A stretch of DNA of 64,000 bases, from positions 62,001-126,000 of the forward strand of contig CAMFGZ010000016.1 in assembly GCA_945952105.1 (NCBI GenBank), in the 5' to 3' direction. Below are positions 1 to 64,000 of this stretch, one piece after another; the first letter of the stretch is position 1; each line of letters begins with the position of its first letter. The translations under genes and the position numbers were made by a program. A model generated the notes under the pieces. It did no database searches and was not told the DNA's origin. It worked only from the letters and a program-made list of their open reading frames with translations. The DNA comes from an uncultured Rhodospirillaceae bacterium (GTDB taxonomy: Bacteria > Pseudomonadota > Alphaproteobacteria > Reyranellales > Reyranellaceae).

Positions 1-995
1 GACAGCCAATATTCGCCAACGAATCGGGCGACGGGAGCGGTTCGTCCCAGCCCGCCCAGCCACTGTCGCGCCGGTGAATCCATCCGGAGGACGAACATGA
101 CGAAGGCAAGAAACAGGAAGGGCACAATCAGCAGGCGGGCCGCCTCGACGGCGACGGTCGGCGTGTCCGCCGCGATGAGGGCAAGACCTAGAAGACGCAA
201 GAGCACGAGCAGCAGCACAAATCCGGAAATGAGCCGATGGGCGCGCCGCGCCAGGTCGTCGGTGACCTCGCACAGCCGCGCCGCGCTTAGCCGGGGCCTC
301 AGAATCACGCGGAACAGCAACACGTAGAGCCGCCAAATGAACAGGGCAGCCAGCGCCGCGACAGCGAAGCGATCCTGAAAGCTTCCCGACGTGAAAAGGC
401 CGGTGACGACCGCACGCCCGACCAGCCAGAAGGCCAGGACTCCGGCGATGTCGAGCAACGCGAGGGCCGAGACGTAGCCGAACGACTTCGGTCCCCATTC
501 CGGGCTCGCCCGCTGAGCCAGTGCACTGCGCCACGGCCGAAGGCTCCTGCGCAGGGACAATTCGCTACCCAGCGCGGCGGCGACACCGGCTGCCAGCAGC
601 AGGAGGAAATGCATGCGGCCGCGCTCGCCGGCGGTCCTGCCGTCGAGCCGCTCGACAAGGCCCGCAAGGCCCCGCCAGACCGCCGGCATGGCGACGACGA
701 GGCCAGTCGTCTGCTCCAACAAGACGTCGAAGGTGTCGGGTACATTGGAGAGGCCTTGCGGGATCGCCGGGGTTACGGTCGCCGGCCGCGCTTCCTCCTT
801 CAGCTTCTCCAATACCGACTTGGTGATGGCGGAGACGATCGAGTCCATCTGCTCGGGCGTCATGCCAGGTGGCAATTGGGACGCGGGCTGGGCGTGCGCG
901 GTCAAGCCGAGCGTCAACTCTAGCAGGAGCGCAAGCGCAAGATGCAGCAACCCGCTTGCCAGCTTCGTGACGGTCGTGGATGCGCCAAGCCTCAC
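1..995 (-). CDS. Mechanosensitive channel (MscS)-type membrane protein, N-terminal part, cut by window edge
   Basis: The gene runs off the left edge; about 331 codons are visible with no stop. The translation begins with a signal-like stretch ending in TAHAQP. It then has a soluble segment (PPGMTPEQMDSIVSAITKSV) and about five hydrophobic segments separated by short Arg-rich loops, for example FLLLLAAGVAAALGSELSL and LISGFVLLLVLLRLLGLALI. A signal peptide plus many helices before the pore domain fits the long MscS relatives (YbiO/MscK type), but the diagnostic pore helix and beta domain lie outside the window. I chose the GTG at 995 because it overlaps the AraC-gene stop by four bases (GTGA), which suggests translational coupling. 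An in-frame ATG exists at 1022. The family is inferred from architecture only. Confidence 0.55.
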   Translation of the reverse strand, partial: MRLGASTTVTKLASGLLHLALALLLELTLGLTAHAQPASQLPPGMTPEQMDSIVSAITKSVLEKLKEEARPATVTPAIPQGLSNVPDTFDVLLEQTTGLVVAMPAVWRGLAGLVERLDGRTAGERGRMHFLLLLAAGVAAALGSELSLRRSLRPWRSALAQRASPEWGPKSFGYVSALALLDIAGVLAFWLVGRAVVTGLFTSGSFQDRFAVAALAALFIWRLYVLLFRVILRPRLSAARLCEVTDDLARRAHRLISGFVLLLVLLRLLGLALIAADTPTVAVEAARLLIVPFLFLAFVMFVLRMDSPARQWLGGLGRTAPVARFVGEYWL

Positions 996-1996
996 TGGAC
1001 GTTTCCCGTATTCTTCCGCCATTCCGAGGGCCGCGTGCCGAATGCGGCGAGAAACCAGCGCGAGAAGGCGCTGCCGCTTGAGAAGCCCAGCGTCGCAGCC
1101 GCCTCCGCCAGACCGGCCTGCCGGTTCTGAAGCAATCGCACGGCCGCTTCGGTCCTCACGTCGTTCAGAACGGTATCGAAAGTCGTATTGTCGGCCATCA
1201 GTCGCCGATGCATCGTCCGACGATCGCATCCGAGCTGCCGGGCAATCCGATCGCTGGTGCAACGGCCGGACGACAGTTGGAGACGCAACAGATCACTGAC
1301 TTTTTCACGAAACGTCGGCCCGGTACGTCCTCTCAAAGCATCCAGGTACGCACGGATCTGTTGCGCGAATGCAGGATCGGCGCCGAGTACAGGCCGCTGG
1401 AGGTCGCTCCGGGGAAAAATCAGCCCGTTATAGTTGCACCGAAAATCCACGCGGGGCCCGAGTACCCGGTGGTGCACGTCCCGCCGCGCTGGCGGGTCAT
1501 GGGCGATGCACACCAGCGGGTGCCATTGCGGTCCGATCAACTGGCCAAGGACGCGGTAGAGTACCGCAAGATTGAGTTCCACGCCTTGCCGATAGGGAGT
1601 GCGACGCTTGAGATCGATATCGACGGAGATCACCGCCTGATCCTCGACCTCCTCCAGCCTGGGTCTCGCCGCTTCGTTGTGCAGGGTTATGTACCTCTGC
1701 AGCGAGTGAAAAGCGTCGCCAACCGTGGCTTCTTCGCGCAACAGAAGGCCAATCGGCCCGATGATCGAGATTTGCCGGGTTTCTGCAAGCCGGAGTCCGA
1801 ACGTCTCCACTCCTGATTGACGAGCGGCCATTTCAAGGAGATCCGCTACGCTCTCGACCGGTATCCGCATGTCCGGATCGCTCAGTGCTCGCCGATCGAT
1901 TCCAGCCGCTGCGACAAGGGCCTCCGGATTGAGACCGACTGACCGAGCGAGTTCCGGAAACGATGTCAGAACCGCACTGCGCATCAACTTGATCAT
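992..1996 (-). CDS. AraC-family transcriptional regulator with N-terminal arabinose-binding-type domain
   Basis: A 334-residue regulator. The first ~190 residues resemble the ligand-sensing domain of the OruR/ArgR-like AraC subgroup (ETFGLRLAETRQISIIGPIG, then HNEAARPRLEE). The last ~95 residues carry two helix-turn-helix units: TSDRIARQLGCDRRTMHRRL, and AEAAATLGFSSGSAFSRWF followed by the family signature FGTRPSEWRK. It is divergent from the beta-keto acid cleavage operon starting at 2270 and so probably controls it, and it is translationally coupled to the channel gene downstream. The effector is unknown. The start at 1996 gives the full domain; a second ATG lies five codons in. Confidence 0.9.
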   Translation of the reverse strand: MIKLMRSAVLTSFPELARSVGLNPEALVAAAGIDRRALSDPDMRIPVESVADLLEMAARQSGVETFGLRLAETRQISIIGPIGLLLREEATVGDAFHSLQRYITLHNEAARPRLEEVEDQAVISVDIDLKRRTPYRQGVELNLAVLYRVLGQLIGPQWHPLVCIAHDPPARRDVHHRVLGPRVDFRCNYNGLIFPRSDLQRPVLGADPAFAQQIRAYLDALRGRTGPTFREKVSDLLRLQLSSGRCTSDRIARQLGCDRRTMHRRLMADNTTFDTVLNDVRTEAAVRLLQNRQAGLAEAAATLGFSSGSAFSRWFLAAFGTRPSEWRKNTGNVQ

Positions 1997-2026
1997 GGAC
2001 AGCGCTTCAGCCTCGCCTCTCCCCCG

Positions 2027-2062
2027 TCCCGGAATGTCCTCGCGCTACCGCCACCTTGTCAA
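2027..2062 (-). promoter_or_regulatory. Possible promoter of the AraC-family gene
   Basis: On the minus strand a perfect TTGACA (plus-strand 2057-2062) lies about 60 bases upstream of the AraC start. The sequence 17 bases downstream is a poor match to a -10 box, so only the -35-like element is convincing. The whole 1997-2269 gap separates two divergent genes and should hold both promoters and any AraC operator; I saw no clear direct repeat there. Confidence 0.25.
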
Positions 2063-2269
2063 TTCCACCGGCTTCTCATTGCAGCTCCAGGATCCCCAAT
2101 GGACGGAGCCGGACGTCTGACCTCGATCATGGACCGGCGTCCCCGGAATGCTTACCCGTTGGAGGCGGGCTCCCTCGGTGTCCCGAAATGTCTCGGCGCC
2201 TGCGCTGCGCGGTCAAACTCGACGCTCTCCCGCGCCCTAGGGTCCCGGCGCCTAACTGAGGAGGGCATG

Positions 2270-3379
2270 ATGTATTTCACCGACGATTCACTGTTTCCGG
2301 AGAACATGCAGCCACTGATCATCACGGCCGCGCCTTTCGGGCCGGAATGGCTGCCGGGCGACGCGGATATTCCCGTGAGCTGGGACGAGCAGGTGCAGAA
2401 AGCGGTGGATTGTTACAATGCCGGCGCGGCGATGCTGCACGTCCATGTACGCGATCCCGAAACCGGCGAAGGCTCGACCAATTTCGAGCAGTACAACTAT
2501 TTCATCGGACGACTGCGCCAGGCCGTGCCGAAGATGATCCTTCAGGTTGGCGGATCGATCTCCTTTGCTCCGCATACTGCTGAGGCAAAGGCCAAGTGGC
2601 TCGACTACGACACCCGCCATATGCTGACCGAACTGAATCCCAAGCCGGACTGCGTCACGATTACGACAGGAACGACGCTATGGGATGTCACACAGGCGTT
2701 CGTGCCGCACGACGTCAAGGGTACGCACCTGGACGATCCCAAGGTGCAAGCAGCCTGGAGTGGCATGGTCGTCGATTCGACACCCGCCTTCTACATCGAA
2801 CACCTGAAGCGGCTGCGGGCCCATGGAATCCAGCCCTACTTCGTACCGGGACACGTGCACCAGCTCGAGATCATCGAACGGCTTATTCGCGCTGGCATCT
2901 ACATGGGTCCCCTCAACGTGGCACTCTGCGGGTACGGCGGCGGCAGCCTGGGGCGCAATCCTTTCGACTGGATGGAGATGCTGCGCAGAACGCCCCACGG
3001 AGCCAGCACGGTAACGTTCTGGAGCAGCATGCGCGGCAATATCGCGATTCAGAACCTGTCGTTGATCCTCGGCACCCACATCAGGGTCGGCAACGAGGAC
3101 AACCTGTGGGACATGCGCAAGCAGCGTTGGGAATCGGTCCGGCAGGTCGAATGGGCCGTCAAGATGGCCGAGCAATTCGGCCGCAAGGTCGCGACCGCCG
3201 ATGAAGCGCGCTCCATGATGAAGATCGGCGAGTGGTACGACAGCGTCGAAGAAACGCTCTTCAAACTCGGCCTGCCGCCCAACCGTCCCGAAGGCTATGC
3301 CGGCTTCCTGAGCTATGAGCCGGGTGGGCGCATTCCCGGACCGGCCGGTACACGGACGACCACCACCAGCATCCTCTAG
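2270..3379 (+). CDS. Beta-keto acid cleavage enzyme (BKACE, DUF849 / 3-keto-5-aminohexanoate cleavage type)
   Basis: About 369 residues forming a TIM-barrel Zn enzyme of the Kce/BKACE family, which condenses a beta-keto acid with acetyl-CoA and yields a CoA ester plus acetoacetate. Visible signatures are the metal-binding HVHVRDPETG (His57 and His59), a central MGPLNVALCGYGG segment, and HIRVGNEDNL near residue 265, where family members carry the metal-ligand Glu. An AGGAGGG Shine-Dalgarno sits just upstream of adjacent ATGs at 2267 and 2270; 2270 has the better spacing. The protein is followed after 47 bases by a decarboxylase-like gene, so a small catabolic operon is likely. The actual keto acid cannot be read from the sequence. 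Confidence 0.88.
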   Translation: MYFTDDSLFPENMQPLIITAAPFGPEWLPGDADIPVSWDEQVQKAVDCYNAGAAMLHVHVRDPETGEGSTNFEQYNYFIGRLRQAVPKMILQVGGSISFAPHTAEAKAKWLDYDTRHMLTELNPKPDCVTITTGTTLWDVTQAFVPHDVKGTHLDDPKVQAAWSGMVVDSTPAFYIEHLKRLRAHGIQPYFVPGHVHQLEIIERLIRAGIYMGPLNVALCGYGGGSLGRNPFDWMEMLRRTPHGASTVTFWSSMRGNIAIQNLSLILGTHIRVGNEDNLWDMRKQRWESVRQVEWAVKMAEQFGRKVATADEARSMMKIGEWYDSVEETLFKLGLPPNRPEGYAGFLSYEPGGRIPGPAGTRTTTTSIL

Positions 3380-3426
3380 AGAAACGGGCCGCAAGGCGCG
3401 GCCTTGCATGCTCCAGGAGAGTCTCG

Positions 3427-4170
3427 ATGAACCTCTCGAACAACGCGATCCAAGGGCCTGACGACGAGGGTCCTTGGACGGAAGCGATCAAGACCTTGCA
3501 GGCATGGGACCGATCATGGGCCGCAACCTGCTCGACCATGACGAACAATCCGTGGCGGAGCGGCATCCTGCCCCGCAAGTTCGTCGAACTGGTCGGCGTG
3601 GCCTTGAATGCGGCGTGCACCAATCTCGATCCCAGAGGAACCCGGCATCATGTTCGTGCCGCTCTGGCGGCCGGAGCGACTCGCGAAGAGATACTCATGG
3701 TGCTCAAGATGGCGTCGCTGCTGGCTATCCATGTCTGCAGCGTCGGCGCTCCGATCCTGCTCGAGGAGGCAGCCGCAGCCGGCAGGATTGCGACGGAGAA
3801 GAACGTGGCCACGACACCGGCCTGCGACAGGATGCGTGCGGCCGGCCAGTGGAACGAAGCCTGGAATCCGTTCTACAGGCTCGATCCGCAATGGACGGAT
3901 GAATTCATGGCAACTGGCGTCTCGATCTATGCCACCGGCATTTTCAGCCCGAAGGAGGTCGAGTTGCTCAGCATCGCCTTCGATGCTTCCTACACACATA
4001 TGTACGCCCCGGGAACCAGACGGCACATCCGGGGAGCGATGGCCGCGGGCGCGACGGTCGAGGAGATCATGGAAGTGTTGAAACTCTGCGTCGTCCAGGG
4101 AGTCCAGGCCTGCAATCTCGGCGTGCCGATCCTCGAGGAAGAGCTGGCGCGGCTGGAGGAAGGGCCATGA
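3427..4170 (+). CDS. Carboxymuconolactone decarboxylase (CMD)-family protein, two-domain
   Basis: 247 residues containing two copies of the AhpD/CMD helical repeat: GTRHHVRAALAAGATREEILMV near residue 75 and GTRRHIRGAMAAGATVEEIMEV near residue 200. Each is followed by a hydrophobic helix (ASLLAIHVCSVGAPIL and CVVQGVQACNLGVPIL). The CxxC redox motif of AhpD peroxidases is absent, so it resembles the gamma-carboxymuconolactone decarboxylase side of the family. It lies between the BKACE gene and a membrane-protein gene whose ATG overlaps its stop (ATGA). Its substrate is probably tied to the same degradation pathway, which is an inference from context. Confidence 0.85.
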   Translation: MNLSNNAIQGPDDEGPWTEAIKTLQAWDRSWAATCSTMTNNPWRSGILPRKFVELVGVALNAACTNLDPRGTRHHVRAALAAGATREEILMVLKMASLLAIHVCSVGAPILLEEAAAAGRIATEKNVATTPACDRMRAAGQWNEAWNPFYRLDPQWTDEFMATGVSIYATGIFSPKEVELLSIAFDASYTHMYAPGTRRHIRGAMAAGATVEEIMEVLKLCVVQGVQACNLGVPILEEELARLEEGP

Positions 4171-4709
4171 ACGGCGAAGGGCTGCACCGGCTCAAGGAGC
4201 GCGGTCTCGACGAGATGCGCCGCTTCCTGTTGATGTTCGTCTACCTTTATGTGGTCTTCGGCCTTTTCGTACTGAACGAGAGTCTGGTCCTGTCCGAGCG
4301 ACGCTTGTCCTTCGCTCCGCAGGGGTTTGCCCTGATCAATGCCGCCGTCATGGCCAAGGTCATGCTGATTGCAGAGGCCCTAAAGCTTGGCCGCCGGTTC
4401 GACCACATGCCCCTGATCTGGCCCGTGGCCTACAAGGCCGGCTTGTTCGCGCTTGTCTTCATGCTCTTCCATGCCGTCGAGCGCATAGGCCTTGGCATGG
4501 TGGCGGGCAAGAGCCTGGCCGACAGCATGCCTCACATTGGTGGCGTCACCTGGGAAGGCAAGCTGACAGTATGGGCCATCATGACCATTTCGCTACTCCC
4601 GTTCTTCGCCCTGCGCGAGATCGGGCAGATCCTGGGCGAAGGAAGGCTTTGGCAATTGATGTTCCATGCGCGTGATACACCCGCCTCGGACAGGCGGGCG
4701 GCACCCTAA
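4167..4709 (+). CDS. Small integral membrane protein, unknown function
   Basis: 180 residues with four likely transmembrane helices (around residues 17-40, 53-75, 88-113 and 130-152) and a basic C-terminus. I do not recognise the family. Charged residues sit at helix ends (ALKLGRRFDHMP, FHAVERIGLG). The start codon overlaps the preceding CMD-family stop by four bases, so the two are translated together. It may be a transporter-like partner or membrane anchor for the BKACE/CMD pathway, but nothing in the sequence shows this directly. It ends convergently with the isochorismatase-like gene, overlapping it by four bases. Confidence 0.75.
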   Translation: MNGEGLHRLKERGLDEMRRFLLMFVYLYVVFGLFVLNESLVLSERRLSFAPQGFALINAAVMAKVMLIAEALKLGRRFDHMPLIWPVAYKAGLFALVFMLFHAVERIGLGMVAGKSLADSMPHIGGVTWEGKLTVWAIMTISLLPFFALREIGQILGEGRLWQLMFHARDTPASDRRAAP

Positions 4710-5272
4710 AGGCCACCAGCGAGGATCTCGTCGGTGGTCGTGACCTCCTCGTACTCCCCGTCGAGCAACGCCAGCGTCAGTTGATGCACGTCCTCGGCCG
4801 GCCATAGCCGCCCTGTGAGATCGCGCTTGTCGCACGACCAGCAGGCATCGCCCGGCAAACGAACCCTGAAACCGAGATTGCCGGCCACGCGCACAGTCGC
4901 CTCGACCGAGTTCGCAAGCAGGACGCCGCAGATCACCAGCGGTGGCTTCTCGCCGCCCGCTCCGGCCATCGCCTGAAGGCCGGCCGCCAGCTCGGTGCCG
5001 ATGAAGGCGCTGTGGACCTTCTTGACCACCACGAGTTCGCCGTCGCGCGGCGCCGTCAGCGGCAGGTATTCATTGCCTTCCTGCCCCGGCCGGAACGGGG
5101 AATCTGGCTTCTGGCCGTCATGCTTCACATGGACGATCGGCGCGCCGCGGCGGCGCCAGTCCGCCAGCAACCGCGCGATATTGGCCTCGGCGCCCGGGTT
5201 GTTGCGAGGGCCCCATTTGGGGTGGTTCATGGCCTTCTGCTGGTCGATCAGGATCAGAACGTCATCAGCCAT
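4706..5272 (-). CDS. Isochorismatase-like hydrolase fold protein with Cys-to-Ser replacement
   Basis: 188 residues of the isochorismatase/nicotinamidase fold. The first catalytic Asp is present in ILIDQQKAM (Asp10) and the Lys in VVVKKVHSAF (Lys84). Active members have a catalytic Cys in a pattern like GVxTxxCVxxTxR. Here the corresponding segment is GVLLANSVEATVR, with Ser122 in its place (TCG codon read on the minus strand). It is therefore either inactive, uses Ser, or belongs to the non-catalytic isochorismatase-like group. It is convergent with the membrane-protein gene and divergent from the monooxygenase gene at 5343; the shared upstream gap is 70 bases. Confidence 0.85.
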   Translation of the reverse strand: MADDVLILIDQQKAMNHPKWGPRNNPGAEANIARLLADWRRRGAPIVHVKHDGQKPDSPFRPGQEGNEYLPLTAPRDGELVVVKKVHSAFIGTELAAGLQAMAGAGGEKPPLVICGVLLANSVEATVRVAGNLGFRVRLPGDACWSCDKRDLTGRLWPAEDVHQLTLALLDGEYEEVTTTDEILAGGL

Positions 5273-5342
5273 GCATCACCGCACCCTTGCGCATCGCGCG
5301 CGATGGTAGTCGACTTGTCGGCAACTAAAACAGGAGGAAACG

Positions 5343-6449
5343 ATGCAGTTCGGTTATTTCACCATGCCGTCTCATCCACCCGAGCGGTCGTTGAAGGACG
5401 GGCACGAATGGGATCTTCAGGTGATCCGCTGGCTCGACGAGCTGGGCTTCACCGAAGCGTGGATCGGCGAGCACCACACCGCCCCGTGGGAGCCGCATCC
5501 CTCGCCCGACCTGCTGGTCGCGCAGGCGTTGATGCAGACGAAGAACATCCGCCTCGGCCCCGGCGGCTTCCTTCTGCCTTACCACCACCCCGCCGAGCTC
5601 GCGAACCGGGTCGCCATGCTCGACCACATCTCGGGCGGACGTCTCAACTTCGGCGTCGCCGCCTCGGGACTGCCGAGTGACTGGGCGATGTTCAACGTCG
5701 ATGGCATGTCGGGCACCAACCGCGAAATGACGCGCGAGGCGCTCGACATCATCCTGAAGCTCTGGTCGTCGACCGAGCCTTTCGACTACAAGGGCAAGTA
5801 CTGGCACGTCACCAAGCCCGACACGATGTTCGGCTTCCTGAAGCCGCACATCAAACCGCTGCAGGCCCCGCACCCGCCGATCGGCGTCGCCGGCCTCTCC
5901 AAGGGCTCCGACACGCTGAAGCTCGCAGGCGAGAAGGGCTACATCCCGATGAGCCTCAACCTCAACCCTGCCTATGTGAAGAGCCACTGGGAGTCCGTCG
6001 AAGCTGGTGCAGCCAAGTCCGGCAGAACTCCGGATCGCGGCCAGTGGCGCATGGTGCGCGAGGTCTTCGTGGCCGACACCGACGAGGAAGCGATGCGCCT
6101 CTCCGTCGGCTCGCACATGGGGCGCATGATGCGGGAATACTTCCTGCCGCTGCTCTCCCAGTTCGGATTCTTCGAGTATCTGAAGCACGATCCGAACGCG
6201 GCGGACTCCGACGTGACGCCGGAATATTGCGCCAAGCACAACTGGATCGTGGGATCGCCCAGGACCGTCGTCGAGAAGATCGAGAAGATCTACGACGAGG
6301 TCGGCGGCTTCGGGCAGCTCCTGGTCTTCGGCTTCGACTATGTCGAGAATCCGAAGGCCTGGCGCCATTCGCTCGAGCTTCTGGCGAAGGAGGTGATGCC
6401 AAAGGTGCAGCATCTCAAGCCGAAAATCACGCGACTGGCCGCCGAATAA
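5343..6449 (+). CDS. LLM-class flavin-dependent oxidoreductase (luciferase-like monooxygenase)
   Basis: 368 residues of the bacterial luciferase-like (F420/FMN) TIM-barrel family. Visible signatures are the N-terminal MQFGYFTMPSHPP strand, WIGEHHTAPWEPHPSPDLL, the RLGPGGFLLPYHHPAELANR segment and MLDHISGGRLNFGVA. Near the C-terminus is IVGSPRTVVEKIEKIY, the usual 'GSP.tVa..l' helix. Such enzymes oxidise small organic substrates with reduced FMN and O2; the substrate is unknown. A strong AGGAGG Shine-Dalgarno (5331-5336) fixes the start, and a GC-rich terminator follows. Confidence 0.9.
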   Translation: MQFGYFTMPSHPPERSLKDGHEWDLQVIRWLDELGFTEAWIGEHHTAPWEPHPSPDLLVAQALMQTKNIRLGPGGFLLPYHHPAELANRVAMLDHISGGRLNFGVAASGLPSDWAMFNVDGMSGTNREMTREALDIILKLWSSTEPFDYKGKYWHVTKPDTMFGFLKPHIKPLQAPHPPIGVAGLSKGSDTLKLAGEKGYIPMSLNLNPAYVKSHWESVEAGAAKSGRTPDRGQWRMVREVFVADTDEEAMRLSVGSHMGRMMREYFLPLLSQFGFFEYLKHDPNAADSDVTPEYCAKHNWIVGSPRTVVEKIEKIYDEVGGFGQLLVFGFDYVENPKAWRHSLELLAKEVMPKVQHLKPKITRLAAE

Positions 6450-6461
6450 CGGCACCATGAA

Positions 6462-6493
6462 AAAGGCCCCGGGGCGAAAGCTCCGGGGCCTTT
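6462..6493. terminator. Intrinsic terminator between convergent genes
   Basis: Fourteen-base stem (one G-T pair) closed by a GAAA tetraloop, flanked by A-runs on the left and TTT on the right. It can terminate the plus-strand monooxygenase gene and, in the opposite sense, the minus-strand TerB-like gene. Confidence 0.85.
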
Positions 6494-6505
6494 GTCTTGT
6501 CCGCG

Positions 6506-7201
6506 TCAGACCGCGACGGGCACGGCCTTGCCCGTCGCCGACGCCACGCTTCCGTGGAGATGTGCAACAAGCGCGTCGTCGAGCTTGAGGCGGGCCGCCA
6601 GCATCCCGAGATAGCCCCGCTCGGCGGCGTTATCGACGTCGATGGCCAGCAGGGACGCGGCATAGATCTCGGCCGCCTCTTCCGGCGTCGCGGCGGCCCC
6701 GGCAACCGCGTCGACATCGAGCTTGGCGCGCAGCTCGTCCATCACGAAGGCCTTGTCCTCGGCGCCGAGCGGCAGCTTGTCCATCTCGGCGAAGATGCGT
6801 GCCTGCTCCTGGGCATCGACGTGCCCGTCGGCCTTGGCGGCGGCGATCATGGCGCGCAACAGATGACGCGCCAGCGTCTGCTGGCCGGCCTCGGTCGAGG
6901 GATTGAACGGCGTGCCGGTGGGGGCCGGCAGCATTGGCACCGGTGTTTGCGGAGCCTGCGTCGCCGGCGCAGCCTGCTTGCCCGCCTGCCAATCGCTATA
7001 GGCCTTGTAGGCGAGCGCACCGACGGCAGCCATGCCCCCCATCTTCAGCGCCTCGCCGCCGATCTTGCGGCCGGCTTTCGTGCCCATCACCAGCGCTGCC
7101 AGGCTGCCCGCAAGGGCCCCGCCTCCGGCACCGCGGAGAAAATCACCACCACCCTGGTTGCCGCCAACGAACTGTTCAAGCAACTGCTTCGGATCGAACA
7201 T
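6506..7201 (-). CDS. DUF533/TerB-like membrane-associated protein
   Basis: 231 residues. The N-terminus is Gly/Ala-rich (GGGDFLRGAGGGALAGSLAALVMGTKAGRKIGG) with a weak hydrophobic segment, then a Pro-rich linker (residues ~75-100). The C-terminal all-alpha TerB-like domain contains ARHLLRAMIAAAKADGHVD, the acidic motif A(A/D)GxVD typical of this family, and IYAASLLAIDVDNAAERGYL. This matches YebE/DUF533-type proteins, which are inner-membrane associated and of unknown biochemical role. It stands alone between a convergent terminator and the downstream end of an MFS gene. Confidence 0.8.
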   Translation of the reverse strand: MFDPKQLLEQFVGGNQGGGDFLRGAGGGALAGSLAALVMGTKAGRKIGGEALKMGGMAAVGALAYKAYSDWQAGKQAAPATQAPQTPVPMLPAPTGTPFNPSTEAGQQTLARHLLRAMIAAAKADGHVDAQEQARIFAEMDKLPLGAEDKAFVMDELRAKLDVDAVAGAAATPEEAAEIYAASLLAIDVDNAAERGYLGMLAARLKLDDALVAHLHGSVASATGKAVPVAV

Positions 7202-7269
7202 GAGGCCTCGCTTCTTTGGTCGAAAGACGCGGGTTCACTTGATGTGCGATTGTGGCAAAAGCTGGCTTT

Positions 7270-8496
7270 TTAAGCTTTTTTTGACAGGAACGCGGCTGCG
7301 GCGAAGCCGGCGGCGGCAATCAGCATGATGGCTGCCAGCCCCCAGAGGACCGGAGTATAGCCGCCGAAGGCTCCCCAGGCGAGCGAAGCGAGGACCGGGC
7401 CCGCGGCACGCATGACGTTGGTCGGCATCGTGAGGGCGCCGGACACGACGCCATAACCTTCCGGGCCGATGAATTCCGGCACGGCCATCCCGCGCAGGAT
7501 CGTCACCAGGCCGTTGGCAACTCCGTAGACCACTGCGAACAGGATGAGCGGATAGACGTCGGTGATACCCGTCGCGAGGAATCCCATCGAGATCGGGAAC
7601 GCGAAATAGATCAGCGCGCCGAGCTGGATGGTCGTGATGTGACGCTGCCCCACCATCAGCAATACCCGTCCCACGACCTGCATGGGACCGATCAGGGCGA
7701 TGATCGCCATCACGACGCCGATCGGCACGCCGCGATCGTCGAGCAGCGGGATCAGGTGAAAACTCATTGCCGAAAAGGCGAGTCCATACCCCGCGAAGGC
7801 GACGACCAATCCCCAGAAGGCGGGCACCCGGATCGCGGTCGCCAGAGGGCTCCTTTTGGCGGCCCCCTCTCCCACCGGCCTGGGCGCGGCGATCGGCACG
7901 GCCTTCTCCCGTGGTCCCGGTACGATCAGCCAGTGCATGAGAGCCACGCCCAGCACGATGATCGCCATGACGTCGAGAGCCGGCCGCCATCCGATCTGCT
8001 CGATCAGGAACTGCGCGAACGGAATGCCGAACGTGCTGGCCAGCCCGCCGAGGAACGTCATCAGCAGGATCGCCTGCTTGTAGCGGGGCCCATAAACGCG
8101 CGTGATCACCGCAAAGGCGGGTTCGTACAAGGTGACGGCCTGGCAGGCGCCCAGCCCCACCCACAGCACATAGAACATCGGCAATGAGTCGATCCGGGAC
8201 CACAGGAAGAGCAGCGCGGAAGCCAGCACTGAACCGCCGGTCATCAGGAGGCGACCATGCCCGCGGTCGATCCACGCGCCCACCGCGATCGAGCATAGCC
8301 CCGCCGTGAGCAGGCCTGCCGACAAGGCGCCGAACATGGCGCTGCGCGTCCAGCCGAGTTCCTGGGTCATCGGCACCACGAACAGCGGGAACGTGTAGTA
8401 GACGAGGCCCCAGGAGATGAGCTGGCCAAACGAGAGCATCCACAGGATGGTCGACGGGCGCTTTCGCCACGGTCTTCCCGCCGTCTCCTCCGCCAT
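7270..8496 (-). CDS. Major facilitator superfamily transporter
   Basis: About 408 residues with twelve hydrophobic segments. The loop 2-3 MFS motif appears as GAWIDRGHGRLLMTGG, and the cytoplasmic central loop is PGPREKAVPIAAPRPVGEG. The N-terminus (FGQLISWGLVYYTFPLFVVPMTQELGWTRSAMFGALS) resembles the OFA/monocarboxylate-type MFS carriers, which often carry organic anions; the substrate is not readable. The ATG at 8496 puts the first helix near residue 15. Longer in-frame starts would overlap the divergent patatin gene and add unrelated sequence. Confidence 0.88.
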   Translation of the reverse strand: MAEETAGRPWRKRPSTILWMLSFGQLISWGLVYYTFPLFVVPMTQELGWTRSAMFGALSAGLLTAGLCSIAVGAWIDRGHGRLLMTGGSVLASALLFLWSRIDSLPMFYVLWVGLGACQAVTLYEPAFAVITRVYGPRYKQAILLMTFLGGLASTFGIPFAQFLIEQIGWRPALDVMAIIVLGVALMHWLIVPGPREKAVPIAAPRPVGEGAAKRSPLATAIRVPAFWGLVVAFAGYGLAFSAMSFHLIPLLDDRGVPIGVVMAIIALIGPMQVVGRVLLMVGQRHITTIQLGALIYFAFPISMGFLATGITDVYPLILFAVVYGVANGLVTILRGMAVPEFIGPEGYGVVSGALTMPTNVMRAAGPVLASLAWGAFGGYTPVLWGLAAIMLIAAAGFAAAAFLSKKA

Positions 8497-8568
8497 AATG
8501 CCGCCCGTTCTGCTCGCTTCTTTACAGGACGATGACCCTAACGCCCCGTCGGCGGCGAGGATAGACGC

Positions 8569-9594
8569 ATGACAGAGACCAAGCGCATCAATCTTGCCCT
8601 TCAAGGCGGCGGCAGCCACGGCGCCTTCACGTGGGGCGTACTCGATGCGCTGATCGAGGATGGGAGGCTCGAGTTCGAGGCCGTCAGCGGCACCAGCGCC
8701 GGCGCCATGAACGCGGCGATCCTGCTGCAGGGCTGGGCCAAGGGCGGTCCGACCGGCGCCCGCGCCGCGCTTGCGGCCTTCTGGGGAGAGTTGGGGCGGA
8801 TGTCGATCGCCAGTCCGATCCGGCGCACGCCGCTCGACCGCCTGCAGGGCAACTGGAACCTCGACGATTCACCGGGCGCCCTGTGGGCCGACCTCATCCA
8901 GCGCACCCTCACCCCATGGCAGCGCAATCCGCTGAAATTCGATCCCCTGCGCGATCTGCTGACGCGTCACTTCGACCAGGAAGCCGTCCGCGCCTGCCAT
9001 CCGATCAAGGCCTTCATCGCCGCGACCAACGTGGCGACCGGCAAGGTGAGGATATTCACGCGCGAGGAGCTGTCGATCGACGCGCTGCTGGCATCGGCCT
9101 GCCTTCCCAGCATCCACGAAGCGGTCGTGATCGACGGCGAGCCCTATTGGGACGGCGGCTTCCGCGGCAATCCGCCGATCTGGCCGTTCATCTACAACAG
9201 CGAAAGCGCCGACGTGGTGATCGTGGAGGTGGACCCGCCCGGCCGCGAAGGAGTTCCGCGCTCCAATGCCGAGATCGCCGACCGGCTGAACGAGATCACG
9301 TTCGGCGGCGCGCTGATGGCCGAGATGCGCGCCATCGCCTTCGTACAGGAACTGATCGACAAGGGAGCCGTCACCGGAGCGTTCGGCGAGCGTCTCAGGA
9401 AGCTGCTGATCCACTCGATCACCGATGCCGCGACGCTCGGACCGCTCGGCGCCGTCAGCAAGTTCAACATCGAGCCCGAGTTCCTCGATCATCTCTTCCA
9501 GGCTGGCCGTGCGGCGGCAACCCGCTGGCTGGCTTCGACGTTCGATAAGGTCGGCATCGAGAACAGCATCGACATCCAGGCGCGCTTCCTGTGA
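8569..9594 (+). CDS. Patatin-like phospholipase
   Basis: 341 residues of the patatin/RssA lipid acyl-hydrolase family. The oxyanion loop GGGSHGAF is at residues 13-20, the nucleophile elbow GTSAG has Ser43, and the dyad Asp lies in YWDGGFRGN (Asp195), so the Ser-Asp dyad is complete. There is no signal peptide or membrane helix, so it is probably cytoplasmic or peripherally membrane bound. It is divergent from the MFS gene (72 bases apart) and is followed after 28 bases by a secreted amidohydrolase gene, with which it may be cotranscribed. Confidence 0.9.
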   Translation: MTETKRINLALQGGGSHGAFTWGVLDALIEDGRLEFEAVSGTSAGAMNAAILLQGWAKGGPTGARAALAAFWGELGRMSIASPIRRTPLDRLQGNWNLDDSPGALWADLIQRTLTPWQRNPLKFDPLRDLLTRHFDQEAVRACHPIKAFIAATNVATGKVRIFTREELSIDALLASACLPSIHEAVVIDGEPYWDGGFRGNPPIWPFIYNSESADVVIVEVDPPGREGVPRSNAEIADRLNEITFGGALMAEMRAIAFVQELIDKGAVTGAFGERLRKLLIHSITDAATLGPLGAVSKFNIEPEFLDHLFQAGRAAATRWLASTFDKVGIENSIDIQARFL

Positions 9595-9622
9595 CATGAG
9601 CCGGAAAGAAGAGGACAAGCAA

Positions 9623-10705
9623 ATGAAACGGCTTCTCTCGGGGATTTCCGGCCTCGCAGTACTCGCAGCCTCGCTCTCCGCGCCGGCACTGGCCTGCACG
9701 CGAACGCTCTATGTCGGCGACGGCAATCTCGTGCTCACCGGGCGGAACATGGACTGGCGGGAGGACATGTCGTCCAACCTCTGGGTCCTGCCGGCCGGCA
9801 TGAAACGCAACGGGGCGGCCGGTCCGAAATCGGCAGAGTGGACTTCGAAGTACGGCAGCGTGATCGTGTCGGGCTACGAGGCTGGCAGCACCGACGGCAT
9901 GAACGAGAAAGGCCTCGTCGCCAACCTCCTCTATCTTGCAGAGTCGCAATATCCCAAGCCGGTGCCGGGCAAGCCCGACATGTCCCTTTCGACCTGGCTG
10001 CAATACACGCTCGACAGCTTCGCGACGGTGACGGAGGCGGTGGAAGCGCTCAGGGCCGAGCCGTTCAACATCCACGCCCCGGCTCTCCCCAACGGCGCAC
10101 CGTCGACCCTGCATCTCTCCCTTTCGGACGCCTCGGGCGATTCGGCGATCCTGGAATATGTGAACGGCAAGCTCGTGATCCATCACGGCAAGCAGTACGT
10201 CGTCATGACCAACTCGCCGATCTACGATGAGCAGCTCGCTCTCAACACCTACTGGCAGGGCATCGGCGGCCTCACCTTCCTGCCGGGCACCAACCGGGCG
10301 GCAGACCGGTTCGCCCGCGCGTCGTTCCTGCTTTCGGCGATCCCGAGGCAGAAGGACAAGAACTACCTCCAGGGGGTGCCCGGGCAGTCCTTCACCTTCC
10401 AGGCGGTCGCGAGCGTCATGAGCGTCATGCGGGCCGTCAGCGTGCCCCTCGGCATCACGACGCCCGACCAGCCGAACATCTCGTCGACGATCTGGCGCAC
10501 CGTCTCGGACCAGAAAAACCTCGTCTACTATTTCGACTCGGCCACTCGTCCCAACACCTTCTGGGTGTCGTTCGACCGGCTCGACCTCAAGCCCGGCGCG
10601 CCCGTGAAGAAGCTCACCATTCAAGACGGCGAGGTTTTCTCGGGCGAGGCATCGGGCCAGTTCAAGCCGGCCGAAATCTTCAAGTTCCTTCCCGCAACTC
10701 CGTAG
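9623..10705 (+). CDS. Secreted linear amide C-N hydrolase (choloylglycine hydrolase / penicillin V acylase family)
   Basis: 360 residues. A signal peptide (MKRLLSGISGLAVLAASLSAPALA) ends exactly before Cys25; in this Ntn-hydrolase family the mature N-terminal Cys is the nucleophile, so export would expose the active site. Family signatures are TLTGRNMDW-like (VLTGRNMDWRED), DGMNEKGLVANLLYL and an Asn-containing MTNSPIYDEQL. The protein probably acts in the periplasm on bile-acid-like amides, N-acyl amides or acyl-homoserine lactones. The ATG at 9623 has a GAAGAGGA Shine-Dalgarno; an in-frame ATG at 9596 would only lengthen the signal region. Confidence 0.88.
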   Translation: MKRLLSGISGLAVLAASLSAPALACTRTLYVGDGNLVLTGRNMDWREDMSSNLWVLPAGMKRNGAAGPKSAEWTSKYGSVIVSGYEAGSTDGMNEKGLVANLLYLAESQYPKPVPGKPDMSLSTWLQYTLDSFATVTEAVEALRAEPFNIHAPALPNGAPSTLHLSLSDASGDSAILEYVNGKLVIHHGKQYVVMTNSPIYDEQLALNTYWQGIGGLTFLPGTNRAADRFARASFLLSAIPRQKDKNYLQGVPGQSFTFQAVASVMSVMRAVSVPLGITTPDQPNISSTIWRTVSDQKNLVYYFDSATRPNTFWVSFDRLDLKPGAPVKKLTIQDGEVFSGEASGQFKPAEIFKFLPATP

Positions 10706-10710
10706 TGACC

Positions 10711-11616
10711 ATGCGCATCGGCATCGATCTCGGCGGCACGAAAATCGAGGGCATCGTCCTCGCGGACGACGGCACCGAACGCGCGCGCCTGCGCGTGCCC
10801 ACGCCACGCGAAACCTACGAAGCGACGCTCGAAGCCGTCGCCGGCGTAGTCTGCGAACTCGAATCGACGGTAGGCGAGGCATGCCGCATCGGCATCGGAC
10901 ATCCCGGAGCGATCTCGCCCGCCACGGGGCTGGTGAAGAACGCCAACTCGACCCGGCTGAACGGGCGTCCGCTCGATGTCGACCTGAAGCACCTGCTCGG
11001 CCGCGCCGACATCCGTTTCTCCAACGACGCCAACTGCTTCGCGGTCTCCGAGGCCTCGGACGGCGCGGGCGCGGGAGCTCAAATCGTCTTTGGCGTGATC
11101 CTCGGGACGGGCGTCGGCGGGGGCGTCGTCATCGATGGCAGGCCCCTTGTGGGTGCCCAGGCGATCGGCGGCGAGTGGGGACACAATGCGCTGCCCCTGC
11201 CTCGCGACGACGAGCGCCCGGGACCGCAATGCTATTGCGGCCGCAGGGGCTGCGTGGAGTCGTGGCTGAGCGGGCCGGCTTTCCAGGCCCAGTATGCCAA
11301 CGCTTCGGGAAGTGAGCTGCGCGCCACCGACATCGCCGAGGCGGCCGCGCAGGGTGATGCGATCGCAGCGGATTGCTTCGCCCGCTACTGCGACCGCCTC
11401 GCCCGCTCGCTGGCCAACGTCGTCAACCTGCTCGACCCGCACGTCATCGTACTGGGCGGCGGCCTGTCGAAGATCCCGCAGCTCTACGAGCGCGTTCCCG
11501 AATTGTGGAAGGAGTACATTTTCTCCGAACGCGACACGATCGCAACGAATCTGCGCCCGCCCGTGCACGGCGACTCCAGCGGCGTCCGCGGGGCCGCGTG
11601 GCTTTGGCCTGTATAA
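10711..11616 (+). CDS. ROK-family sugar kinase
   Basis: 301 residues of the ROK (repressor/ORF/kinase) family, without a DNA-binding domain and hence probably a kinase. The N-terminal phosphate loop is IGIDLGGTKIEG, the catalytic Asp is in FSNDANCFAVSEA, and a second ATP-binding segment is GVILGTGVGGGVVIDG. The ROK zinc motif is complete (GPQCYCGRRGCVESW). It is similar in size to fructokinase/glucokinase members; the sugar cannot be assigned. The ATG at 10711 is preferred over a GTG at 10705 that overlaps the previous stop. It forms a likely operon with the amidohydrolase gene. Confidence 0.88.
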   Translation: MRIGIDLGGTKIEGIVLADDGTERARLRVPTPRETYEATLEAVAGVVCELESTVGEACRIGIGHPGAISPATGLVKNANSTRLNGRPLDVDLKHLLGRADIRFSNDANCFAVSEASDGAGAGAQIVFGVILGTGVGGGVVIDGRPLVGAQAIGGEWGHNALPLPRDDERPGPQCYCGRRGCVESWLSGPAFQAQYANASGSELRATDIAEAAAQGDAIAADCFARYCDRLARSLANVVNLLDPHVIVLGGGLSKIPQLYERVPELWKEYIFSERDTIATNLRPPVHGDSSGVRGAAWLWPV

Positions 11617-11629
11617 TCATGCGCTGGGA

Positions 11630-11694
11630 GCGCGCTACTCCAGTAGCGCGATCTTCCTCGACGGTTGCGATGACGCGCTACTGGAGTAGCGCGC
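11630..11694. repeat. BIME-like pair of inverted palindromes
   Basis: Two 21-base arms (11630-11650 and 11674-11694) are perfect inverted copies of each other, separated by 23 bases. Each arm is itself a palindrome: 8-base arms GCGCTACT/AGTAGCGC with a 2-base centre (CC in one, GG in the other). The element lies between convergent genes and resembles a REP doublet (BIME/REPIN). It lacks a T-run, so it may also block transcription from both sides without being a classic terminator. Confidence 0.8.
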
Positions 11695-11706
11695 CCCCGG
11701 CGAAGC

Positions 11707-12513
11707 CTACTTGCTGCACTCCGGCTTGGGGAGCGGCTCCAGTCGGGTGATACGATACTCGATGCCGCCGTCACCCTGCTCGTGGGTACCGTAGAGTTCG
11801 ATGCCGTTGTCGAGGGTGATGCTGCTCATCTCGAAGGCCGGTTCGCCCTGCCCCTTCGACTCTGCGTCGAAGAAGCCGGCGCGGTAGTAGATCCGCATCC
11901 GGCCGTCGACGAGTTCGTCCGCGCCCTCGGGAATCTTCACGTCGGCGAGCCGCTTCGGCACCTTGCCGATGACGGCGTTGACCTGCTGTGGCGGCTTCAC
12001 CTTGTCGCCGAAGAAGAACAGCGCATCGAAGCCGTTGTCGCCGGCCTTGGCGGCACGGATGGTGGCGCGCGCGATGGCGACCGGGAACAGCGTTCCCTTC
12101 GGGAGAGCCACCGTCTGTCCCGCCGGATCGGCAAAGCGGGCCTCCCCGGTGCCATCGTCGGACATGACCGCTTCGCCCTTGATCAGGCTGGTCTGCTTGC
12201 CGCCCGCCACCGATCGATGTTCGAACGTGAGTTTCCGGCCGTCCTTGCTCTCGGTCATCTGGGTCTGCTGCTCGCTCACAACGGCCGAACGCTGGCCGGA
12301 GGCTTCGAGGCGCAGCCGCTGATAGATCACATAGCCGTCGCAGGTCTGCTTCAGCTCGTAGGCGTAGGTACCCTGCGTCCCGCCGCTCGGCTTTCCGTTC
12401 TCGACCGAGCCCACGTCGTACACGGCGCGATGGGGCGCCATGTCCTGCGCCATCGCAGGGACCGCGAGGACGGCAAGTACGGCGACAGGCGCAAGCAGGC
12501 GGCGGTTCAGCAT
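11707..12513 (-). CDS. EipB-family (DUF1849) periplasmic envelope-integrity protein, copy 1
   Basis: 268 residues with a signal peptide (MLNRRLLAPVAVLAVLAVPAMAQ). The mature start MAPHRAVYDVG and the segments TYAYELKQTCDGYVIYQRLR and LPKGTLFPVAIARATI match EipB/DUF1849 beta-spiral proteins, which support outer-envelope integrity in Brucella and other alphaproteobacteria. The family's conserved disulfide can be formed by Cys58 and Cys266 near the C-terminus. Its start overlaps the end of a second EipB homologue by seven bases, so the two are a translationally linked tandem pair. Confidence 0.85.
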   Translation of the reverse strand: MLNRRLLAPVAVLAVLAVPAMAQDMAPHRAVYDVGSVENGKPSGGTQGTYAYELKQTCDGYVIYQRLRLEASGQRSAVVSEQQTQMTESKDGRKLTFEHRSVAGGKQTSLIKGEAVMSDDGTGEARFADPAGQTVALPKGTLFPVAIARATIRAAKAGDNGFDALFFFGDKVKPPQQVNAVIGKVPKRLADVKIPEGADELVDGRMRIYYRAGFFDAESKGQGEPAFEMSSITLDNGIELYGTHEQGDGGIEYRITRLEPLPKPECSK

Positions 12514-13421
12514 CTTGGCCTCGGCAGGGCTTGGAGTTGAACGAGACGGGAGTCCACGGCGAACTCGCCGTAGTCGAGCAACATCGAGCGGGCGATACCG
12601 TTGCCCAGCAAGTCGAGGGCCAATTCGTACTCGGGATGGGCCCCCTGGTCACCCGTCGCGAAGAAGGCGAAGCGCACGCCCCATGAGGGTTGATTGCGAA
12701 GGAGGGCCACGTCGCCCCGCACGACGGGCGCTCCCGTCTGTCGCGGCGGGCGGCCGATCACCGCGTTCACCTGGAAGGCGCCATCGAGCCGGGCTCCGTC
12801 GAACACGAGGTAGGATGCCGACTTGTCGCCGTCGCGCGCGTGGCGAAGGACGAGCGCGAGATGCGTGGTCGGGAAGAGCGTGCCGGCCGGCAACTCGAAG
12901 CTGCGCGCCTCCGGCAGGGAGAAAGATGCCCGCCCCTTGCCGCCCGGCGCGTCGAGGTCGGCGGTGCCGCGCAGCTCCTCCTCGACCTCGTCGTCCTGGA
13001 TGTTGCGCACGCTGAACCTCAGGGCGAGCCCGTCCTTGGTCTCGTAGCTGGTAAAGCTCGAATCGGTCGAGAACTCGTCACCGTCGTTGCGCAGAAACTT
13101 GAGCTTGATGCGCTGCTTGACCTCCCAGCCCTCGCAGGCCTCGACAGTCTCCAGCACCATGCGCCCCGTGACCTCCACGATCCCGCTGTTGGGGCGCGCG
13201 ACCGACAGCTTCATGTCGTAGGTCGCACGGTGCGGAACGAGGGGCGAGTCCTGCTGCTGCGCATCGGCGCCGTTTATCCACAGGCCCAGCAACACGAGAG
13301 CGCCGACCGCGGCGATAACGACCGCTGTTTGGACGCGAGGACGGCGAAAACTATGCGTGGTCAACTGACGATGGCTTGGGAGGCTAGGCCTTGTAGCCGG
13401 GCTGCCAAGCGTAATATCCAT
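12507..13421 (-). CDS. EipB-family (DUF1849) envelope protein, copy 2
   Basis: 304 residues. The long N-terminus has a hydrophobic helix (residues ~31-53, AVVIAAVGALVLLGLWINGADAQ) that acts as signal or anchor. The mature part starts SPLVPHRATYDMKL and contains ACEGWEVKQRIKL and LPAGTLFPTTHLALVL, all DUF1849 landmarks also present in the neighbour. Cys96 and the very last residue, Cys304, would form the conserved disulfide. Only moderate similarity to copy 1 suggests an old duplication. The start is uncertain: the first 25 residues are polar and a downstream start is possible. Confidence 0.8.
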   Translation of the reverse strand: MDITLGSPATRPSLPSHRQLTTHSFRRPRVQTAVVIAAVGALVLLGLWINGADAQQQDSPLVPHRATYDMKLSVARPNSGIVEVTGRMVLETVEACEGWEVKQRIKLKFLRNDGDEFSTDSSFTSYETKDGLALRFSVRNIQDDEVEEELRGTADLDAPGGKGRASFSLPEARSFELPAGTLFPTTHLALVLRHARDGDKSASYLVFDGARLDGAFQVNAVIGRPPRQTGAPVVRGDVALLRNQPSWGVRFAFFATGDQGAHPEYELALDLLGNGIARSMLLDYGEFAVDSRLVQLQALPRPRC

Positions 13422-13479
13422 GCGCGCGGAATACCAGAATGATCGCCTGCGTCAGGGCTACACAGGGAGGAATTTTTCG

Positions 13480-14457
13480 ATGAGCAAAGGCAAGCCCAGG
13501 GTCCTGGCTACCCGGCACTTCCCCCCCGACGTCGAGGCACGCCTCGCGGCAAACTTCGACGCCCAGCTCAACCCCGAGGACAGGCTCTACGACGGTGCCG
13601 CCCTGGCGAAGGCCTCCGCCGGCTTCGACGCGATCATGTGCGCCGCCGGCGACGCCCTCAACGCCGGGACGATCGCCGCCCTGTCGGACTCGGTCCGCAT
13701 GATCGCCACCTTTTCGGTCGGCTACGAGCATGTCGACGTGGCCGCCGCGGCCCAGCGAAAGATCGTGGTCAGCAACACGCCGGACGTGCTGACCGACGCC
13801 ACCGCCGACATCACCCTCCTCTGCCTCCTGGGCGCCGCGCGCCGGGCGCACGAGGGGGCAACCATGCTCCGGACCCATAACTGGGTGGGCTGGACGCCGA
13901 CCCAGCTCATGGGCACCCACGTTACCGGCAAGCGACTTGGTATCCTCGGCATGGGCCGCATCGGCCAGGCGACCGCCGACCGCGCCCGCGCCTTCCGCAT
14001 GCAGATCCACTACTCGAACCGCAGCCGGCTGGCGCCCGACCTCGAGAAAGGCGCGGTCTTCCATGCCAATCCCGACGACATGCTGCCCCATTGCGACTTC
14101 CTGTCGATCAACGCGCCGATGACGCCGGCGACCGCCAAATGGGTAAATGCCGAGCGCATCGCCAAGCTGCCCAAGGGCGCGATCGTGGTGAACACGGCGC
14201 GCGGCGGCGTGGTCGACGACGAGGCGCTGATCGCAGCACTGAAGAGCGGCCACATAGCTTCGGCCGGCCTCGACGTGTTCGACGGGGAACCGCGGATCCA
14301 CCACGGCTACTACGGTCTCGAAAACGCGTTCCTGCTGCCGCACATGGGATCGGCCACGGTCGAGACGCGCAACGCCATGGGCTTCAAGGCGCTCGACAAT
14401 CTCGAGGCGTATCTGCTCAGGGGGCAGTCGCCGCCGGACCTCGTAAAGGCTTCTTAG
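13480..14457 (+). CDS. D-2-hydroxyacid dehydrogenase (glycerate/glyoxylate reductase type)
   Basis: 325 residues of the D-isomer-specific 2-hydroxyacid dehydrogenase family. The NAD-binding GMGRIGQATADRA begins at residue 157. The catalytic trio is Arg241 (NTARGGVVDDEAL), Glu270 (FDGEP) and His288 (LPHMGSAT), so the enzyme should be active. The substrate-domain segment TFSVGYEHVDVAAAAQRKI fits glycerate dehydrogenase/glyoxylate reductases. A GGGAGG Shine-Dalgarno at 13465-13470 sets the ATG at 13480; a longer in-frame start overlaps the divergent EipB gene. Confidence 0.9.
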   Translation: MSKGKPRVLATRHFPPDVEARLAANFDAQLNPEDRLYDGAALAKASAGFDAIMCAAGDALNAGTIAALSDSVRMIATFSVGYEHVDVAAAAQRKIVVSNTPDVLTDATADITLLCLLGAARRAHEGATMLRTHNWVGWTPTQLMGTHVTGKRLGILGMGRIGQATADRARAFRMQIHYSNRSRLAPDLEKGAVFHANPDDMLPHCDFLSINAPMTPATAKWVNAERIAKLPKGAIVVNTARGGVVDDEALIAALKSGHIASAGLDVFDGEPRIHHGYYGLENAFLLPHMGSATVETRNAMGFKALDNLEAYLLRGQSPPDLVKAS

Positions 14458-14968
14458 ACGAGCGCTGCGCCGTCCTCGGCTTCTTCGGCTTGGAACGGGT
14501 GGTCGGCGCGGACGCCTTCACCGGCGCCGGCGCAACGGCCGGCTCGGCGCTGGCGGTCATCGGACCCTCGACGGCGGCCGGGGCCGCCGCGGGAGCCTTG
14601 TAGACGGCGGCGTCCCAGCTCGTGGCCGGGGCATTGGGCGATGGCCGAAGCGGCGCGGTATATTCCACGCCGCTTTCCGACACCGAGCGCTGCGGCTCGG
14701 TGTAGTCGGTATTGTAGGGATCCGTTCCATCGGCCCGGGCCGTACAGATCTGGCGGCCCCTGAAAATGCGCCAAACGGCGCAATCCTGCTTGGTGACGAC
14801 GGATGCAAGATGATCGGTCGACGTCTTCTCCGACGTCGCCAGCAAACCACCGTCAGCCGCGTAGCTCGCCGCAGAGACCGCGACGGGCACACCGCAGGCT
14901 CCCGTCAGCAGGGCCTGCCCTGCCACCAACGGCAGGATGAGGAAAACGGAGAGCCTGAATGAGCTCAT
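14417..14968 (-). CDS. Putative lipoprotein/secreted protein with Pro-Ala-rich basic tail
   Basis: 183 residues from the ATG at 14968. An N-terminal hydrophobic helix (SVFLILPLVAGQALLTGACG) ends in a possible but imperfect lipobox Cys. It is followed by VPVAVSAASYAADGG, DCAVWRIFRGRQIC (two Cys, possibly a disulfide) and a low-complexity Pro/Ala/Lys-rich C-terminus. I recognise this arrangement only as an uncharacterised alphaproteobacterial protein. The 3' end overlaps the convergent dehydrogenase gene by 41 bases. Function unknown; envelope location is inferred. Confidence 0.7.
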   Translation of the reverse strand: MSSFRLSVFLILPLVAGQALLTGACGVPVAVSAASYAADGGLLATSEKTSTDHLASVVTKQDCAVWRIFRGRQICTARADGTDPYNTDYTEPQRSVSESGVEYTAPLRPSPNAPATSWDAAVYKAPAAAPAAVEGPMTASAEPAVAPAPVKASAPTTRSKPKKPRTAQRSSKKPLRGPAATAP

Positions 14969-15000
14969 AATCTTCTTAATGAAAAGACTATAACTCATTG

Positions 15001-15029
15001 AGAGTACTGAACCTTTCGGATTCAGTCAA
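15001..15029 (-). promoter_or_regulatory. Candidate sigma-70-type promoter for the putative lipoprotein gene
   Basis: On the minus strand TTGACT (15024-15029) and TACTCT (15001-15006) are separated by 17 bases in a locally AT-rich stretch, 33 bases upstream of the ATG at 14968. The -35 is strong and the -10 weak. A short imperfect hairpin (15007-15027) overlaps the spacer and could affect read-through from aspS. Confidence 0.35.
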
Positions 15030-15050
15030 TTTGCACTCCCTGTACCAGCC

Positions 15051-16856
15051 CTAGTCCTTCCTGGCGGGCGGCAGACGCAACCCGATGTGCAGCTCGCGCA
15101 GTTTCTCAGCAGGCACTTCGGCCGGCGCATCCATCATCAGGTCGACCGCCGACTGGTTCATCGGGAAGGTGATGATCTCGCGGATGTTCGGCTCGTCCGC
15201 CAGCAGCATGACGATGCGGTCCACGCCCGGGGCGGCGCCACCGTGCGGCGGGGCGCCGAACTTGAAGGCGTTCAGCATGCCGCCGAAGCGCGCCTCGACT
15301 TCTTCCTTGCTGTAGCCGGCAATTCCGAAGGCCTTGTACATGATCTCCGGCTTGTGGTTCCGGATCGCGCCCGAGCACAGCTCGATGCCGTTGCAGACGA
15401 TGTCGTACTGCCAGGCCTTGATGGTCAGCGGATCCTGGGTCTCGAGCGCCTCGAGGCCGCCCTGGGGCATCGAGAACGGGTTGTGGCTGAAGTCGATCTT
15501 CTTCAGCTTGTCGTCGTACTCGAACATCGGAAAATCGACGACCCAGCACAGCGCGAACTGGTCCTCGTCGATCACGCCCAGTTCCTGGCCGATCTTGGTG
15601 CGCGCCTGGCCGGCGAACTTCCAGGCGGTGTCGGCCGTGTCGGCCACGAAGAACACCGAATCCCCGTCCTCGGCGCCGGTCAGCTCCTTGAGCTTGGCCA
15701 GCCGCTCGTCGGCCACGAACTTGGCGATCGGGCCCTTCCCGGCTCCGTTCTCCAGGGTGATGTAGCCGAGGCCTGGCTTGCCCTCGCCCTGCGCCCAGCT
15801 GTTCAGCTTGTCGAAGAAGCTGCGCGGCTGGCTCGCGGCCTTGGGCGCCCGGATGGCGCGCACCACGCCACCCTTGGCGACGATACCGGCGAACACCTTG
15901 AAGTCGGAGCCGGCGAAGACCTCGCCCACCTCGAAAATGCGCAGCGGGTTGCGCAGATCGGGCTTGTCCGTGCCGAACGACAGCAGCGCCTCGGCGAAGG
16001 GAATGCGCGGGAACGGGAAGGCCGAGACCTTGCGCGGCGTCTCGCGGTTGAACCCGGCGAACTCCTGGAACACGCCGCCCAGCACCGGCTCGATCGCCTC
16101 GAACACGTCTTCCTGGGTGACGAAGCTCATTTCGAAATCGAGCTGGTAGAATTCGCCCGGCGAGCGGTCGGCGCGGGCATCCTCGTCGCGGAAACAGGGC
16201 GCGATCTGGAAGTAGCGGTCGAAGCCCGACACCATCAGGAGCTGCTTGAACATCTGCGGCGCCTGCGGCAGCGCGTAGAACTTGCCGGGGTGGATGCGGC
16301 TCGGCACCAGGTACGAACGCGCCCCCTCGGGGCTGTCGGCGGTCAGGATCGGCGTCTGGAACTCGGTGAATCCCTGGTCGATCATGCGGCGGCGCAGGCT
16401 GGCGATTACCTGGCTGCGCAGCATGATGTTCTTGTGCAGCTTGTCCTTGCGCAGGTCGAGGAAGCGGTACTTGAGCCGCAATTCCTCCGGCGTCGTGTCG
16501 TTTTCCTGGTAGACCGGGATCGGCAGCGGGTCGGCCATCGACTGGACGACCAGTTCGGCAGCGTCCAGCTCGACGGCGCCGGTCGCCAGCCGGGGGTTCA
16601 CGGTCGAGGCCTCGCGGGCCACCACCTTGCCGGTCACCGTGATCACGCTCTCGTTGCGCACCGCCTCGGCGGTCTTGAAGACCGGGCTCGAAACGTCCAC
16701 CACCACCTGGGTCACGCCATAGTGATCGCGCAGGTCGATGAACAGCAGACCACCGTGGTCGCGCTTGCGCTGCACCCAGCCTGAAAGACGGGCCTGCTGG
16801 CCGACATGCTCGGGCCGCAACTGGCCGCACGTATGGGTTCGGTAGACTGAAGACAT
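15051..16856 (-). CDS. aspS: Aspartyl-tRNA synthetase, bacterial type (probably non-discriminating)
   Basis: 601 residues, the length of bacterial AspRS. An N-terminal OB-fold anticodon domain starts [17 protein letters not shown], class II motif 2 appears as [22 protein letters not shown], and an inserted GAD domain lies mid-protein. Motif 3 is [19 protein letters not shown]. In the anticodon domain the segment RKRDHGG has His34 where discriminating enzymes such as E. coli's have Leu. In Pseudomonas this His marks a non-discriminating enzyme that also charges tRNA-Asn, which would then need GatCAB. The ATG at 16856 aligns with the family start. It is divergent from rnd. Confidence 0.96.
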
Positions 16857-16981
16857 TACGTATTTTCCGGGTTTTGAGGCCCGGCAAAAGGCACCCAAAG
16901 CCGAGCCAAGTCAAGGGATTGGCCGCTTTCCGTTCGCGGCAACTTTGCCGGAGCCGCCGCCGGGTCTATAGATCGTCCCCA

Positions 16982-18139
16982 ATGAAGCTCATCACAACGA
17001 CCGACGAGTTGGCGGCATTCTGCAAGCCCCTCGCCGATACCGAGTTTGTCGCCGTCGACACCGAGTTCATGCGTGAGCGGACCTACTGGCCCAAGCTCTG
17101 CCTGGCCCAGGTCGCCGGCCCCGATGACGCGGCCGCGATCGACACGCTGGCCGAGGGCATCGACCTCGCCCCGCTCGACGAGCTGATGCTCAACCCCAAG
17201 GTCCTCAAGGTCTTCCACGCCGCTCGCCAGGACCTCGAAATCTTCTACCTGCGCCTCCAGAAAGTGCCCGGCCCCCTGTTCGATACCCAGGTCGCCGCCA
17301 TGGTCTGCGGCCATGGCGAGGCCGCCTCCTACGAGTCGCTCGCGACCCGGCTGGCCAAGGCCAAGATCGACAAGTCGAGCCGGTTCACCGACTGGAGCCG
17401 GCGCCCGCTCAGCGAGCGCCAGATCACCTACGCCCTCTCGGACGTGACGCACCTGCGGGTGGTGTACGAGAAGCTGAAGAGGCAGCTCGACAAGACCGGC
17501 CGGTTCTCATGGATCGCCGAGGAAATGGCCGTCCTGAACGACCCGGCGACCTACCGGGCCGACCCCGAACAGGCCTGGCGCCGGCTGAAGCCGCGTGGCG
17601 CCTCGCCCCGCGTGATGGCGATCCTCAAGGAGGTCGCCGCCTGGCGCGAGCGCACCGCCCAGCGCATCGACATCCCGCGCCAGCGCCTGCTACGCGACGA
17701 ACAGCTTCTCGAGATCGCCGCCCACGCGCCGAAGTCGATCGAGGAACTGGCCGCCACGCGCGGCCTCGGCCGCGGCTTCGCCGAGGGCTGGCAGGGCCGC
17801 GAACTGATGGAAGCCATCGAGCGGGCGCGCGCCTTGCCCGAATCGGAGCTGCCGGTCCGCGACAAGTCACCCGAGCAGATCCGCGCCCCCGGCGCCATCG
17901 TCGACCTGCTGCGCACCCTGCTGCGCCTGAAGGCCGAGCAGGCCGGCGTCGCCGGCCGCCTGGTGGCCAGCGCCGACGAACTCGACCGCCTGGCCGCCGG
18001 CAAGCGCGACATCGCCGCCCTCAAGGGCTGGCGCCAGGACGTGTTCGGCGGCGACGCCGTGGACCTGATCGAAGGCCGGCTTGCCCTGGCGCTCGCGGGC
18101 GACCAGCCGAAGCTCATCAGGCTCCCCGCCGAATCTTGA
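16982..18139 (+). CDS. rnd: Ribonuclease D
   Basis: 385 residues. The DEDD exonuclease domain opens with FVAVDTEFMRERTYWPKLCLAQ (motif I, Asp and Glu), continues with VFHAARQDLEIFYL (motif II) and includes the motif III region YALSDVTHLRVVYEKL. One HRDC domain follows (residues ~205-285, AWRERTAQRIDIPRQRLLRDEQL), with a further helical HRDC-like C-terminus. It trims 3' ends of tRNA and other small RNAs. The gene is divergent from aspS (125 bases apart), and its end faces ppx. Confidence 0.94.
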   Translation: MKLITTTDELAAFCKPLADTEFVAVDTEFMRERTYWPKLCLAQVAGPDDAAAIDTLAEGIDLAPLDELMLNPKVLKVFHAARQDLEIFYLRLQKVPGPLFDTQVAAMVCGHGEAASYESLATRLAKAKIDKSSRFTDWSRRPLSERQITYALSDVTHLRVVYEKLKRQLDKTGRFSWIAEEMAVLNDPATYRADPEQAWRRLKPRGASPRVMAILKEVAAWRERTAQRIDIPRQRLLRDEQLLEIAAHAPKSIEELAATRGLGRGFAEGWQGRELMEAIERARALPESELPVRDKSPEQIRAPGAIVDLLRTLLRLKAEQAGVAGRLVASADELDRLAAGKRDIAALKGWRQDVFGGDAVDLIEGRLALALAGDQPKLIRLPAES

Positions 18140-18160
18140 ATCTCCTCGGCGGGATGATGC

Positions 18161-19666
18161 TTAGGCCGAAACAATCATCGGCCTGAGGTCGAACGCCTGC
18201 GCCGCGGTCTCGAGGCGGCGAGCCGTTACGTCGCCCAGACTTCTCTTGAGAGCCGTCGGCACCAGCAGCCGCAACTCGCGGTCGGTGCGGCGCAGCTGGA
18301 GCTGGGGCAAAAGCCCGGGCGCTCCGCCACTCAGATTGTAGGCAAGGCGCAGGCAGGCACCGAGGCGCTTGGCGTAACTGCGCGCCTTGCTGTCGGTCAG
18401 TCGCAGGGCCGTGTCGATCATCGCCGCCTTGAGGTCGCTCTTGTAGCGATAGGTGAGCGCCATCGCGAGGATCGCGCGCTCACGGTGGCTCATTCCCGGC
18501 GCCGGCAGGTGCAGCACGCGGAAATAAGCCTGGTCGGCGCGATAGTCGGGATGATCGTTCCAGGAGATGTCGCTCAGGTGGCAGGCCGCGATGCGCAGCA
18601 CCCGATCGCCCGCACTTTCGTCGGCGAAGGCCGGTGTCAGCCAGTCGAAGATTTCCTGCGGCGACAGGTCGAAGCGGCGCCAGCCGACGCCCTGCTCCTC
18701 GGCGAAGGCGATCAGCGGATGCGACGCCCGCTCCGTCTCGCTCAGCCGCGAGTAGTAGAAGCCCTCGCGCAAGCCGAACGCGGAGAAGACGACGCTCCTG
18801 GGCTTCAGCGCGACCAGCAGCTTGTCGAGCGCCAGGCAGGCGAGCGGCAGCGTGTCGACACGTCGACGCGACACGCCGGGCATCTTCTCGAGCGACTTGG
18901 CACTCTGCACGGCAATGAGCCGCGCGACGGCCCGCGCCTCGTCCGCCGAAATCTCGTACTGATGGATGATGTGCAGCGGATAGCCCGCCTGCTCCATGTG
19001 CAGACGGGCGAAAGACCGCCATGCACCGCCCACGGCGTAGAAGGTCTTGCCCTGCTCCTCGCGGAGCCAGCGCACGCCGTCGATCGAATCGGCGACGATC
19101 TTGCGCGGATCTCCCTTGCCGGAGGACATGAGGCGCAGCGGCCCGACGGGAAGCGTGCTGGATGCGCCGAGGTGCCCCTTGGACATCGACACCAATTCGA
19201 GACTGCCGCCGCCCAGATCGCCCATGACGCCATCGGCGTCGGGAATGCCGCAGATCACGCCGTAACCGGAGTAACGGGCCTCGTCCTGACCGCTCACGGT
19301 GTGCGCGACGATACCGGGACGGCTCGCGAGCTGGCGCATGAAGTCCGCACCGTCGGCGGCATCGCGCACGGCAGCGGTCGCCAGCAGGTCGAGCGACGTC
19401 ACCTTCATGTTGTGGGCAAGCGTGACGAAGCGGTCGATGTTCGCCAGCGCCATCTCGACGCCTTCGGGATTGAGACGCCCCGTGGCATCGAGACCGCGCG
19501 CCAGACCGCACAGGACCTTCTCGTTGAACACCGGCAGCGGCGCACGGCTTGCGCGCTCGTAGACGACCAGTCGGATCGAATTCGAGCCGACGTCGATGAT
19601 GCCGACGCGGCCCTTTTCGTGAGGGCTGTGCGCGGCGGAGGCGCCTGCGATCGGGTGGCCGTCCAT
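18161..19666 (-). CDS. ppx: Exopolyphosphatase (Ppx/GppA family)
   Basis: 501 residues of the ASKHA-fold Ppx/GppA phosphatases. Phosphate-loop motifs are GIIDVGSNSIRLVVYE and GDLGGGSLELV (the second P-loop), and the catalytic-Glu region is TVSGQDEARYSGYG. A C-terminal HD-like helical domain (RIAACHLSDISWNDHPDYRA) follows. It hydrolyses terminal phosphates of polyphosphate, and possibly pppGpp. It lies 86 bases downstream of ppk1 on the same strand, the usual synthesis/degradation pair. Confidence 0.93.
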   Translation of the reverse strand: MDGHPIAGASAAHSPHEKGRVGIIDVGSNSIRLVVYERASRAPLPVFNEKVLCGLARGLDATGRLNPEGVEMALANIDRFVTLAHNMKVTSLDLLATAAVRDAADGADFMRQLASRPGIVAHTVSGQDEARYSGYGVICGIPDADGVMGDLGGGSLELVSMSKGHLGASSTLPVGPLRLMSSGKGDPRKIVADSIDGVRWLREEQGKTFYAVGGAWRSFARLHMEQAGYPLHIIHQYEISADEARAVARLIAVQSAKSLEKMPGVSRRRVDTLPLACLALDKLLVALKPRSVVFSAFGLREGFYYSRLSETERASHPLIAFAEEQGVGWRRFDLSPQEIFDWLTPAFADESAGDRVLRIAACHLSDISWNDHPDYRADQAYFRVLHLPAPGMSHRERAILAMALTYRYKSDLKAAMIDTALRLTDSKARSYAKRLGACLRLAYNLSGGAPGLLPQLQLRRTDRELRLLVPTALKRSLGDVTARRLETAAQAFDLRPMIVSA

Positions 19667-19752
19667 GCGCGACCCGTCTAGCCGAAACCGCGACGGATTA
19701 CAGCGCTGGAATGGGCGCGACCCGACGCCGCTGTCCCCATCACGCGCTCACG

Positions 19753-21912
19753 TCAGGAACGGAGGACCAGTCGCGGGACCGCACCGCTCAACTTCAACGC
19801 ACTGCCGCGCCCCGAGAGCGACGGGTTCGTCATGAAATAGTGGTGCGCGATGAAGGGCTCCTTGCCGGTCTGGGGACGGTGATAGTTACCGTCTTGTGAC
19901 ATGAGCCAGCTTTGGCCATCGTCCTTCAGGTTCGCGACCATGATCTGGTCGAGGACCTGCTCGTGGACGGTCGGATTCTCCACGGGGCACAGGAGTTCGA
20001 CGCGGCGGTCGAGGTTGCGCGGCATCCAGTCGGCCGAGGACAGGAAGACCTTGGCCTGGAGCGACGGCAGAGCCTTGCCGTTGCCGAAGCAGATGATGCG
20101 CGCATGCTCCAGGAAGCGACCGACCATGCTCTTGACGCGGATATGTTCGCTGAGACCGGGCACGCCCGGCCGCAGGCAGCAGATGCCGCGCACCACGAGG
20201 TCGATCTGCACGCCGGCCTGCGACGCCGCGTACAGCCGATCGATCAGCGCTGGGTCGACCAGCGAGTTGAGTTTGGCCCAGATCGCGGCGGGCTTTCCCG
20301 TCCGGGCATTCGCGATCTCGGCATCGATCAGGCTGTAGAGGGTCGGCCGCAGAGTCACCGGCGCGAAAGCGATCTTCTCCATCTGCTCGGGCCGCGCATA
20401 GCCGGTCATATAATTGAACAGACGCGCGGCGTCGCGGCACATCGCCGGATCGCAGGTGAAGAACGACAGGTCCGTATAGATGCGCGCCGTGATCGGGTGA
20501 TAGTTGCCGGTGCCGAAATGCACATAAGTGCGGATCGACTGCGCCTCGCGACGCACCACCATCGAAACCTTGGCGTGCGTCTTCAGGTCGATGAAGCCAT
20601 AGACCACCTGCACGCCCGCGCGCTCCAGGTCGCGCGCCCAGCGGATGTTGGCTTCCTCGTCGAAGCGCGCCTTCAGCTCCACGAGCGCCGAGACGGTCTT
20701 CCCCGCTTCCGCGGCGGCGATCAGCTCTTTCACGATCGGAGAGTCGGCGCTGGTGCGGTAGAGCGTCTGCTTGATCGCCACCACGGCCGGGTCCCGCGCC
20801 GCCTGGCGCAGGAACTGCACCACGACGTCGAAGCTCTCGTAGGGATGATGGACGACGATGTCCTTGGCACGGATGGCGGCGAAGCAATCGCCGCCGAAGT
20901 CTCGGATACGCTCGGGAAAGCGCGCGTTGTAGGGCTCGAACTTCAGGTCGGCCCGGTCGTCGACGATCACCGCCTTCACGTCGACGATGTTCAGCATGCG
21001 GTCGAGATGGAAGACGTGGACGCTCTGCGTCTGCGCCGGCACTTCGAGCTGGTCGAACAGGAAGTCGCGCAGCTCGGCGGGCATCGCGCTGTTGACGGAG
21101 ATCGAGATCAGGTCGCCGCGGCGCCGGCGCTTCAGCGCGCTCTCGTAAAGCAGCACCAGGTCCTCGGCCTCCTCGTTGATCTCGACGTCGCTGTCGCGGA
21201 TCAGGCGGAAGAAGGCGCGCTCGATCACCTCGTAACCAGGGAACAGGCGCGGCAGGTAGATGTCGATCAGGTCTTCCAAGGGCAGGAAGCGGATGTCGCT
21301 GCCCGGCAGCCGCACGAAGCGGTCGACCTGCGGCGGCAGCGGCAGCAGCGCCATCAGGGGACGGCGATCGTCGCGCCGCTGCAGTTTCAGGATGGCCGAG
21401 AAGCCGCCGTTGGGGATGAAGGGAAACGGATGCGCCGGATCGATCGCGAGCGGCGTCAGGATCGGGAAGACCTGGTCGATGAAATAGGCATCGAGCCACG
21501 TGCGCTCCGCCTCGGTGAGTTCGCCCGAATCGAGTACCGCGATGCCCGCTTCGCGCAGGTCGTCCTGAAGGGCGGCCCAGACGTCCTGCTGCTGCGCCAT
21601 CAGGATGGAGACGCGATCGAGGATAGCCGCGAGCTGCTCGGCCGGCGTCAGCCCGTCGTCGCTGAGCAGGGTCGAGCGGGTCTGCAGCATGTCGACGAGG
21701 CCGGCGACGCGCACCATGTAGAATTCATCGAGATTGGCCGCCGAGATCGACAGGAATCGCACCCGTTCCAGCAGCGGATGGCGCTTGTTCGTCGCTTCCT
21801 CGAGGACCCGCGTGTTGAACGCCAGCCACGACAGTTCCCGATTGATGAAGCGCCGGGGACTGTCGGGTGTTATTTCGAGCGAAGCCGGATCGGTGGAGCT
21901 GAGCGCGTCCAT
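19753..21912 (-). CDS. ppk1: Polyphosphate kinase 1
   Basis: 719 residues, full length for Ppk1. The N-domain starts with [20 protein letters not shown], followed by the helical head domain. The phosphohistidine region is [22 protein letters not shown], and an earlier segment, [22 protein letters not shown], is the conserved stretch of the first catalytic domain. It makes polyphosphate from ATP at the membrane face. It pairs with the downstream ppx gene. A 111-base gap separates it from the divergent phosphatase gene at 22024. Confidence 0.95.
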
Positions 21913-22023
21913 GTGGACCCCTGAGGGGCACTCTCCCTGAAATTATGCACAGGAACGGTACCGCCTCTACATGACCATGTCATGGCTTTTAACTAAGCCA
22001 TTGTTCCAACTAGGTTTATTCAA

Positions 22024-22557
22024 ATGTCCGGCGCGAAGACCATTCTCCTCCTGCGACATGCAAAATCGGCGTGGGATACAGCTCACAAGATCGATCACGA
22101 TCGGCCGCTGAACCGGCGTGGCGAACGCGCGGCCAAGGCCATGGCCGACCACATTGCCGCCCACGCCCCTCGCCCCGACCTCATCCTGTGCTCCACTGCC
22201 ACGCGGACTCGCCAGACCCTGATGCCGCTCGAAAAGTCTCTCGGGAGTCCCGTGCCGCGCACACTGCTGGAGAAAGGTCTCTATCTCGCGTCCGAGGATG
22301 AGTTGCTGGAGCGCTTGCAGGCTGTGCCGGAAGACACGACGACGGTGCTGCTGATCGGGCACAACGACGGCATCGGCGAACTCGCGGCCGCCCTGCCTGG
22401 CCAGGGAAAGCCGGAGGCGCTGGAGCTGCTCAGGAACAAGTATCCGACAGGCGCCCTCTCGATCCTGCGGCTCGCCCCGGGTCCCTGGATCGATCTCGCC
22501 CCCGGGACCTGCGAACTCCTGGCCTTCGTCCGGCCGCGCGACTTCGACTCGCGCTGA
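22024..22557 (+). CDS. SixA-like histidine phosphatase
   Basis: 177 residues of the histidine-phosphatase (phosphoglycerate mutase) superfamily, in the short SixA branch. The catalytic RHG motif is LLLRHAKSAWD, with RHA as is usual for SixA. A second conserved Arg lies in CSTATRTRQT, and the second His in VLLIGHNDGIGELAAAL. E. coli SixA removes phosphate from phosphohistidine of ArcB; the partner here is unknown. It is a single gene between ppk1 (divergent) and an SDR gene (convergent, four bases apart). Confidence 0.88.
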   Translation: MSGAKTILLLRHAKSAWDTAHKIDHDRPLNRRGERAAKAMADHIAAHAPRPDLILCSTATRTRQTLMPLEKSLGSPVPRTLLEKGLYLASEDELLERLQAVPEDTTTVLLIGHNDGIGELAAALPGQGKPEALELLRNKYPTGALSILRLAPGPWIDLAPGTCELLAFVRPRDFDSR

Positions 22558-22561
22558 GGCC

Positions 22562-23341
22562 TCAGTAGGTGCCGGGGTACTGGCCGCCATCCATCAGGAT
22601 GTTCTGGCCGGTCATGTAGCCGGCGTGAACGCTGCACAGGAAAGCGCACATCATGCCGAACTCCTCGGCTGTGCCGAAGCGGCCGGCCGGGTGCGCCTTG
22701 GCTGCCGCCGCATATTCGTCCTCGAAGCTGCGGCCAGCTTTTGCCGCGCGGGCCTTGGTCGTGCCGCGCAGGCGGTCGGTATCGAACGGGCCCGGCAGGA
22801 GACCGTTGATCGTCACGCCGTGACGGATCGTGGTACGGGCGACGCCGGCCACGAAGCCGGTGAGGCCCGAGCGCGCGCCGTTGCTGAGGCCGAGGATGTC
22901 GATCGGTGCCTTCACCGAGCTCGACGTGATGTTCACGATGCGTCCGAAGCCACGCTTCATCATGCCGTCGACGCTCGCCTTGATGAACTCGATGGGCGTC
23001 AGCATGTTGGCATCGATCGCCTTGATCCAGTCATCGCGGTTCCAGTCGCGGAAATTGCCCGGCGGCGGGCCGCCCGCGTTGTTGACGATGATGTCGGGCT
23101 CGGGACATGCGGCCAGCACCTGCTTGCGGCCGTCATCGGTGGTGACGTCGACGGCGACCGCCGTGACCTTTACGCCATACTTCTTGCGGATCTCCTCCGC
23201 CGTCGCGTCGAGCTCCGACTTGGTGCGTGCATTGATGACCAGGTCGACGCCCTCGCCCGCCAGCGCCATCGCGCAGCCCTTGCCCAGTCCCTTGCTCGCC
23301 GCACAGACGATGGCCTTGCGGCCCTTGATGCCCATATCCAT
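22562..23341 (-). CDS. Short-chain dehydrogenase/reductase with atypical active site
   Basis: 259 residues with the SDR Rossmann fold. The cofactor loop is AASKGLGKGCA, NNAGGPPPG is the NNAG motif, and the catalytic Ser falls in NITSSSVKAP (Ser140). The YxxxK dyad is missing: thirteen residues after Ser140 the sequence reads SNGAR, giving Ser153 for Tyr and Arg157 for Lys, verified from the codons. The C-terminus (GYMTGQNILMDGGQYPGTY) is normal. It may be a non-canonical or non-catalytic SDR. It is followed by a DUF2147 gene upstream on the same strand, 15 bases away. Confidence 0.87.
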   Translation of the reverse strand: MDMGIKGRKAIVCAASKGLGKGCAMALAGEGVDLVINARTKSELDATAEEIRKKYGVKVTAVAVDVTTDDGRKQVLAACPEPDIIVNNAGGPPPGNFRDWNRDDWIKAIDANMLTPIEFIKASVDGMMKRGFGRIVNITSSSVKAPIDILGLSNGARSGLTGFVAGVARTTIRHGVTINGLLPGPFDTDRLRGTTKARAAKAGRSFEDEYAAAAKAHPAGRFGTAEEFGMMCAFLCSVHAGYMTGQNILMDGGQYPGTY

Positions 23342-23356
23342 TTGCGTTTCCTTTTT

Positions 23357-23818
23357 TTAATTCACGCGCGTCCACAGTTGCGTCTTGCCGAACATCGGCG
23401 TGCCGACGAACCCGCGCAACCGCAGCTTCCCGTCGGGTTGCAAGCTGATGTTGGCGCTGTAGGTCTTGCCGTCCTCGCCGTTGTAGACCTTGCCGTCCTC
23501 GAACGTGTTGGGCTCGTTGGACTTCTTGAAGCCCCAGATCAGCGGCATGCCGATCACCTTGCGCGTGCGCAGCGACGCGTTCTCGTTGCGATAGTCGGTG
23601 GCGGCATCGGGCGCGACCGGGGCACCGTCCGGCCCCTTGGGATTGATCAGGTTCGAAACGAAGCCGCAGATCGGGCCGCTGACGGCATCGGGACAAGGAC
23701 CGATCTTGATCTGGGCCACGCCCGATTCCGAGAGCCAGGTGCCCATCACGGTTCCCTGCTGCGCCGAGGCCGCCGACGCCACGAGGCTGAGCGCCAGGGC
23801 CGTCACAACAGTCTTCAT
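23357..23818 (-). CDS. DUF2147 secreted protein
   Basis: 153 residues with a signal peptide (MKTVVTALALSLVASAASAQ) and a lipocalin-like DUF2147 domain: VMGTWLSESGVAQIKIGPC, VIGMPLIWGFKKSN, KVYNGEDGKTYSANISLQPDGKLRLRGFVG and a terminal LWTRV. Family members are periplasmic and of unknown function; a Cys pair (GPCPDAVSGPICG) may form a disulfide. It is in a possible operon with the SDR gene and starts 13 bases after the end of the Hda-like gene. Confidence 0.88.
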   Translation of the reverse strand: MKTVVTALALSLVASAASAQQGTVMGTWLSESGVAQIKIGPCPDAVSGPICGFVSNLINPKGPDGAPVAPDAATDYRNENASLRTRKVIGMPLIWGFKKSNEPNTFEDGKVYNGEDGKTYSANISLQPDGKLRLRGFVGTPMFGKTQLWTRVN

Positions 23819-23831
23819 GGTCTTCTCCTTT

Positions 23832-24527
23832 TCACGATCCGCCGGCGAGATCCGCCAGCACGTCCGCCGCCAGGCGACGATCGATCTCGCGCCGTTCCAT
23901 CAGCCCTCGCCGGTCGAGCGCCGCAACGACACGCCGCGCCGCCTCCGCCGACCGCTCCATGTGCGAGACGAGATACTGCACGACCCCCGCGCCCGCGTGC
24001 AATTGCCTGTCGGCGAGCTGCTTCAGGATGATCGACCCCAGCAGCTCGTCGTCGGGCGGCGACACCGCGACCGCCGGCGCCGCGCGCAGGCGCGAGGCGA
24101 GATCCGGCAGGGCGATGGACCAGCGCGCCGGCGGCTCCGGCGAAACGAGCAGCAGGAACCCGCGCCGCTCGCGCATGAGATTGTAGAGATGGAAGAGCCC
24201 GCGCTCGGGCGCCCGCTCCGCCTGCTCGATCACGATCGCCGGCGAGGCCGCAGCGAGGTCCGTGAGATCGGCGACGCTCTTTCCGTCGAGATCGCCGCCC
24301 GACATGACGGTCGCGCCGCTGCGCGCTGCCCAGATGCGGCCGAGATGGGTCTTGCCGCAGCCCGTCGGGCCGTTCAGCGCCAAGGCCGGCGCCGGCCAGT
24401 CCGGCCAGCGCTCGATCCAGGCCAGCGCCTCGCGATTACCGTCGGCCACCACGAAGTCCTCCCGCGTGTAGGTTGGCGGGGGAAGCGCGAGTTCCAGGGT
24501 GAGCTGGTTGGGCAACGGCCGGCTCAA
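23832..24527 (-). CDS. DnaA-like regulatory ATPase (HdaA/Hda-type)
   Basis: About 231 residues related to the DnaA AAA+ domain. A short N-terminal clamp-binding-like segment (QLTLELAL) precedes FVVADGNREALAWIERWPDWP, the Walker A motif is GPTGCGKTHLGRIW, and sensor regions are LPDLASRLRAAPAVAV and MERSAEAARRVVAALDR. There is no DNA-binding domain IV, as expected for Hda, which with the sliding clamp switches DnaA to its ADP form. No ATG precedes the conserved start. A TTG at 24527 overlaps the upstream stop (TTGA) and is my choice; a TTG at 24515 is the alternative. Confidence 0.85.
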   Translation of the reverse strand: MSRPLPNQLTLELALPPPTYTREDFVVADGNREALAWIERWPDWPAPALALNGPTGCGKTHLGRIWAARSGATVMSGGDLDGKSVADLTDLAAASPAIVIEQAERAPERGLFHLYNLMRERRGFLLLVSPEPPARWSIALPDLASRLRAAPAVAVSPPDDELLGSIILKQLADRQLHAGAGVVQYLVSHMERSAEAARRVVAALDRRGLMERREIDRRLAADVLADLAGGS

Positions 24528-25606
24528 CCGTGTGTGCTGCCGCGATAGAGGTCGCTCTCGCGGTAGCGCGCCAGAAGGTGCCGTACGATCACGCCGAGAA
24601 CCGCGGCGACCGGAACGGCGATGAGCACGCCGGTGAACCCGAACAGCGACCCACCGGCCAGCAGCGCGAACATGATCCACACAGGATGCAGGCCGACCCT
24701 GTCGCCGACCAGCTTGGGCGAGAGGAAATTGCCTTCCAGCATCTGCCCGACGAGGAACACAGCCGCGACCTTGACGACCCCCATCCAGTCCGGCGGGAAC
24801 TGTGCCAGCGCCATGCCGAGCGCCATGACCGCGCCTACGAAGGTGCCGACGAAGGGAATGAACGAGATAGCGCCCGCAATCAGGCCGATGACAAGTCCGA
24901 ACTGCAGTCCCACCAGCGTCAGGCCGATGCCGTAGAAAGTCCCCAGCGCGACGCAGACCAGCGCCTGGCCGCGCAGATAGCCCGCGATCGCGGCGTTCGA
25001 TTCGCGCGTCAGCTCGCGGATCGTGTCGGCGTGATCGAGCGGCAGGGCGCTGTCGATCGCCGCCAGCACCTTCTCCCAGTCCCGCAGCAGGTAGAACGTC
25101 ACCACCGGCGTGATGAACAGAAGGCCCAGCAGGTTTATGAGCGCAAAGCCACTCTGGGCGACGGCGCCGGCAACGCCACCGGCGACAGCGAGGCCCTTTC
25201 CGGCCCACTGCGTCGCCTCGGCCTGCAGGTCGTGCAAGCTGGGCGGATCGAACCCCAGCCTGTCGCGCAACGGTTCGATGAACGGCTGGATCTGGCCGAT
25301 CGCCTTGACGATGTATTCGGGCGCGCTGGTGATCAGCTTCTGTATCTGCCCGAACAGCGGCGGCAGGATCGCCATCACCACGCCGACGCAGACGACGACC
25401 GCCAGGATCGTGACGAGAGTCGTCGCCATGGTACGCGACATCCGCGCCCGCTGCAGCCGCGCGACGACCGGGTCGAGGAAATACGCGACCACCATGCCGA
25501 CGACGAAGGGCAACAGGATGTCGTTCAGCAACCACATCAGGCCCAGGAAGATCGCGGCCGCCGCGGCCCAGAAGATCCAGCGCCCCACCGTGAGGGTTTG
25601 CCCCAT
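24524..25606 (-). CDS. AI-2E/PerM-family membrane transporter
   Basis: 360 residues with about eight hydrophobic segments. It opens with a helical pair (IFWAAAAAIFLGLMWLLNDILLPFVVGMVVAYFLDPVV), has a long soluble loop near residues 90-140, and contains the family signature FIPFVGTFVGAVMALGMAL. The C-terminus ends in a polar tail. PerM-type proteins export small molecules or support permeation, and the exact substrate is unsettled. It is placed between a DUF2066 gene and the Hda-like gene, an order seen in many alphaproteobacteria next to purM. Confidence 0.9.
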   Translation of the reverse strand: MGQTLTVGRWIFWAAAAAIFLGLMWLLNDILLPFVVGMVVAYFLDPVVARLQRARMSRTMATTLVTILAVVVCVGVVMAILPPLFGQIQKLITSAPEYIVKAIGQIQPFIEPLRDRLGFDPPSLHDLQAEATQWAGKGLAVAGGVAGAVAQSGFALINLLGLLFITPVVTFYLLRDWEKVLAAIDSALPLDHADTIRELTRESNAAIAGYLRGQALVCVALGTFYGIGLTLVGLQFGLVIGLIAGAISFIPFVGTFVGAVMALGMALAQFPPDWMGVVKVAAVFLVGQMLEGNFLSPKLVGDRVGLHPVWIMFALLAGGSLFGFTGVLIAVPVAAVLGVIVRHLLARYRESDLYRGSTHG

Positions 25607-25629
25607 AAATCAGACTCCCCGATGCGCGC

Positions 25630-26706
25630 CTAACGCGCCTGCAATTGCCACTGTCCCGCCTCCTGGGACAGGCTGAGGCCGGCCTGGGCCAGCGTACGCT
25701 GCAGTTCCTCGGTCGTGCCGAAATAATCGAGCTTCAAGTCGGCGCGATCGGCTTCCAGCGTCTTCACCGTCACCGACTTCACGGCCGGGATGGCGCCGAG
25801 GCGCTGCCGCACCTGCACCCAGTCGCCGAGTGCCCGGATCGGCACGATCACGTCGAGCGAGTCCTGCGAGTCGCGCCGCACGGTGCCGATACTGCGCCAA
25901 TCCTGGTCGGCCTTCGCATGGATCGACCTCACCGCCGCGGGCAGGTCCGCCGCACTCGCGACCGGCATGCGCGGAATCTCGCTGCGGGCTCCCGTCTGCG
26001 TGTCGTAACGCATGCCGCCGACCGTGAGGCCGCCGCCGTTCTTGTCTCCGTCTACCGTGGCCACGATGATCGTGGGCGCCCGATACCGCTCGTTGAGTCG
26101 CGCCAGGGCAGAGACGTCACCGACATAGGCCTGCTCGGCCGAGAGCGCGCCCTGATCCGTGGGATCGCCACGCAGCAGCGTGACCGGCACCGCGCTGCCC
26201 GCGCTGTCCAGTTGCTGCCAGGCCTCGCGCCAGGCGTTCCGGTCGTTCAACGGCTCGACGCCAGCCGGACCTTTCCACAGGGGGATCACCAGGGCCGGCC
26301 GGGGCACGGTCTCGACGATCCTCGCGCCGGCGCCGCCCAGGTACGATTTCACCGCATCCGGCGCAAAAACGACGTTCAGCGTGGCGATGTAGCGGCCCGG
26401 CGCCGAGCGCTCGCGCACGAATTCGACGCCACGCACCATGTTCTCGAGTTGCGCCTCGTCAATCTGCGGCAGCCGCGCACGATCTTCCGCCGACACAAGG
26501 CGGGCCACGAGCAGGCCCAGTGCCTTGCGCCGGGCTTCGCGAATTCCCTGTTGGCGCGCCTGCACGGCATCCGCACCGGTGACGTCGACCTCCACGCCCG
26601 TGACGTCGTATCCGGTCCCTCCGGGAGACTGCGCCGACGCCACGTGGGCGAGGAGGACCGCCAGGAGCGCGGCAGCAATCGTGGAAAAGACGCGGCCTAT
26701 CGGCAT
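25630..26706 (-). CDS. DUF2066 secreted protein
   Basis: 358 residues with a signal peptide ([24 protein letters not shown]). Then [31 protein letters not shown], the conserved DUF2066 N-terminal repeat, and [27 protein letters not shown], the hallmark mid segment. The C-terminal third looks like paired alpha-beta repeats ([15 protein letters not shown]). Function unknown; periplasmic. It is divergent from purM with a 45-base gap and upstream of the PerM-like gene, in the conserved alphaproteobacterial neighbourhood. Confidence 0.88.
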
Positions 26707-26751
26707 TGCGGGGGTCCGGTTTTTAGTTATGTTCGCGGCGACCTATCTAGC

Positions 26752-27858
26752 ATGAATGAGCCCGGCTTGAAGCCTGACGCCCCCGGCCACAATCGGCCCC
26801 CCCTCACCTACAAGGACGCCGGCGTCGACATCGACGCGGGTGACAACCTCGTCGAGCACATCAAGCCGCTCGCGAAGAGCACCAACCGCCCCGGCGTGAT
26901 GGGTGGGCTGGGTGGCTTCGGCGGCCTGTTCGACCTCAAGGCGGCGGGTTTCACCGACCCGATCCTGGTCTCCGGCACCGACGGCGTCGGCACCAAGCTC
27001 AAGGTCGCCATCGAGGCCGCGGTACCCGACACGGTCGGCATCGATCTCGTCGCCATGTGCGTCAACGACATCGTCGTCCAGGGCGCCGAGCCCCTCTTCT
27101 TCCTCGACTACTATGCCAGCGGCCGCCTCGACGTGGATGTCGGCCGCCGCCTGGTCGCCGGCATTGCCGAAGGCTGCCGCCGCGCCGGTTGCGCGCTGGT
27201 CGGCGGCGAGACCGCCGAGATGCCGGGCATGTATGTCGACGGCGACTACGACCTCGCGGGCTTCACCGTCGGCGCCGCCGAGCGCAACGCGCTCCTGCCG
27301 CGTACCGACATCGCGGTCGGCGACGCCATCCTCGGCATCGCCTCCAGCGGCCCGCACTCCAACGGGTATTCGCTGGTGCGCCGCATCGTCGAGCGCAGCG
27401 GGCTGAAATATTCCGATCGCGCCCCCTTCGCCGATGCGACACTGGGCGAAGCGCTGCTGGAGCCGACGCGCATATACGTGAAGCAGCTCCTGCAGGTGAT
27501 TCGCGCGACCGGCGCCATCAAGGGCCTTGCGCACATCACCGGCGGCGGCCTCCCGGGCAACGTGCCGCGCTGCCTGCCCGACGGGCTGCGCGCCCGCCTC
27601 GATGCGCGCACCTGGAACGCGCCGAGTGTCTTCAAGTGGCTCCAGCAAGTTGGTCAGGTGCCGACCGACGACATGCTGCGCACCTTCAATTGCGGCCTCG
27701 GCATGATCGTGGTGATCGCGAAGGAAGACGCGGCCCGTGTTGCCGCCGCGCTTAAGGAGACCGGCGAGACGGTGAGCGAGATCGGCGTGATCGAGAAGGC
27801 ACCGACCGACGAGGCCGATTGCGTCGTCGACCATGCCGAAAGCCTATGGCGAAGCTGA
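26752..27858 (+). CDS. purM: Phosphoribosylformylglycinamidine cyclo-ligase
   Basis: 368 residues catalysing the ATP-dependent closure of the imidazole ring (FGAM to AIR) in purine synthesis. Signatures are [71 protein letters not shown] and [13 protein letters not shown]. The ATG at 26752 gives a short N-terminal extension before the usual YKDAGV start. A long in-frame extension upstream is only the antisense of DUF2066. It overlaps purN by 13 bases. Confidence 0.95.
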
Positions 27859-28496
27859 GGGTCGGTGTTCTGATTTCCGGCCGGGGCAGCAACCTCGCCG
27901 CCTTGATCGAAGCGGCGCGGGCCGCGGACTATCCCGCTGAAATCGCTTGCGTCGTGAGCAACAAGGCGGACGCGCCGGGCCTCGCGATCGCCGCGGCGTC
28001 GGGTATCCCCACCACGATCGTCTCCCACAAGGACCATCCCGACCGCGAGAGCTTCGACCGCGCCGTCTCCGGCGAACTCGAACGGCAAGGCGTCGAGCTC
28101 GTCGTGCTGGCGGGCTTCATGCGCATCTTCAGCGCGTGGTTCCCGACCCGCTGGGCGGATCGGCTGATCAACATCCATCCATCGCTGTTGCCGGCCTTCA
28201 AGGGCATGCACGTGCAGCAGCAGGCGCTCGACGCCGGCGTACGGGTGAGCGGTTGCACCGCCCATCTTGTGATCCCCGATCTCGATTCGGGGCCGATCAT
28301 CGCCCAGGCCGCGGTGCCGGTCCTGGCGGGCGACACTGAGGAAACGCTCTCTGCCCGCATTTTGCGCCAGGAGCACCGCCTCTACCCTCTGGTGGTCCGC
28401 TGGTTCGCCGAAGGCCGGGTCAGCATTGGGGGAGACCGCGTCACGGTCCGAGGCTTGGCATGCGACGCCATGCTGCTCTTTTCCCCAGAACCCTAG
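27846..28496 (+). CDS. purN: Phosphoribosylglycinamide formyltransferase
   Basis: 216 residues; transfers the formyl group of 10-formyl-THF to GAR. Signatures are [35 protein letters not shown] with the catalytic Asn-His, and [22 protein letters not shown] with the catalytic Asp. The ATG lies inside the last codons of purM, so the two are translationally coupled. The tail is slightly longer than the family core (ending [13 protein letters not shown]). Confidence 0.95.
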
Positions 28497-28537
28497 TCAG
28501 ATATAAGACCGCCAACGATTTCAAACGGGGACGAGAA

Positions 28538-28744
28538 ATGGCTGAAGCAGCGCAGGATGACTATCCGGCTCACTTGGCGACCTACACCGCTTTCAACAAG
28601 CTGGTGACGTTCGGAATTCTCTGGATCGTGCTCCTGCTCGTCTCCATGGCCATCGGCCTGGTCGGTCATCTGTCGCTGCTGGCCCTCGTGATGGGCGTCG
28701 GCGGCTCGGTCGCCCTCCTGATCGCGTTCGCCATCCTGAGCTGA
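28538..28744 (+). CDS. aa3-type cytochrome c oxidase subunit IV peptide
   Basis: A 68-residue protein matching the small bacterial aa3 oxidase subunit IV family. The polar N-terminus DYPAHLATYTAFNKLVTFG is followed by two hydrophobic stretches (residues ~25-44 and ~48-67). Such peptides lie with one helix beside subunits I and III of the oxidase and are typical of alphaproteobacteria, usually encoded away from the main cta operon as here. A GGGGACG sequence upstream of the ATG may be the ribosome site. A terminator follows 26 bases after the stop. Confidence 0.88.
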   Translation: MAEAAQDDYPAHLATYTAFNKLVTFGILWIVLLLVSMAIGLVGHLSLLALVMGVGGSVALLIAFAILS

Positions 28745-28770
28745 CGCTCCGGGGTGCATCTCACAAAAGA

Positions 28771-28797
28771 AAAAGCGGCCCGTTTGGGCCGCTTTTT
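28771..28797. terminator. Bidirectional intrinsic terminator
   Basis: Eleven-base stem AAAAGCGGCCC / GGGCCGCTTTT with a GTTT loop, followed by TTTTTT on the plus strand and flanked by A-runs for the minus strand. It serves the oxidase subunit IV gene and the convergent ndk gene. Confidence 0.9.
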
Positions 28798-28817
28798 TGT
28801 GTCCGCTGCGCTTGCGC

Positions 28818-29240
28818 TCAGCCGACGATCTCGGAGCCGGCGAAGAAGTACGCGATCTCGATGGCGGCGTTCTCGGGCGAGTCCGAACCGTGCACCGAGT
28901 TGGCTTCGATCGACTCGGCGAAGTCCTTGCGGATCGTGCCGGCGTCGGCGTTGGCCGGGTTGGTCGCGCCCATGATCTCGCGGTTCTTCGCGACGGCGTT
29001 CTCGCCTTCCAGGACCTGCACCACGACGGGGCCGGAGGTCATGAAGGTGCAGAGGTCGTTGAAGAACGGACGGGCCTTGTGCACGCCGTAGAACTGCTCG
29101 GCCTGCTGGCGGCTCATCTGGATGCGCTTCTGGGCGACGACGCGCAGGCCCTTCTCCTCGAACCGGGCGTTGATCTTGCCGGTCAGGTTCCGGCGGGTCG
29201 CATCCGGCTTGATGATCGAGAAAGTACGTTCGACGGCCAT
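28818..29240 (-). CDS. ndk: Nucleoside diphosphate kinase
   Basis: 140 residues, the standard Ndk length. [21 protein letters not shown] is the family start, [29 protein letters not shown] the substrate region, and SVHGSDS carries the phosphorylated His117. It equilibrates NTP and NDP pools. The start at 29240 follows a GAGGG ribosome site. A very long open frame upstream in the same reading frame is only the antisense of the ABC-F gene. Confidence 0.96.
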
Positions 29241-29282
29241 GAATTCCCTCTTGGAGGCAGTGATTTCAGCACTTGGGCGCGC

Positions 29283-29311
29283 CTTATAGACGCGGGTTTT
29301 GGGCCGGGCAA
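29283..29311 (-). promoter_or_regulatory. Candidate promoter of ndk
   Basis: On the minus strand TTGCCC (29306-29311) and TATAAG (29283-29288) are 17 bases apart, ending 42 bases before the ndk ATG. Spacing and position fit a sigma-70 promoter; the -10 is good and the -35 moderate. Confidence 0.5.
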
Positions 29312-29366
29312 GCGCGCCCAATGAGCTTGGTTTGCGGCCAAATCGCATGGTAAATGCCCGCCGCCC

Positions 29367-31244
29367 ATGCTCCACATCAGTGACATCTCCTTCCGCCACG
29401 GCGAGCGGGTGCTTTTCGACCGCGCTTCGGCGGCACTCTCTGACGGCTGGAAGGTCGGCCTGGTCGGCCGCAACGGCGCCGGCAAGTCGACCCTGCTGCG
29501 CCTGATCCAGCGGCAGATCGAGGCCGACAGCGGCGAGATCAACCTGATGGGCCGCACCCGCGTGGGCTCGGTCCCGCAGGACCCACCCGGCGGCGACATC
29601 ACCGTGATCGACGCCGTGCTGGCGGCCGACGTCGAGCGCAGCGCGCTGCTGGCCGAGGACGAGACCTGCCAGGACGGCGTGCGCCTGGCCGAGATCCATG
29701 CGCGACTCGAGGAAATCGGCGCGGCGGCTGCACCTTCGCGCGCCGCCTCGATCCTGAACGGCCTGGGCTTCGACAACGAGAAGCAGTCCCGCCCCTGCGG
29801 CGAGTTCTCCGGCGGCTGGCGCATGCGCGTGGCGCTGGCCGGCACGCTGTTCAGCAGCCCCGATCTCCTCATCCTCGACGAACCGTCGAACCATCTCGAC
29901 GTCGAGGCGATGATCTGGCTCACCGAATACCTGAAGCGCTTCCGCAACACGGTGCTGATGGTGAGTCACGATCGCGACCTGCTGAACGACGTGTGCGACC
30001 ACATCGTGCACATCGACCAGCAGAAGCTCGTCGCCTACACCGGCAACTACGACTTCTTCGAGCGCACCCGCGCCGAGCGCCTCGCCAACGACGCCGCGCA
30101 GCAGGCCAAGGTCGCCGCGCAGCGCAAGCACATGCAGGCCTTCGTCGACCGCTTCAAGGCCAAGGCCAGCAAGGCCCGCCAGGCGCAGTCGCGCATGAAG
30201 ATGATCGAGAAGCTCGGCCCCGTCGCCTCGGTGCCGATCGACGAGCGCATCTCGTTCAATTTCCCCTCGCCCGACATCCTCGCCTCGCCGATCGAGACGC
30301 TGGACGAGGTCTCCGTCGGCTATCCCGACGGGCCGCTGGTACTGCGCAACCTCGACCTGCGCATCGACATGGAAGACCGCATCGCGCTGCTCGGTCAGAA
30401 CGGCAACGGCAAGTCGACCTTCATCCGCCTGATTTCCCAGCGGCTGGAGCCACGCGAGGGCCGCGTGAAGCGTACCCCGAAGCTGCGCGTTGGCTATTTC
30501 TCGCAGGATCAGGAAGAGAGCCTCGACTACGAGGGCACGCCGTTCGACCACATGAACCGCGCTCTGGGCCCGGGCGCCGGCGAGGCCAAGGTGCGCGCCC
30601 AGCTCGGTCGCTTCGGCTTTTCGCGCGAGCGCGCCAACCTCAAGGTCGGCGTCATGTCGGGTGGCGAGAAGACCCGCCTGTTGCTGTCGCTCGCCACCCG
30701 CAACGCCCCTCACCTGCTGCTGCTCGACGAGCCGACCAACCATCTCGACATGGATGCGCGTGCCTCGCTGGTCGACGCCATCAACGACTTCGAAGGCGCG
30801 GTCGTGCTGGTGAGCCACGACACGCATCTGGTGAAGATGGTCGCCGACGCCCTCTGGGTGGTCCAGGGCGGCACGGTAAAGCCATTCGACGGCGACATCG
30901 ACGAGTACCAGGCCAAGCTCCTCAAGGAGCGTGGCGCCCGTCCGCCCAAGGCCGAGAAGCCCGCCGATGCCGGCAGCAAGAAGGACCAGCGCAAGGCCGC
31001 CGCGGACAACCGCACCAACAAAGCGCCGCTCAAGAAGGCCGTCGACAGCGCGGAGAAGATGCTGGCCCGCCTGACCGAGCAGCTCAACGGCGTGCTCGCC
31101 AGGCTTGGCGATCCGGCGATCTATGCCGGGCCGGGCAATGTCGTGACGGACCTGCAGAAGGAAAAGGCCCGTCTCGAGCGAGAGGTCGAGAACGCCGAGA
31201 AGCGCTGGATGACAGCGCAGGAGGCGCTGGAAGCCGCCGCCTGA
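29367..31244 (+). CDS. ABC-F family ribosome-associated ATPase (YheS/Uup-like)
   Basis: 625 residues with two fused ABC ATPase domains and no membrane segment. Walker A sites are [13 protein letters not shown] and [13 protein letters not shown]. The signatures are [12 protein letters not shown] and [14 protein letters not shown], and the Walker B sites [12 protein letters not shown] and [12 protein letters not shown]. Between them is the Arg/Lys-rich linker ([27 protein letters not shown]) that reaches into the ribosomal E-site region in ABC-F proteins. The last ~75 residues form a Lys/Ala-rich coiled coil. It probably acts as a translation factor rather than as a transporter. Confidence 0.92.
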
Positions 31245-31267
31245 CGCCTCCCCCTCCGTCGACGCCG

Positions 31268-32500
31268 TTACTCGGCGACGGCCGGATAGGCGGGCTTCGG
31301 GGCGCTGCTGTGCCGGATCAGCATCACCATGCCGGCGTTGAACGTATAGAGGCCGACGGCGATCCAGAAGATGACGGCCGGCAGGCCGCTGTTCATCAGG
31401 AAGCCGAACAGCGGCGGTGCCAGGAACGAGCCGATGTCGAGGCCCGAATAGACGAAGCCGAACACCTTGCCCGACGCGCCAGGCGGCGTGGCATTCCGCA
31501 CGATCATGTCGCGCGAGGGATTGGTGATGCCGCCCGCGGCGCCGGCCAGCGCCAGCAGGACCGGCAGCAGGCTAGGTGGCACAGTCTGGGTAGCGATGGG
31601 CACCGTAAGGCACGCCGCCGCCAGTAGCCCGAATGCGGCCACGAGATCGTGCCGGCGCACGCGGTCGGCGAAGTAGCCACCGACCAGGATGCCGGCAGCC
31701 GAGCCCACGATGAAAACGATCAGGCAGAAGGCGGCATAGTTCTCGGTGACGCCGAACATGCCGCTCCAGGCCGGCACGGCGAACTGCTGGATGCCCACAG
31801 TGTTGGCCGCAATCAGCGCAAAATAGGCAAGGCAGAGCAGCAGCGCCGGCTGCAGGAACAACGCCAGCCCGGGCTTCGCCCCCGGCTGGGCGGCCGCCGC
31901 CCGTACCTTCACGCGATGATCGACCAGTTCCTCACGGTGGATGAAGACCAGTCCTGACAGGATGATGCCGGGCAATGCACCGATCAGCGCCGCCCCGACC
32001 CAGCCGAACATGCTGTCGAGGAAGTACATGACCGGCGCCGCGGCCCAGCCCAGCGATCCGCCAAGACCATGGATGCTGAAGGCGCGGCCGAGACGGTTCT
32101 GGTTCACCGACGAATTGAGCAACGCGAAGTCGGCGGGATGGAAGACGGAATTGCCCAGGCCCGCGATCACCGCGATGCAGGCGAAGCCCACGAAGGAATG
32201 CGCGACCGATATGCAGGCGAGGCCCAGGCCCACGACGAGCAGGCCGGCCGCGAGGATCGGCCGGGCGCCGAACCGGTCGACCGCGAAGCCGGCCGCGGTC
32301 TGCGCGATCCCGGAGACGCCGTAGAACATGCCGGCCAGCAGGCCGACATCGGCGTAGCTCAGCCCAACTTCCTGGCGGACGATCAGGAGCATCGTCGCGA
32401 AAGCGAGCTGATAATAATGGCTGGCGCCGTGAGCGACGCCGATCAGGCTGATCACCCTGAAATCGTGCTGAAGCGATGGCGTGGCGGTTGCGGCGGACAT
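31268..32500 (-). CDS. Major facilitator superfamily transporter
   Basis: 410 residues with twelve predicted helices. The N-half carries [34 protein letters not shown] and the MFS loop [52 protein letters not shown] resembles the fosmidomycin-resistance (Fsr) branch. A second loop motif is [13 protein letters not shown]. The substrate is unknown and a drug-efflux role is only a family-level guess. The ATG at 32500 is two codons inside the longest frame. It is convergent with the ABC-F gene and divergent from the cyclase gene. Confidence 0.87.
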
Positions 32501-32631
32501 GAGCACCTCGTCCGGCGATCATAGGCGATCCGCATCGCGAACGTCGGTGGATTTGCGCGGGGGAGCCATGCGTGATGACGGGCTGCGGCGGCCCTTGTAG
32601 TGTCCCCGCCGGCAAGAGGGAGAAACGCATC

Positions 32632-33669
32632 ATGAAGCGCTGGAAGCATCGCCCCGAGGGATCGACGTGGGGAGACTGGGGCGACGACGATCAGCTCGGC
32701 CGCCTGAACCTGATCACCCCGAAGAAGGTGCTGGAGGGCATCGCCGAGGTGAAGGAAGGTCTTTCGTTCTGCCTCAGCCTGCCGCTCGACTTCCCCGGCG
32801 GCAACGTTCTGAACCCGCGCCGCCTGCCGCCGGTCCTCTCGCCGACCGGCGACGAGAATGGCTGGCGCTTCAATTTCCTGACCAACAGCATCAACCCGCT
32901 GTTCGCCGACGTGGCGAGCGACGACCGCGTGATCCTCACCCTCCAGTATTCGACGCAGTGGGACACGCTGGCCCATGTCGGCGGCCTGTTCGATGCAGAC
33001 GGCGACGGCGTGCCCGAGCCGCTCTACTACAACGGCTTCAAGCCCGGCTCCGACGTGGTCGGTCCGCAGCCCGACGCCGGCCGCGACGGCTGCGGCCATC
33101 TCAGCTACGCGCACAAGCTCGGCGTCGAGAACATGGCGGCCAAGGCGATCCAGGGCCGCGCGGTGCTGGTCGACCTCGAAAAGCACTACGGCCGCGACCA
33201 CAAGTATGTGAGCTACGACGACTTCAAGCGCGTCCTCGATGCCGACAAGGTTGTCGTGGAGCCGGGTGACATGCTGCTCCTCTATACCGGCTTCACCGAC
33301 GAGATCATGAAGATGAACAAGAACGTCGACCCGGCGCGCGCGCACGCGATGTGCTGCGTGCTCGACGGCCGAGACAAGCGCCTGCTGCAGTGGATCACCG
33401 ACAGCCAGATCTCGGCATTGATCGCCGACAATTACGGCGTCGAGGCGGTGCCCGCGCGGCCCGGGCCGGAGGACGCCGAGCATCCGTCGCTGCCGATCCA
33501 CAATCACTGCCTGTTCAAGCTGGGGCTGAACCTCGGCGAGATTTGGTGGCTGAAGGACCTGGCGCTGTGGCTGCGCGACAGGAAGCGTTCGCGCTTCCTG
33601 CTGACGGCGCCGCCGCTGCGCCTGCCGGGCGCCGTCGGCTCGCCCGCGACTCCCGTCGCCACGGTCTGA
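32632..33669 (+). CDS. Cyclase-family metal-dependent hydrolase (kynurenine formamidase-like superfamily)
   Basis: 345 residues of the putative cyclase family (PF04199). The substrate-site segment QYSTQWDTLAHVGGLFDADGDG is in the position of the HxGTHxD motif of kynurenine formamidase, but in the longer, divergent form common to larger cyclase-family proteins. Other landmarks are VLVDLEKHYGRD, VEPGDMLLLYTGF and HPSLPIHNHCLFKLGLNLGEIWWL, the last supplying a conserved His/Glu near the C-terminus. The substrate is unknown. The ATG at 32632 follows GAGGGAGAAACG. An FkbM-type gene starts 14 bases after the stop. Confidence 0.85.
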   Translation: MKRWKHRPEGSTWGDWGDDDQLGRLNLITPKKVLEGIAEVKEGLSFCLSLPLDFPGGNVLNPRRLPPVLSPTGDENGWRFNFLTNSINPLFADVASDDRVILTLQYSTQWDTLAHVGGLFDADGDGVPEPLYYNGFKPGSDVVGPQPDAGRDGCGHLSYAHKLGVENMAAKAIQGRAVLVDLEKHYGRDHKYVSYDDFKRVLDADKVVVEPGDMLLLYTGFTDEIMKMNKNVDPARAHAMCCVLDGRDKRLLQWITDSQISALIADNYGVEAVPARPGPEDAEHPSLPIHNHCLFKLGLNLGEIWWLKDLALWLRDRKRSRFLLTAPPLRLPGAVGSPATPVATV

Positions 33670-33683
33670 GATCGATCGCCGCG

Positions 33684-34769
33684 ATGTCGTTCCTGTCACT
33701 CGTCGCCCAAGGACTGAAGGCGGAACGCTTTGCGCTGCTCGACATCGGCTGCTCCGGCGGCCTCGATCCGAAATGGCGTGCCTTCGGCGACAGGCTGAAG
33801 GCGCTGGGCATCGACGCCAGTGCCAGCGAATGCCGGCGCCTCACGGCGGCCGAGCGCAATCCTGAAGTGTCCTACGTGGCGGCCTTCGTCAGTCCCAGCG
33901 CCGACAAGCCGGTCGACCTTTCGGCCGGACCGGCCGCCCCGCTCATCATGAAGATGCGCGACCGCATGAGCTTCATGCGCACCCGCGAGATCCGCGACGC
34001 CCGGCTTCAGACGGCATCGGCCGAGGAGCAGCTCCGGCACAATGCGTGGGAGCTGACCGGCCTCGCGGATCCGAACAAGCCGGTGGTGGTTCCCGATCTT
34101 CTCGCCGAGCGCGGCTGGAGCGATCTCGACTACATGAAGATCGATACCGACGGCATCGACTGGCAGATCCTGCAGAGCTTCGAGGGCCGCCTGCCCAAAA
34201 ACCTTCTGGCCGTGCAGATGGAAGTGAACTTCGTGGGCGACGGCTCGCCCGACGAGCACTCCTTCCACAACACCGACCGCTTCATGCGCCGCCACGGCTT
34301 CGACCTGTTCCGGCTCGACGTCCGCAACTACTCCTGCCGCGCGCTGCCCGCCCGCTACATCTGGCCGACGCCGGCCGAGACTCATTCCGGCCGCCCCTTC
34401 CAGGGCGAAGCCTACTACGCGATCGATTTGCCGGGTCCCGATCGTGAGAGCCGGCTTGCGAATTTGAGTGGAGAGAAGATCGCCAAGCTGGCAGCGATCC
34501 TGTCGGCCTGGGACGTGCCCGACGCCGCCGCCGAGATCCTGCTTGGTGCCCGGAGGAAGCTCGAGGCGGTCATGCCCGTCGACCGCGGCCTCGACCTCCT
34601 CGCCGCCCAGGCACAAGGCGATCGCGCCCGGCCGCTCGACTATCGGAGCTACATGGCTCGATTCGAATCCGATCCGCCGGATTTCTATCGTCCCGAGGGA
34701 CCGATCCCGCTGCGTGAGCGTCTCGCTGCCGCCTGGCGCGCTTACCTGAGGCCGCGCGACAGCCGTTAG
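33684..34769 (+). CDS. FkbM-type SAM methyltransferase-like protein, paralogue A
   Basis: 361 residues. The N-terminal Rossmann segment FALLDIGCSGGLDPKWRAFGD and, later, DLDYMKIDTDGIDWQILQSFEG resemble FkbM-family methyltransferases; HSFHNTDRFMRRHGFDLFRLD follows. The C-terminal ~100 residues (GEKIAKLAAILSAWDVPDAAAEILL) form a helical extension that plain FkbM enzymes lack. It is clearly paralogous to the protein at 41880-42908 in the glycan locus, so a role in glycan modification is likely. It sits 14 bases after the cyclase gene and abuts the convergent holC gene with no gap. Confidence 0.75.
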   Translation: MSFLSLVAQGLKAERFALLDIGCSGGLDPKWRAFGDRLKALGIDASASECRRLTAAERNPEVSYVAAFVSPSADKPVDLSAGPAAPLIMKMRDRMSFMRTREIRDARLQTASAEEQLRHNAWELTGLADPNKPVVVPDLLAERGWSDLDYMKIDTDGIDWQILQSFEGRLPKNLLAVQMEVNFVGDGSPDEHSFHNTDRFMRRHGFDLFRLDVRNYSCRALPARYIWPTPAETHSGRPFQGEAYYAIDLPGPDRESRLANLSGEKIAKLAAILSAWDVPDAAAEILLGARRKLEAVMPVDRGLDLLAAQAQGDRARPLDYRSYMARFESDPPDFYRPEGPIPLRERLAAAWRAYLRPRDSR

Positions 34770-35222
34770 CTACGCCTTCTTCTCCCAGCCACCCGAGTCC
34801 GTTTGCTGCCAATAGGCGACGGCATGGCCCGCGGTCTTGTATTCCTTCCAGCGCTCGCGGGCGTCGGCGACGGCCGTGTCGTCCCTGCCATCGAACAGCT
34901 CGAAGCAGCGCTTGTAGTCGCCGACCTTCTCCGACTTAGCCCGGTCGGCGACGAACAGGAAGGCCGCGCCGTTCGGGTTCTCGTCGAGATGCGTCAGCCA
35001 GATGGGCTGGCGGTCGGCTTCGCCGTCGCGTGCCGCGCCGTGCGGCAGAAAGCCGTTGGGATCGTAGGTCCAGAGATGGGTGTTCAGCGCGTCCACCCGC
35101 TCCATGGATCCCAGCAACACGACCGCCCGCTCTCCGGCCTGCAAGGTCTTGGACAGGAGGCGCGGCAGCGTGTCTTCCAGCGACGATCGGGTCAGGTGAT
35201 AGAAATTGACCTCGGTCGCCAT
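34770..35222 (-). CDS. holC: DNA polymerase III chi subunit
   Basis: 150 residues matching the HolC family. It starts EVNFYHLTRSSLEDTLPRLLSKTLQAGERAVVLLGS and includes LWTYDPNGFLPHG and PIWLTHLDENPNGAAFLFVAD, then ends with FELFDGRDDTAVADARERWKEYKTAGHAVAYWQQ. Chi links the clamp-loader (via psi) to SSB during replication. The ATG at 35222 is only 7 bases after pepA, a conserved alphaproteobacterial pair. Confidence 0.93.
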   Translation of the reverse strand: MATEVNFYHLTRSSLEDTLPRLLSKTLQAGERAVVLLGSMERVDALNTHLWTYDPNGFLPHGAARDGEADRQPIWLTHLDENPNGAAFLFVADRAKSEKVGDYKRCFELFDGRDDTAVADARERWKEYKTAGHAVAYWQQTDSGGWEKKA

Positions 35223-35229
35223 TGGCGGA

Positions 35230-36723
35230 TCAGCGCTCGTAGTTCTCGGCAATCAGCCGGTCGAGCAGGCGCACGCCATAGGCGGTAGCGCCCTTTGGCG
35301 TGGTGACGTCGCCCTTGCCCGACCAGGCCGTGCCCGCGATGTCGATGTGGGCCCAGGCCACGCCGTCCTGCACGAAGCGTTGCAGGAACTGCGCCGCCGT
35401 GATCGAGCCGCCGTCGCGGCCGCCGCCGACGTTCCTCATGTCGGCGATTTCCGAGTCGATCAGCTTGTCGTACTTGGGGCCGAGCGGCATGCGCCACAGC
35501 TTCTCGCCGATCGCCGAGCCCGCCGCGCGCAGGCGGTTGGAGAGCTGCGTGTTGTTGCAGAAGAGGCCCGCGCGCTCGTGGCCCAGCGCCACGATGATCG
35601 CGCCGGTCAGGGTCGAGAGTTCCACCATCGCCTGCGGCTTGAACTTCTCCTGCGCGTACCACATGGCGTCGCACAGGATCAGGCGGCCTTCGGCGTCGGT
35701 ATTGATGACCTCGACCGTCTGGCCCGACATCGACTTCACGACGTCGCCCGGACGCTGGGCGTTGCCGTCGGGCATGTTCTCGACGAGGGCGCACACGGCC
35801 ACGACATTCGCCTTGGCCTTGCGGCCGGCGATCAACCGCATTGCGCCGGTCACGGCGCCGGCGCCGCCCATGTCCCACTTCATGTCTTCCATGCCGCCGG
35901 CCGGCTTCAGCGAGATGCCGCCGGTATCGAAGCACACGCCCTTACCGATCAGCGCCACCGGCGCCTGCCCCTTCGGGCCGTTCATCCAGGTCATGACGAG
36001 GAGCTGCGAATCGCGCCCGCTTCCCTGTCCGACCGCGAGCAGCGTTTCCATGCCGAGCTTCTTCATCTCGGCTTCACCGAGAACCTCGACCTTCACGCCG
36101 AGCTTGGTCAGCTCCTTGGCGCGGCGGGCGAACTCAACCGGGTAGAGGACGTTCGGCGGCTCGCTCACCAGGTCGCGCGTCAGGAAGACGGCATCGACCA
36201 CGGGCTCGAGCTGGCTATAGGCCTTCCGCGCATCCGCGGGCCCGGCCAGGACGACCGTGAGGTGCTGCAGCGACAGCTTCTGCTCGGGCTTGTCCTTGGT
36301 CTTGTACTTGTCGAAGCGATAGCAGCGCAGACGGACGCCCAGCGCGATATGAGCCGCGATCTGGCCCGGCGTCAGGCGGCTGCCCTTCACGGGATCCACG
36401 ACCACCGTGACCGCCGTGTGTCCCGCCGCATTGGCCTCGGCCGCGATCACCCCGCCCAACCCTTCGGCCGCCCGGGCATCCAGTTCCTTGCCCTTGCCGA
36501 CACCCAGCAACAGAAGACGTGCAATATCACCGGAATGACCGAGAACGGTCAGGGTCTGGCCCTTGGCGCCGGTGAACCGGCCGCCCTCGAAGGAGCGGGC
36601 GACGGCTCCACCGGCCGCTGCGTCGACCGACTGGGCAGTCGCCAGGAGCTGTTTGTCGGCTCCCACGAACACCGCGACATTGCCCCCGAAGGCCTTCGGA
36701 AAGGCCGAAAATTCCACTTTCAT
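35230..36723 (-). CDS. pepA: Leucyl aminopeptidase (cytosol aminopeptidase, M17)
   Basis: 497 residues. The C-terminal catalytic domain has GKGVCFDTGGISLKPAGGMEDMKWDMGGAG, with the metal-binding Lys and Asp, and the M17 signature NTDAEGRLILCDAM. The N-terminal alpha-beta domain is typical of PepA. It removes N-terminal residues from peptides using two metal ions; E. coli PepA also binds DNA. The ATG at 36723 fits the family start (MKVEFSAFPKAF). It is divergent from the nucleotide-sugar dehydrogenase gene across 150 bases. Confidence 0.95.
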   Translation of the reverse strand: MKVEFSAFPKAFGGNVAVFVGADKQLLATAQSVDAAAGGAVARSFEGGRFTGAKGQTLTVLGHSGDIARLLLLGVGKGKELDARAAEGLGGVIAAEANAAGHTAVTVVVDPVKGSRLTPGQIAAHIALGVRLRCYRFDKYKTKDKPEQKLSLQHLTVVLAGPADARKAYSQLEPVVDAVFLTRDLVSEPPNVLYPVEFARRAKELTKLGVKVEVLGEAEMKKLGMETLLAVGQGSGRDSQLLVMTWMNGPKGQAPVALIGKGVCFDTGGISLKPAGGMEDMKWDMGGAGAVTGAMRLIAGRKAKANVVAVCALVENMPDGNAQRPGDVVKSMSGQTVEVINTDAEGRLILCDAMWYAQEKFKPQAMVELSTLTGAIIVALGHERAGLFCNNTQLSNRLRAAGSAIGEKLWRMPLGPKYDKLIDSEIADMRNVGGGRDGGSITAAQFLQRFVQDGVAWAHIDIAGTAWSGKGDVTTPKGATAYGVRLLDRLIAENYER

Positions 36724-36873
36724 CCAGTTTCCCTGCCCTAAGCGCCTGATCGGCGGCGATTTTTCGCCCCTGCGACGGGTGCGCGCAAGCGGTGTTTGCC
36801 CTACAGGACCCTGCAAAATCGGGGTGGCATCCGGCCGCCAGCACCAGTATCAGTACCGGCCCTCAAAACGGAC

Positions 36874-38211
36874 ATGGAAATGACCACAGCAACTTTGCCT
36901 CGCGTCTCGGTCGTCGGTCTCGGCAAGCTCGGTGCCCCGCTGGCGGCGGTGCTCGCCAGCCGCGGCTTCTCGGTGATCGGCCTGGATGTGAACAAGACGT
37001 TCGTCGACGCGATGAACGCCGGCAAGATGCCCATCGTCGAGCCGCAGCTCAATGAGCTGATCGCCGCCAACAAGGAGCGCCTGTCGGCGACCATGGACGC
37101 CAACGAGGCGATCCAGAAGAGCGACGCCAGTTTCGTGATCGTGCCGACCCCGTCGGACAGCACCGGCTTCTTCTCCAACCGTTTCGTTCTCCAGGCCATG
37201 GAGACGCTCGGCAAGGCGCTACGCAACAAGAAGGGTTACCACATGGTCGTCATCACCTCGACGGTGATGCCGGGCACCATGGCGGCGGAGATCGCCCCCG
37301 CTCTCGAGGCCGCGTCGGGCCGCAAGATCGGGCCGGAACTCGGCCTCTGCTACAATCCGGAATTCATCGCGCTGGGCAGCGTCGTGCGCGACATGCTCTT
37401 CCCCGACTCGATCCTGGTCGGCCAGAGCGACCCCAAGGCCGGCGACATGCTTGCCACCATCTACCTGCAGATGTGCGAGAAGAAGCCGCCGGTGCAGCGC
37501 ATGAACTGGGTGAGCGCGGAGCTGACCAAGATCTCGGTCAACACCTACGTCACGACCAAGATCTCCTACGCCAACATGCTGGCCGACATCTGCGACCGCC
37601 TCCCGGGCGCAGACGTCGACGTCGTGACCAAGGCGCTGGGCGCCGACACGCGCATCGGCTCGAAGTACCTCAAGGGTGCGATGGGCTATGGCGGCCCCTG
37701 CTTCCCGCGCGACAACGTCGCGTTTGCAGCACTCGCCCGCAAGCTTGGCGCCCGCGCCGACGTGGCGGAGGCGACCGACCGCATCAACAATTTCCAGATC
37801 GAGCGCCTGTCGAACCTCGTTGCGAAGTTCGCCAAGGCCGGCACGCGCATCGCGCTGCTCGGCCTGTCCTACAAGCCGCAGACGCCCGTCGTGGAGGAAA
37901 GCCACAGCGTCAAGCTCGCCGCAAATCTCGCCGACGCGGGATATGTTGTCGTCGTGCACGACCCGTTGGCGCAGGACGCGGCCCTCGCCGTGCTCGGCGA
38001 CAAGGTGGTGGGTGCCTCCTCGCTCGAGAGCGCGGTGCGCGAATGCGACCTGCTGATCGTCGGTACCGGCTGGCCGGAATACAAGGAGATCGACCCGGCG
38101 TGGTGCAAGCGGGAGGGCCAGCGCCTCACGGTCCTGGACCTGTGGCGCACCCTGCCCGCCGAGAAGTTCGAGGCGGTTGCAGACGTGCTGTACCTCGGCT
38201 CCGGCCGCTAG
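36874..38211 (+). CDS. UDP-sugar dehydrogenase (UDP-Glc/ManNAc dehydrogenase family)
   Basis: 445 residues. The N-terminal NAD site is VSVVGLGKLGAPLAAVL (Gly15-x-Gly17-x-x-Gly20). The central domain ends in MGYGGPCFPRDN, whose Cys276 is the catalytic thiol for the two-step oxidation to a uronic acid. The C-terminal domain contains IALLGLSYKPQTPVVEESHSVKLA. The conserved Lys/Asn helix appears as LTKISVNTYVTTKISYANMLAD. Which UDP-sugar it oxidises is not clear. It opens the surface-glycan locus. ATGs at 36874 and 36880 are both possible; the upstream ribosome site is weak. Confidence 0.9.
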   Translation: MEMTTATLPRVSVVGLGKLGAPLAAVLASRGFSVIGLDVNKTFVDAMNAGKMPIVEPQLNELIAANKERLSATMDANEAIQKSDASFVIVPTPSDSTGFFSNRFVLQAMETLGKALRNKKGYHMVVITSTVMPGTMAAEIAPALEAASGRKIGPELGLCYNPEFIALGSVVRDMLFPDSILVGQSDPKAGDMLATIYLQMCEKKPPVQRMNWVSAELTKISVNTYVTTKISYANMLADICDRLPGADVDVVTKALGADTRIGSKYLKGAMGYGGPCFPRDNVAFAALARKLGARADVAEATDRINNFQIERLSNLVAKFAKAGTRIALLGLSYKPQTPVVEESHSVKLAANLADAGYVVVVHDPLAQDAALAVLGDKVVGASSLESAVRECDLLIVGTGWPEYKEIDPAWCKREGQRLTVLDLWRTLPAEKFEAVADVLYLGSGR

Positions 38212-38236
38212 AGACACCTGGACCTGCTCCAGATGC

Positions 38237-38263
38237 AAAAGCCCGCGCTTTCGCGGGCTTTTT
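38237..38263 (+). terminator. Intrinsic terminator after the UDP-sugar dehydrogenase gene
   Basis: AAAAGCCCGCG / CGCGGGCTTTTT stem with a short CTTT-type loop and a T-run, starting 26 bases after the stop. It probably separates the dehydrogenase from the membrane-protein pair. Confidence 0.88.
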
Positions 38264-38309
38264 CATGCCTGACGTTGGCAGCAAAAAACGAATCTGGCAC
38301 AGACGAACC

Positions 38310-40034
38310 ATGCCGACGCCACTCTTCCCTCCCATGACCACGAAGCCGAGCTGGCAGGTGTCGGACGATACGGGCCAAGCCGGCATTGCGCTCGACGCGA
38401 TCCTGATCGGGTGCCTGTCCTTCTGCGGGCTCATCGCTCTGATCCTCTGGTACGACAACGCGCAAGGCATCACGGGGAACGGCGTCTTCAAGGCATTGCA
38501 GCTGAAGCCATGGGCGCAGACGCCGGCCACCGCGTCGCTCGACCCTTCCAACTACCTTTACTTCCCGATCGTCGGGCGCCTTTGCGCTCTACTCGATTTA
38601 GCCGGCATCTACCCGGGCGACCCGCGCCGGCAGATGACCGTCGTCCACGCCGCCAGCGCCGCAGCCTGCCTGTCGACGATGTACCTTTTCGTGCGGCATC
38701 TGACCCGCGACCGAACGATCGCCTGGCTCGCTGCCCTGTTTCATCTCGCCGGCGGCTTCTTCCTCAATCTCGCGATCAGCAACGAAGACATCATGCCGTC
38801 CTACACGCTGATGTTCGTCGCGATGGCCGTTGCCGGCATGTGGTTCACCCGGCCGAGCGTCCGGCGCGTTGTCATCGTGGCCGTGCTCTTCACGCTTGCC
38901 TGGCTGTTCGAGTGGCGGCTGATGTTTCCCACCCTGCCGGCCATGGTGCTGGCGCTCGCGCTCGCCCCCGGCCGCCCCATGGCGCGAGTCGGTTGGATTG
39001 CGACATTCCTGATGAGCTGTCTGGGCGTCGTGGCGCTCCTTCAGCTGCTGTGGGGCGGCCAGCCTGGAAATCCATACCGGTTAATCGATCTAATCTGGAC
39101 TGCGAAGGGTGTTGAGAGCGGCTGGGCGGGTTTCACCGCGGCCAAGTGGTGGTTCCTGTGGGTCGGCATCAGTGAAACACTTCTGGGAGGTCGCAATGTC
39201 GGCGAACTGGCCTCGCTGCCGCTCTACGCGCCCGAAATGACGGTGGCGGCGCTCGTCATCCTGGCGCTCGCGGCCGGCGTCCTGCTGCTTTTCTGGCGCA
39301 ACCGGCTCGCACCGCAGACCCGTATCCTGGTGGCCATCTTCGGCGGAACCTTTGCCGCCGGCGAGGTGATGAACGTCTATTCCCAGCCACAGGACCCTCA
39401 GATGCAGATCAACGTCATGCTCTGGCTGACGATCGCGGCAGCCTTGATCACGGCTCATGCCGCTCGTTCGCAGCGGCGCGCGGCGCTGCTTGCCTTCGGC
39501 TGCGTGTCGGCGGGAATCCTCGCCTACAATGTCCATGCGCTTGCCGCGACGCGCGGGGAGGACACGCTATGGCGAAACACACTCCAGCGCGTGGAGGAGC
39601 ATGTCCCTCCGGCCAAGAGCTTCCTGCTGGTGCACGGTTTCGAAAGCCTGGTTTCCCAGACCTATTATCACTGGAATGGAGACTGGAAGTTCTTCGACAC
39701 GCTCGGGCCGGCGCCCACGCCGGGCACGAAGTTCAAGGTTCTGGCTCTGGTCAGCGGCGCTGTGAACCGGCCCCGCCTGACCGGCCCCGAACTGGCCGCG
39801 GAGCTCGAACAGCAGATTTTGCAGGCAATGGCCCTCGGTTACGACGTGGTCGCCGTCGATCTCTGGAACTGGAGCCGCGACAAGATGGAATCGTCGCTTT
39901 CGACGGTCGCCGACAGAAGCAAGTCCGACGCCCTCTACGACATGCTCCACACACGATTCAACGGCACCCCCGTTTATGACGATCCGGTTGCAGGCCCGTT
40001 CGTGCGTCTGACCCCCGTCGCCGGTCCCCGGTAG
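38310..40034 (+). CDS. Large polytopic membrane protein of unrecognised family, paralogue 1 (GT-C-like architecture)
   Basis: 574 residues with roughly ten hydrophobic helices over residues ~25-430 and a soluble C-terminal domain of ~130 residues. Segments shared almost exactly with the next gene are LDPSNYLYFP, GDPRRQM, LNLAISNEDIMPSYT, LFEWRLMFPTLPA, VYSQPQDPQMQINVMLWLT and FLLVHGFESLVS. Acidic residues in the first long loop and the helix count resemble GT-C glycosyltransferases or flippases, but no definite signature is seen, so function is only suggested by the glycan context. Starts at 38310 or 38334 are possible, both with weak ribosome sites. Confidence 0.7.
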   Translation: MPTPLFPPMTTKPSWQVSDDTGQAGIALDAILIGCLSFCGLIALILWYDNAQGITGNGVFKALQLKPWAQTPATASLDPSNYLYFPIVGRLCALLDLAGIYPGDPRRQMTVVHAASAAACLSTMYLFVRHLTRDRTIAWLAALFHLAGGFFLNLAISNEDIMPSYTLMFVAMAVAGMWFTRPSVRRVVIVAVLFTLAWLFEWRLMFPTLPAMVLALALAPGRPMARVGWIATFLMSCLGVVALLQLLWGGQPGNPYRLIDLIWTAKGVESGWAGFTAAKWWFLWVGISETLLGGRNVGELASLPLYAPEMTVAALVILALAAGVLLLFWRNRLAPQTRILVAIFGGTFAAGEVMNVYSQPQDPQMQINVMLWLTIAAALITAHAARSQRRAALLAFGCVSAGILAYNVHALAATRGEDTLWRNTLQRVEEHVPPAKSFLLVHGFESLVSQTYYHWNGDWKFFDTLGPAPTPGTKFKVLALVSGAVNRPRLTGPELAAELEQQILQAMALGYDVVAVDLWNWSRDKMESSLSTVADRSKSDALYDMLHTRFNGTPVYDDPVAGPFVRLTPVAGPR

Positions 40035-40097
40035 CATTTTACGCACCGGCCACCGCCCTTGGCACTTCCGCCCACGCTGTGGCAGAAACCCTAAATC

Positions 40098-41810
40098 TTG
40101 GGGAAACAGACACTTACGCGAATCGACGGCCGGCCGGGCACCGTGCCTGCCTGGTGGTACGACAGGCCAGCTCTCGTCGACCTGGCCATCCTCTTTCTCG
40201 CCTCTCTGGCAGGCCTGGTCTGGCTAGTCGGCTGGCTGGACAATCCGCAGGCTCTGACCAGCAACGGCGTCTTCAAGGCGATGACGGTCCGCGACTGGCT
40301 GGCCGACTACGTCAAGACGCCTCTCGACCCCTCCAATTTCCACTACTACCCGTTCGTCGCCTTCCTCTGTCATCTGCTCGACCTGACCGGCGTCCAGACC
40401 GGCGATCCGCGCCGGCAGATCGCGCTCATCAACTGTCTCTTCGGCGCCTTAAGCCTCTGCATCGTCTACCTGATGGTGCGCGCCGTCACAGGCCGCCGCG
40501 ACGTGGCGTGGGCCGCGGCAGCCTTCCACCTGGGCGGCGCCTTCTTCCTCAACCTGTCGATCAGCAACGAAGACATCATCCCGTCCTACACGTTCCTCCT
40601 CGGCTCGATGGCCCTCGCCGCCGTATGGTTCGTCAATCCGACTCCCACACGCATCGCCATCGTCGCCGTCGTATTCGCCCTCTCCTGGCTGTTCGAATGG
40701 CGTCTGATGTTTCCAACGCTGCCGGCCCTGCTGGTGGCCGTCACACTGGCGCCCGCTCCGATCTGGAAGAGGTGCCTGCGCGTCGTGGTCTTCCTGGCCG
40801 CCATGGTCGGCACCGCGGAGATCGCGATGCAGCTCTGGGGGCCGCACAACGGCAACGTCGGCACCGTGCGGGACCTCCTCTGGACAGGAAAGGCGGTCGA
40901 GTCAGGTTGGGCGGGCTTCGCCAGCCGCAAGCTCGTTTTCCTCTGGGTCGGCATCACCGAATATCTTCTCGGAGGCAAGAACCTGGGCGATCTCGCGTAT
41001 CTCAGCGCCCTCAGGACGGAAATCCTCGTTGCGACCGTTTTCATCGCTCTTGTCGCGATCGGATGGCTGACCCTGCTCCGGAGAGACGTCGGCTCACTGA
41101 ATGCGCGCGTCCTGGCAGCAGTCTTCGGCGTGAACTTCCTGGCCGGCGAATTCTTCAATGCTTACTCGCAGCCGCAGGACCCGCAAATGCAGATCAACGT
41201 GATGATCTGGCTGACGGTGGCCTGGGCGGCCATCGTCGCGGCTGCCACCCGCAGATACGGCCCGGCCGTGCCTCGTATCGCCATCGTGCTGGCCGCCGCC
41301 CTGGTGTCCTACAACATCTACAGGATGGCCCCCGCCCGGGGGGCCGATGGACAGTGGCGGGCCGCCTTGTCCAATGTCGAACGACACGCCGATCCCGCGC
41401 GCACGGTCTTTCTGGTGCACGGATTTGAACCGTTCGTCTCTGAGACCTTCTATGAGTGGCGCGGCGATTGGAATTACTTTCCCAAGCTGGGCCCCGCTCC
41501 ATCGCCCAAGCCGAAGATCAAGCTCCTCGCCTTCGTGAACGGTCCGATCCATCAGCCAGGCGCAAGCGGCGAGGAGCTCGCCGCCGAACTCAGCCGCCAA
41601 ATCGGCCATGCCATGGATCTCGGCTACGAAGTCGTCGCGGACTATGTGTGGGAGCTTTCGGAGGCGAATTTCACCTCGTACTTGGCGACGGTCGCCGACT
41701 CGTCGAAGGCCTCGACGATCTACAGGACGCTGCACGTGAAGTTCATCGGGACGCCGTTTTTCGTCGACCCGGTCGCCGGCGCCTTCTTTCGCCTAAGACG
41801 TGCGGATTGA
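40098..41810 (+). CDS. Large polytopic membrane protein, paralogue 2 (GT-C-like architecture)
   Basis: 570 residues, a tandem duplicate of the preceding gene with the same helix layout and C-terminal domain. Matching segments are LDPSNFHYYP, GDPRRQI, LNLSISNEDIIPSYT, LFEWRLMFPTLPALL, YSQPQDPQMQINVMIWLT and FLVHGFEPFVSE. No ATG precedes the first helix in frame. TTG at 40098 gives the best N-terminus (MGKQTLTRID), and GTG at 40143 is the alternative. The overall 63-base gap suggests cotranscription with paralogue 1. Function is unknown; an envelope polysaccharide role is inferred from the neighbours. Confidence 0.68.
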   Translation: MGKQTLTRIDGRPGTVPAWWYDRPALVDLAILFLASLAGLVWLVGWLDNPQALTSNGVFKAMTVRDWLADYVKTPLDPSNFHYYPFVAFLCHLLDLTGVQTGDPRRQIALINCLFGALSLCIVYLMVRAVTGRRDVAWAAAAFHLGGAFFLNLSISNEDIIPSYTFLLGSMALAAVWFVNPTPTRIAIVAVVFALSWLFEWRLMFPTLPALLVAVTLAPAPIWKRCLRVVVFLAAMVGTAEIAMQLWGPHNGNVGTVRDLLWTGKAVESGWAGFASRKLVFLWVGITEYLLGGKNLGDLAYLSALRTEILVATVFIALVAIGWLTLLRRDVGSLNARVLAAVFGVNFLAGEFFNAYSQPQDPQMQINVMIWLTVAWAAIVAAATRRYGPAVPRIAIVLAAALVSYNIYRMAPARGADGQWRAALSNVERHADPARTVFLVHGFEPFVSETFYEWRGDWNYFPKLGPAPSPKPKIKLLAFVNGPIHQPGASGEELAAELSRQIGHAMDLGYEVVADYVWELSEANFTSYLATVADSSKASTIYRTLHVKFIGTPFFVDPVAGAFFRLRRAD

Positions 41811-41879
41811 GGCCGCTATATGGCCTGCGCTGGCTCTGCTAGGCTGCACCGTCGAAGCCATTCATAGACTTGGAATGAC

Positions 41880-42908
41880 ATGAGCACTGCGTTCGCCGCT
41901 TACCTTGCCGGAAGCCTTTCCTCGGAACGTTTCACCTTCATCGATATCGGCTGTTCCGGCGGAATCGATCCCGCCTGGCGCATCTTCGGCGACCGGCTGC
42001 GGTCGCTCGCATTCGACGCCAGCCTCGACGAGTGCGAGCGGCTGACCAGGGAAGAGACACATCCCGATGTCAGATACATGGGCGGATTCGTCGGCCTGAG
42101 TGCGGACCATCCTTTCACACGTGCAGCGGCGGGAAAGCCGCCGCAGGTCCGCAATCCCTTCGCGCGAACCAGCGCCGCGCGGGCGTATCACCTGAAAAAA
42201 GAACGGATGGCCACGGCCACGCTCAAGGAGAAGCTCCACGTCAACGCCTGGAATCTGACGAAGCTCGGCGACCCCACGAAGCCGATCATCGTCCCGGATG
42301 TTCTCGCGAGTCTCGGCTGGACCGACATCGACCTTCTCAAGATTGACATCGATGGCCCGGACTTCCACGTCCTGCATTCCTTCGATGACAAGTTCGACAG
42401 GTTGAACGTCCTAGCCGCCCGCGTTGAGGTGAATCTGTGCGGGGGCACGGACCCGACCGAGCACACATTCCACAATACCGACCGCTTCATGCGCGACCGC
42501 GGCTTCGAACTGCTCGCGCTCGATGTGCGCAATTATTCGATGGCCGCACTCCCCTCGCCTTTCGCCATCACCTCGCCAGCGCAAACGCTGACGGGACGGC
42601 CATTCCAGGCCGAAGCCTTCTATGCGCGCGATCCGGCCGGTCCGGACTGGCGGCACATGGCCGACACAATTGGCGCGGAGAAGCTGGGCAAGCTGGCGGC
42701 CATTTTCTCGGTTTGGGGCCAGCCAGATGCTGCCGCCGAACTCCTGACGCTGTTCCGCGACAGGCTCGCCACCGTCATCGATGTCGATCTCGGCCTCGAA
42801 CTGCTCGCCGGCCAAGCCCAGCTTGGCCGCGACAAAGCCGACAACTACACCAGCTACATTGCCGCGTTCGAGGCCGACGCCCCGTCCTTCTATCCGCCGC
42901 CGAACTAG
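41880..42908 (+). CDS. FkbM-type SAM methyltransferase-like protein, paralogue B
   Basis: 342 residues, a close paralogue of 33684-34769: FTFIDIGCSGGIDPAWRIFGDRL, DIDLLKIDIDGPDFHVLHSFDDK, HTFHNTDRFMRDRGFELLALDVRNYSM and the same C-terminal helical extension (EKLGKLAAIFSVWGQPDAAAELL). The shared core fits an FkbM-like methyl transfer to a sugar hydroxyl. It follows the membrane-protein pair by 69 bases on the same strand. It ends convergently with the putative glycosyltransferase gene, overlapping it by four bases. Confidence 0.75.
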   Translation: MSTAFAAYLAGSLSSERFTFIDIGCSGGIDPAWRIFGDRLRSLAFDASLDECERLTREETHPDVRYMGGFVGLSADHPFTRAAAGKPPQVRNPFARTSAARAYHLKKERMATATLKEKLHVNAWNLTKLGDPTKPIIVPDVLASLGWTDIDLLKIDIDGPDFHVLHSFDDKFDRLNVLAARVEVNLCGGTDPTEHTFHNTDRFMRDRGFELLALDVRNYSMAALPSPFAITSPAQTLTGRPFQAEAFYARDPAGPDWRHMADTIGAEKLGKLAAIFSVWGQPDAAAELLTLFRDRLATVIDVDLGLELLAGQAQLGRDKADNYTSYIAAFEADAPSFYPPPN

Positions 42909-44482
42909 AGAGCGCGGCGTCCGCGGAAGCGCAGGACCTTGCCGCGAAGGCTGGGATCGATACGCGGCAGCCCGGCGAGGACCTGGCTGCAGAAGGGATT
43001 GATGTTGGCACCGACATAGTCGGTGAAGAGCGGCCAGAACTTGTTGTAGATCACGTTCACGCCGACGAAGCGGCGCGGCGTCCGGCGATTGGGCGGTCGC
43101 GTTTCGGCCTCCGATGCGGCCGCCTGCTTGAACAGACGAGATATGACCTTGAGACGCTTGGTATCGACTGGCCCGGCGTGCCGGCCCGCCCGGACGGGCT
43201 CGTCGGCTCGCTGGGTCGCCAGGCCGAACTCGAAGACGAACATGTCCGTCTTCGGCAGAAGCGTTTCGAAACTGTCCCGCTCGACGCCGTCCAGGTCCGT
43301 CGGAAGGCCCTCGCACTCCGTCGGGATGAGGATCTTGCCGGTGAAACCCATCGCCTTCCACGCGACGGCGAACCGGCTCACGAACTCGGCACGCGCCGCA
43401 ACGAGCATCACCGACGTCGAACGCGGAAAAGTCAGCATCTGATCGCACACGAACGGCAGAGTATGCGGAATGTCATAGGTGAGATCGTCGTAGAGATGCC
43501 ATTCGAGGCTGGTCGACGAGTAGGAAACCTCGGCGGGTTTGATGGCCGCGTCCAACCCGGCGGTGAAACGCTGATAGGACGTCTCCCGATCGAGCCTGAT
43601 CTCCTCGATCTCCACATCGGGCCAGCCCCAGTTCTCGGCCTGGGAGGCGATGTAGGGAGTCGCCACGTCCCAGATATACTGGTCCTGGTTGTTCATGCGG
43701 GTCTGGCGGCCCTTGTTGTTGGCCGCCGCGACGCGGGTGTGGTCGCAGTGATAGCCGAATACCTTGTCGATCAGCGTGTCGACGCGGCCACGATAGAGGG
43801 CAAGGCGCGCCGCCAGGTTGGAATCGCAGTGCCACCCCAGAAGCATCGACTCGTCGAAGCCATGGATCTCGAACATGTCCTCGCGCAGCGCCGCCTGGAA
43901 ATCGCCCAGCGCGTCGTACTTCATCGGCATGAAGTTATGGACGACCTGGTTCAGGTGGTAGCGAACCGACCAGTCGCGCAGCTTGGCGAGATTGCCCGCC
44001 GGATCGCGACGGTCGAAGGCCGCCTCCCAGAGCATCTCCGGCAGCTCGAATCGCGGGATCTGGTAGAAGCCGTCGGGAACGCCGCCCAGGATATCGCTGA
44101 GCGATTCACTCTCGACACGCGGCACCAGCAGCATGTCGGTGTTGGTATAGAGGATCCAACGGTTCTTCGGATTCGACCGCCGGAGCGCCACGTTGCGCGA
44201 CTGCGATTCCAGCGCGACCAGATGGGTCTTCGACTTCAGATGGGCGTGCTGCTCGGGGCGAATCCTGAGAATCCGCATCACCTTCTTGGTCTTTTCCGTC
44301 AGCGTGTCGTGGATCGCCTCGGGAAAGGTCGGATGATCGTCCGGCGTGTTGTAGTCGACGAACAGGATCTCGTCGTCCGGATCCGACATGACCTCGGAAA
44401 TCGCGTTGAAACTGATCGCGGCGCGCTTGTGGAGATTGTAGCCGTGGGTGTCGTTGCGGCCGTAGAGGATGACGGAAAACAT
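42905..44482 (-). CDS. Putative glycosyltransferase of GT-A type, two-part protein
   Basis: 525 residues. The N-terminus FSVILYGRNDTHGYNLHKRAAISFNAIS and an acidic site at WILYTNTDMLLV (Asn114-Thr-Asp116, DxD-like) suggest a nucleotide-sugar-binding GT-A fold; a GFDESMLLGWHCDSNLA segment resembles acceptor-side loops. The second half (residues ~330-525, TSVMLVAARAEFVSRFAVAWKAMGFTGKILIPTE) looks like a separate alpha-beta domain that I do not recognise. The N-terminal GRND pattern recurs in the protein at 50032-51468. It ends at the FkbM paralogue B gene and starts 40 bases after the TPR gene, so the two may be cotranscribed. Confidence 0.6.
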   Translation of the reverse strand: MFSVILYGRNDTHGYNLHKRAAISFNAISEVMSDPDDEILFVDYNTPDDHPTFPEAIHDTLTEKTKKVMRILRIRPEQHAHLKSKTHLVALESQSRNVALRRSNPKNRWILYTNTDMLLVPRVESESLSDILGGVPDGFYQIPRFELPEMLWEAAFDRRDPAGNLAKLRDWSVRYHLNQVVHNFMPMKYDALGDFQAALREDMFEIHGFDESMLLGWHCDSNLAARLALYRGRVDTLIDKVFGYHCDHTRVAAANNKGRQTRMNNQDQYIWDVATPYIASQAENWGWPDVEIEEIRLDRETSYQRFTAGLDAAIKPAEVSYSSTSLEWHLYDDLTYDIPHTLPFVCDQMLTFPRSTSVMLVAARAEFVSRFAVAWKAMGFTGKILIPTECEGLPTDLDGVERDSFETLLPKTDMFVFEFGLATQRADEPVRAGRHAGPVDTKRLKVISRLFKQAAASEAETRPPNRRTPRRFVGVNVIYNKFWPLFTDYVGANINPFCSQVLAGLPRIDPSLRGKVLRFRGRRAL

Positions 44483-44521
44483 GCTACCTCACGCGACGGG
44501 CGATGGGCTTGACGTTGAACT

Positions 44522-45655
44522 TCAGGACGCACGCGCTAGTTCGTTGCGCGCGGCGGCATACTCGACGAGATCGAGGGGGCCCTGCTCGACGACTTCCTGC
44601 CAGCGCGAGCGAGCCACAGCAGGGTCGATGGCGGACTTGAGGACGGCCATCTGGAAGAGCGCTTCCGCCCGACGCCCGGTCGTATCGGCCTGGGCCAGCA
44701 CGGCGTCTTCCGTAGCCGCGCCGGCCTGCAGGGCGAGCAGCATCTCGGGCCATCCGTGCTGGTCGGCGACGGTTCCGGCCATCGCCGGCCGGCCCGTCCT
44801 TGTCCTCGCCGTGTTCAGATACAGCTTCCAGTACGGGTCACTGGGATCGGCCTGGCTCACGGCCTCCAGATGGGGAATGGCGGCCTCGTAGTCAGCAAGG
44901 CGAAGCGCCAGATAGGCACAGGCTGCCGGACGGCCACTTGCGATCTCGAGCTGCAGCCGCCAATCGGCGTTGGCCTCGGCGACCTTACCAAGGGCCATAT
45001 GCACGATACCGCGCGTGCTCAATGCCCCGGCGTCCCTCGGGCGGGCGGCCAAGACCTGATCGAGCAATTCGAGTGCGTCCTGATGACGACCGAGCGCCAC
45101 CAAGGCCTCCGCCTTCAAAGCAAGGACTTCCGGCAGGCCGGGTCGAAGCTTTAGCGCACGGTCGTAATCCGCCAGCGCGCGCCCGGCGTCGCCCTGGGCC
45201 AGATACGCATTTCCCCGCGCGATCAGGGGCAGGACGTTGCGCCGCAGCGATTGCCGGGCCGAGCTATAGGAGATGATCTCCGAAATGTAGGGGCCACGCT
45301 GACGGGCATAGAACGGCCGGTCCGGCGGCGCCGGACGATTGCGGGCGCGCGACAGCCGCGCGGCATCGTATCGGGCGCGGGCAAGGCTTTCCTGCCCCGT
45401 CAGGTCGAGCATCGCGCCCTCGGCTTCGAGGGCGTCGGCGAAGTCCGGATCGAGGGCCGCCGCGTCGGCGAACATGCTGGCCGCAAGCGGGATGTTTCCC
45501 GTGCGGGCGACGATGCGAGCGCGCAGATAGAGGGCCCGAGCCTTGCTGAGTTCGATCGAGAGCGGCTTTTCGTCCCCCTCTCCCGACCGAACGCTGCGAC
45601 GCAGAGAGTCGCGCAAAGAGCCTGACAGGCGTTCCAGCAAAGACAATTCGGTCAC
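44522..45655 (-). CDS. Tetratricopeptide-repeat protein
   Basis: About 377 residues, almost wholly helical, with TPR-like 34-residue units. Examples are [103 protein letters not shown] (given as positions ~55-80 and ~155-240). TPR proteins act as scaffolds for protein complexes; in polysaccharide loci they often accompany assembly machinery. A GTG at 45655 is my start; an ATG at 45703 would add 16 unlike residues. There is no signal peptide, so it is cytoplasmic or peripheral. Confidence 0.78.
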
Positions 45656-46032
45656 TTTTGGTGAATTCCCAAACCGCCGGCCGCTCCTCCAACTGCCATC
45701 CATCGCAGCCGGGGCCAGGAATTTGGCTCATCCGTGCGACAACGCAGCCGGTCATAGCAAGCAGGCGGGATTACGTTTGGCATTTGACGACTCGGTCGGC
45801 TAACTCACGGCAAAAGAGGCGTCAAGCGAGTGTTCCCTTCTCGTCGGCCGGGATACCCTGCCAACCGGCTCCAGCCTGTCGAAAGACCACCCGAAGCGGT
45901 CAAACCAAGGTCCGGAACCCTATTGTAGTCGCTTCTTCTATGCTACGCCCTGCCGGCTTAAGCCAGTGCCCAAGCGCCCGATCGGCGGTTTCCAGCCTCA
46001 AAAAGTTGCCAGCGGACCAGCGACCCGAACAA
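45656..46032. other. 377-base intergenic region between divergent TPR and gmd genes
   Basis: No conserved ORF, repeat or hairpin stands out. It must contain the promoters of the TPR/glycosyltransferase pair (leftward) and of the gmd cassette (rightward). I could not find a convincing -35/-10 pair on either strand. The stretch near 45920-45950 (TTGTAG...TATGCT) has box-like hexamers but the wrong spacing. Confidence 0.6.
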
Positions 46033-47070
46033 ATGACGAAAAGAGCGTTTCTGACAGGCGCCTCCGGCCAGGCTGGCTCATATTTGGCTGAATTTCTACT
46101 GGCGAAAGGATATGATGTTCACGCGATCGTGAGGCGAAGCTCGGTTTTCACCTCCCATCGTATCGATCACATCCTAAATCACCCTAATTTTCATACGTAT
46201 TTGGGGGATCTGACTGATTCCAGCAACCTGCACCGGCTGCTGGGCCGTATCGAACCCGAAGAAATCTACAACCACGCGGCCCAGTCTCACGTTGCTGTCT
46301 CCTTCGAGGTGCCGGAGTACACGGCCGAGGTCGACGCGATCGGCTGCCTGCGCCTGCTGGATGCGATCAAGGATCTCGGCATGAAGCCGCGCTTCTACCA
46401 GGCCTCGACCTCCGAACTGTTCGGGGGCGAGATCGGCACCCAGCCGCAGAGCGAGCAGACGAAGTTCCATCCCCGCTCCCCTTACGCCGCCGCGAAGCTC
46501 TACTCCTACTGGGTCACGACCAACTACCGGGAAGCCTACGGCCTGTTCGCCTGCAACGGCATCCTCTTCAATCACGAGTCTCCCCGCCTTGGCGAAACCT
46601 TCGTCACCAAGAAGATTACCAAGGCCGCCGCCCGTATCGCACAGGGCCGCCAGAAGCAGCTCGTGCTCGGCAACCTCGAGGCCAAGCGCGACTGGGGCTA
46701 CGCAAAGGATTATGTCGAGGCGATGTGGCTGATGCTGCAGCAAGAGGTGCCCGACGACTATGTCATCGCCACCGGCGAGGTCCATTCTGTGCGGGACTTC
46801 GTCACCATGGCGTTCGGCGTCACCGGCATCGAGTTGGAGTGGCGCGGTGAGGGCGCTTCCGAGCAGGCACTTGATGCCCGCACCGGCGAAGTCAGGGTCG
46901 TCGTCGACCCCAAATATTATCGTCCCGCCGAAGTCGACTATCTGCAGGGCGATGCCTCCAAGGCGCGCCGCATCCTGGGCTGGGAGCCGAAGACTAGCCT
47001 CCAGGACCTGGTCCGGTTGATGGTCGAGTACGACCTGAAGCATGATGGCTACAGCGGTGAGCACGGATGA
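46033..47070 (+). CDS. gmd: GDP-mannose 4,6-dehydratase (or GDP-heptose 4,6-dehydratase homologue)
   Basis: 345 residues of the extended SDR GMD family. The NADP loop is [16 protein letters not shown], and the catalytic residues are Thr126 and Glu128 in ASTSELFGG and Tyr151/Lys155 in [12 protein letters not shown]. The family signature [18 protein letters not shown] and the [14 protein letters not shown] segment are present. It converts GDP-mannose to GDP-4-keto-6-deoxymannose; homologues such as DmhA act on GDP-heptose. It heads a five-gene plus-strand cassette and overlaps the next gene by four bases (ATGA). Confidence 0.92.
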
Positions 47071-47987
47071 TCCTCGTGCTCGGCGCAACCGGCTTTCTCG
47101 GCAAGCGCGTCATCCGCCAACTCGAAGCCCGGAAGCGCGGCTTCACCGCAACGTCCCTCTCGGCCGGCGTCGACCTTCGCGACCGCGCGCAAACGCTGGC
47201 ACTCTTCGAAGAGGTCAAGCCGGCCCACGTCCTTAACTGCTCGGCCTATGTCGGCGGGATCCAGTTCGGCCTTAAGCATCAGGCGGAGATGTTCCGCAAC
47301 AACCTCCTGATGACTATCAACCTTCTCGAGGCCGCCACGACTGCGAAGGTCAGACGCGTGGTCAATCCGATCTCGAACTGCGCCTATCCCGGCGAAGCGA
47401 CCCTCTTCAGAGAGGACGAATTCTGGGACGGGCCACTGCACGACTCGGTGATGACCTACGGCTTCGTCCGCAAGGCGTCCTGGGTCGGTTCATGGGCCTA
47501 TGCCCACCAATACGGCCTCGACGTCGTAAACCTCATCCTGTCCAACATGTACGGGCCCGAGGATCACTTCGAGGCCGAGCGCTCGCACGCTCTGGGCGCC
47601 CTGATCATGAAGTTCGCCGATGCGAAGGCGACAGGCGCGCCGGAGGTCGTCGTCTGGGGATCTGGCAAACCGGTGCGCGAGTGGCTACACGTCGATGACG
47701 GTGCCGAGGCGATGATCCGGGCGATCGACGCGCCGGCCACGACCGACATCGTCAATATTGGCGTCGGCAAGGGCATATCGATCCTTGAGCTCGCCGAAAC
47801 GATCGCCGATGCCGTTGGCTACAAGGGCAGGATCGTACTGGACCCCTCCAAGCCCGATGGCGCCCCATTCAAGACCGTCGATGGCTCGAACGGGGCCCGC
47901 CTGCTGGGCTGGAGCCCGACGCGCGGGCTACGACAGGGAATCAAGGACACCGTCGCCTGGTATGTCGGGCAAGGAGCTGCGCAATGA
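47067..47987 (+). CDS. GDP-L-fucose synthase-like NAD(P)-dependent epimerase/reductase
   Basis: 306 residues of the extended SDR family with the GDP-fucose synthase layout. The cofactor loop is [12 protein letters not shown], and [12 protein letters not shown] supplies the catalytic Ser103 and Cys105. The Tyr motif is [11 protein letters not shown], where Tyr131 is followed at +4 by Arg135 and at +5 by Lys136 instead of the usual Yxxx[11 protein letters not shown] corresponds to the substrate His region. It probably acts on the GDP-4-keto-6-deoxy sugar made by the gene before it. Both ends overlap neighbours by four bases. Confidence 0.82.
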
Positions 47988-48391
47988 GCATCGTCGAGAT
48001 CAAGGAAGGTGACCTGGTGCTCGCGCGCCACATCCCCGCCGATGCAGCCTGGAATGGCGGCCTCAAGTTCTTCTCTCACGACGGTGATTTCATCCAGGTC
48101 GGCACCTGGGGCTATCCCTCTGGCACGCTGCTGAAGGCACACATCCACAACGAAGTGCCGCGTCAGGTCTTCTGGACCCAGGAAGTGCTGTACGTCCGCA
48201 AAGGGGCGATCAAAGCTTCCGTCTACAACACCGAGGAGAAGAAGGTCGCCGAGCTGGTCATCAGCACCGGCGACGTCGCCATCCTGCTGCGCGGCGGACA
48301 CGGCTACGAGATCCTCGAGGACGGCACCGAGGTCCTCGAAGTGAAGAACGGCCCTTATGTCGGTGCGGACAGGGACCGCAGGCGGTTGTGA
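47984..48391 (+). CDS. Cupin-fold protein
   Basis: 135 residues forming a single beta-barrel cupin: GTLLKAHIHNEVPRQVFWTQEVLYVRKGAIKASVYN carries the HxH...Q/E motif 1, and GDVAILLRGGHGYEILEDGTEVLEVKNGPY carries the motif 2 His. Metal binding is therefore likely. In nucleotide-sugar cassettes such proteins are often sugar isomerases or binding partners, but this one is not close to a named family I can identify. It overlaps its neighbours on both sides (ATGA and GTGA), so translation is coupled. Confidence 0.75.
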   Translation: MSIVEIKEGDLVLARHIPADAAWNGGLKFFSHDGDFIQVGTWGYPSGTLLKAHIHNEVPRQVFWTQEVLYVRKGAIKASVYNTEEKKVAELVISTGDVAILLRGGHGYEILEDGTEVLEVKNGPYVGADRDRRRL

Positions 48392-48954
48392 GCGGAAATA
48401 TCTTCTTCGATGAGGCGTCGCTGGCCCATCGCGGCAAGAACGTCATCATCGGCAAGACGGTCCGCATCCGCTATCCCGAGCTCGTCCGGCTGGGCGACAA
48501 CGTCATCATCGACGACTTCACCTACATCTCGACCGCCCTGGAGTGCGCCGACTACGTCCACATCTCCGCCGGCGCCAAGCTGATCGGCGGGCGGCAGGCC
48601 ACGGTTCGCTTCGGACAGTTCTCGACCCTGGCGCCGAACGTCGTGATGGCGGCCGGCAGCGACGACTACGTCGCCGGCATCGCGACGCCGCTGGTACCTC
48701 GCCATGTCAAAGGCGCGGTCGAGGTTGGCGACATCACCCTGGGACGACACTGCATCGTCGGCGCCAATTCGACCGTTCTGCCCAACGTCACGTTCGGCGA
48801 CGGTGCCTGTCTCGGCGCACAGTCGCTGGCGAAGAAGAATCTCGAGGCCTGGACGCTTTACGCCGGTGTGCCGGCGCGCAAGCTGCGCGACCGCGACGAG
48901 AACGCAATCCTCGCCCTCGAAGAACAGTTCTGGAAGGAAGTCGGGAATGGTTGA
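48388..48954 (+). CDS. Left-handed beta-helix (hexapeptide) acyltransferase
   Basis: 188 residues starting at a GTG that overlaps the cupin stop. Hexapeptide repeats run through residues ~17-150 (for example VIIGKTVRI, VRLGDNVIIDDFTYI, VEVGDITLGRHCIVGANSTVLPNVTFGDGACLGAQSLA). It ends with the typical LYAGVPARKLRDR exit helix. It probably O- or N-acetylates the sugar made by the cassette; with an aminotransferase next to it, N-acetylation of an amino sugar is attractive. It overlaps the aminotransferase gene by eight bases. Confidence 0.88.
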   Translation: MSGNIFFDEASLAHRGKNVIIGKTVRIRYPELVRLGDNVIIDDFTYISTALECADYVHISAGAKLIGGRQATVRFGQFSTLAPNVVMAAGSDDYVAGIATPLVPRHVKGAVEVGDITLGRHCIVGANSTVLPNVTFGDGACLGAQSLAKKNLEAWTLYAGVPARKLRDRDENAILALEEQFWKEVGNG

Positions 48955-50056
48955 CCATTTCATAATGCAGATGCGCCCGCTCTTCGGCAAGGAAGAGAAG
49001 AAGGCGATCTGCGACTACATGGATGAAGACGGCTTCATCACCGAGTTCAAGCGGACAGCGCAGTTCGAGCGGATGATCGCCGACTATACCGGCGCGAAGC
49101 ATTGCATCGTCGTCAACAACGGCACGATCAGCCTGACGCTCGCGGCCATGGCGGTGGGAGTCGTCGCCGGCGACGAGGTCATCGTCCCCAACTACACGAT
49201 GATCGCCAGCCCGAACGCAGTGAAGATGTTCGGCGCCGTCCCGGTATTCGTCGACGTCGAGCCGGGCACGCTGTGCCTCGACATCGAATTGGTGAAGAAG
49301 GCGGTCACGCCGAAGACCAAGGCGATCATGCTGGTGTCGGCGAACGGCCGGCCGCCCTCGTCCGGCATCGCCGCCTTCGAGGCGCTGGCCAAGGAAAAGG
49401 GCATCGAGCTGATCGAGGACGCCGCGCAGTCGCTCGGCTCCTACTTCGCTGACGGCCGCCATGTCGGCCGCGCCGGCAGGGTCGGCAGCTTCTCCTTCTC
49501 CTCACCCAAGATCGTGTCCACCGGCCAGGGCGGCGCCCTGATCACCGACGACGACGAGATCGCCCACCGCCTGCGCCGCCTCAAGGACTTCGGTCGCTCG
49601 GGCGGCGGTAACGACATCCACGACTCCATCGGCTTCAACTTCAAGTTCACGGAGCTGCAGGCCTGCATCGGCATCGAGCAGATGCGCAAGGTACCGGCCC
49701 GCGTGATCCGAAAGAAGGAGATATGGAAGCGCTACCAGAAGAAGCTCGCCGGCATCCCCGGCGTCTCGCTCTTCCCGCACGACCTCGCACTGACGGCGCC
49801 CTGGTTCATCGACGTCCGTGTCGAGCGACGCGAGGGGCTGATCGACTACCTGAAGCAGCGCAACGTCGGCACGCGCGTGATGTATCCCCCGATCACACGA
49901 CAGGTCGCCTACAACCTCCCCGGAGACTATCCGGTGTCGGAGGATATCGGCCGACGCGGCCTCTGGTTGCCCTCCGCGGTCCAGTTGTCGGACGAGGAGA
50001 TCGACCACGTCTGTGACGCGATCCGCGACTTCTACGAGGGTCCGAAGAACCGCTGA
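48947..50056 (+). CDS. DegT/DnrJ/EryC1-family PLP aminotransferase (sugar aminotransferase)
   Basis: 369 residues of the PLP-dependent sugar aminotransferase family. Cofactor-site segments are NNGTISLTLA, LIEDAAQSLGSYF (Asp158) and SFSFSSPKIVSTGQGGALIT, whose Lys188 should carry PLP. It aminates a keto-sugar, possibly C4 of GDP-4-keto-6-deoxymannose to give a perosamine-like sugar, since gmd heads the cassette. The ATG at 48947 lies within the acyltransferase 3' end. Its own end overlaps the convergent glycosyltransferase-like gene by 25 bases. Confidence 0.9.
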   Translation: MVDHFIMQMRPLFGKEEKKAICDYMDEDGFITEFKRTAQFERMIADYTGAKHCIVVNNGTISLTLAAMAVGVVAGDEVIVPNYTMIASPNAVKMFGAVPVFVDVEPGTLCLDIELVKKAVTPKTKAIMLVSANGRPPSSGIAAFEALAKEKGIELIEDAAQSLGSYFADGRHVGRAGRVGSFSFSSPKIVSTGQGGALITDDDEIAHRLRRLKDFGRSGGGNDIHDSIGFNFKFTELQACIGIEQMRKVPARVIRKKEIWKRYQKKLAGIPGVSLFPHDLALTAPWFIDVRVERREGLIDYLKQRNVGTRVMYPPITRQVAYNLPGDYPVSEDIGRRGLWLPSAVQLSDEEIDHVCDAIRDFYEGPKNR

Positions 50057-51468
50057 AGCCGGTACTTCACGCGGCCGTAGAGCCCGCGGGAGATCTCCTT
50101 CCGCGGTGAGGGCCGGAAGCGGCCGAACAGCCGCGCCTCGCGAATCTTCAGTCGGACCGGCGGCCCGTTGCCGCGGAACCGGCCGAACCGCACCGCCTTG
50201 CTTTCGGGCGGCATCTCCAGCCAGATCCCAACGGGCTCCTTGCCGGCGCTGACAAGGGTCGGCGGGCGGTGGGTCTGGTCGACCGCCTCGACGACGAGAT
50301 CGCCCTGGAGGACGTCGAGCGACAGGAAGATCCAGCGCCGCTCCGAAGTCTTCGGCGGCAGCAGCTTGTCGGGCAGGCTGAGCGCCGCGACGTTGTCCAC
50401 GACGCCTTTGGCGCCTTCTATGACGCCCGACTCGTCCCGGCTCGCGATCGGCGCGACCCAGATCCAGTCGAGTGGCAGCTTCCCGATCTCACTGGCGCCC
50501 TCGGCCGGCTCCTGGTCGTTCCGCCCGGCATGCAGCACCACCAGGCCGGCCCGCACCTTCTCCGCCCGAGCCGACGCTTCTCTGTCGAGTGCCGGCGCCG
50601 GTGCGTTCGCGGTGCCCACGCCGACATGCCAGATGCGGTCGCCGTCCCTCTTCCACGCAAAGCCGCCCAGGCCCCATTCGTCGGGATTGAGGTAAGGCAG
50701 GCCGACCTCGGTCACGTAGGACTGGCTGTCATAGGCGCCGCTGGCATTCACGTAGGACTGCGTATGGCTGATGTGGAAGATGCGACCCAGCAGTTCGCAA
50801 TCCATCCCGGCATCCATGCAGGTCCAGCACAGGCGCGAGTCGAGATGCAGCTTCGAGAAGTCGATGGCCTCGTCGAAGCCGCGCAGGCCGGTCATGGTCG
50901 CCCGGTCCATCATCAGGAAGTCGCCGGACGCATTGGTGTAGGGCGGCCGATCGTAGGGCGACTCCGAGCAGGTGTCGACGGACACGATATTGGCCGGGTC
51001 CTCGATCTCGGCGGGTGTCGCCGAGGTGAAGTCGATGTCGGCACGGATGTTGACGCGCTCCGCGCGGTAGAGCCGGTTCGCGACCAGCCCTGCGCGAGCG
51101 ATGCGATCCGCCAGGGCACGACCGAAGAAACAGTCGCCGCCCGTGACGATCTGGTAGTCCGCCTCGCTCGTCCTCACCGCCGCGTTGATCGCGGGGTTGA
51201 GCATGATCGGCATCGGCCCCCGGCAGATCGCCTTGTGGACTTCCGGCGCCACGACCACGCAGCGCACATAGGGGAAGCGATCGACCAGAATCGGCGCCAG
51301 CAGCGGCCGGTTTGCCGGCGGATTCCATTCGACGAAGGCGACGCGGAACTCGTAGCCGTCGCGCGTCAGCATCGCGCGATTGTAGGAAATGGCGGCGAGC
51401 AGCTTCTCCGTCCATTGCGGCTCGTAGTCGTCGTTGCGGCCGAGGATGATCGCCTCGATGACGGTCAT
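50032..51468 (-). CDS. Putative GT-A glycosyltransferase-like protein
   Basis: 478 residues. The N-terminus MTVIEAIILGRNDDYEPQWTEKLLAAISYN is related to that of 42905-44482. YQIVTGGDCFFGRAL, SGDFLMMDRATMTGLRGFDEAIDFSKLHLDSRLCW and an acceptor-like acidic cluster suggest a GT2-type fold. The C-terminal ~200 residues are a separate beta-rich domain (WIFLSLDVLQGDLVVEAVD, RFGRFRGNGPPVRLKIREARLFGRF). It is the last gene of the long minus-strand operon, 12 bases after the methyltransferase gene. The glycosyl-transfer role is inferred, and the sugar is unknown. Confidence 0.58.
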   Translation of the reverse strand: MTVIEAIILGRNDDYEPQWTEKLLAAISYNRAMLTRDGYEFRVAFVEWNPPANRPLLAPILVDRFPYVRCVVVAPEVHKAICRGPMPIMLNPAINAAVRTSEADYQIVTGGDCFFGRALADRIARAGLVANRLYRAERVNIRADIDFTSATPAEIEDPANIVSVDTCSESPYDRPPYTNASGDFLMMDRATMTGLRGFDEAIDFSKLHLDSRLCWTCMDAGMDCELLGRIFHISHTQSYVNASGAYDSQSYVTEVGLPYLNPDEWGLGGFAWKRDGDRIWHVGVGTANAPAPALDREASARAEKVRAGLVVLHAGRNDQEPAEGASEIGKLPLDWIWVAPIASRDESGVIEGAKGVVDNVAALSLPDKLLPPKTSERRWIFLSLDVLQGDLVVEAVDQTHRPPTLVSAGKEPVGIWLEMPPESKAVRFGRFRGNGPPVRLKIREARLFGRFRPSPRKEISRGLYGRVKYRLQRFFGPS

Positions 51469-51480
51469 GGGAAGCCTCTG

Positions 51481-52599
51481 CTACTTCGTCAGCAGATAGT
51501 AGGCTGTGTTGCCCGAGGCGAAGAGCGTGGAGAATTCCGGCGGCAGGCTCTCGATCTCGGCATCGCTCACGACGTCCCGGGGCGAGAAGCTCTTTACCTT
51601 GAAGCCGACATGGGAAAAGATGCGCTCGAGCATGCTGCGGCTCGGCATCAGCGCGAACTCGCCGTCGAAGCAGCATTTGTATTTCGACGAATCGGCGAGC
51701 ACCATGATCGCCTCGTCGCTGTCGACGATGTGCGAATGAACGACCGCCCCTTCCTTCACCAGGTTGAACAGCGCCTGCGCGCCGCCGACCGGATCGAGCA
51801 GGTGATAGAAGAGCCCGGAACAAAAACCGATGTCGAACGGCTCTGGCGACTTGAAGCCGTGCAGGCCGCTCAACTCGAAGCGAATGTCGCGAACCGCCTT
51901 GACGTCCGAACATTGCTGAAGGAACCGGGCCTGCTCGATCGACGGTGCGTCGATGTCGACCCCGACCATCCGCCCGCCCTGCTGCGCCATCTCCATCGTG
52001 TGGAAACCCGACGCGCATGCCACGTCGACGATCCTCTTGCCGCTTATGTCGCCGAAGCCCGTCTTGAGAAGATGGAACATGATCTTCTGGTTGAGCCGGT
52101 GCATCGGCATGATGCCGTCGATCGTCGCCTCGACCCTGGCGCCCCCTCCGAGGTCGTAGGAATAGTGCCAGTAGTCCCAGGTGCCGGCCTTGAGACGGCG
52201 AAACTCCGCAGCGTCGCCAGTGTACAGGAGAGCGACCGCATGCACGGCACCAAGCGCCCGGCTCCCGTCGGCGGCCGCATTTCGAACCATCAGGACAGGG
52301 CGCCCCGCAGGCTTTTCCAGAAGAACGCGCACCTTCCCCCGAAAGGGAGCGGCGAGCGTGACCTTGCCACCGCACTCGCCATGGCTCTTCAGGTCCATGC
52401 ACTCGACGCGAACGATGCCCGACTTGATCTCGACATCTGCTTCCACGACCTTCGGCAACTTCTGCCAAAATCCCGAAAGCGGCAGCGCGAACCCATAGTC
52501 CCATTGCTTCGAGGCAATCTCGAATTCCAGGGCGTTCCCCGTTGCATTCGCACGAGTGTCCTTGAACACCTCGAAGCTCGACAGGCTGACTTCACGCAT
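51481..52599 (-). CDS. SAM-dependent methyltransferase with a beta-rich N-terminal domain
   Basis: 372 residues. The C-terminal half is a class I methyltransferase: RIVDVACASGFHTMEMAQQGGRMVGVDIDAPSIEQARF (motif I and acidic strand) and FDIGFCSGLFYHLLDPVGGAQALFNLVKEGA. The first ~150 residues contain no known motif but look beta-rich (VEADVEIKSGIVRVECMDLKSHGECGGKVTLAAPFRGKVRVLLE), possibly a carbohydrate-binding domain. It is in the long minus-strand run, followed by the glycosyltransferase-like gene. Target sugar unknown. Confidence 0.82.
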   Translation of the reverse strand: MREVSLSSFEVFKDTRANATGNALEFEIASKQWDYGFALPLSGFWQKLPKVVEADVEIKSGIVRVECMDLKSHGECGGKVTLAAPFRGKVRVLLEKPAGRPVLMVRNAAADGSRALGAVHAVALLYTGDAAEFRRLKAGTWDYWHYSYDLGGGARVEATIDGIMPMHRLNQKIMFHLLKTGFGDISGKRIVDVACASGFHTMEMAQQGGRMVGVDIDAPSIEQARFLQQCSDVKAVRDIRFELSGLHGFKSPEPFDIGFCSGLFYHLLDPVGGAQALFNLVKEGAVVHSHIVDSDEAIMVLADSSKYKCCFDGEFALMPSRSMLERIFSHVGFKVKSFSPRDVVSDAEIESLPPEFSTLFASGNTAYYLLTK

Positions 52600-52630
52600 T
52601 TTTCACTAACACTTTCCGTTATGCTGGCCT

Positions 52631-53407
52631 TTAACCCACCTTGCGGAAATAGCCCCCGGGCGTCGAAGTGAAGGGAAACTTCTTCAACTGAGGCCTGTTG
52701 GCGCCGAAATAGTCGTCGAAAGCCGCGCTCTCGCCCGGAAATCCATCCATGCCGTACTCGTCGAGCAAGACGATGCCGCCCGGTGAGACGAGCGGGTAGA
52801 GATGACGAAGCGCCGCCAGGGTCGGATCGTAAAGATCCATATCCAGATGCAGGAGCGAAATCCGGATACCGGGATTTGCTTTCACGTATTCCGGAATGCT
52901 GACCGAGGCGTCTCCCTTGACGAGTTCGACCCGCTTCACCCGCGGCACCATCGAATCGCGCTGGGTAATCTCGACGAGCTTCTGCAAGGTGGGCAGGAAA
53001 TCGCTGGAGTTCCAACCGCCGACGACCTTCCCCCTCTTCTCGTTCGGAAGGCCATCCTTCTCCGCGAGATTGACGAATCCCTCAAACGTATCGAACCCGA
53101 TCACCCTCTTGAGCGAGTCGGCGGGGCAAAGCACTTCGATCAACTTGACGAACGTCAACAAGGACATGCCCTTGAAAACACCGCATTCGACGATGTGCCC
53201 GGGGATATCCATCACCTCATTGAATATCTGCACATGTGAGAGAAACTTCCCGAAGTTCACCCGGCGCAGAAACAGCATGAAGTTCTCGATGACATCTTCC
53301 TGGCCGATGCCACCCTCCGTGATCACCTTGACGGTGTCCTCCCAGATCTTGGCGTCGAAACCGGTGCTCGCGCCCATGCGAGTCGGATCAGCCTTAAAAT
53401 CGGTCAT
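52631..53407 (-). CDS. TylF/MycF-family sugar O-methyltransferase
   Basis: 258 residues of the macrocin-O-methyltransferase family. Landmarks are VECGVFKGMSLLTFVKL (SAM motif I), VIGFDTFEGF, LKRVIGFDTFEGFVNLAEK, and LLHLDMDLYDPTLAALRHLYPLVSPGGIVLLDEYG, where acidic residues bind the catalytic divalent metal in TylF enzymes. Such enzymes methylate sugar hydroxyls. It overlaps the oxygenase gene at its 5' end by four bases. Confidence 0.88.
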   Translation of the reverse strand: MTDFKADPTRMGASTGFDAKIWEDTVKVITEGGIGQEDVIENFMLFLRRVNFGKFLSHVQIFNEVMDIPGHIVECGVFKGMSLLTFVKLIEVLCPADSLKRVIGFDTFEGFVNLAEKDGLPNEKRGKVVGGWNSSDFLPTLQKLVEITQRDSMVPRVKRVELVKGDASVSIPEYVKANPGIRISLLHLDMDLYDPTLAALRHLYPLVSPGGIVLLDEYGMDGFPGESAAFDDYFGANRPQLKKFPFTSTPGGYFRKVG

Positions 53408-54222
53408 TGCACGTATTCCGGGTAAGAAGAGCTGAACGAATCATTGAGATAGAGTCCTTCCGGATAGTTCCGCTCGATGCTCTCCGATGCGAGGACATCG
53501 TCGAAGCGGAGCTGCAGATTGAGCCGTGGCCGATCGGTGGTATTCAACTCGCTTCGGTGCACCAGAAGCGTGCTGAACAACAAGGCCTGCCCGGCCTTGA
53601 CGCTCGCCGATTCGAACTGATGACGGGCTGCGATCTCATCCGCGTTGGCTATGCTGAAGGATTTGGCCCCGCTCCCAGGTGATTTCTCCTCACGGACGGG
53701 CAGAACACCCCACTTGTGACTTCCCTTGATCCAGGAAGGCGGTCCTTGACGCAAGTCGGTATCGAACAGTGGCAACCAAAGCGTCACCCCGTTCAAGCTA
53801 CCCTGGATGTACGGAAAGTCCTGGTGGATCGGCAGCAAGAACCGCTCCTCCTCCGGCAGGTCTATGCGCACGTTGACGAAAGTGCAGCAAGAAACGAGGT
53901 TGGTCCCCATTACGGACTGAGCAAGCCCGACAAACCAGGGATGGCAAGCCAACTGACGTGCCGCAGGAAAGCGACGCGAAATCTTGTAGAGCTTGCCTAC
54001 GGCCCTCCGATCCAGTTTGGCCAGCCGCACGATCGCATCCGGAAAATCCTCGGTTTCCCCGACCGCGCGCGAAACGGACGCGACCCATTCGCTCATTTCA
54101 CGGATCATCTTTCGGCGCAGCTCATCAACGTCGGATGGCAGGTCGACAAGACAGATACCATCCCGTTCGTAATCTGAAAGTTGCCCTTCCAGGAGCCCAC
54201 CCTCATTACCGCCGAAGTTCAT
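53404..54222 (-). CDS. Phytanoyl-CoA dioxygenase-family (Fe(II)/2-oxoglutarate) oxygenase
   Basis: 272 residues of the PhyH superfamily. The 2-His-1-carboxylate site is His133 and Asp135 (LLPIHQDFPYIQG) with His222 (TLLVHRSELN); the following RPRLNLQLRF can supply the 2-oxoglutarate-binding Arg. The enzyme would hydroxylate or otherwise oxidise a substrate made in this locus, perhaps a sugar or lipid group. It is placed between two methyltransferase genes; a 103-base gap to the next gene upstream breaks the otherwise tight spacing. Confidence 0.87.
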   Translation of the reverse strand: MNFGGNEGGLLEGQLSDYERDGICLVDLPSDVDELRRKMIREMSEWVASVSRAVGETEDFPDAIVRLAKLDRRAVGKLYKISRRFPAARQLACHPWFVGLAQSVMGTNLVSCCTFVNVRIDLPEEERFLLPIHQDFPYIQGSLNGVTLWLPLFDTDLRQGPPSWIKGSHKWGVLPVREEKSPGSGAKSFSIANADEIAARHQFESASVKAGQALLFSTLLVHRSELNTTDRPRLNLQLRFDDVLASESIERNYPEGLYLNDSFSSSYPEYVQ

Positions 54223-54325
54223 AAGTATCCTCCGACTTCAGGAGTGAGGTCACCACAAGTTGGATGGATCGACAAGCAAACCCTTTCCTGGCTTCCCATT
54301 GCCATCAACTCGCGGCGATGCCTGC

Positions 54326-55156
54326 TTAAGAGGCTGCCTTTGCGCCGGTAAATGCACGTTCCCGATTACGCGGATGATCAACCTTCACGACCCCGGACCT
54401 GACCCGAAGATTGTCCTTTCCATTGTCGGTGAAAAGAACCGGGCTCAGTTGGTGGGTTACGCAGAAGGAGAAGAAAGCGTTCGACCAGTCGATGTCGTCG
54501 ACCACGACTGTCGCCCCAGCGCCCAATCGAGGCCACGCCGCGTCGAGTTCGGCCGTCAGGAAGTCCATCGAATGGTCGCTGTCATGCAGGTAGAGATCGA
54601 ACGTCTCCCGCCGCGTTGGTATCACTTCGAGGCTGTTGCCCTCGACGAAATCCCAATGCTGCTTGAGATAATCCGGAATTATGAAGCCTGGCTTGAGCGT
54701 GGACTGGTAAAGTTCGGAGTCGCCAACCAGCGGATGGCGCAGCGCCGTGCCGGCAGACACGCCCGCGCGGATCGCCGAATCCGGCAGGTCAATCGACACG
54801 AGGCGCCCCTTCCCGTTGCGATGAAGGCCCGCGAGCAGGAATGACGTATTGCCACCGTAGTAGACCCCGGTTTCAAGAACCGCTTCCGGCTTGAGGTGAC
54901 GGACCAACACATAGATCAGGATGCGCTCGAAGGCGAACCAGTCGGCCGAGTCGATCTTATCGCGCGCGAAGATGGCTTTGGTGAAGCCGTATTCCTCTCG
55001 CACCTTCGTCAGCCTCGCATTGATGCCGGCCAGAAACTGCCCGTCTTCCAGAATCTCGTCGTAGTAGCCACGCAGGATATCCGGCCCTACCGCCAGGTAG
55101 TCGGCGAGCCGGTCGAGGTTCCAGAGGTTGCACTTGCGGGTGTCGATGATGTCCAT
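54326..55156 (-). CDS. Class I SAM methyltransferase (CmcI/Methyltransf_24-like)
   Basis: 276 residues. SAM motif I is AVLETGVYYGGNTSFLLAGL, followed by RLVSIDLPDSAIRAG and FDLYLHDSDHSMDFLTAELDAAWPRLGAGATVVVDDIDW, whose acidic residues resemble the metal-binding acidic residues of TylF and CmcI enzymes. It likely O-methylates a sugar in the same pathway as its neighbours. It starts three bases before the split-transketolase C-half gene ends, so the two are tightly linked. Confidence 0.83.
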   Translation of the reverse strand: MDIIDTRKCNLWNLDRLADYLAVGPDILRGYYDEILEDGQFLAGINARLTKVREEYGFTKAIFARDKIDSADWFAFERILIYVLVRHLKPEAVLETGVYYGGNTSFLLAGLHRNGKGRLVSIDLPDSAIRAGVSAGTALRHPLVGDSELYQSTLKPGFIIPDYLKQHWDFVEGNSLEVIPTRRETFDLYLHDSDHSMDFLTAELDAAWPRLGAGATVVVDDIDWSNAFFSFCVTHQLSPVLFTDNGKDNLRVRSGVVKVDHPRNRERAFTGAKAAS

Positions 55157-55159
55157 GTC

Positions 55160-56056
55160 TCACCCTTGGCGCGGCGATCCGGCCAGCCGGTCCAGGATGC
55201 CCGCCGCATCGAGCGAAAAGAGCCGGTGATAGAAGTCCGAAGACTGACCGACTTTCAATGAATATCCATTGGGAGCGACAGGCTCCACGGTGAGGCCAAG
55301 GCCCTGCTCGACCGCCAGCTGGCAGACGGAGGCATAGAGGCCCGTTGCTGGAAAATGATCCTCTACGACCAGGACGCGCCCGTGCCCTGCGAGCAAGGGG
55401 GAGAGCTTCGCGGCGTCGAGGGAATGGATCTTGTTCATCACCAGCACCCCCAACTCGGGGCGCTGCTGGCGAGCCTTCAGGCACTCCTGCACCAGGCTGC
55501 CGTACGAAACCAGCAGGGGCGCACCCGGCTGGCCTTCGAGGTAGTGGAAGTCGCCGTCGGCGCCGGGAATGGACGGCGTGCCCTTGGCGATGCGGATATA
55601 GGCCGAATTCTCGCGCGCGATGACCAGGTCCAGAGCCTTTTCCGCGAACTCCACCGAGGAAGTGGCATAGACGTCGATGCCGGGCAGGCCTTTCAGCATG
55701 CCCCATTCGTCGACGATGTGGTGCGTTGGTCCGAGCGGCGCATTGTCGAAGCCCGCGGACGTGCCGAGCAGGATGACCTTGTTCTCGTGCAGCACGACGT
55801 CGTCGCGGATCTGCTCCAGGCAGCGATGGATCAGGAAATTCGAGATCGTGTAGACGACCGGCAGGAAACCCAGGTTGCACAGGCCGCCGGCGACGCCGAT
55901 CAGGTTCTGCTCGGCAATGCCCACGTTGAGGAAGCGCTTCGGGAAGGCCTCCTCGATCGGCTCGACGAGGTTGATGCCCATGTCGCCGGTCAGGAAGAAC
56001 AGCCGCTCGTCCGTCTTCATGCGGGCAAGAAGCGCGTTGAGGATCTTGCCTCTCAC
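55160..56056 (-). CDS. Transketolase, C-terminal half (split enzyme)
   Basis: 298 residues of the transketolase Pyr-binding and C-terminal domains. FFLTGDMGINLVEPIEEAFPKRFLNVGIAEQNLIGVAGGL holds the conserved Glu that activates ThDP, and the C-terminal part includes LDAAKLSPLLAGHGRVLVVEDHFPATG. The upstream gene supplies the ThDP-binding N-half; the two overlap by four bases (ATGA type). The pair could supply sedoheptulose-7-phosphate or a modified ketose to the glycan pathway. Confidence 0.9.
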   Translation of the reverse strand: MRGKILNALLARMKTDERLFFLTGDMGINLVEPIEEAFPKRFLNVGIAEQNLIGVAGGLCNLGFLPVVYTISNFLIHRCLEQIRDDVVLHENKVILLGTSAGFDNAPLGPTHHIVDEWGMLKGLPGIDVYATSSVEFAEKALDLVIARENSAYIRIAKGTPSIPGADGDFHYLEGQPGAPLLVSYGSLVQECLKARQQRPELGVLVMNKIHSLDAAKLSPLLAGHGRVLVVEDHFPATGLYASVCQLAVEQGLGLTVEPVAPNGYSLKVGQSSDFYHRLFSLDAAGILDRLAGSPRQG

Positions 56057-56868
56057 GACACGTCTCCCTTCAGCGCCGCAACGGCTTGGTCGTAGGTTTC
56101 CTTGTTCAGGGAGCGGTAGTGCCAGATGGGCTGGTTCTCGGCGAAAGGCACGCCCTTGCCCTTGGTCGTGTTGGCGACGATGACGCTCGGTTTGTCGCCC
56201 GCCCGGATCGTGGCGATCGCGCTGGTCAGGGCCGCGAGGTCATGGCCGTCGATGTCGTGCACGGCGAATCCAAAGCCGCGAAAGCGGTCCGCGAGAGGCT
56301 CGAGGTTGATGACTTCCTTAGTCGCCTTGATGCTCGAAATGCGGTTGTTGTCGACGATCGGGATGAGCCGGTGGAGCTTCTGGTGATGGGCCAGCATCAA
56401 CGCCTCCCAGACCGCTCCTTCCTGGATTTCGCCGTCGCCCATCACGCAGAAGACGAGCGCATCGTCGAAGCCCTTCGAGCGCAGGCCGAGCGCCGCACCG
56501 ACCGCCACGGGCAGTCCATGGCCCAGCGCGCCGGTCGAATGCTCGACGCCAGGCACGGCGTGGCTCACATGGCCGGCCAGTTCGCTGCCGTTCTTGTGAT
56601 AGGTCGCGATGGTCGCGGCATCGAGCAAGTCGAAATGGTGCATGACAGAATAGGTGCAAGCGGCGCCGTGGCCCTTGCTCACGAACACGCGGTCGCGGCC
56701 GTTCTCGCCACGCCGGATTGCACCGACGTCGCAGGCGCCGTAGGCCGCAATCAGGATCTCGACCATCGACATCGACGTGCCGAGATGGCTGGCCTGTCCT
56801 TCGAACAGGATCTTCAGGATCGTGCGGCGAACGTCCGCCGGATCGGGAAGGTTGGGACGCGCCGTCAT
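56053..56868 (-). CDS. Transketolase, N-terminal half (split enzyme)
   Basis: 271 residues of the ThDP-binding transketolase domain. Signatures are LFEGQASHLGTSMSMVEIL, FVSKGHGAACTYSVM and GVEHSTGALGHGLPVAVGAALG. The cofactor motif runs from CVMGDGEIQEGAVWE to IVDNNRISS (GDG...NN). The ATG at 56868 gives the family start. It forms a translationally coupled pair with the C-half gene and starts four bases before the end of the preceding epimerase gene. Confidence 0.9.
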   Translation of the reverse strand: MTARPNLPDPADVRRTILKILFEGQASHLGTSMSMVEILIAAYGACDVGAIRRGENGRDRVFVSKGHGAACTYSVMHHFDLLDAATIATYHKNGSELAGHVSHAVPGVEHSTGALGHGLPVAVGAALGLRSKGFDDALVFCVMGDGEIQEGAVWEALMLAHHQKLHRLIPIVDNNRISSIKATKEVINLEPLADRFRGFGFAVHDIDGHDLAALTSAIATIRAGDKPSVIVANTTKGKGVPFAENQPIWHYRSLNKETYDQAVAALKGDVS

Positions 56869-56872
56869 CGAA

Positions 56873-57760
56873 CTACTTCTCTCCTTCCCGGAAATATTCG
56901 AGCAACTCCGCAACCCCGTCCTGAAGGGAAATCTGCGGCGCCCAGCGAAGCTCGCGCTTCACCCTGTCGTTCACCGGGTTCCTGATGCTGATCGCCGAAG
57001 CGTCGCGCTCGGCCACCTGGAGCTGCTTGCCGAGCCGGCTCCGCGCCGCCTCGATCACGTCGCCCAGGGTCACGAGTCTGTCGCCGGCCAGATTGAAGAT
57101 CTCGAAGCCCTTGCGTCCCAGCGCGGCGGTGATGCCCGAGGCGATGTCGCGCACGTGGATGAAGCGGCGCGCGGTGGCGAGGCTGCCGACCGTCACCGTG
57201 TCGCTCGTCCGCGCCGTGTTCACCAGCGCCTCGACCGCCGACCAGTTGGCCTTGCGCGGACCGTAGACGATCCCGAAACGAAGCACCGTGCCGCCCTCCA
57301 GGCCGCGCCGCACTGCCACGTTGAGCGCCATCTCGCCGGCGAGCTTGGTCGCGGCATATTCGTTCCGCACGGCTGCCGGATCAATCACCGTCTCTTCCGA
57401 TTGGACCGCGTCGTTGGCGACGTCGCCGTACACCCATTCCGACGAGGCGAAGACGACCTGGCGGGCGTTGCGCTTGCGCGCTGCCATGAGCAGGTTGGCC
57501 GTGCCGGTCACGTTGACGTCGAAGGCCAGCCGCGGATCGGCCGCGCAATCGGGTTCGCGGGAGATCGCCGCGAGGTGGATCATCGCATCCATCTCCGGCA
57601 GCCGGTCGGCCAGCGCCGGATCGCGGATGTCGGCAGCGATGCTGTTCGCACCAGAGGGAGCCAGCGAGTCGACGCCGAAGACCTCATGTCCCTGCGCCGC
57701 GAGCGTCGTCTCGAGAACCTTGCCGATGAAGCTCTGCGAGCCGGTGATGACGACTTTCAT
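56873..57760 (-). CDS. NAD-dependent epimerase/dehydratase (extended SDR)
   Basis: 295 residues. The cofactor loop is VVITGSQSFIGKVLE, IHLAAISREP is the conserved strand, and FASSEWVYG supplies the catalytic Ser region. The dyad is intact in RNEYAATKLAGEMAL (Tyr-x-x-x-Lys). ARRFIHVRDIASGI and IFNLAGDRLVTLGDV match nucleotide-sugar epimerases. The product cannot be named; a 4-keto-sugar or 4-epimerase role is typical. The start at 57760 is chosen over an ATG two codons earlier. In the long minus-strand operon. Confidence 0.85.
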   Translation of the reverse strand: MKVVITGSQSFIGKVLETTLAAQGHEVFGVDSLAPSGANSIAADIRDPALADRLPEMDAMIHLAAISREPDCAADPRLAFDVNVTGTANLLMAARKRNARQVVFASSEWVYGDVANDAVQSEETVIDPAAVRNEYAATKLAGEMALNVAVRRGLEGGTVLRFGIVYGPRKANWSAVEALVNTARTSDTVTVGSLATARRFIHVRDIASGITAALGRKGFEIFNLAGDRLVTLGDVIEAARSRLGKQLQVAERDASAISIRNPVNDRVKRELRWAPQISLQDGVAELLEYFREGEK

Positions 57761-57774
57761 TTTCAATCCACGCT

Positions 57775-58524
57775 TTACGCTTTCACCCGGCGCAGGAAGC
57801 CGCCGGGCGAGGACGTGATGTCCATCCGCTCGTAGTAGGGGTCGACGATGAACTCGGGATGCTTGGCCAGGAACTGGTCGATCGCCTGGAGCGGATGATC
57901 GTCGGCCCAGTCCGGCCGCGCCGCGGGGATATCCCCGACATACGCCTGCGCCCCGTCCATGGCCACGATGTAGCTGCCCGGCGTCACCATCGGTGCATAG
58001 GCTTCCAGCTCCGCCGCCACATGGGCCGCGGTGTGGTTGGAATCGAGCGTGACGAGCACCCGCTTGGCGTCACCCACCGAGGCACGAACCCTGTCCACGA
58101 TCGCCGGATCGATTGAGCTTCCCTCGATCAGCTCCATCCGGCGACGCAGCGGATGCGCGTCGATGATCTCGCGATTGTGCTTGCGGATGTCGACGTCGAT
58201 GCCGATCACCCGCCCCTCGCCGATCAGTTCGAGAATGGAGGCCGACAATACCAGCGAACCGCCATGGGCGATGCCGGTCTCGACGACCACGTCGGGCCGC
58301 ACGTTCCAGAGGAGCTCCTGCATCGCCACGATGTCTTCGGGGAGCTGGATGATCTGGACGCCCATCCAGCGCGGCTCGTAGACGCGGCGGTTGTGCGCGG
58401 AGACCTTGAGCCACAGCGCGGCGAGCAGCTCGCGGCCTTCCGGAGAATAGAGATCGCAGGCAATCTCTTCACCGTCCCGGCGCAGGACGATCTGCGAGTT
58501 CGGCGGCGCGTGTACGGACTTCAT
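57775..58524 (-). CDS. CmcI-family methyltransferase (cephalosporin hydroxylase-like annotation)
   Basis: 249 residues matching the CmcI family, commonly labelled cephalosporin hydroxylase. Family landmarks are WMGVQIIQLPEDIVAMQELLW, VVVETGIAHGGSLVLSASIL (SAM site), VLVTLDSNHTAAHVAAELEAYAPMVTPGSYIVAMDG and PGGFLRRVKA. Members studied in glycan loci methylate rhamnose or other sugar hydroxyls. Its ATG overlaps the next upstream gene's stop by four bases. Confidence 0.88.
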   Translation of the reverse strand: MKSVHAPPNSQIVLRRDGEEIACDLYSPEGRELLAALWLKVSAHNRRVYEPRWMGVQIIQLPEDIVAMQELLWNVRPDVVVETGIAHGGSLVLSASILELIGEGRVIGIDVDIRKHNREIIDAHPLRRRMELIEGSSIDPAIVDRVRASVGDAKRVLVTLDSNHTAAHVAAELEAYAPMVTPGSYIVAMDGAQAYVGDIPAARPDWADDHPLQAIDQFLAKHPEFIVDPYYERMDITSSPGGFLRRVKA

Positions 58525-59744
58525 TGCAGGATCTTCACTTCGGGGACCGGCAAGATGAACTTTCCTCCGCGACTTCTATACTCGGCCTGTTGCCGGACGA
58601 TTTCGTCGACGAAATTCCAGGCCAGCACGAGCAGGTAGTCCGGCTGGTCCTCGAGGATTCGTTCTGCCGGCACGACCGGTATGTGGCTGTCGGGCGTATA
58701 GCGGCCCTGCTTGAGCGGGCTGCGGTCGGCAATCCATTCGAGGTCGCCGGAGTTCACGCCGGCGAAAGTGAGAAGCGTGCTACCCTTGGCAGGGGCGCCG
58801 TATCCGGCAACCTTCTTCCCCTTGCCCTTCAACTCGTCGAGCGTGCTGCGAAGCTGCTGCCGGACCTGATGGGCCTGCTCGGCCAGCTTATCGAGCGGTG
58901 CGCGCTCCGGCACGCCATACTCGCGCTCCTGCGCGAGTTGCGCCGTGACGGCGGCCGATACCGGACGCGCGCCCTTGCGCTGGATGAAGGCCCGCAACTG
59001 CCCGTGATGGATCGGCAGACGCCTGCAGTCGACGACCTCGAAGCCGCGCGGATTGAACAGCTTCTGCATCGCGTCGAGCGACCAGTAGGAAACATGCTCG
59101 TGGTAGATCGTGTCGAAGGCGGCCTGGTCGAGGAGATCCAGCAGGTAGTGCGCCTCGACGACGAACACGCCGTCGCTGTCGAGCATCACGTCCAGACCGG
59201 CGACGAAGTCGTCGAGCGCCGGAATATGCGGGAACACGTTTGTCGCAGTAATCGCCTTCGCAGGCCCGAAGCGTTCGCGCAGCTTGCGCGCCGATTCGAG
59301 GCCGAAGAAGTCGTTCACGACCTCGATGCCCTTCTTCTTCGCGACGGGTGCCAGATTGACCGCAGGATCGATGCCGAGCACCTTCATCTTCTGGGAACGG
59401 AAGCCTTCCAGAAGGGTGCAGTCGTTGCAGCCGATGTCCAGGACCAGCGCGTTCGGCGCGAGCTTCGCCCAGTCGACGACGGCGGCCGCGAGCCCGTGGA
59501 GATGATTGACCAGCGTCTCGGACAGCGAGGACATATAGAGATAGTCCTCGAACATCGCCGCCGGCGGCACCCGGTCCGGGAGCTGGACGTGCCCGCATGA
59601 CGTGCAGTGCGCCAGGCGCAACGGGTAGGCCGGCTCCCCGGCTTCAAGTTCCGCCTTGGTCAGAAACTTGTTGGCCAACGCCATTTTCCCGAGGTCGAGA
59701 ACGACCTCGACGTCGTTTGACTGACAGAGGATGCAGCGCGCCAA
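58521..59744 (-). CDS. Zinc-containing sugar C-methyltransferase (TylCIII/NovU-type)
   Basis: 407 residues with the three-domain layout of NDP-sugar C-methyltransferases. A zinc ribbon at the N-terminus uses Cys4, Cys7, Cys47 and Cys50 (MARCILCQSND and LAHCTSCGHVQL). The SAM domain is ALVLDIGCNDCTLLEGFRSQKMKVLGIDP, and AHYLLDLLDQAAFDTIYHEHVSYWSL contains the catalytic His region. The C-terminal domain (KVAGYGAPAKGSTLL) completes the family. Homologues add a methyl group to C3 of a keto-sugar, giving branched sugars. Confidence 0.9.
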   Translation of the reverse strand: MARCILCQSNDVEVVLDLGKMALANKFLTKAELEAGEPAYPLRLAHCTSCGHVQLPDRVPPAAMFEDYLYMSSLSETLVNHLHGLAAAVVDWAKLAPNALVLDIGCNDCTLLEGFRSQKMKVLGIDPAVNLAPVAKKKGIEVVNDFFGLESARKLRERFGPAKAITATNVFPHIPALDDFVAGLDVMLDSDGVFVVEAHYLLDLLDQAAFDTIYHEHVSYWSLDAMQKLFNPRGFEVVDCRRLPIHHGQLRAFIQRKGARPVSAAVTAQLAQEREYGVPERAPLDKLAEQAHQVRQQLRSTLDELKGKGKKVAGYGAPAKGSTLLTFAGVNSGDLEWIADRSPLKQGRYTPDSHIPVVPAERILEDQPDYLLVLAWNFVDEIVRQQAEYRSRGGKFILPVPEVKILQ

Positions 59745-59751
59745 GTTTCAC

Positions 59752-60705
59752 CTACGATCGCATACTGCTGGTATGCTGGGGCGCGTTAGTAAACCAATCG
59801 ATTGTGCGCCGCAATGCCTCGGAAAATGGCACTTCTGGCCGCCAATCCAGCATTTCCCGGGCCTTGGAAACGTCGGCGCTGCAGCGCCAGATCTCGTCGG
59901 GGCGCGGCTCGGACGGCTCGACCGAAAGATCCCCCGGCCGGCCCATCAGGGCGAGGATTTCACCCGCGACCTCGCCGACCGACCGTCCCCGCCCCGACCC
60001 GATGTTTATGGTCGCGCCGCTCGGAATGTCCCGGGTCATGGCGTTGTGAAAGGCTCGCACCACGTCGCCGATGTAGACGAAGTCCCGCTCGGGCCGGGGA
60101 TTGCGGATATTCACGGTCTCGCCGGCCAGGCCGGACAGGATCACATGCGGGATCAGCCGATGCCGGCCCTCCCACGGTCCGAACGGCGTGAACAACCGCA
60201 GTTCCACCGTCTGCCACCCGTAGAGACGGCCCGCCCCGTGGACGAGTTGCGCGGCAGCCGACTTTGTCATGCCCAGCCAGTTGGCCGGGCACTCCGGCAA
60301 GTCCTCCTTCAAACCATCGCCATCGCCGTACTGCGCGGCACTGCCGGCCTGGATGAACCGGAGCCCCTTCTGCCCTTCCAGCGCCTGGAGAAGGTTGGCC
60401 GTGCCGCGCACATTGACGTCGACATGATCGCTCGCCGCCGGCGGCGGATTGAAGGCCGTGGCCGCGAGATGGACGACGATTTCCGGCTGCGCGGCGTCGA
60501 CCGCGCGCCGGATCGCCTCGGGATCGCGCAGGTCGGCCTGGAAGCACGTGAGGCTTCCGGCCACTTCCGAGAGATTGGGTGGACACGCAGGCGTGCGCGC
60601 CGTGACGAAGACCCTGGCTCTCTCGCCGAGGACATGGCGCACGAGATTGGCGCCGATCATGCCGCCGCCGCCGGTGAACAGAATTCTCCGGCCTGCCAGA
60701 TCCAT
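59752..60705 (-). CDS. NAD-dependent epimerase/dehydratase lacking the catalytic Tyr
   Basis: 317 residues of the extended SDR family. The cofactor loop is RILFTGGGGMIGANLVRHVLG, VVHLAATAFNP is the conserved strand, and FIQAGSAAQYGDGDG is the Ser region. The Tyr-x-x-x-Lys dyad reads Leu144-G-M-T-Lys148 (ANWLGMTKSAAA), so Lys is kept but Tyr is replaced by Leu, confirmed from the codons. RDFVYIGDVVRAF and GATINIGSGRGRSV are otherwise normal. It may use another proton donor or have a different role. It ends seven bases after the zinc methyltransferase start. Confidence 0.83.
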   Translation of the reverse strand: MDLAGRRILFTGGGGMIGANLVRHVLGERARVFVTARTPACPPNLSEVAGSLTCFQADLRDPEAIRRAVDAAQPEIVVHLAATAFNPPPAASDHVDVNVRGTANLLQALEGQKGLRFIQAGSAAQYGDGDGLKEDLPECPANWLGMTKSAAAQLVHGAGRLYGWQTVELRLFTPFGPWEGRHRLIPHVILSGLAGETVNIRNPRPERDFVYIGDVVRAFHNAMTRDIPSGATINIGSGRGRSVGEVAGEILALMGRPGDLSVEPSEPRPDEIWRCSADVSKAREMLDWRPEVPFSEALRRTIDWFTNAPQHTSSMRS

Positions 60706-60707
60706 CG

Positions 60708-61679
60708 TCAGGAGACCGCGTAGAGGACGCGGGCGCCGCGGGGTTCGTAGGCCATGGGAACTTCGGTCAGATCGCCCAGCGCGGCCCGGACGGCCGCGTG
60801 CTTCTCGGGCGGCGCCAGCAGCAGCAGGAACCCTCCGCCTCCGGCACCCAGCAGCTTGCCGCCATGCGCGCCGGCCGCCAGCGCCGCTTCATACCAGCGA
60901 TCGATGCGCTCCTCGGAGATGCTGCTCGCAAGCTCGCGCTTGCGACGCCAGTTGCTGTCGAGCAGCGCGCCGATCTCGGCGACCGTGCAATTCGCCCGCA
61001 ACCTGTCGCGCAGCACCATCGCATCGTCGCGCATCGCCGCCACTATATGACGCGTGTCGGCCAGCTTGGCGCGTTGCTCGGTCAGGATCGTCGCCGCCGC
61101 GCGCTGGATGCCGGTCCAGAACACCAGGCTGTCGCGGAACAGGACCCGCAGACGATCCTCGCCGATCGAGATCGGATCGATGGAGACGGCGCCGCCGGGA
61201 TGGAACTGGATGAGATTGAGGCCGCCGAAGGCCGCGGCATACTGGTCCTGCTTGCCGATCGGATGCCCCAGACGCTCGATTTCGACCGTGCAGGCTTCCT
61301 CCGCGAGCTGGGCGGCGGAAACGTCCTCGCCCCTCAGCGTATGCAGGGCATAGAGCAATCCCACCGCAAACGCCGATGACGAGGCCAGGCCCGAATTGGC
61401 CGGCAGGTCGGAGGCGATGTTGACTTGCAAGGGGGCAGGCACCGACACCAGCTTCAGGCACTCGCGCACGATGTCGTTGCGGATGTCGTTCAGCGAATCA
61501 GTATGCTCAGTGACGGAGTAATTGATCCGATACGCCTCGTTGAACAGCGGCGAGTGCGCCTTCACCGTCACATAGATGTACTTGTCGCACGCCGTGCTGA
61601 CGACGGCGCCACGGTCCTGCTCATAGAAGTCTGCAATGTCCGAACCGCCGCCGATATAGCTGATGCGAAGCGGTGTCAT
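60708..61679 (-). CDS. hddA: GHMP kinase, heptose-7-phosphate kinase (HddA)-like
   Basis: 323 residues of the GHMP kinase superfamily. The N-terminal substrate segment is PLRISYIGGGSDIADFYEQDRGAVVSTACDKY, the ATP loop PANSGLASSSAFAVGLLYAL, and motif 3 AGAHGGKLLGAGGGGFLLLL. This combination matches D-glycero-alpha-D-manno-heptose 7-phosphate kinases, which prepare heptose for GDP activation. The ATG at 61679 starts the family core. It is two bases from the epimerase gene and lies near an RmlC-like gene, and a GmhA-like gene starts at 63355. Confidence 0.87.
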   Translation of the reverse strand: MTPLRISYIGGGSDIADFYEQDRGAVVSTACDKYIYVTVKAHSPLFNEAYRINYSVTEHTDSLNDIRNDIVRECLKLVSVPAPLQVNIASDLPANSGLASSSAFAVGLLYALHTLRGEDVSAAQLAEEACTVEIERLGHPIGKQDQYAAAFGGLNLIQFHPGGAVSIDPISIGEDRLRVLFRDSLVFWTGIQRAAATILTEQRAKLADTRHIVAAMRDDAMVLRDRLRANCTVAEIGALLDSNWRRKRELASSISEERIDRWYEAALAAGAHGGKLLGAGGGGFLLLLAPPEKHAAVRAALGDLTEVPMAYEPRGARVLYAVS

Positions 61680-61710
61680 CGTCGTGACGAGCCGCGGCGG
61701 CCGCCACGAT

Positions 61711-62166
61711 CTAGCCATGCTTGAGGGCCCAGTCGTACGGGATCTCCGAGGTGAAGGGCGGCAGGCGCAGCATCTCGTCAGGCCGGTGCGGCTCGCTGGC
61801 GCAATTGGCCATCACCACCATCTTGTCGCCGTAGGCCTTGTAGCCGTTGGCGATGCCGGGCGGGATCTGGACGAGGACATAGTTGTCCTCGCCGAAGAAC
61901 ACTTCCTGGAGCGCACCCTTGGTAGGCGAGTCCGGCCGCAGGTCGTACATCACCAGCTTCGCACGACCGACCATCACCGCGTTGTTCACGGTCATCGTCT
62001 GGTGGATGTGCCAAGCCTTCACCACGCCAGGCCAGGCGCAGGAGAAGTAGATCTCGCCGAACGACTTGAAGTGCGGGTCGGTCGCCTTGAGCATGTGCAT
62101 GATCTTGCCGCGCTCGTCGACGATCTGGCGCAGCGGGACGACCTTCACACCATCGATCTCAGCCAT
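61711..62166 (-). CDS. RmlC-like sugar 3,5-epimerase
   Basis: 151 residues of the dTDP-4-dehydrorhamnose 3,5-epimerase cupin family. EIYFSCAWPGVVKAWHIHQTMTVNNAVMVGRAKLVMYDLR includes the catalytic His region (WHxH), and IPPGIANGYKAYGDKMVVMANCASEPHRPDEMLRLPPF is the family C-terminal segment. It likely epimerises a 4-keto-sugar made by a dehydratase in the locus. It overlaps the neighbouring epimerase gene by eight bases. Confidence 0.87.
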   Translation of the reverse strand: MAEIDGVKVVPLRQIVDERGKIMHMLKATDPHFKSFGEIYFSCAWPGVVKAWHIHQTMTVNNAVMVGRAKLVMYDLRPDSPTKGALQEVFFGEDNYVLVQIPPGIANGYKAYGDKMVVMANCASEPHRPDEMLRLPPFTSEIPYDWALKHG

Positions 62167-63199
62167 TGACGCCTCGCCACTTCAGATCCTCGTCCAGTCG
62201 ACCGTCGTCGATCAGGTGCCTCAGCCAGCTGAGGCGGATGAACTTGCCGCTTGCCACCGCGACCTTGTCCAGGCCGACCTTCGTGAAGGCCTCGGCGAGC
62301 TGGACGGCGCCGGATTCCGGCGTCCACTCGAACTTGAACTCGGGGAAGGTACTGGCGAACTTCGCGAAGCTCGCGCGGTAGGTGCGCTGGTCCGCGCCGG
62401 GCCGCGCCTCGATCGTCAGCTTGGCGCCGGGCACTGCCTTCACCGCCGCCTCGCCGATCGCGCGGATCTTGTAGTTGAGGTGGTCGGCACCGTTGTTGAA
62501 CGCCTGATTGTGGATCGTTTCGAAGGGCGCGGAGAGATAAAGCCCGAAGGTGCGCGCGAGATCGTCGACATGGACGACCGGCCGCCACGGCTCGCCGTCG
62601 CTGTGCATCGTGACATGGCCGGTGGTCAGGGCCTCGGCGACGAACGCGTTCAGCACGGTATCGAGGCGCTGGCGCGGCGAGAGGCCGTAGACGGTGCCGT
62701 TGCGGACGTAGACCGGCGAGAAATTGTCGTCGGCCAGTTCCCGCAGCGCATCCTCGGTCTGGACCTTGGAGCGCGCATAGTCGGTCTGAGGATTGAGCGG
62801 CGCCTTCTCGTCGACGAACTGGGCCTCGGAGAGGCCGTACATGATGCAGGACGAGGAAAAGATGAAGCGCCGGACGCCGGCCTGCTTGGCCGCCTTGGCG
62901 AGTCGCACCGAGGCGTGGAAGTTGATGTCCTCGGTCCAGCCCTTGTTCAGGTTTCCGACCGGATCGTTGCTCAGCGCGCCCAGATGCACTATCGCATCGA
63001 ACCCTTTCAGGTCGGACGCCTCTACCTCGCGAAGGTCCTTGGCGATGGTCGGGACCTTGGCGGGTTCGGCACCGAGCAGGCACTTGGAAAAATATCCTGT
63101 GTCCAAGCCGACGACGTCATAGCCTGAGCGAACAAGAGAGGGCGTGAGTACAGCCCCGATGTAGCCATCGTGACCCGTAACCAGGACTTTGCCGCGCAT
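62159..63199 (-). CDS. NAD-dependent nucleotide-sugar epimerase/dehydratase
   Basis: 346 residues. The cofactor loop is KVLVTGHDGYIGAVLTPSLV, the conserved strand IVHLGALSNDPVGNLN, and the catalytic Ser region FIFSSSCIMYG. The dyad is intact in QTDYARSKVQTEDAL. The unusual GLDTGYFSKCLLGAEPAKV after the first beta-alpha unit fits the subfamily often found beside RmlC-like and HddA genes. It is the first gene of the long minus-strand operon; the promoter should lie in the 155-base gap before the divergent GmhA-like gene. Confidence 0.87.
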   Translation of the reverse strand: MRGKVLVTGHDGYIGAVLTPSLVRSGYDVVGLDTGYFSKCLLGAEPAKVPTIAKDLREVEASDLKGFDAIVHLGALSNDPVGNLNKGWTEDINFHASVRLAKAAKQAGVRRFIFSSSCIMYGLSEAQFVDEKAPLNPQTDYARSKVQTEDALRELADDNFSPVYVRNGTVYGLSPRQRLDTVLNAFVAEALTTGHVTMHSDGEPWRPVVHVDDLARTFGLYLSAPFETIHNQAFNNGADHLNYKIRAIGEAAVKAVPGAKLTIEARPGADQRTYRASFAKFASTFPEFKFEWTPESGAVQLAEAFTKVGLDKVAVASGKFIRLSWLRHLIDDGRLDEDLKWRGVNG

Positions 63200-63354
63200 A
63201 AAGAACGAACCTCCCCTGCCGCCAGCGTGCCGTACTCCCGATGGAGCCGGATGCTTGCAATCGACAGCTTGCAAAACCAAGCTGGCCTGCCTCAATCGAG
63301 GCTGACAACTGGACCATGCGCCGGGGTTACGTCAACCCTCGGCAGGAATTGCCG

Positions 63355-63981
63355 ATGAAAACCAAGTTCCCCAGCCGGAAATACCCTTCCGCTGGTGCCT
63401 ACACTCTCGAATATGCCGTGAATCTTGCGACTGCCTTGCAGTCGGTCGACGGTGGCCAGATCGACCGGGCCGCGGCCCTTCTGTCCCGCGCCATCGGCGA
63501 GGATCGGCTGATCTTCGCGTGCGGCAACGGCGGGTCGGCGGCCATCGCCAATCATCTGACCTGCGACTGTTCCAAGGGCATCGCGACCGGGACGGGCCTC
63601 CGTCCCCGCGTCTTCAGCCTGTCCGCAACGGTGGAACTCGTCACCGCCATCGCCAACGACCTGGAGTTTTCCGAAGTCTTCGTCCAGCAACTGCGCACGG
63701 CCGCACGCCCCGGCGACGTGCTGATGACCATCTCCTCCTCGGGCGATTCGGAGAATGTCGTCCGGGCCGTAAAGTGGGCGCGCGAGAACGGCATGGCGAC
63801 GATTGCCCTGACCGGCTTCTCCGGCGGCCGCAGCGCCGGCTTGGCCGATGTCAGCCTGCATGTGGCGGCGGACAATTACGGCGTGGTCGAGGACACCCAC
63901 CAGAGCCTGATGCACATCCTCGCGCAGTATCTCCGCCAAGACGCCCTGCCGGCCGAGCAGATGGCCGCGACCCGCTTCTGA
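63355..63981 (+). CDS. gmhA: SIS-domain phosphoheptose isomerase (GmhA-like)
   Basis: 208 residues with a single SIS domain. The substrate loop CGNGGSAAIANHLTCDCSKG and VLMTISSSGDSENVVRAVKWA (phosphate-binding Ser run) match sedoheptulose-7-phosphate isomerases. A His/Gln-rich C-terminal helix (EDTHQSLMHILAQYL) fits the metal site. In GmhA a Glu lies four residues after the first helix His; here it is Asp. It probably makes D-glycero-D-manno-heptose 7-phosphate, the substrate of the HddA-like kinase across the divergent gap. AGGA precedes the ATG at 63355. Confidence 0.82.
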   Translation: MKTKFPSRKYPSAGAYTLEYAVNLATALQSVDGGQIDRAAALLSRAIGEDRLIFACGNGGSAAIANHLTCDCSKGIATGTGLRPRVFSLSATVELVTAIANDLEFSEVFVQQLRTAARPGDVLMTISSSGDSENVVRAVKWARENGMATIALTGFSGGRSAGLADVSLHVAADNYGVVEDTHQSLMHILAQYLRQDALPAEQMAATRF

Positions 63982-64000
63982 TGCCGCGCAAAATGGATGG
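63981..64000 (+). CDS. Start of a further gene, cut by window edge
   Basis: An ATG overlaps the GmhA-like stop (TGATG) and opens a frame reading MPRKMDG before the window ends. Too little is visible to assign a product. From its position next to heptose genes, a heptose-bisphosphate phosphatase or heptose nucleotidyltransferase would be the expected neighbour, but this is context only. Confidence 0.35.

Follow-up and report, generated by a model that had tools for sequence, protein, structure and literature searches.

The window, by which we mean the whole stretch of 64,000 nucleotides that was analysed (contig 16, positions 62001-126000, of a 5.46 Mb genome), carries two neighboring genes encoding membrane proteins, named A and B here. 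The features at this locus are as follows.

36874..38211, + strand: UDP-glucose/GDP-mannose dehydrogenase-family gene, upstream of A (PF03721, 2.7e-46)
38334..40034, + strand: protein A, predicted GT-C-fold membrane protein, 566 aa (alternative ATG at 38310)
38478..38480, + strand: codon of A Asn49, the equivalent of B Asn56 by alignment
38775..38807, + strand: A motif ISNEDIMPSYT, whose ED pair corresponds to B E158/D159
39378..39419, + strand: A motif YSQPQDPQMQINVM, start of a late transmembrane helix (by alignment)
40098..41810, + strand: protein B, predicted GT-C-fold membrane protein, 570 aa, TTG start
40263..40265, + strand: codon of B Asn56, predicted tip of helix JM1 (H56-69), Asn in 72/72 (DSSP and column counts)
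40560..40592, + strand: B motif ISNEDIIPSYT, residues 155-165, with E158 and D159 invariant in 79/79 aligned members
41163..41204, + strand: B motif YSQPQDPQMQINVM, residues 356-369, with D361 invariant in 80/80
41385..41807, + strand: B C-terminal alpha/beta domain, residues 430-570, at the dome position of GT-C enzymes in the model
41880..42908, + strand: FkbM-domain methyltransferase gene, downstream of B (PF05050, 1.3e-5, above the gathering score)
42905..44482, - strand: 525 aa protein without family assignment (cluster 42), recurring beside members of clade I (described below)

Both open reading frames were found on the + strand, as expected from the sequence-only reading, which had described two adjacent proteins of ~570 residues. 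BLASTP aligned A and B over 540 aa with 0 gaps (49% identity, 64% positives, 513 bits), a similarity far above chance. The motifs ISNEDI[MI]PSYT and YSQPQDPQMQINVM occupied matching positions in the two proteins, and a C-terminal region of ~130 aa was common to them, in agreement with that reading. For the TTG start of B, conservation from residue 1 was seen in two other genomes. The closest named relatives with an A-B pair were Reyranella, and B of R. aquatilis KCTC 52223 was 84% identical; the genome is thus very probably that of a Reyranella species (Alphaproteobacteria). Between Reyranella species, dN and dS were 0.11 and 0.82 for A, and 0.10 and 0.81 for B; the dN/dS of ~0.13 for each gene indicates that both are maintained under purifying selection.

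The flanking genes are the UDP-sugar dehydrogenase gene and the FkbM-type gene that had been recognized from the sequence. A perfect GC-rich hairpin followed by a T run (AAAAGCCCGCG-CTTT-CGCGGGCTTTTT, 38237-38263) is located between the dehydrogenase gene and A. It is terminator-like, and A and B may thus be transcribed separately from the dehydrogenase gene. The pattern scan did not list this hairpin, probably because the T run pairs with an A run. Two proteins without a Pfam match, encoded at 42905-44482 (-) and 50032-51468 (-), show distant homology to one another (E 1e-6, with 22% identity over 295 aa). A nucleotide-sugar/glycan cluster extends from 46033 to 63295 and includes GDP-mannose 4,6-dehydratase, epimerases, a CmcI-type O-methyltransferase, a C-methyltransferase, a GHMP kinase, and a split transketolase at 55163-56913. 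A and B are at the edge of this nucleotide-sugar and glycan gene region. A tblastn search with two family-associated GT2s found no GT2 for A and B within the 64 kb window, and no GtrA gene lay alongside them there; other GT2 genes and four GtrA-domain genes are present elsewhere in the same genome.

The best Pfam matches for A and B had E-values of 0.02 and 0.36, both under the cut-off. There was no NCBIfam match at cut-off and no PHROGs match for either protein, and phmmer and profile searches of PDB chains gave no sequence-level match below E 0.6. Assignment to a known family by profile was rejected, since no Pfam, NCBIfam, or PHROGs match reached its curated cut-off; the earlier impression of an unrecognized family was thus borne out.

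Protein B was modeled with AlphaFold2 using 80 family sequences (pLDDT 91.5, pTM 0.91). In the Foldseek search against the PDB, all 19 matches at E<=0.001 were GT-C-fold glycosyltransferases or complexes containing one, with moderate TM-scores of 0.40-0.56 (by query) and a probability of 1.00. The matches for B included DPY19 (1.5e-6) and ArnT (9.8e-6), as well as OST, PglB, and AftB. When B was compared by VIA, the Z scores were 24.9 for ALG12 (427 residues aligned, 6.2 A), 24.5 for yeast OST (433, 4.6 A), 23.8 for ArnT (436, 6.0 A), 22.7 for Pmt1-Pmt2 (361, 3.9 A), and 18.4 for AftB; the top rows were partly tied, and no single GT-C subfamily was picked out. On the model, GT-C is the clear best fold for B, and the resemblance to GT-C transferases suspected from the sequence is supported. 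The predicted helices of B (H23-47, H56-69, H83-97, H104-131, and further ones) place two helices, JM1 and JM2, between TM1 and TM2, as in the GT-CA core.

A relation was visible at the profile level as well. HHalign of the family against 45 alphaproteobacterial PMT/PMT_2 proteins gave a probability of 94.7% and an E-value of 5.7e-8 over JM2-TM5, indicating that the two groups are related by sequence profile as well as by fold. The PMT_2 and PMT Pfam profiles did not match A or B at the gathering score, and 4 of 30 members matched the PMT_2 profile weakly (best 6e-4). GT-C enzymes carry a periplasmic or luminal dome at the place of the C-terminal domain (PMC10154233), and the GT-C alignments of the whole B model in VIA extended through this domain. 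Modeled alone, the domain reached a pLDDT of 94, and a search for it as a separate known domain gave no confident match (lowest Foldseek E-value 0.033, highest VIA Z 4.3).

Multi-helix membrane proteins encoded near sugar-nucleotide genes might also be transporters, flippases, or Wzy-type polymerases, and Foldseek did return MFS chains further down its ranking (E >=0.066). However, the MFS rows had TM-scores of ~0.10-0.16 and Foldseek probabilities <=0.23, far from the values of the GT-C rows. The sequence-only reading had named a clear match to an established transporter or polymerase family as what would refute it; in the profile searches, no transporter, flippase, or polymerase profile matched at cut-off. 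We consider such a function highly improbable, and a transporter or polymerase identity was rejected on the fold scores.

In GT-CA enzymes, an Asp at the tip of JM1 has been stated to be catalytically essential throughout (PMC12041299). It takes the same position in PimE, ALG6, ArnT, and PglB (PMC12041525), and was present in every sugar transferase returned by the homology search of a TMTC study (PMC7801869). In DPY19, replacing the equivalent acid, Glu71, with Gln abolishes activity (PMC10154233). In the present family, the predicted JM1 tip is Asn56 in all 72 aligned rows instead of Asp, a placement that comes from predicted secondary structure and a weak profile alignment. Two weak alignments disagree on the residue facing the DE motif of PMT, one giving S55-N56 and the other D48. 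Among residues 46-80, none of the acids was conserved family-wide (D48 in 47/71, D70 in 67/79, and D77 in 40/79). Position 48 was occupied by Asp in 47 rows (A and B among them) and by Gln in 23, which are clade III rows. As judged from the aligned sequences, both alignments leave the family without a generally conserved acid ahead of JM2, and A and B themselves might use D48.

Unlike the JM1-tip Asp, a second acid typical of GT-CA enzymes was found. D159 is invariant and falls on the Asp that PMT_2 proteins have between TM3 and TM4, at the position of ArnT D158, for which a sugar contact has been reported (PMC7801869). Other invariant or near-invariant residues, in B numbering, were N56, G57, K60, W67, N80, D95, H144, E158, and Y164, followed further along by E200-W201-R202, W262, T263, K265, and QPQDPQMQxNxMxW. 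With no conserved Asp at the JM1 tip, the residues that probably serve in catalysis are E158/D159, D361, or, in members that have it, such as A and B, D48. We tentatively suggest that these are lineage-specific GT-C-fold enzymes in which the "essential" GT-CA carboxylate has become an invariant Asn, and in which catalysis could have moved to E158/D159 or D361, or the chemistry or acceptor could have changed; we would not give this proposal even chances.

The invariant Asn at the predicted JM1 tip, together with a first periplasmic loop that has no conserved acid before JM2, would also suit a non-catalytic GT-C-fold protein, a subunit or chaperone whose role is to bind lipid-linked sugars or glycans. 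PIG-U plays such a part in the GPI transamidase; it is homologous to GT-C proteins but has no enzyme activity (PMC7801869), and VIA listed PIG-U chains among the structural matches (7wld_U, Z 15.8). However, PIG-U aligned over only ~280 residues, compared with ~436 for ArnT, and the many invariant polar residues (E158, D159, E200, R202, K265, and QPQDPQMQ) are those expected of an active site. The match of D159 to the donor-site Asp of ArnT/PMT_2 and the operon that clade III shares with a donor synthase also speak against this explanation. We regard a non-catalytic role as unlikely and favor an active transferase.

A family-wide search found at least one copy in 61 of 65 Reyranella genomes. 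Elsewhere in the same taxonomic family, one genome of another genus gave a strong match (E 5e-193) and another a marginal one (E 9e-4). Outside Reyranella, none of the 385 class-level and 398 phylum-level genomes contained a member, with up to three candidates scored per genome, so that a very distant relative could be missed. A wide distribution was rejected, as the class- and phylum-level searches matched only Reyranella; the homologue search thus places the family almost entirely within this genus. Plasmids and phages gave no family match by tblastn, and viral fold matches were weak (best E 2.9e-3), on which a mobile or phage origin was rejected.

The tree contained three clades, I (10 rows, comprising A, B, and their relatives), II (37 rows), and III (33 rows). 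The present genome has four family copies, namely A, B, and two on contig 2, with one copy each in clades II and III. These two clades are common across the genus, and clade I was found in a minority of loci. A and B represent two subclades of one arm of the tree. A grouped with L039 and L040 with a modest support of 81, and B grouped with L036, L037, L041, and L042 with a support of 96; in these other strains, each of the six is the lone family gene of a comparable locus. As the A and B subclades are older than the species sampled, the pair consists of two old paralogues. The earlier description of a tandem duplicate therefore holds in that the two genes are adjacent homologues, but a recent duplication was rejected by the tree. 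A decayed family copy with several stops was observed in another Reyranella genome (G011:C4:214193-215624).

In clade III, the genes are arranged as GT2, SAM methyltransferase, often a cupin gene, and then the GT-C gene, and in some loci the gene ends overlap. According to tblastn, the GT2 was upstream in all 30 clade III loci with enough upstream DNA, and was 79-95% identical to its counterpart in the present genome. The result of a simple gene call, in which 6 of 26 clade III genes had no GT2, was rejected, as tblastn found the GT2 in all. This GT2 matched the PgfS (1.3e-64) and ArnC (3.4e-50) models below their cut-offs, and by sequence it is of the polyprenyl-phosphate-sugar synthase type (PgfS/ArnC-like). 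A second GT2, 41% identical to that of clade III, lies next to a SAM methyltransferase on contig 1 of the present genome (L200, 7695-10003), where the GT2-methyltransferase pairing recurs without an adjacent GT-C gene.

Among relatives close to B, the loci L036, L037, and L041 have GtrA and a second ArnC/PgfS-like GT2 adjoining, downstream on the opposite strand (the L041 GtrA matched PF04138 at 3.3e-19). Only at these three B-like loci did GtrA accompany family genes. The dehydrogenase gene is a conserved neighbor of clade I members, and the FkbM-domain gene of several of them. At L039, an H-NS-like gene (PF00816, 9215-9547) and a methyltransferase gene were observed beside the single clade I GT-C gene. 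Clade II loci had neither GT2 nor GtrA of these kinds alongside; the genes next to the clade II members encode a dehydrogenase, an SDR, and a set of ABC sugar-transport proteins, and nothing there pointed to a partner. On contig 15 of the present genome (L201, 6128-9936), a GT2, a small SMR/EamA-like protein, and a GT-C-like protein of 527 aa form a typical three-component layout. The 527 aa protein does not belong to the present family; its first loop contains NHD, and it had no Pfam match at E<=0.01.

PgfS is a glycosyltransferase of streptococcal protein glycosylation. The PgfS-like GT2 of clade III raises the reading that the family members are active GT-C transferases with protein acceptors, either PMT-/OST-like or performing DPY19-like C-mannosylation, instead of acting on surface polysaccharide or lipid. 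The best fold matches were mostly protein glycosyltransferases (DPY19, OST, PglB, and PMT), and the clade II and III copies are mostly outside polysaccharide gene clusters. However, the fold is silent on the acceptor, as ArnT (lipid A) and ALG12 (lipid-linked glycan) scored as high, and the position of A and B beside nucleotide-sugar and glycan genes argues against a restriction to proteins. We consider protein acceptors a minority possibility, and because they are a sub-case of the broader transferase reading, the two probabilities overlap.

GT-C enzymes build much of the cell exterior. Taken as a whole, A and B are likely members of an unclassified GT-C-fold family, and most likely periplasmic transferases of polyprenyl-phosphate sugars. 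Homology, fold, near-restriction to the genus, and gene context are computed results; enzyme activity, donor type, and membrane side are what we infer for A and B. Both would sit in the inner membrane and have a core like that of GT-CA enzymes; the first periplasmic loop would contain the two juxtamembrane helices, and the C-terminal alpha/beta domain would also be periplasmic. An ArnC/PgfS-like GT2 enzyme would produce the donor in the cytoplasm, and a small flippase would bring it across the membrane. At the periplasmic face, A and B would then accept the sugar from its polyprenyl-phosphate carrier and pass it on to a glycan, lipid, or protein of the cell surface. Genomic context supports such a donor for clade III and the three B-like genes only.

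Since the profile tests failed and the JM1-tip Asp was not found, the family was not filed under any named family. The novelty is in the family itself and in the Asn at the place expected to be catalytic, with a function that we infer. The rule of one JM1-tip Asp in GT-C enzymes was derived from a limited number of structures. More than a hundred proteins with Asn at the tip that still have the GT-C fold, the second acid, and, for one clade, the operon with a donor synthase would put this rule to a natural test. The analysis also offers a likely function for genes that are present in nearly every Reyranella genome and unnamed by the family libraries searched.

Among known systems, PIG-U resembles this family in that it has the GT-C fold but seems to lack a catalytic carboxylate where one is normally found. 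The family differs from PIG-U in occurring in bacteria, in its partners, and in retaining the second acid together with many invariant polar residues. With PMT/PMT_2 (PF02366, PF13231), the family shares the remote homology over JM2-TM5, but it lacks the DE/DD motif often seen among the PMT_2 proteins sampled. In Gtr-type periplasmic glycosylation, three components cooperate, the GT2 GtrB, the flippase GtrA, and a GT-C transferase, and a pentofuranose version uses GT136 (PMC11127046). The coupling of a donor synthase gene to the GT-C gene in clade III, and the GtrA and GT2 beside three B-like genes, are similar to this arrangement. However, A and B have no adjoining GT2 or flippase, and the clade III operon shows no GtrA and adds a methyltransferase and a cupin. 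ArnT differs in lacking a sequence-level match to the family and in its JM1-tip D55/E56 (PMC7801869), against S/G/A55-N56 here if the weak alignment is right, and the family has the late motif QPQDPQMQ instead. The likenesses to ArnT are a GT-C fold over nearly the full length, an Asp between TM3 and TM4, and the pairing of other family members, not A and B, with an ArnC-like GT2. By analogy, the family probably works like the ArnT/Gtr enzymes.
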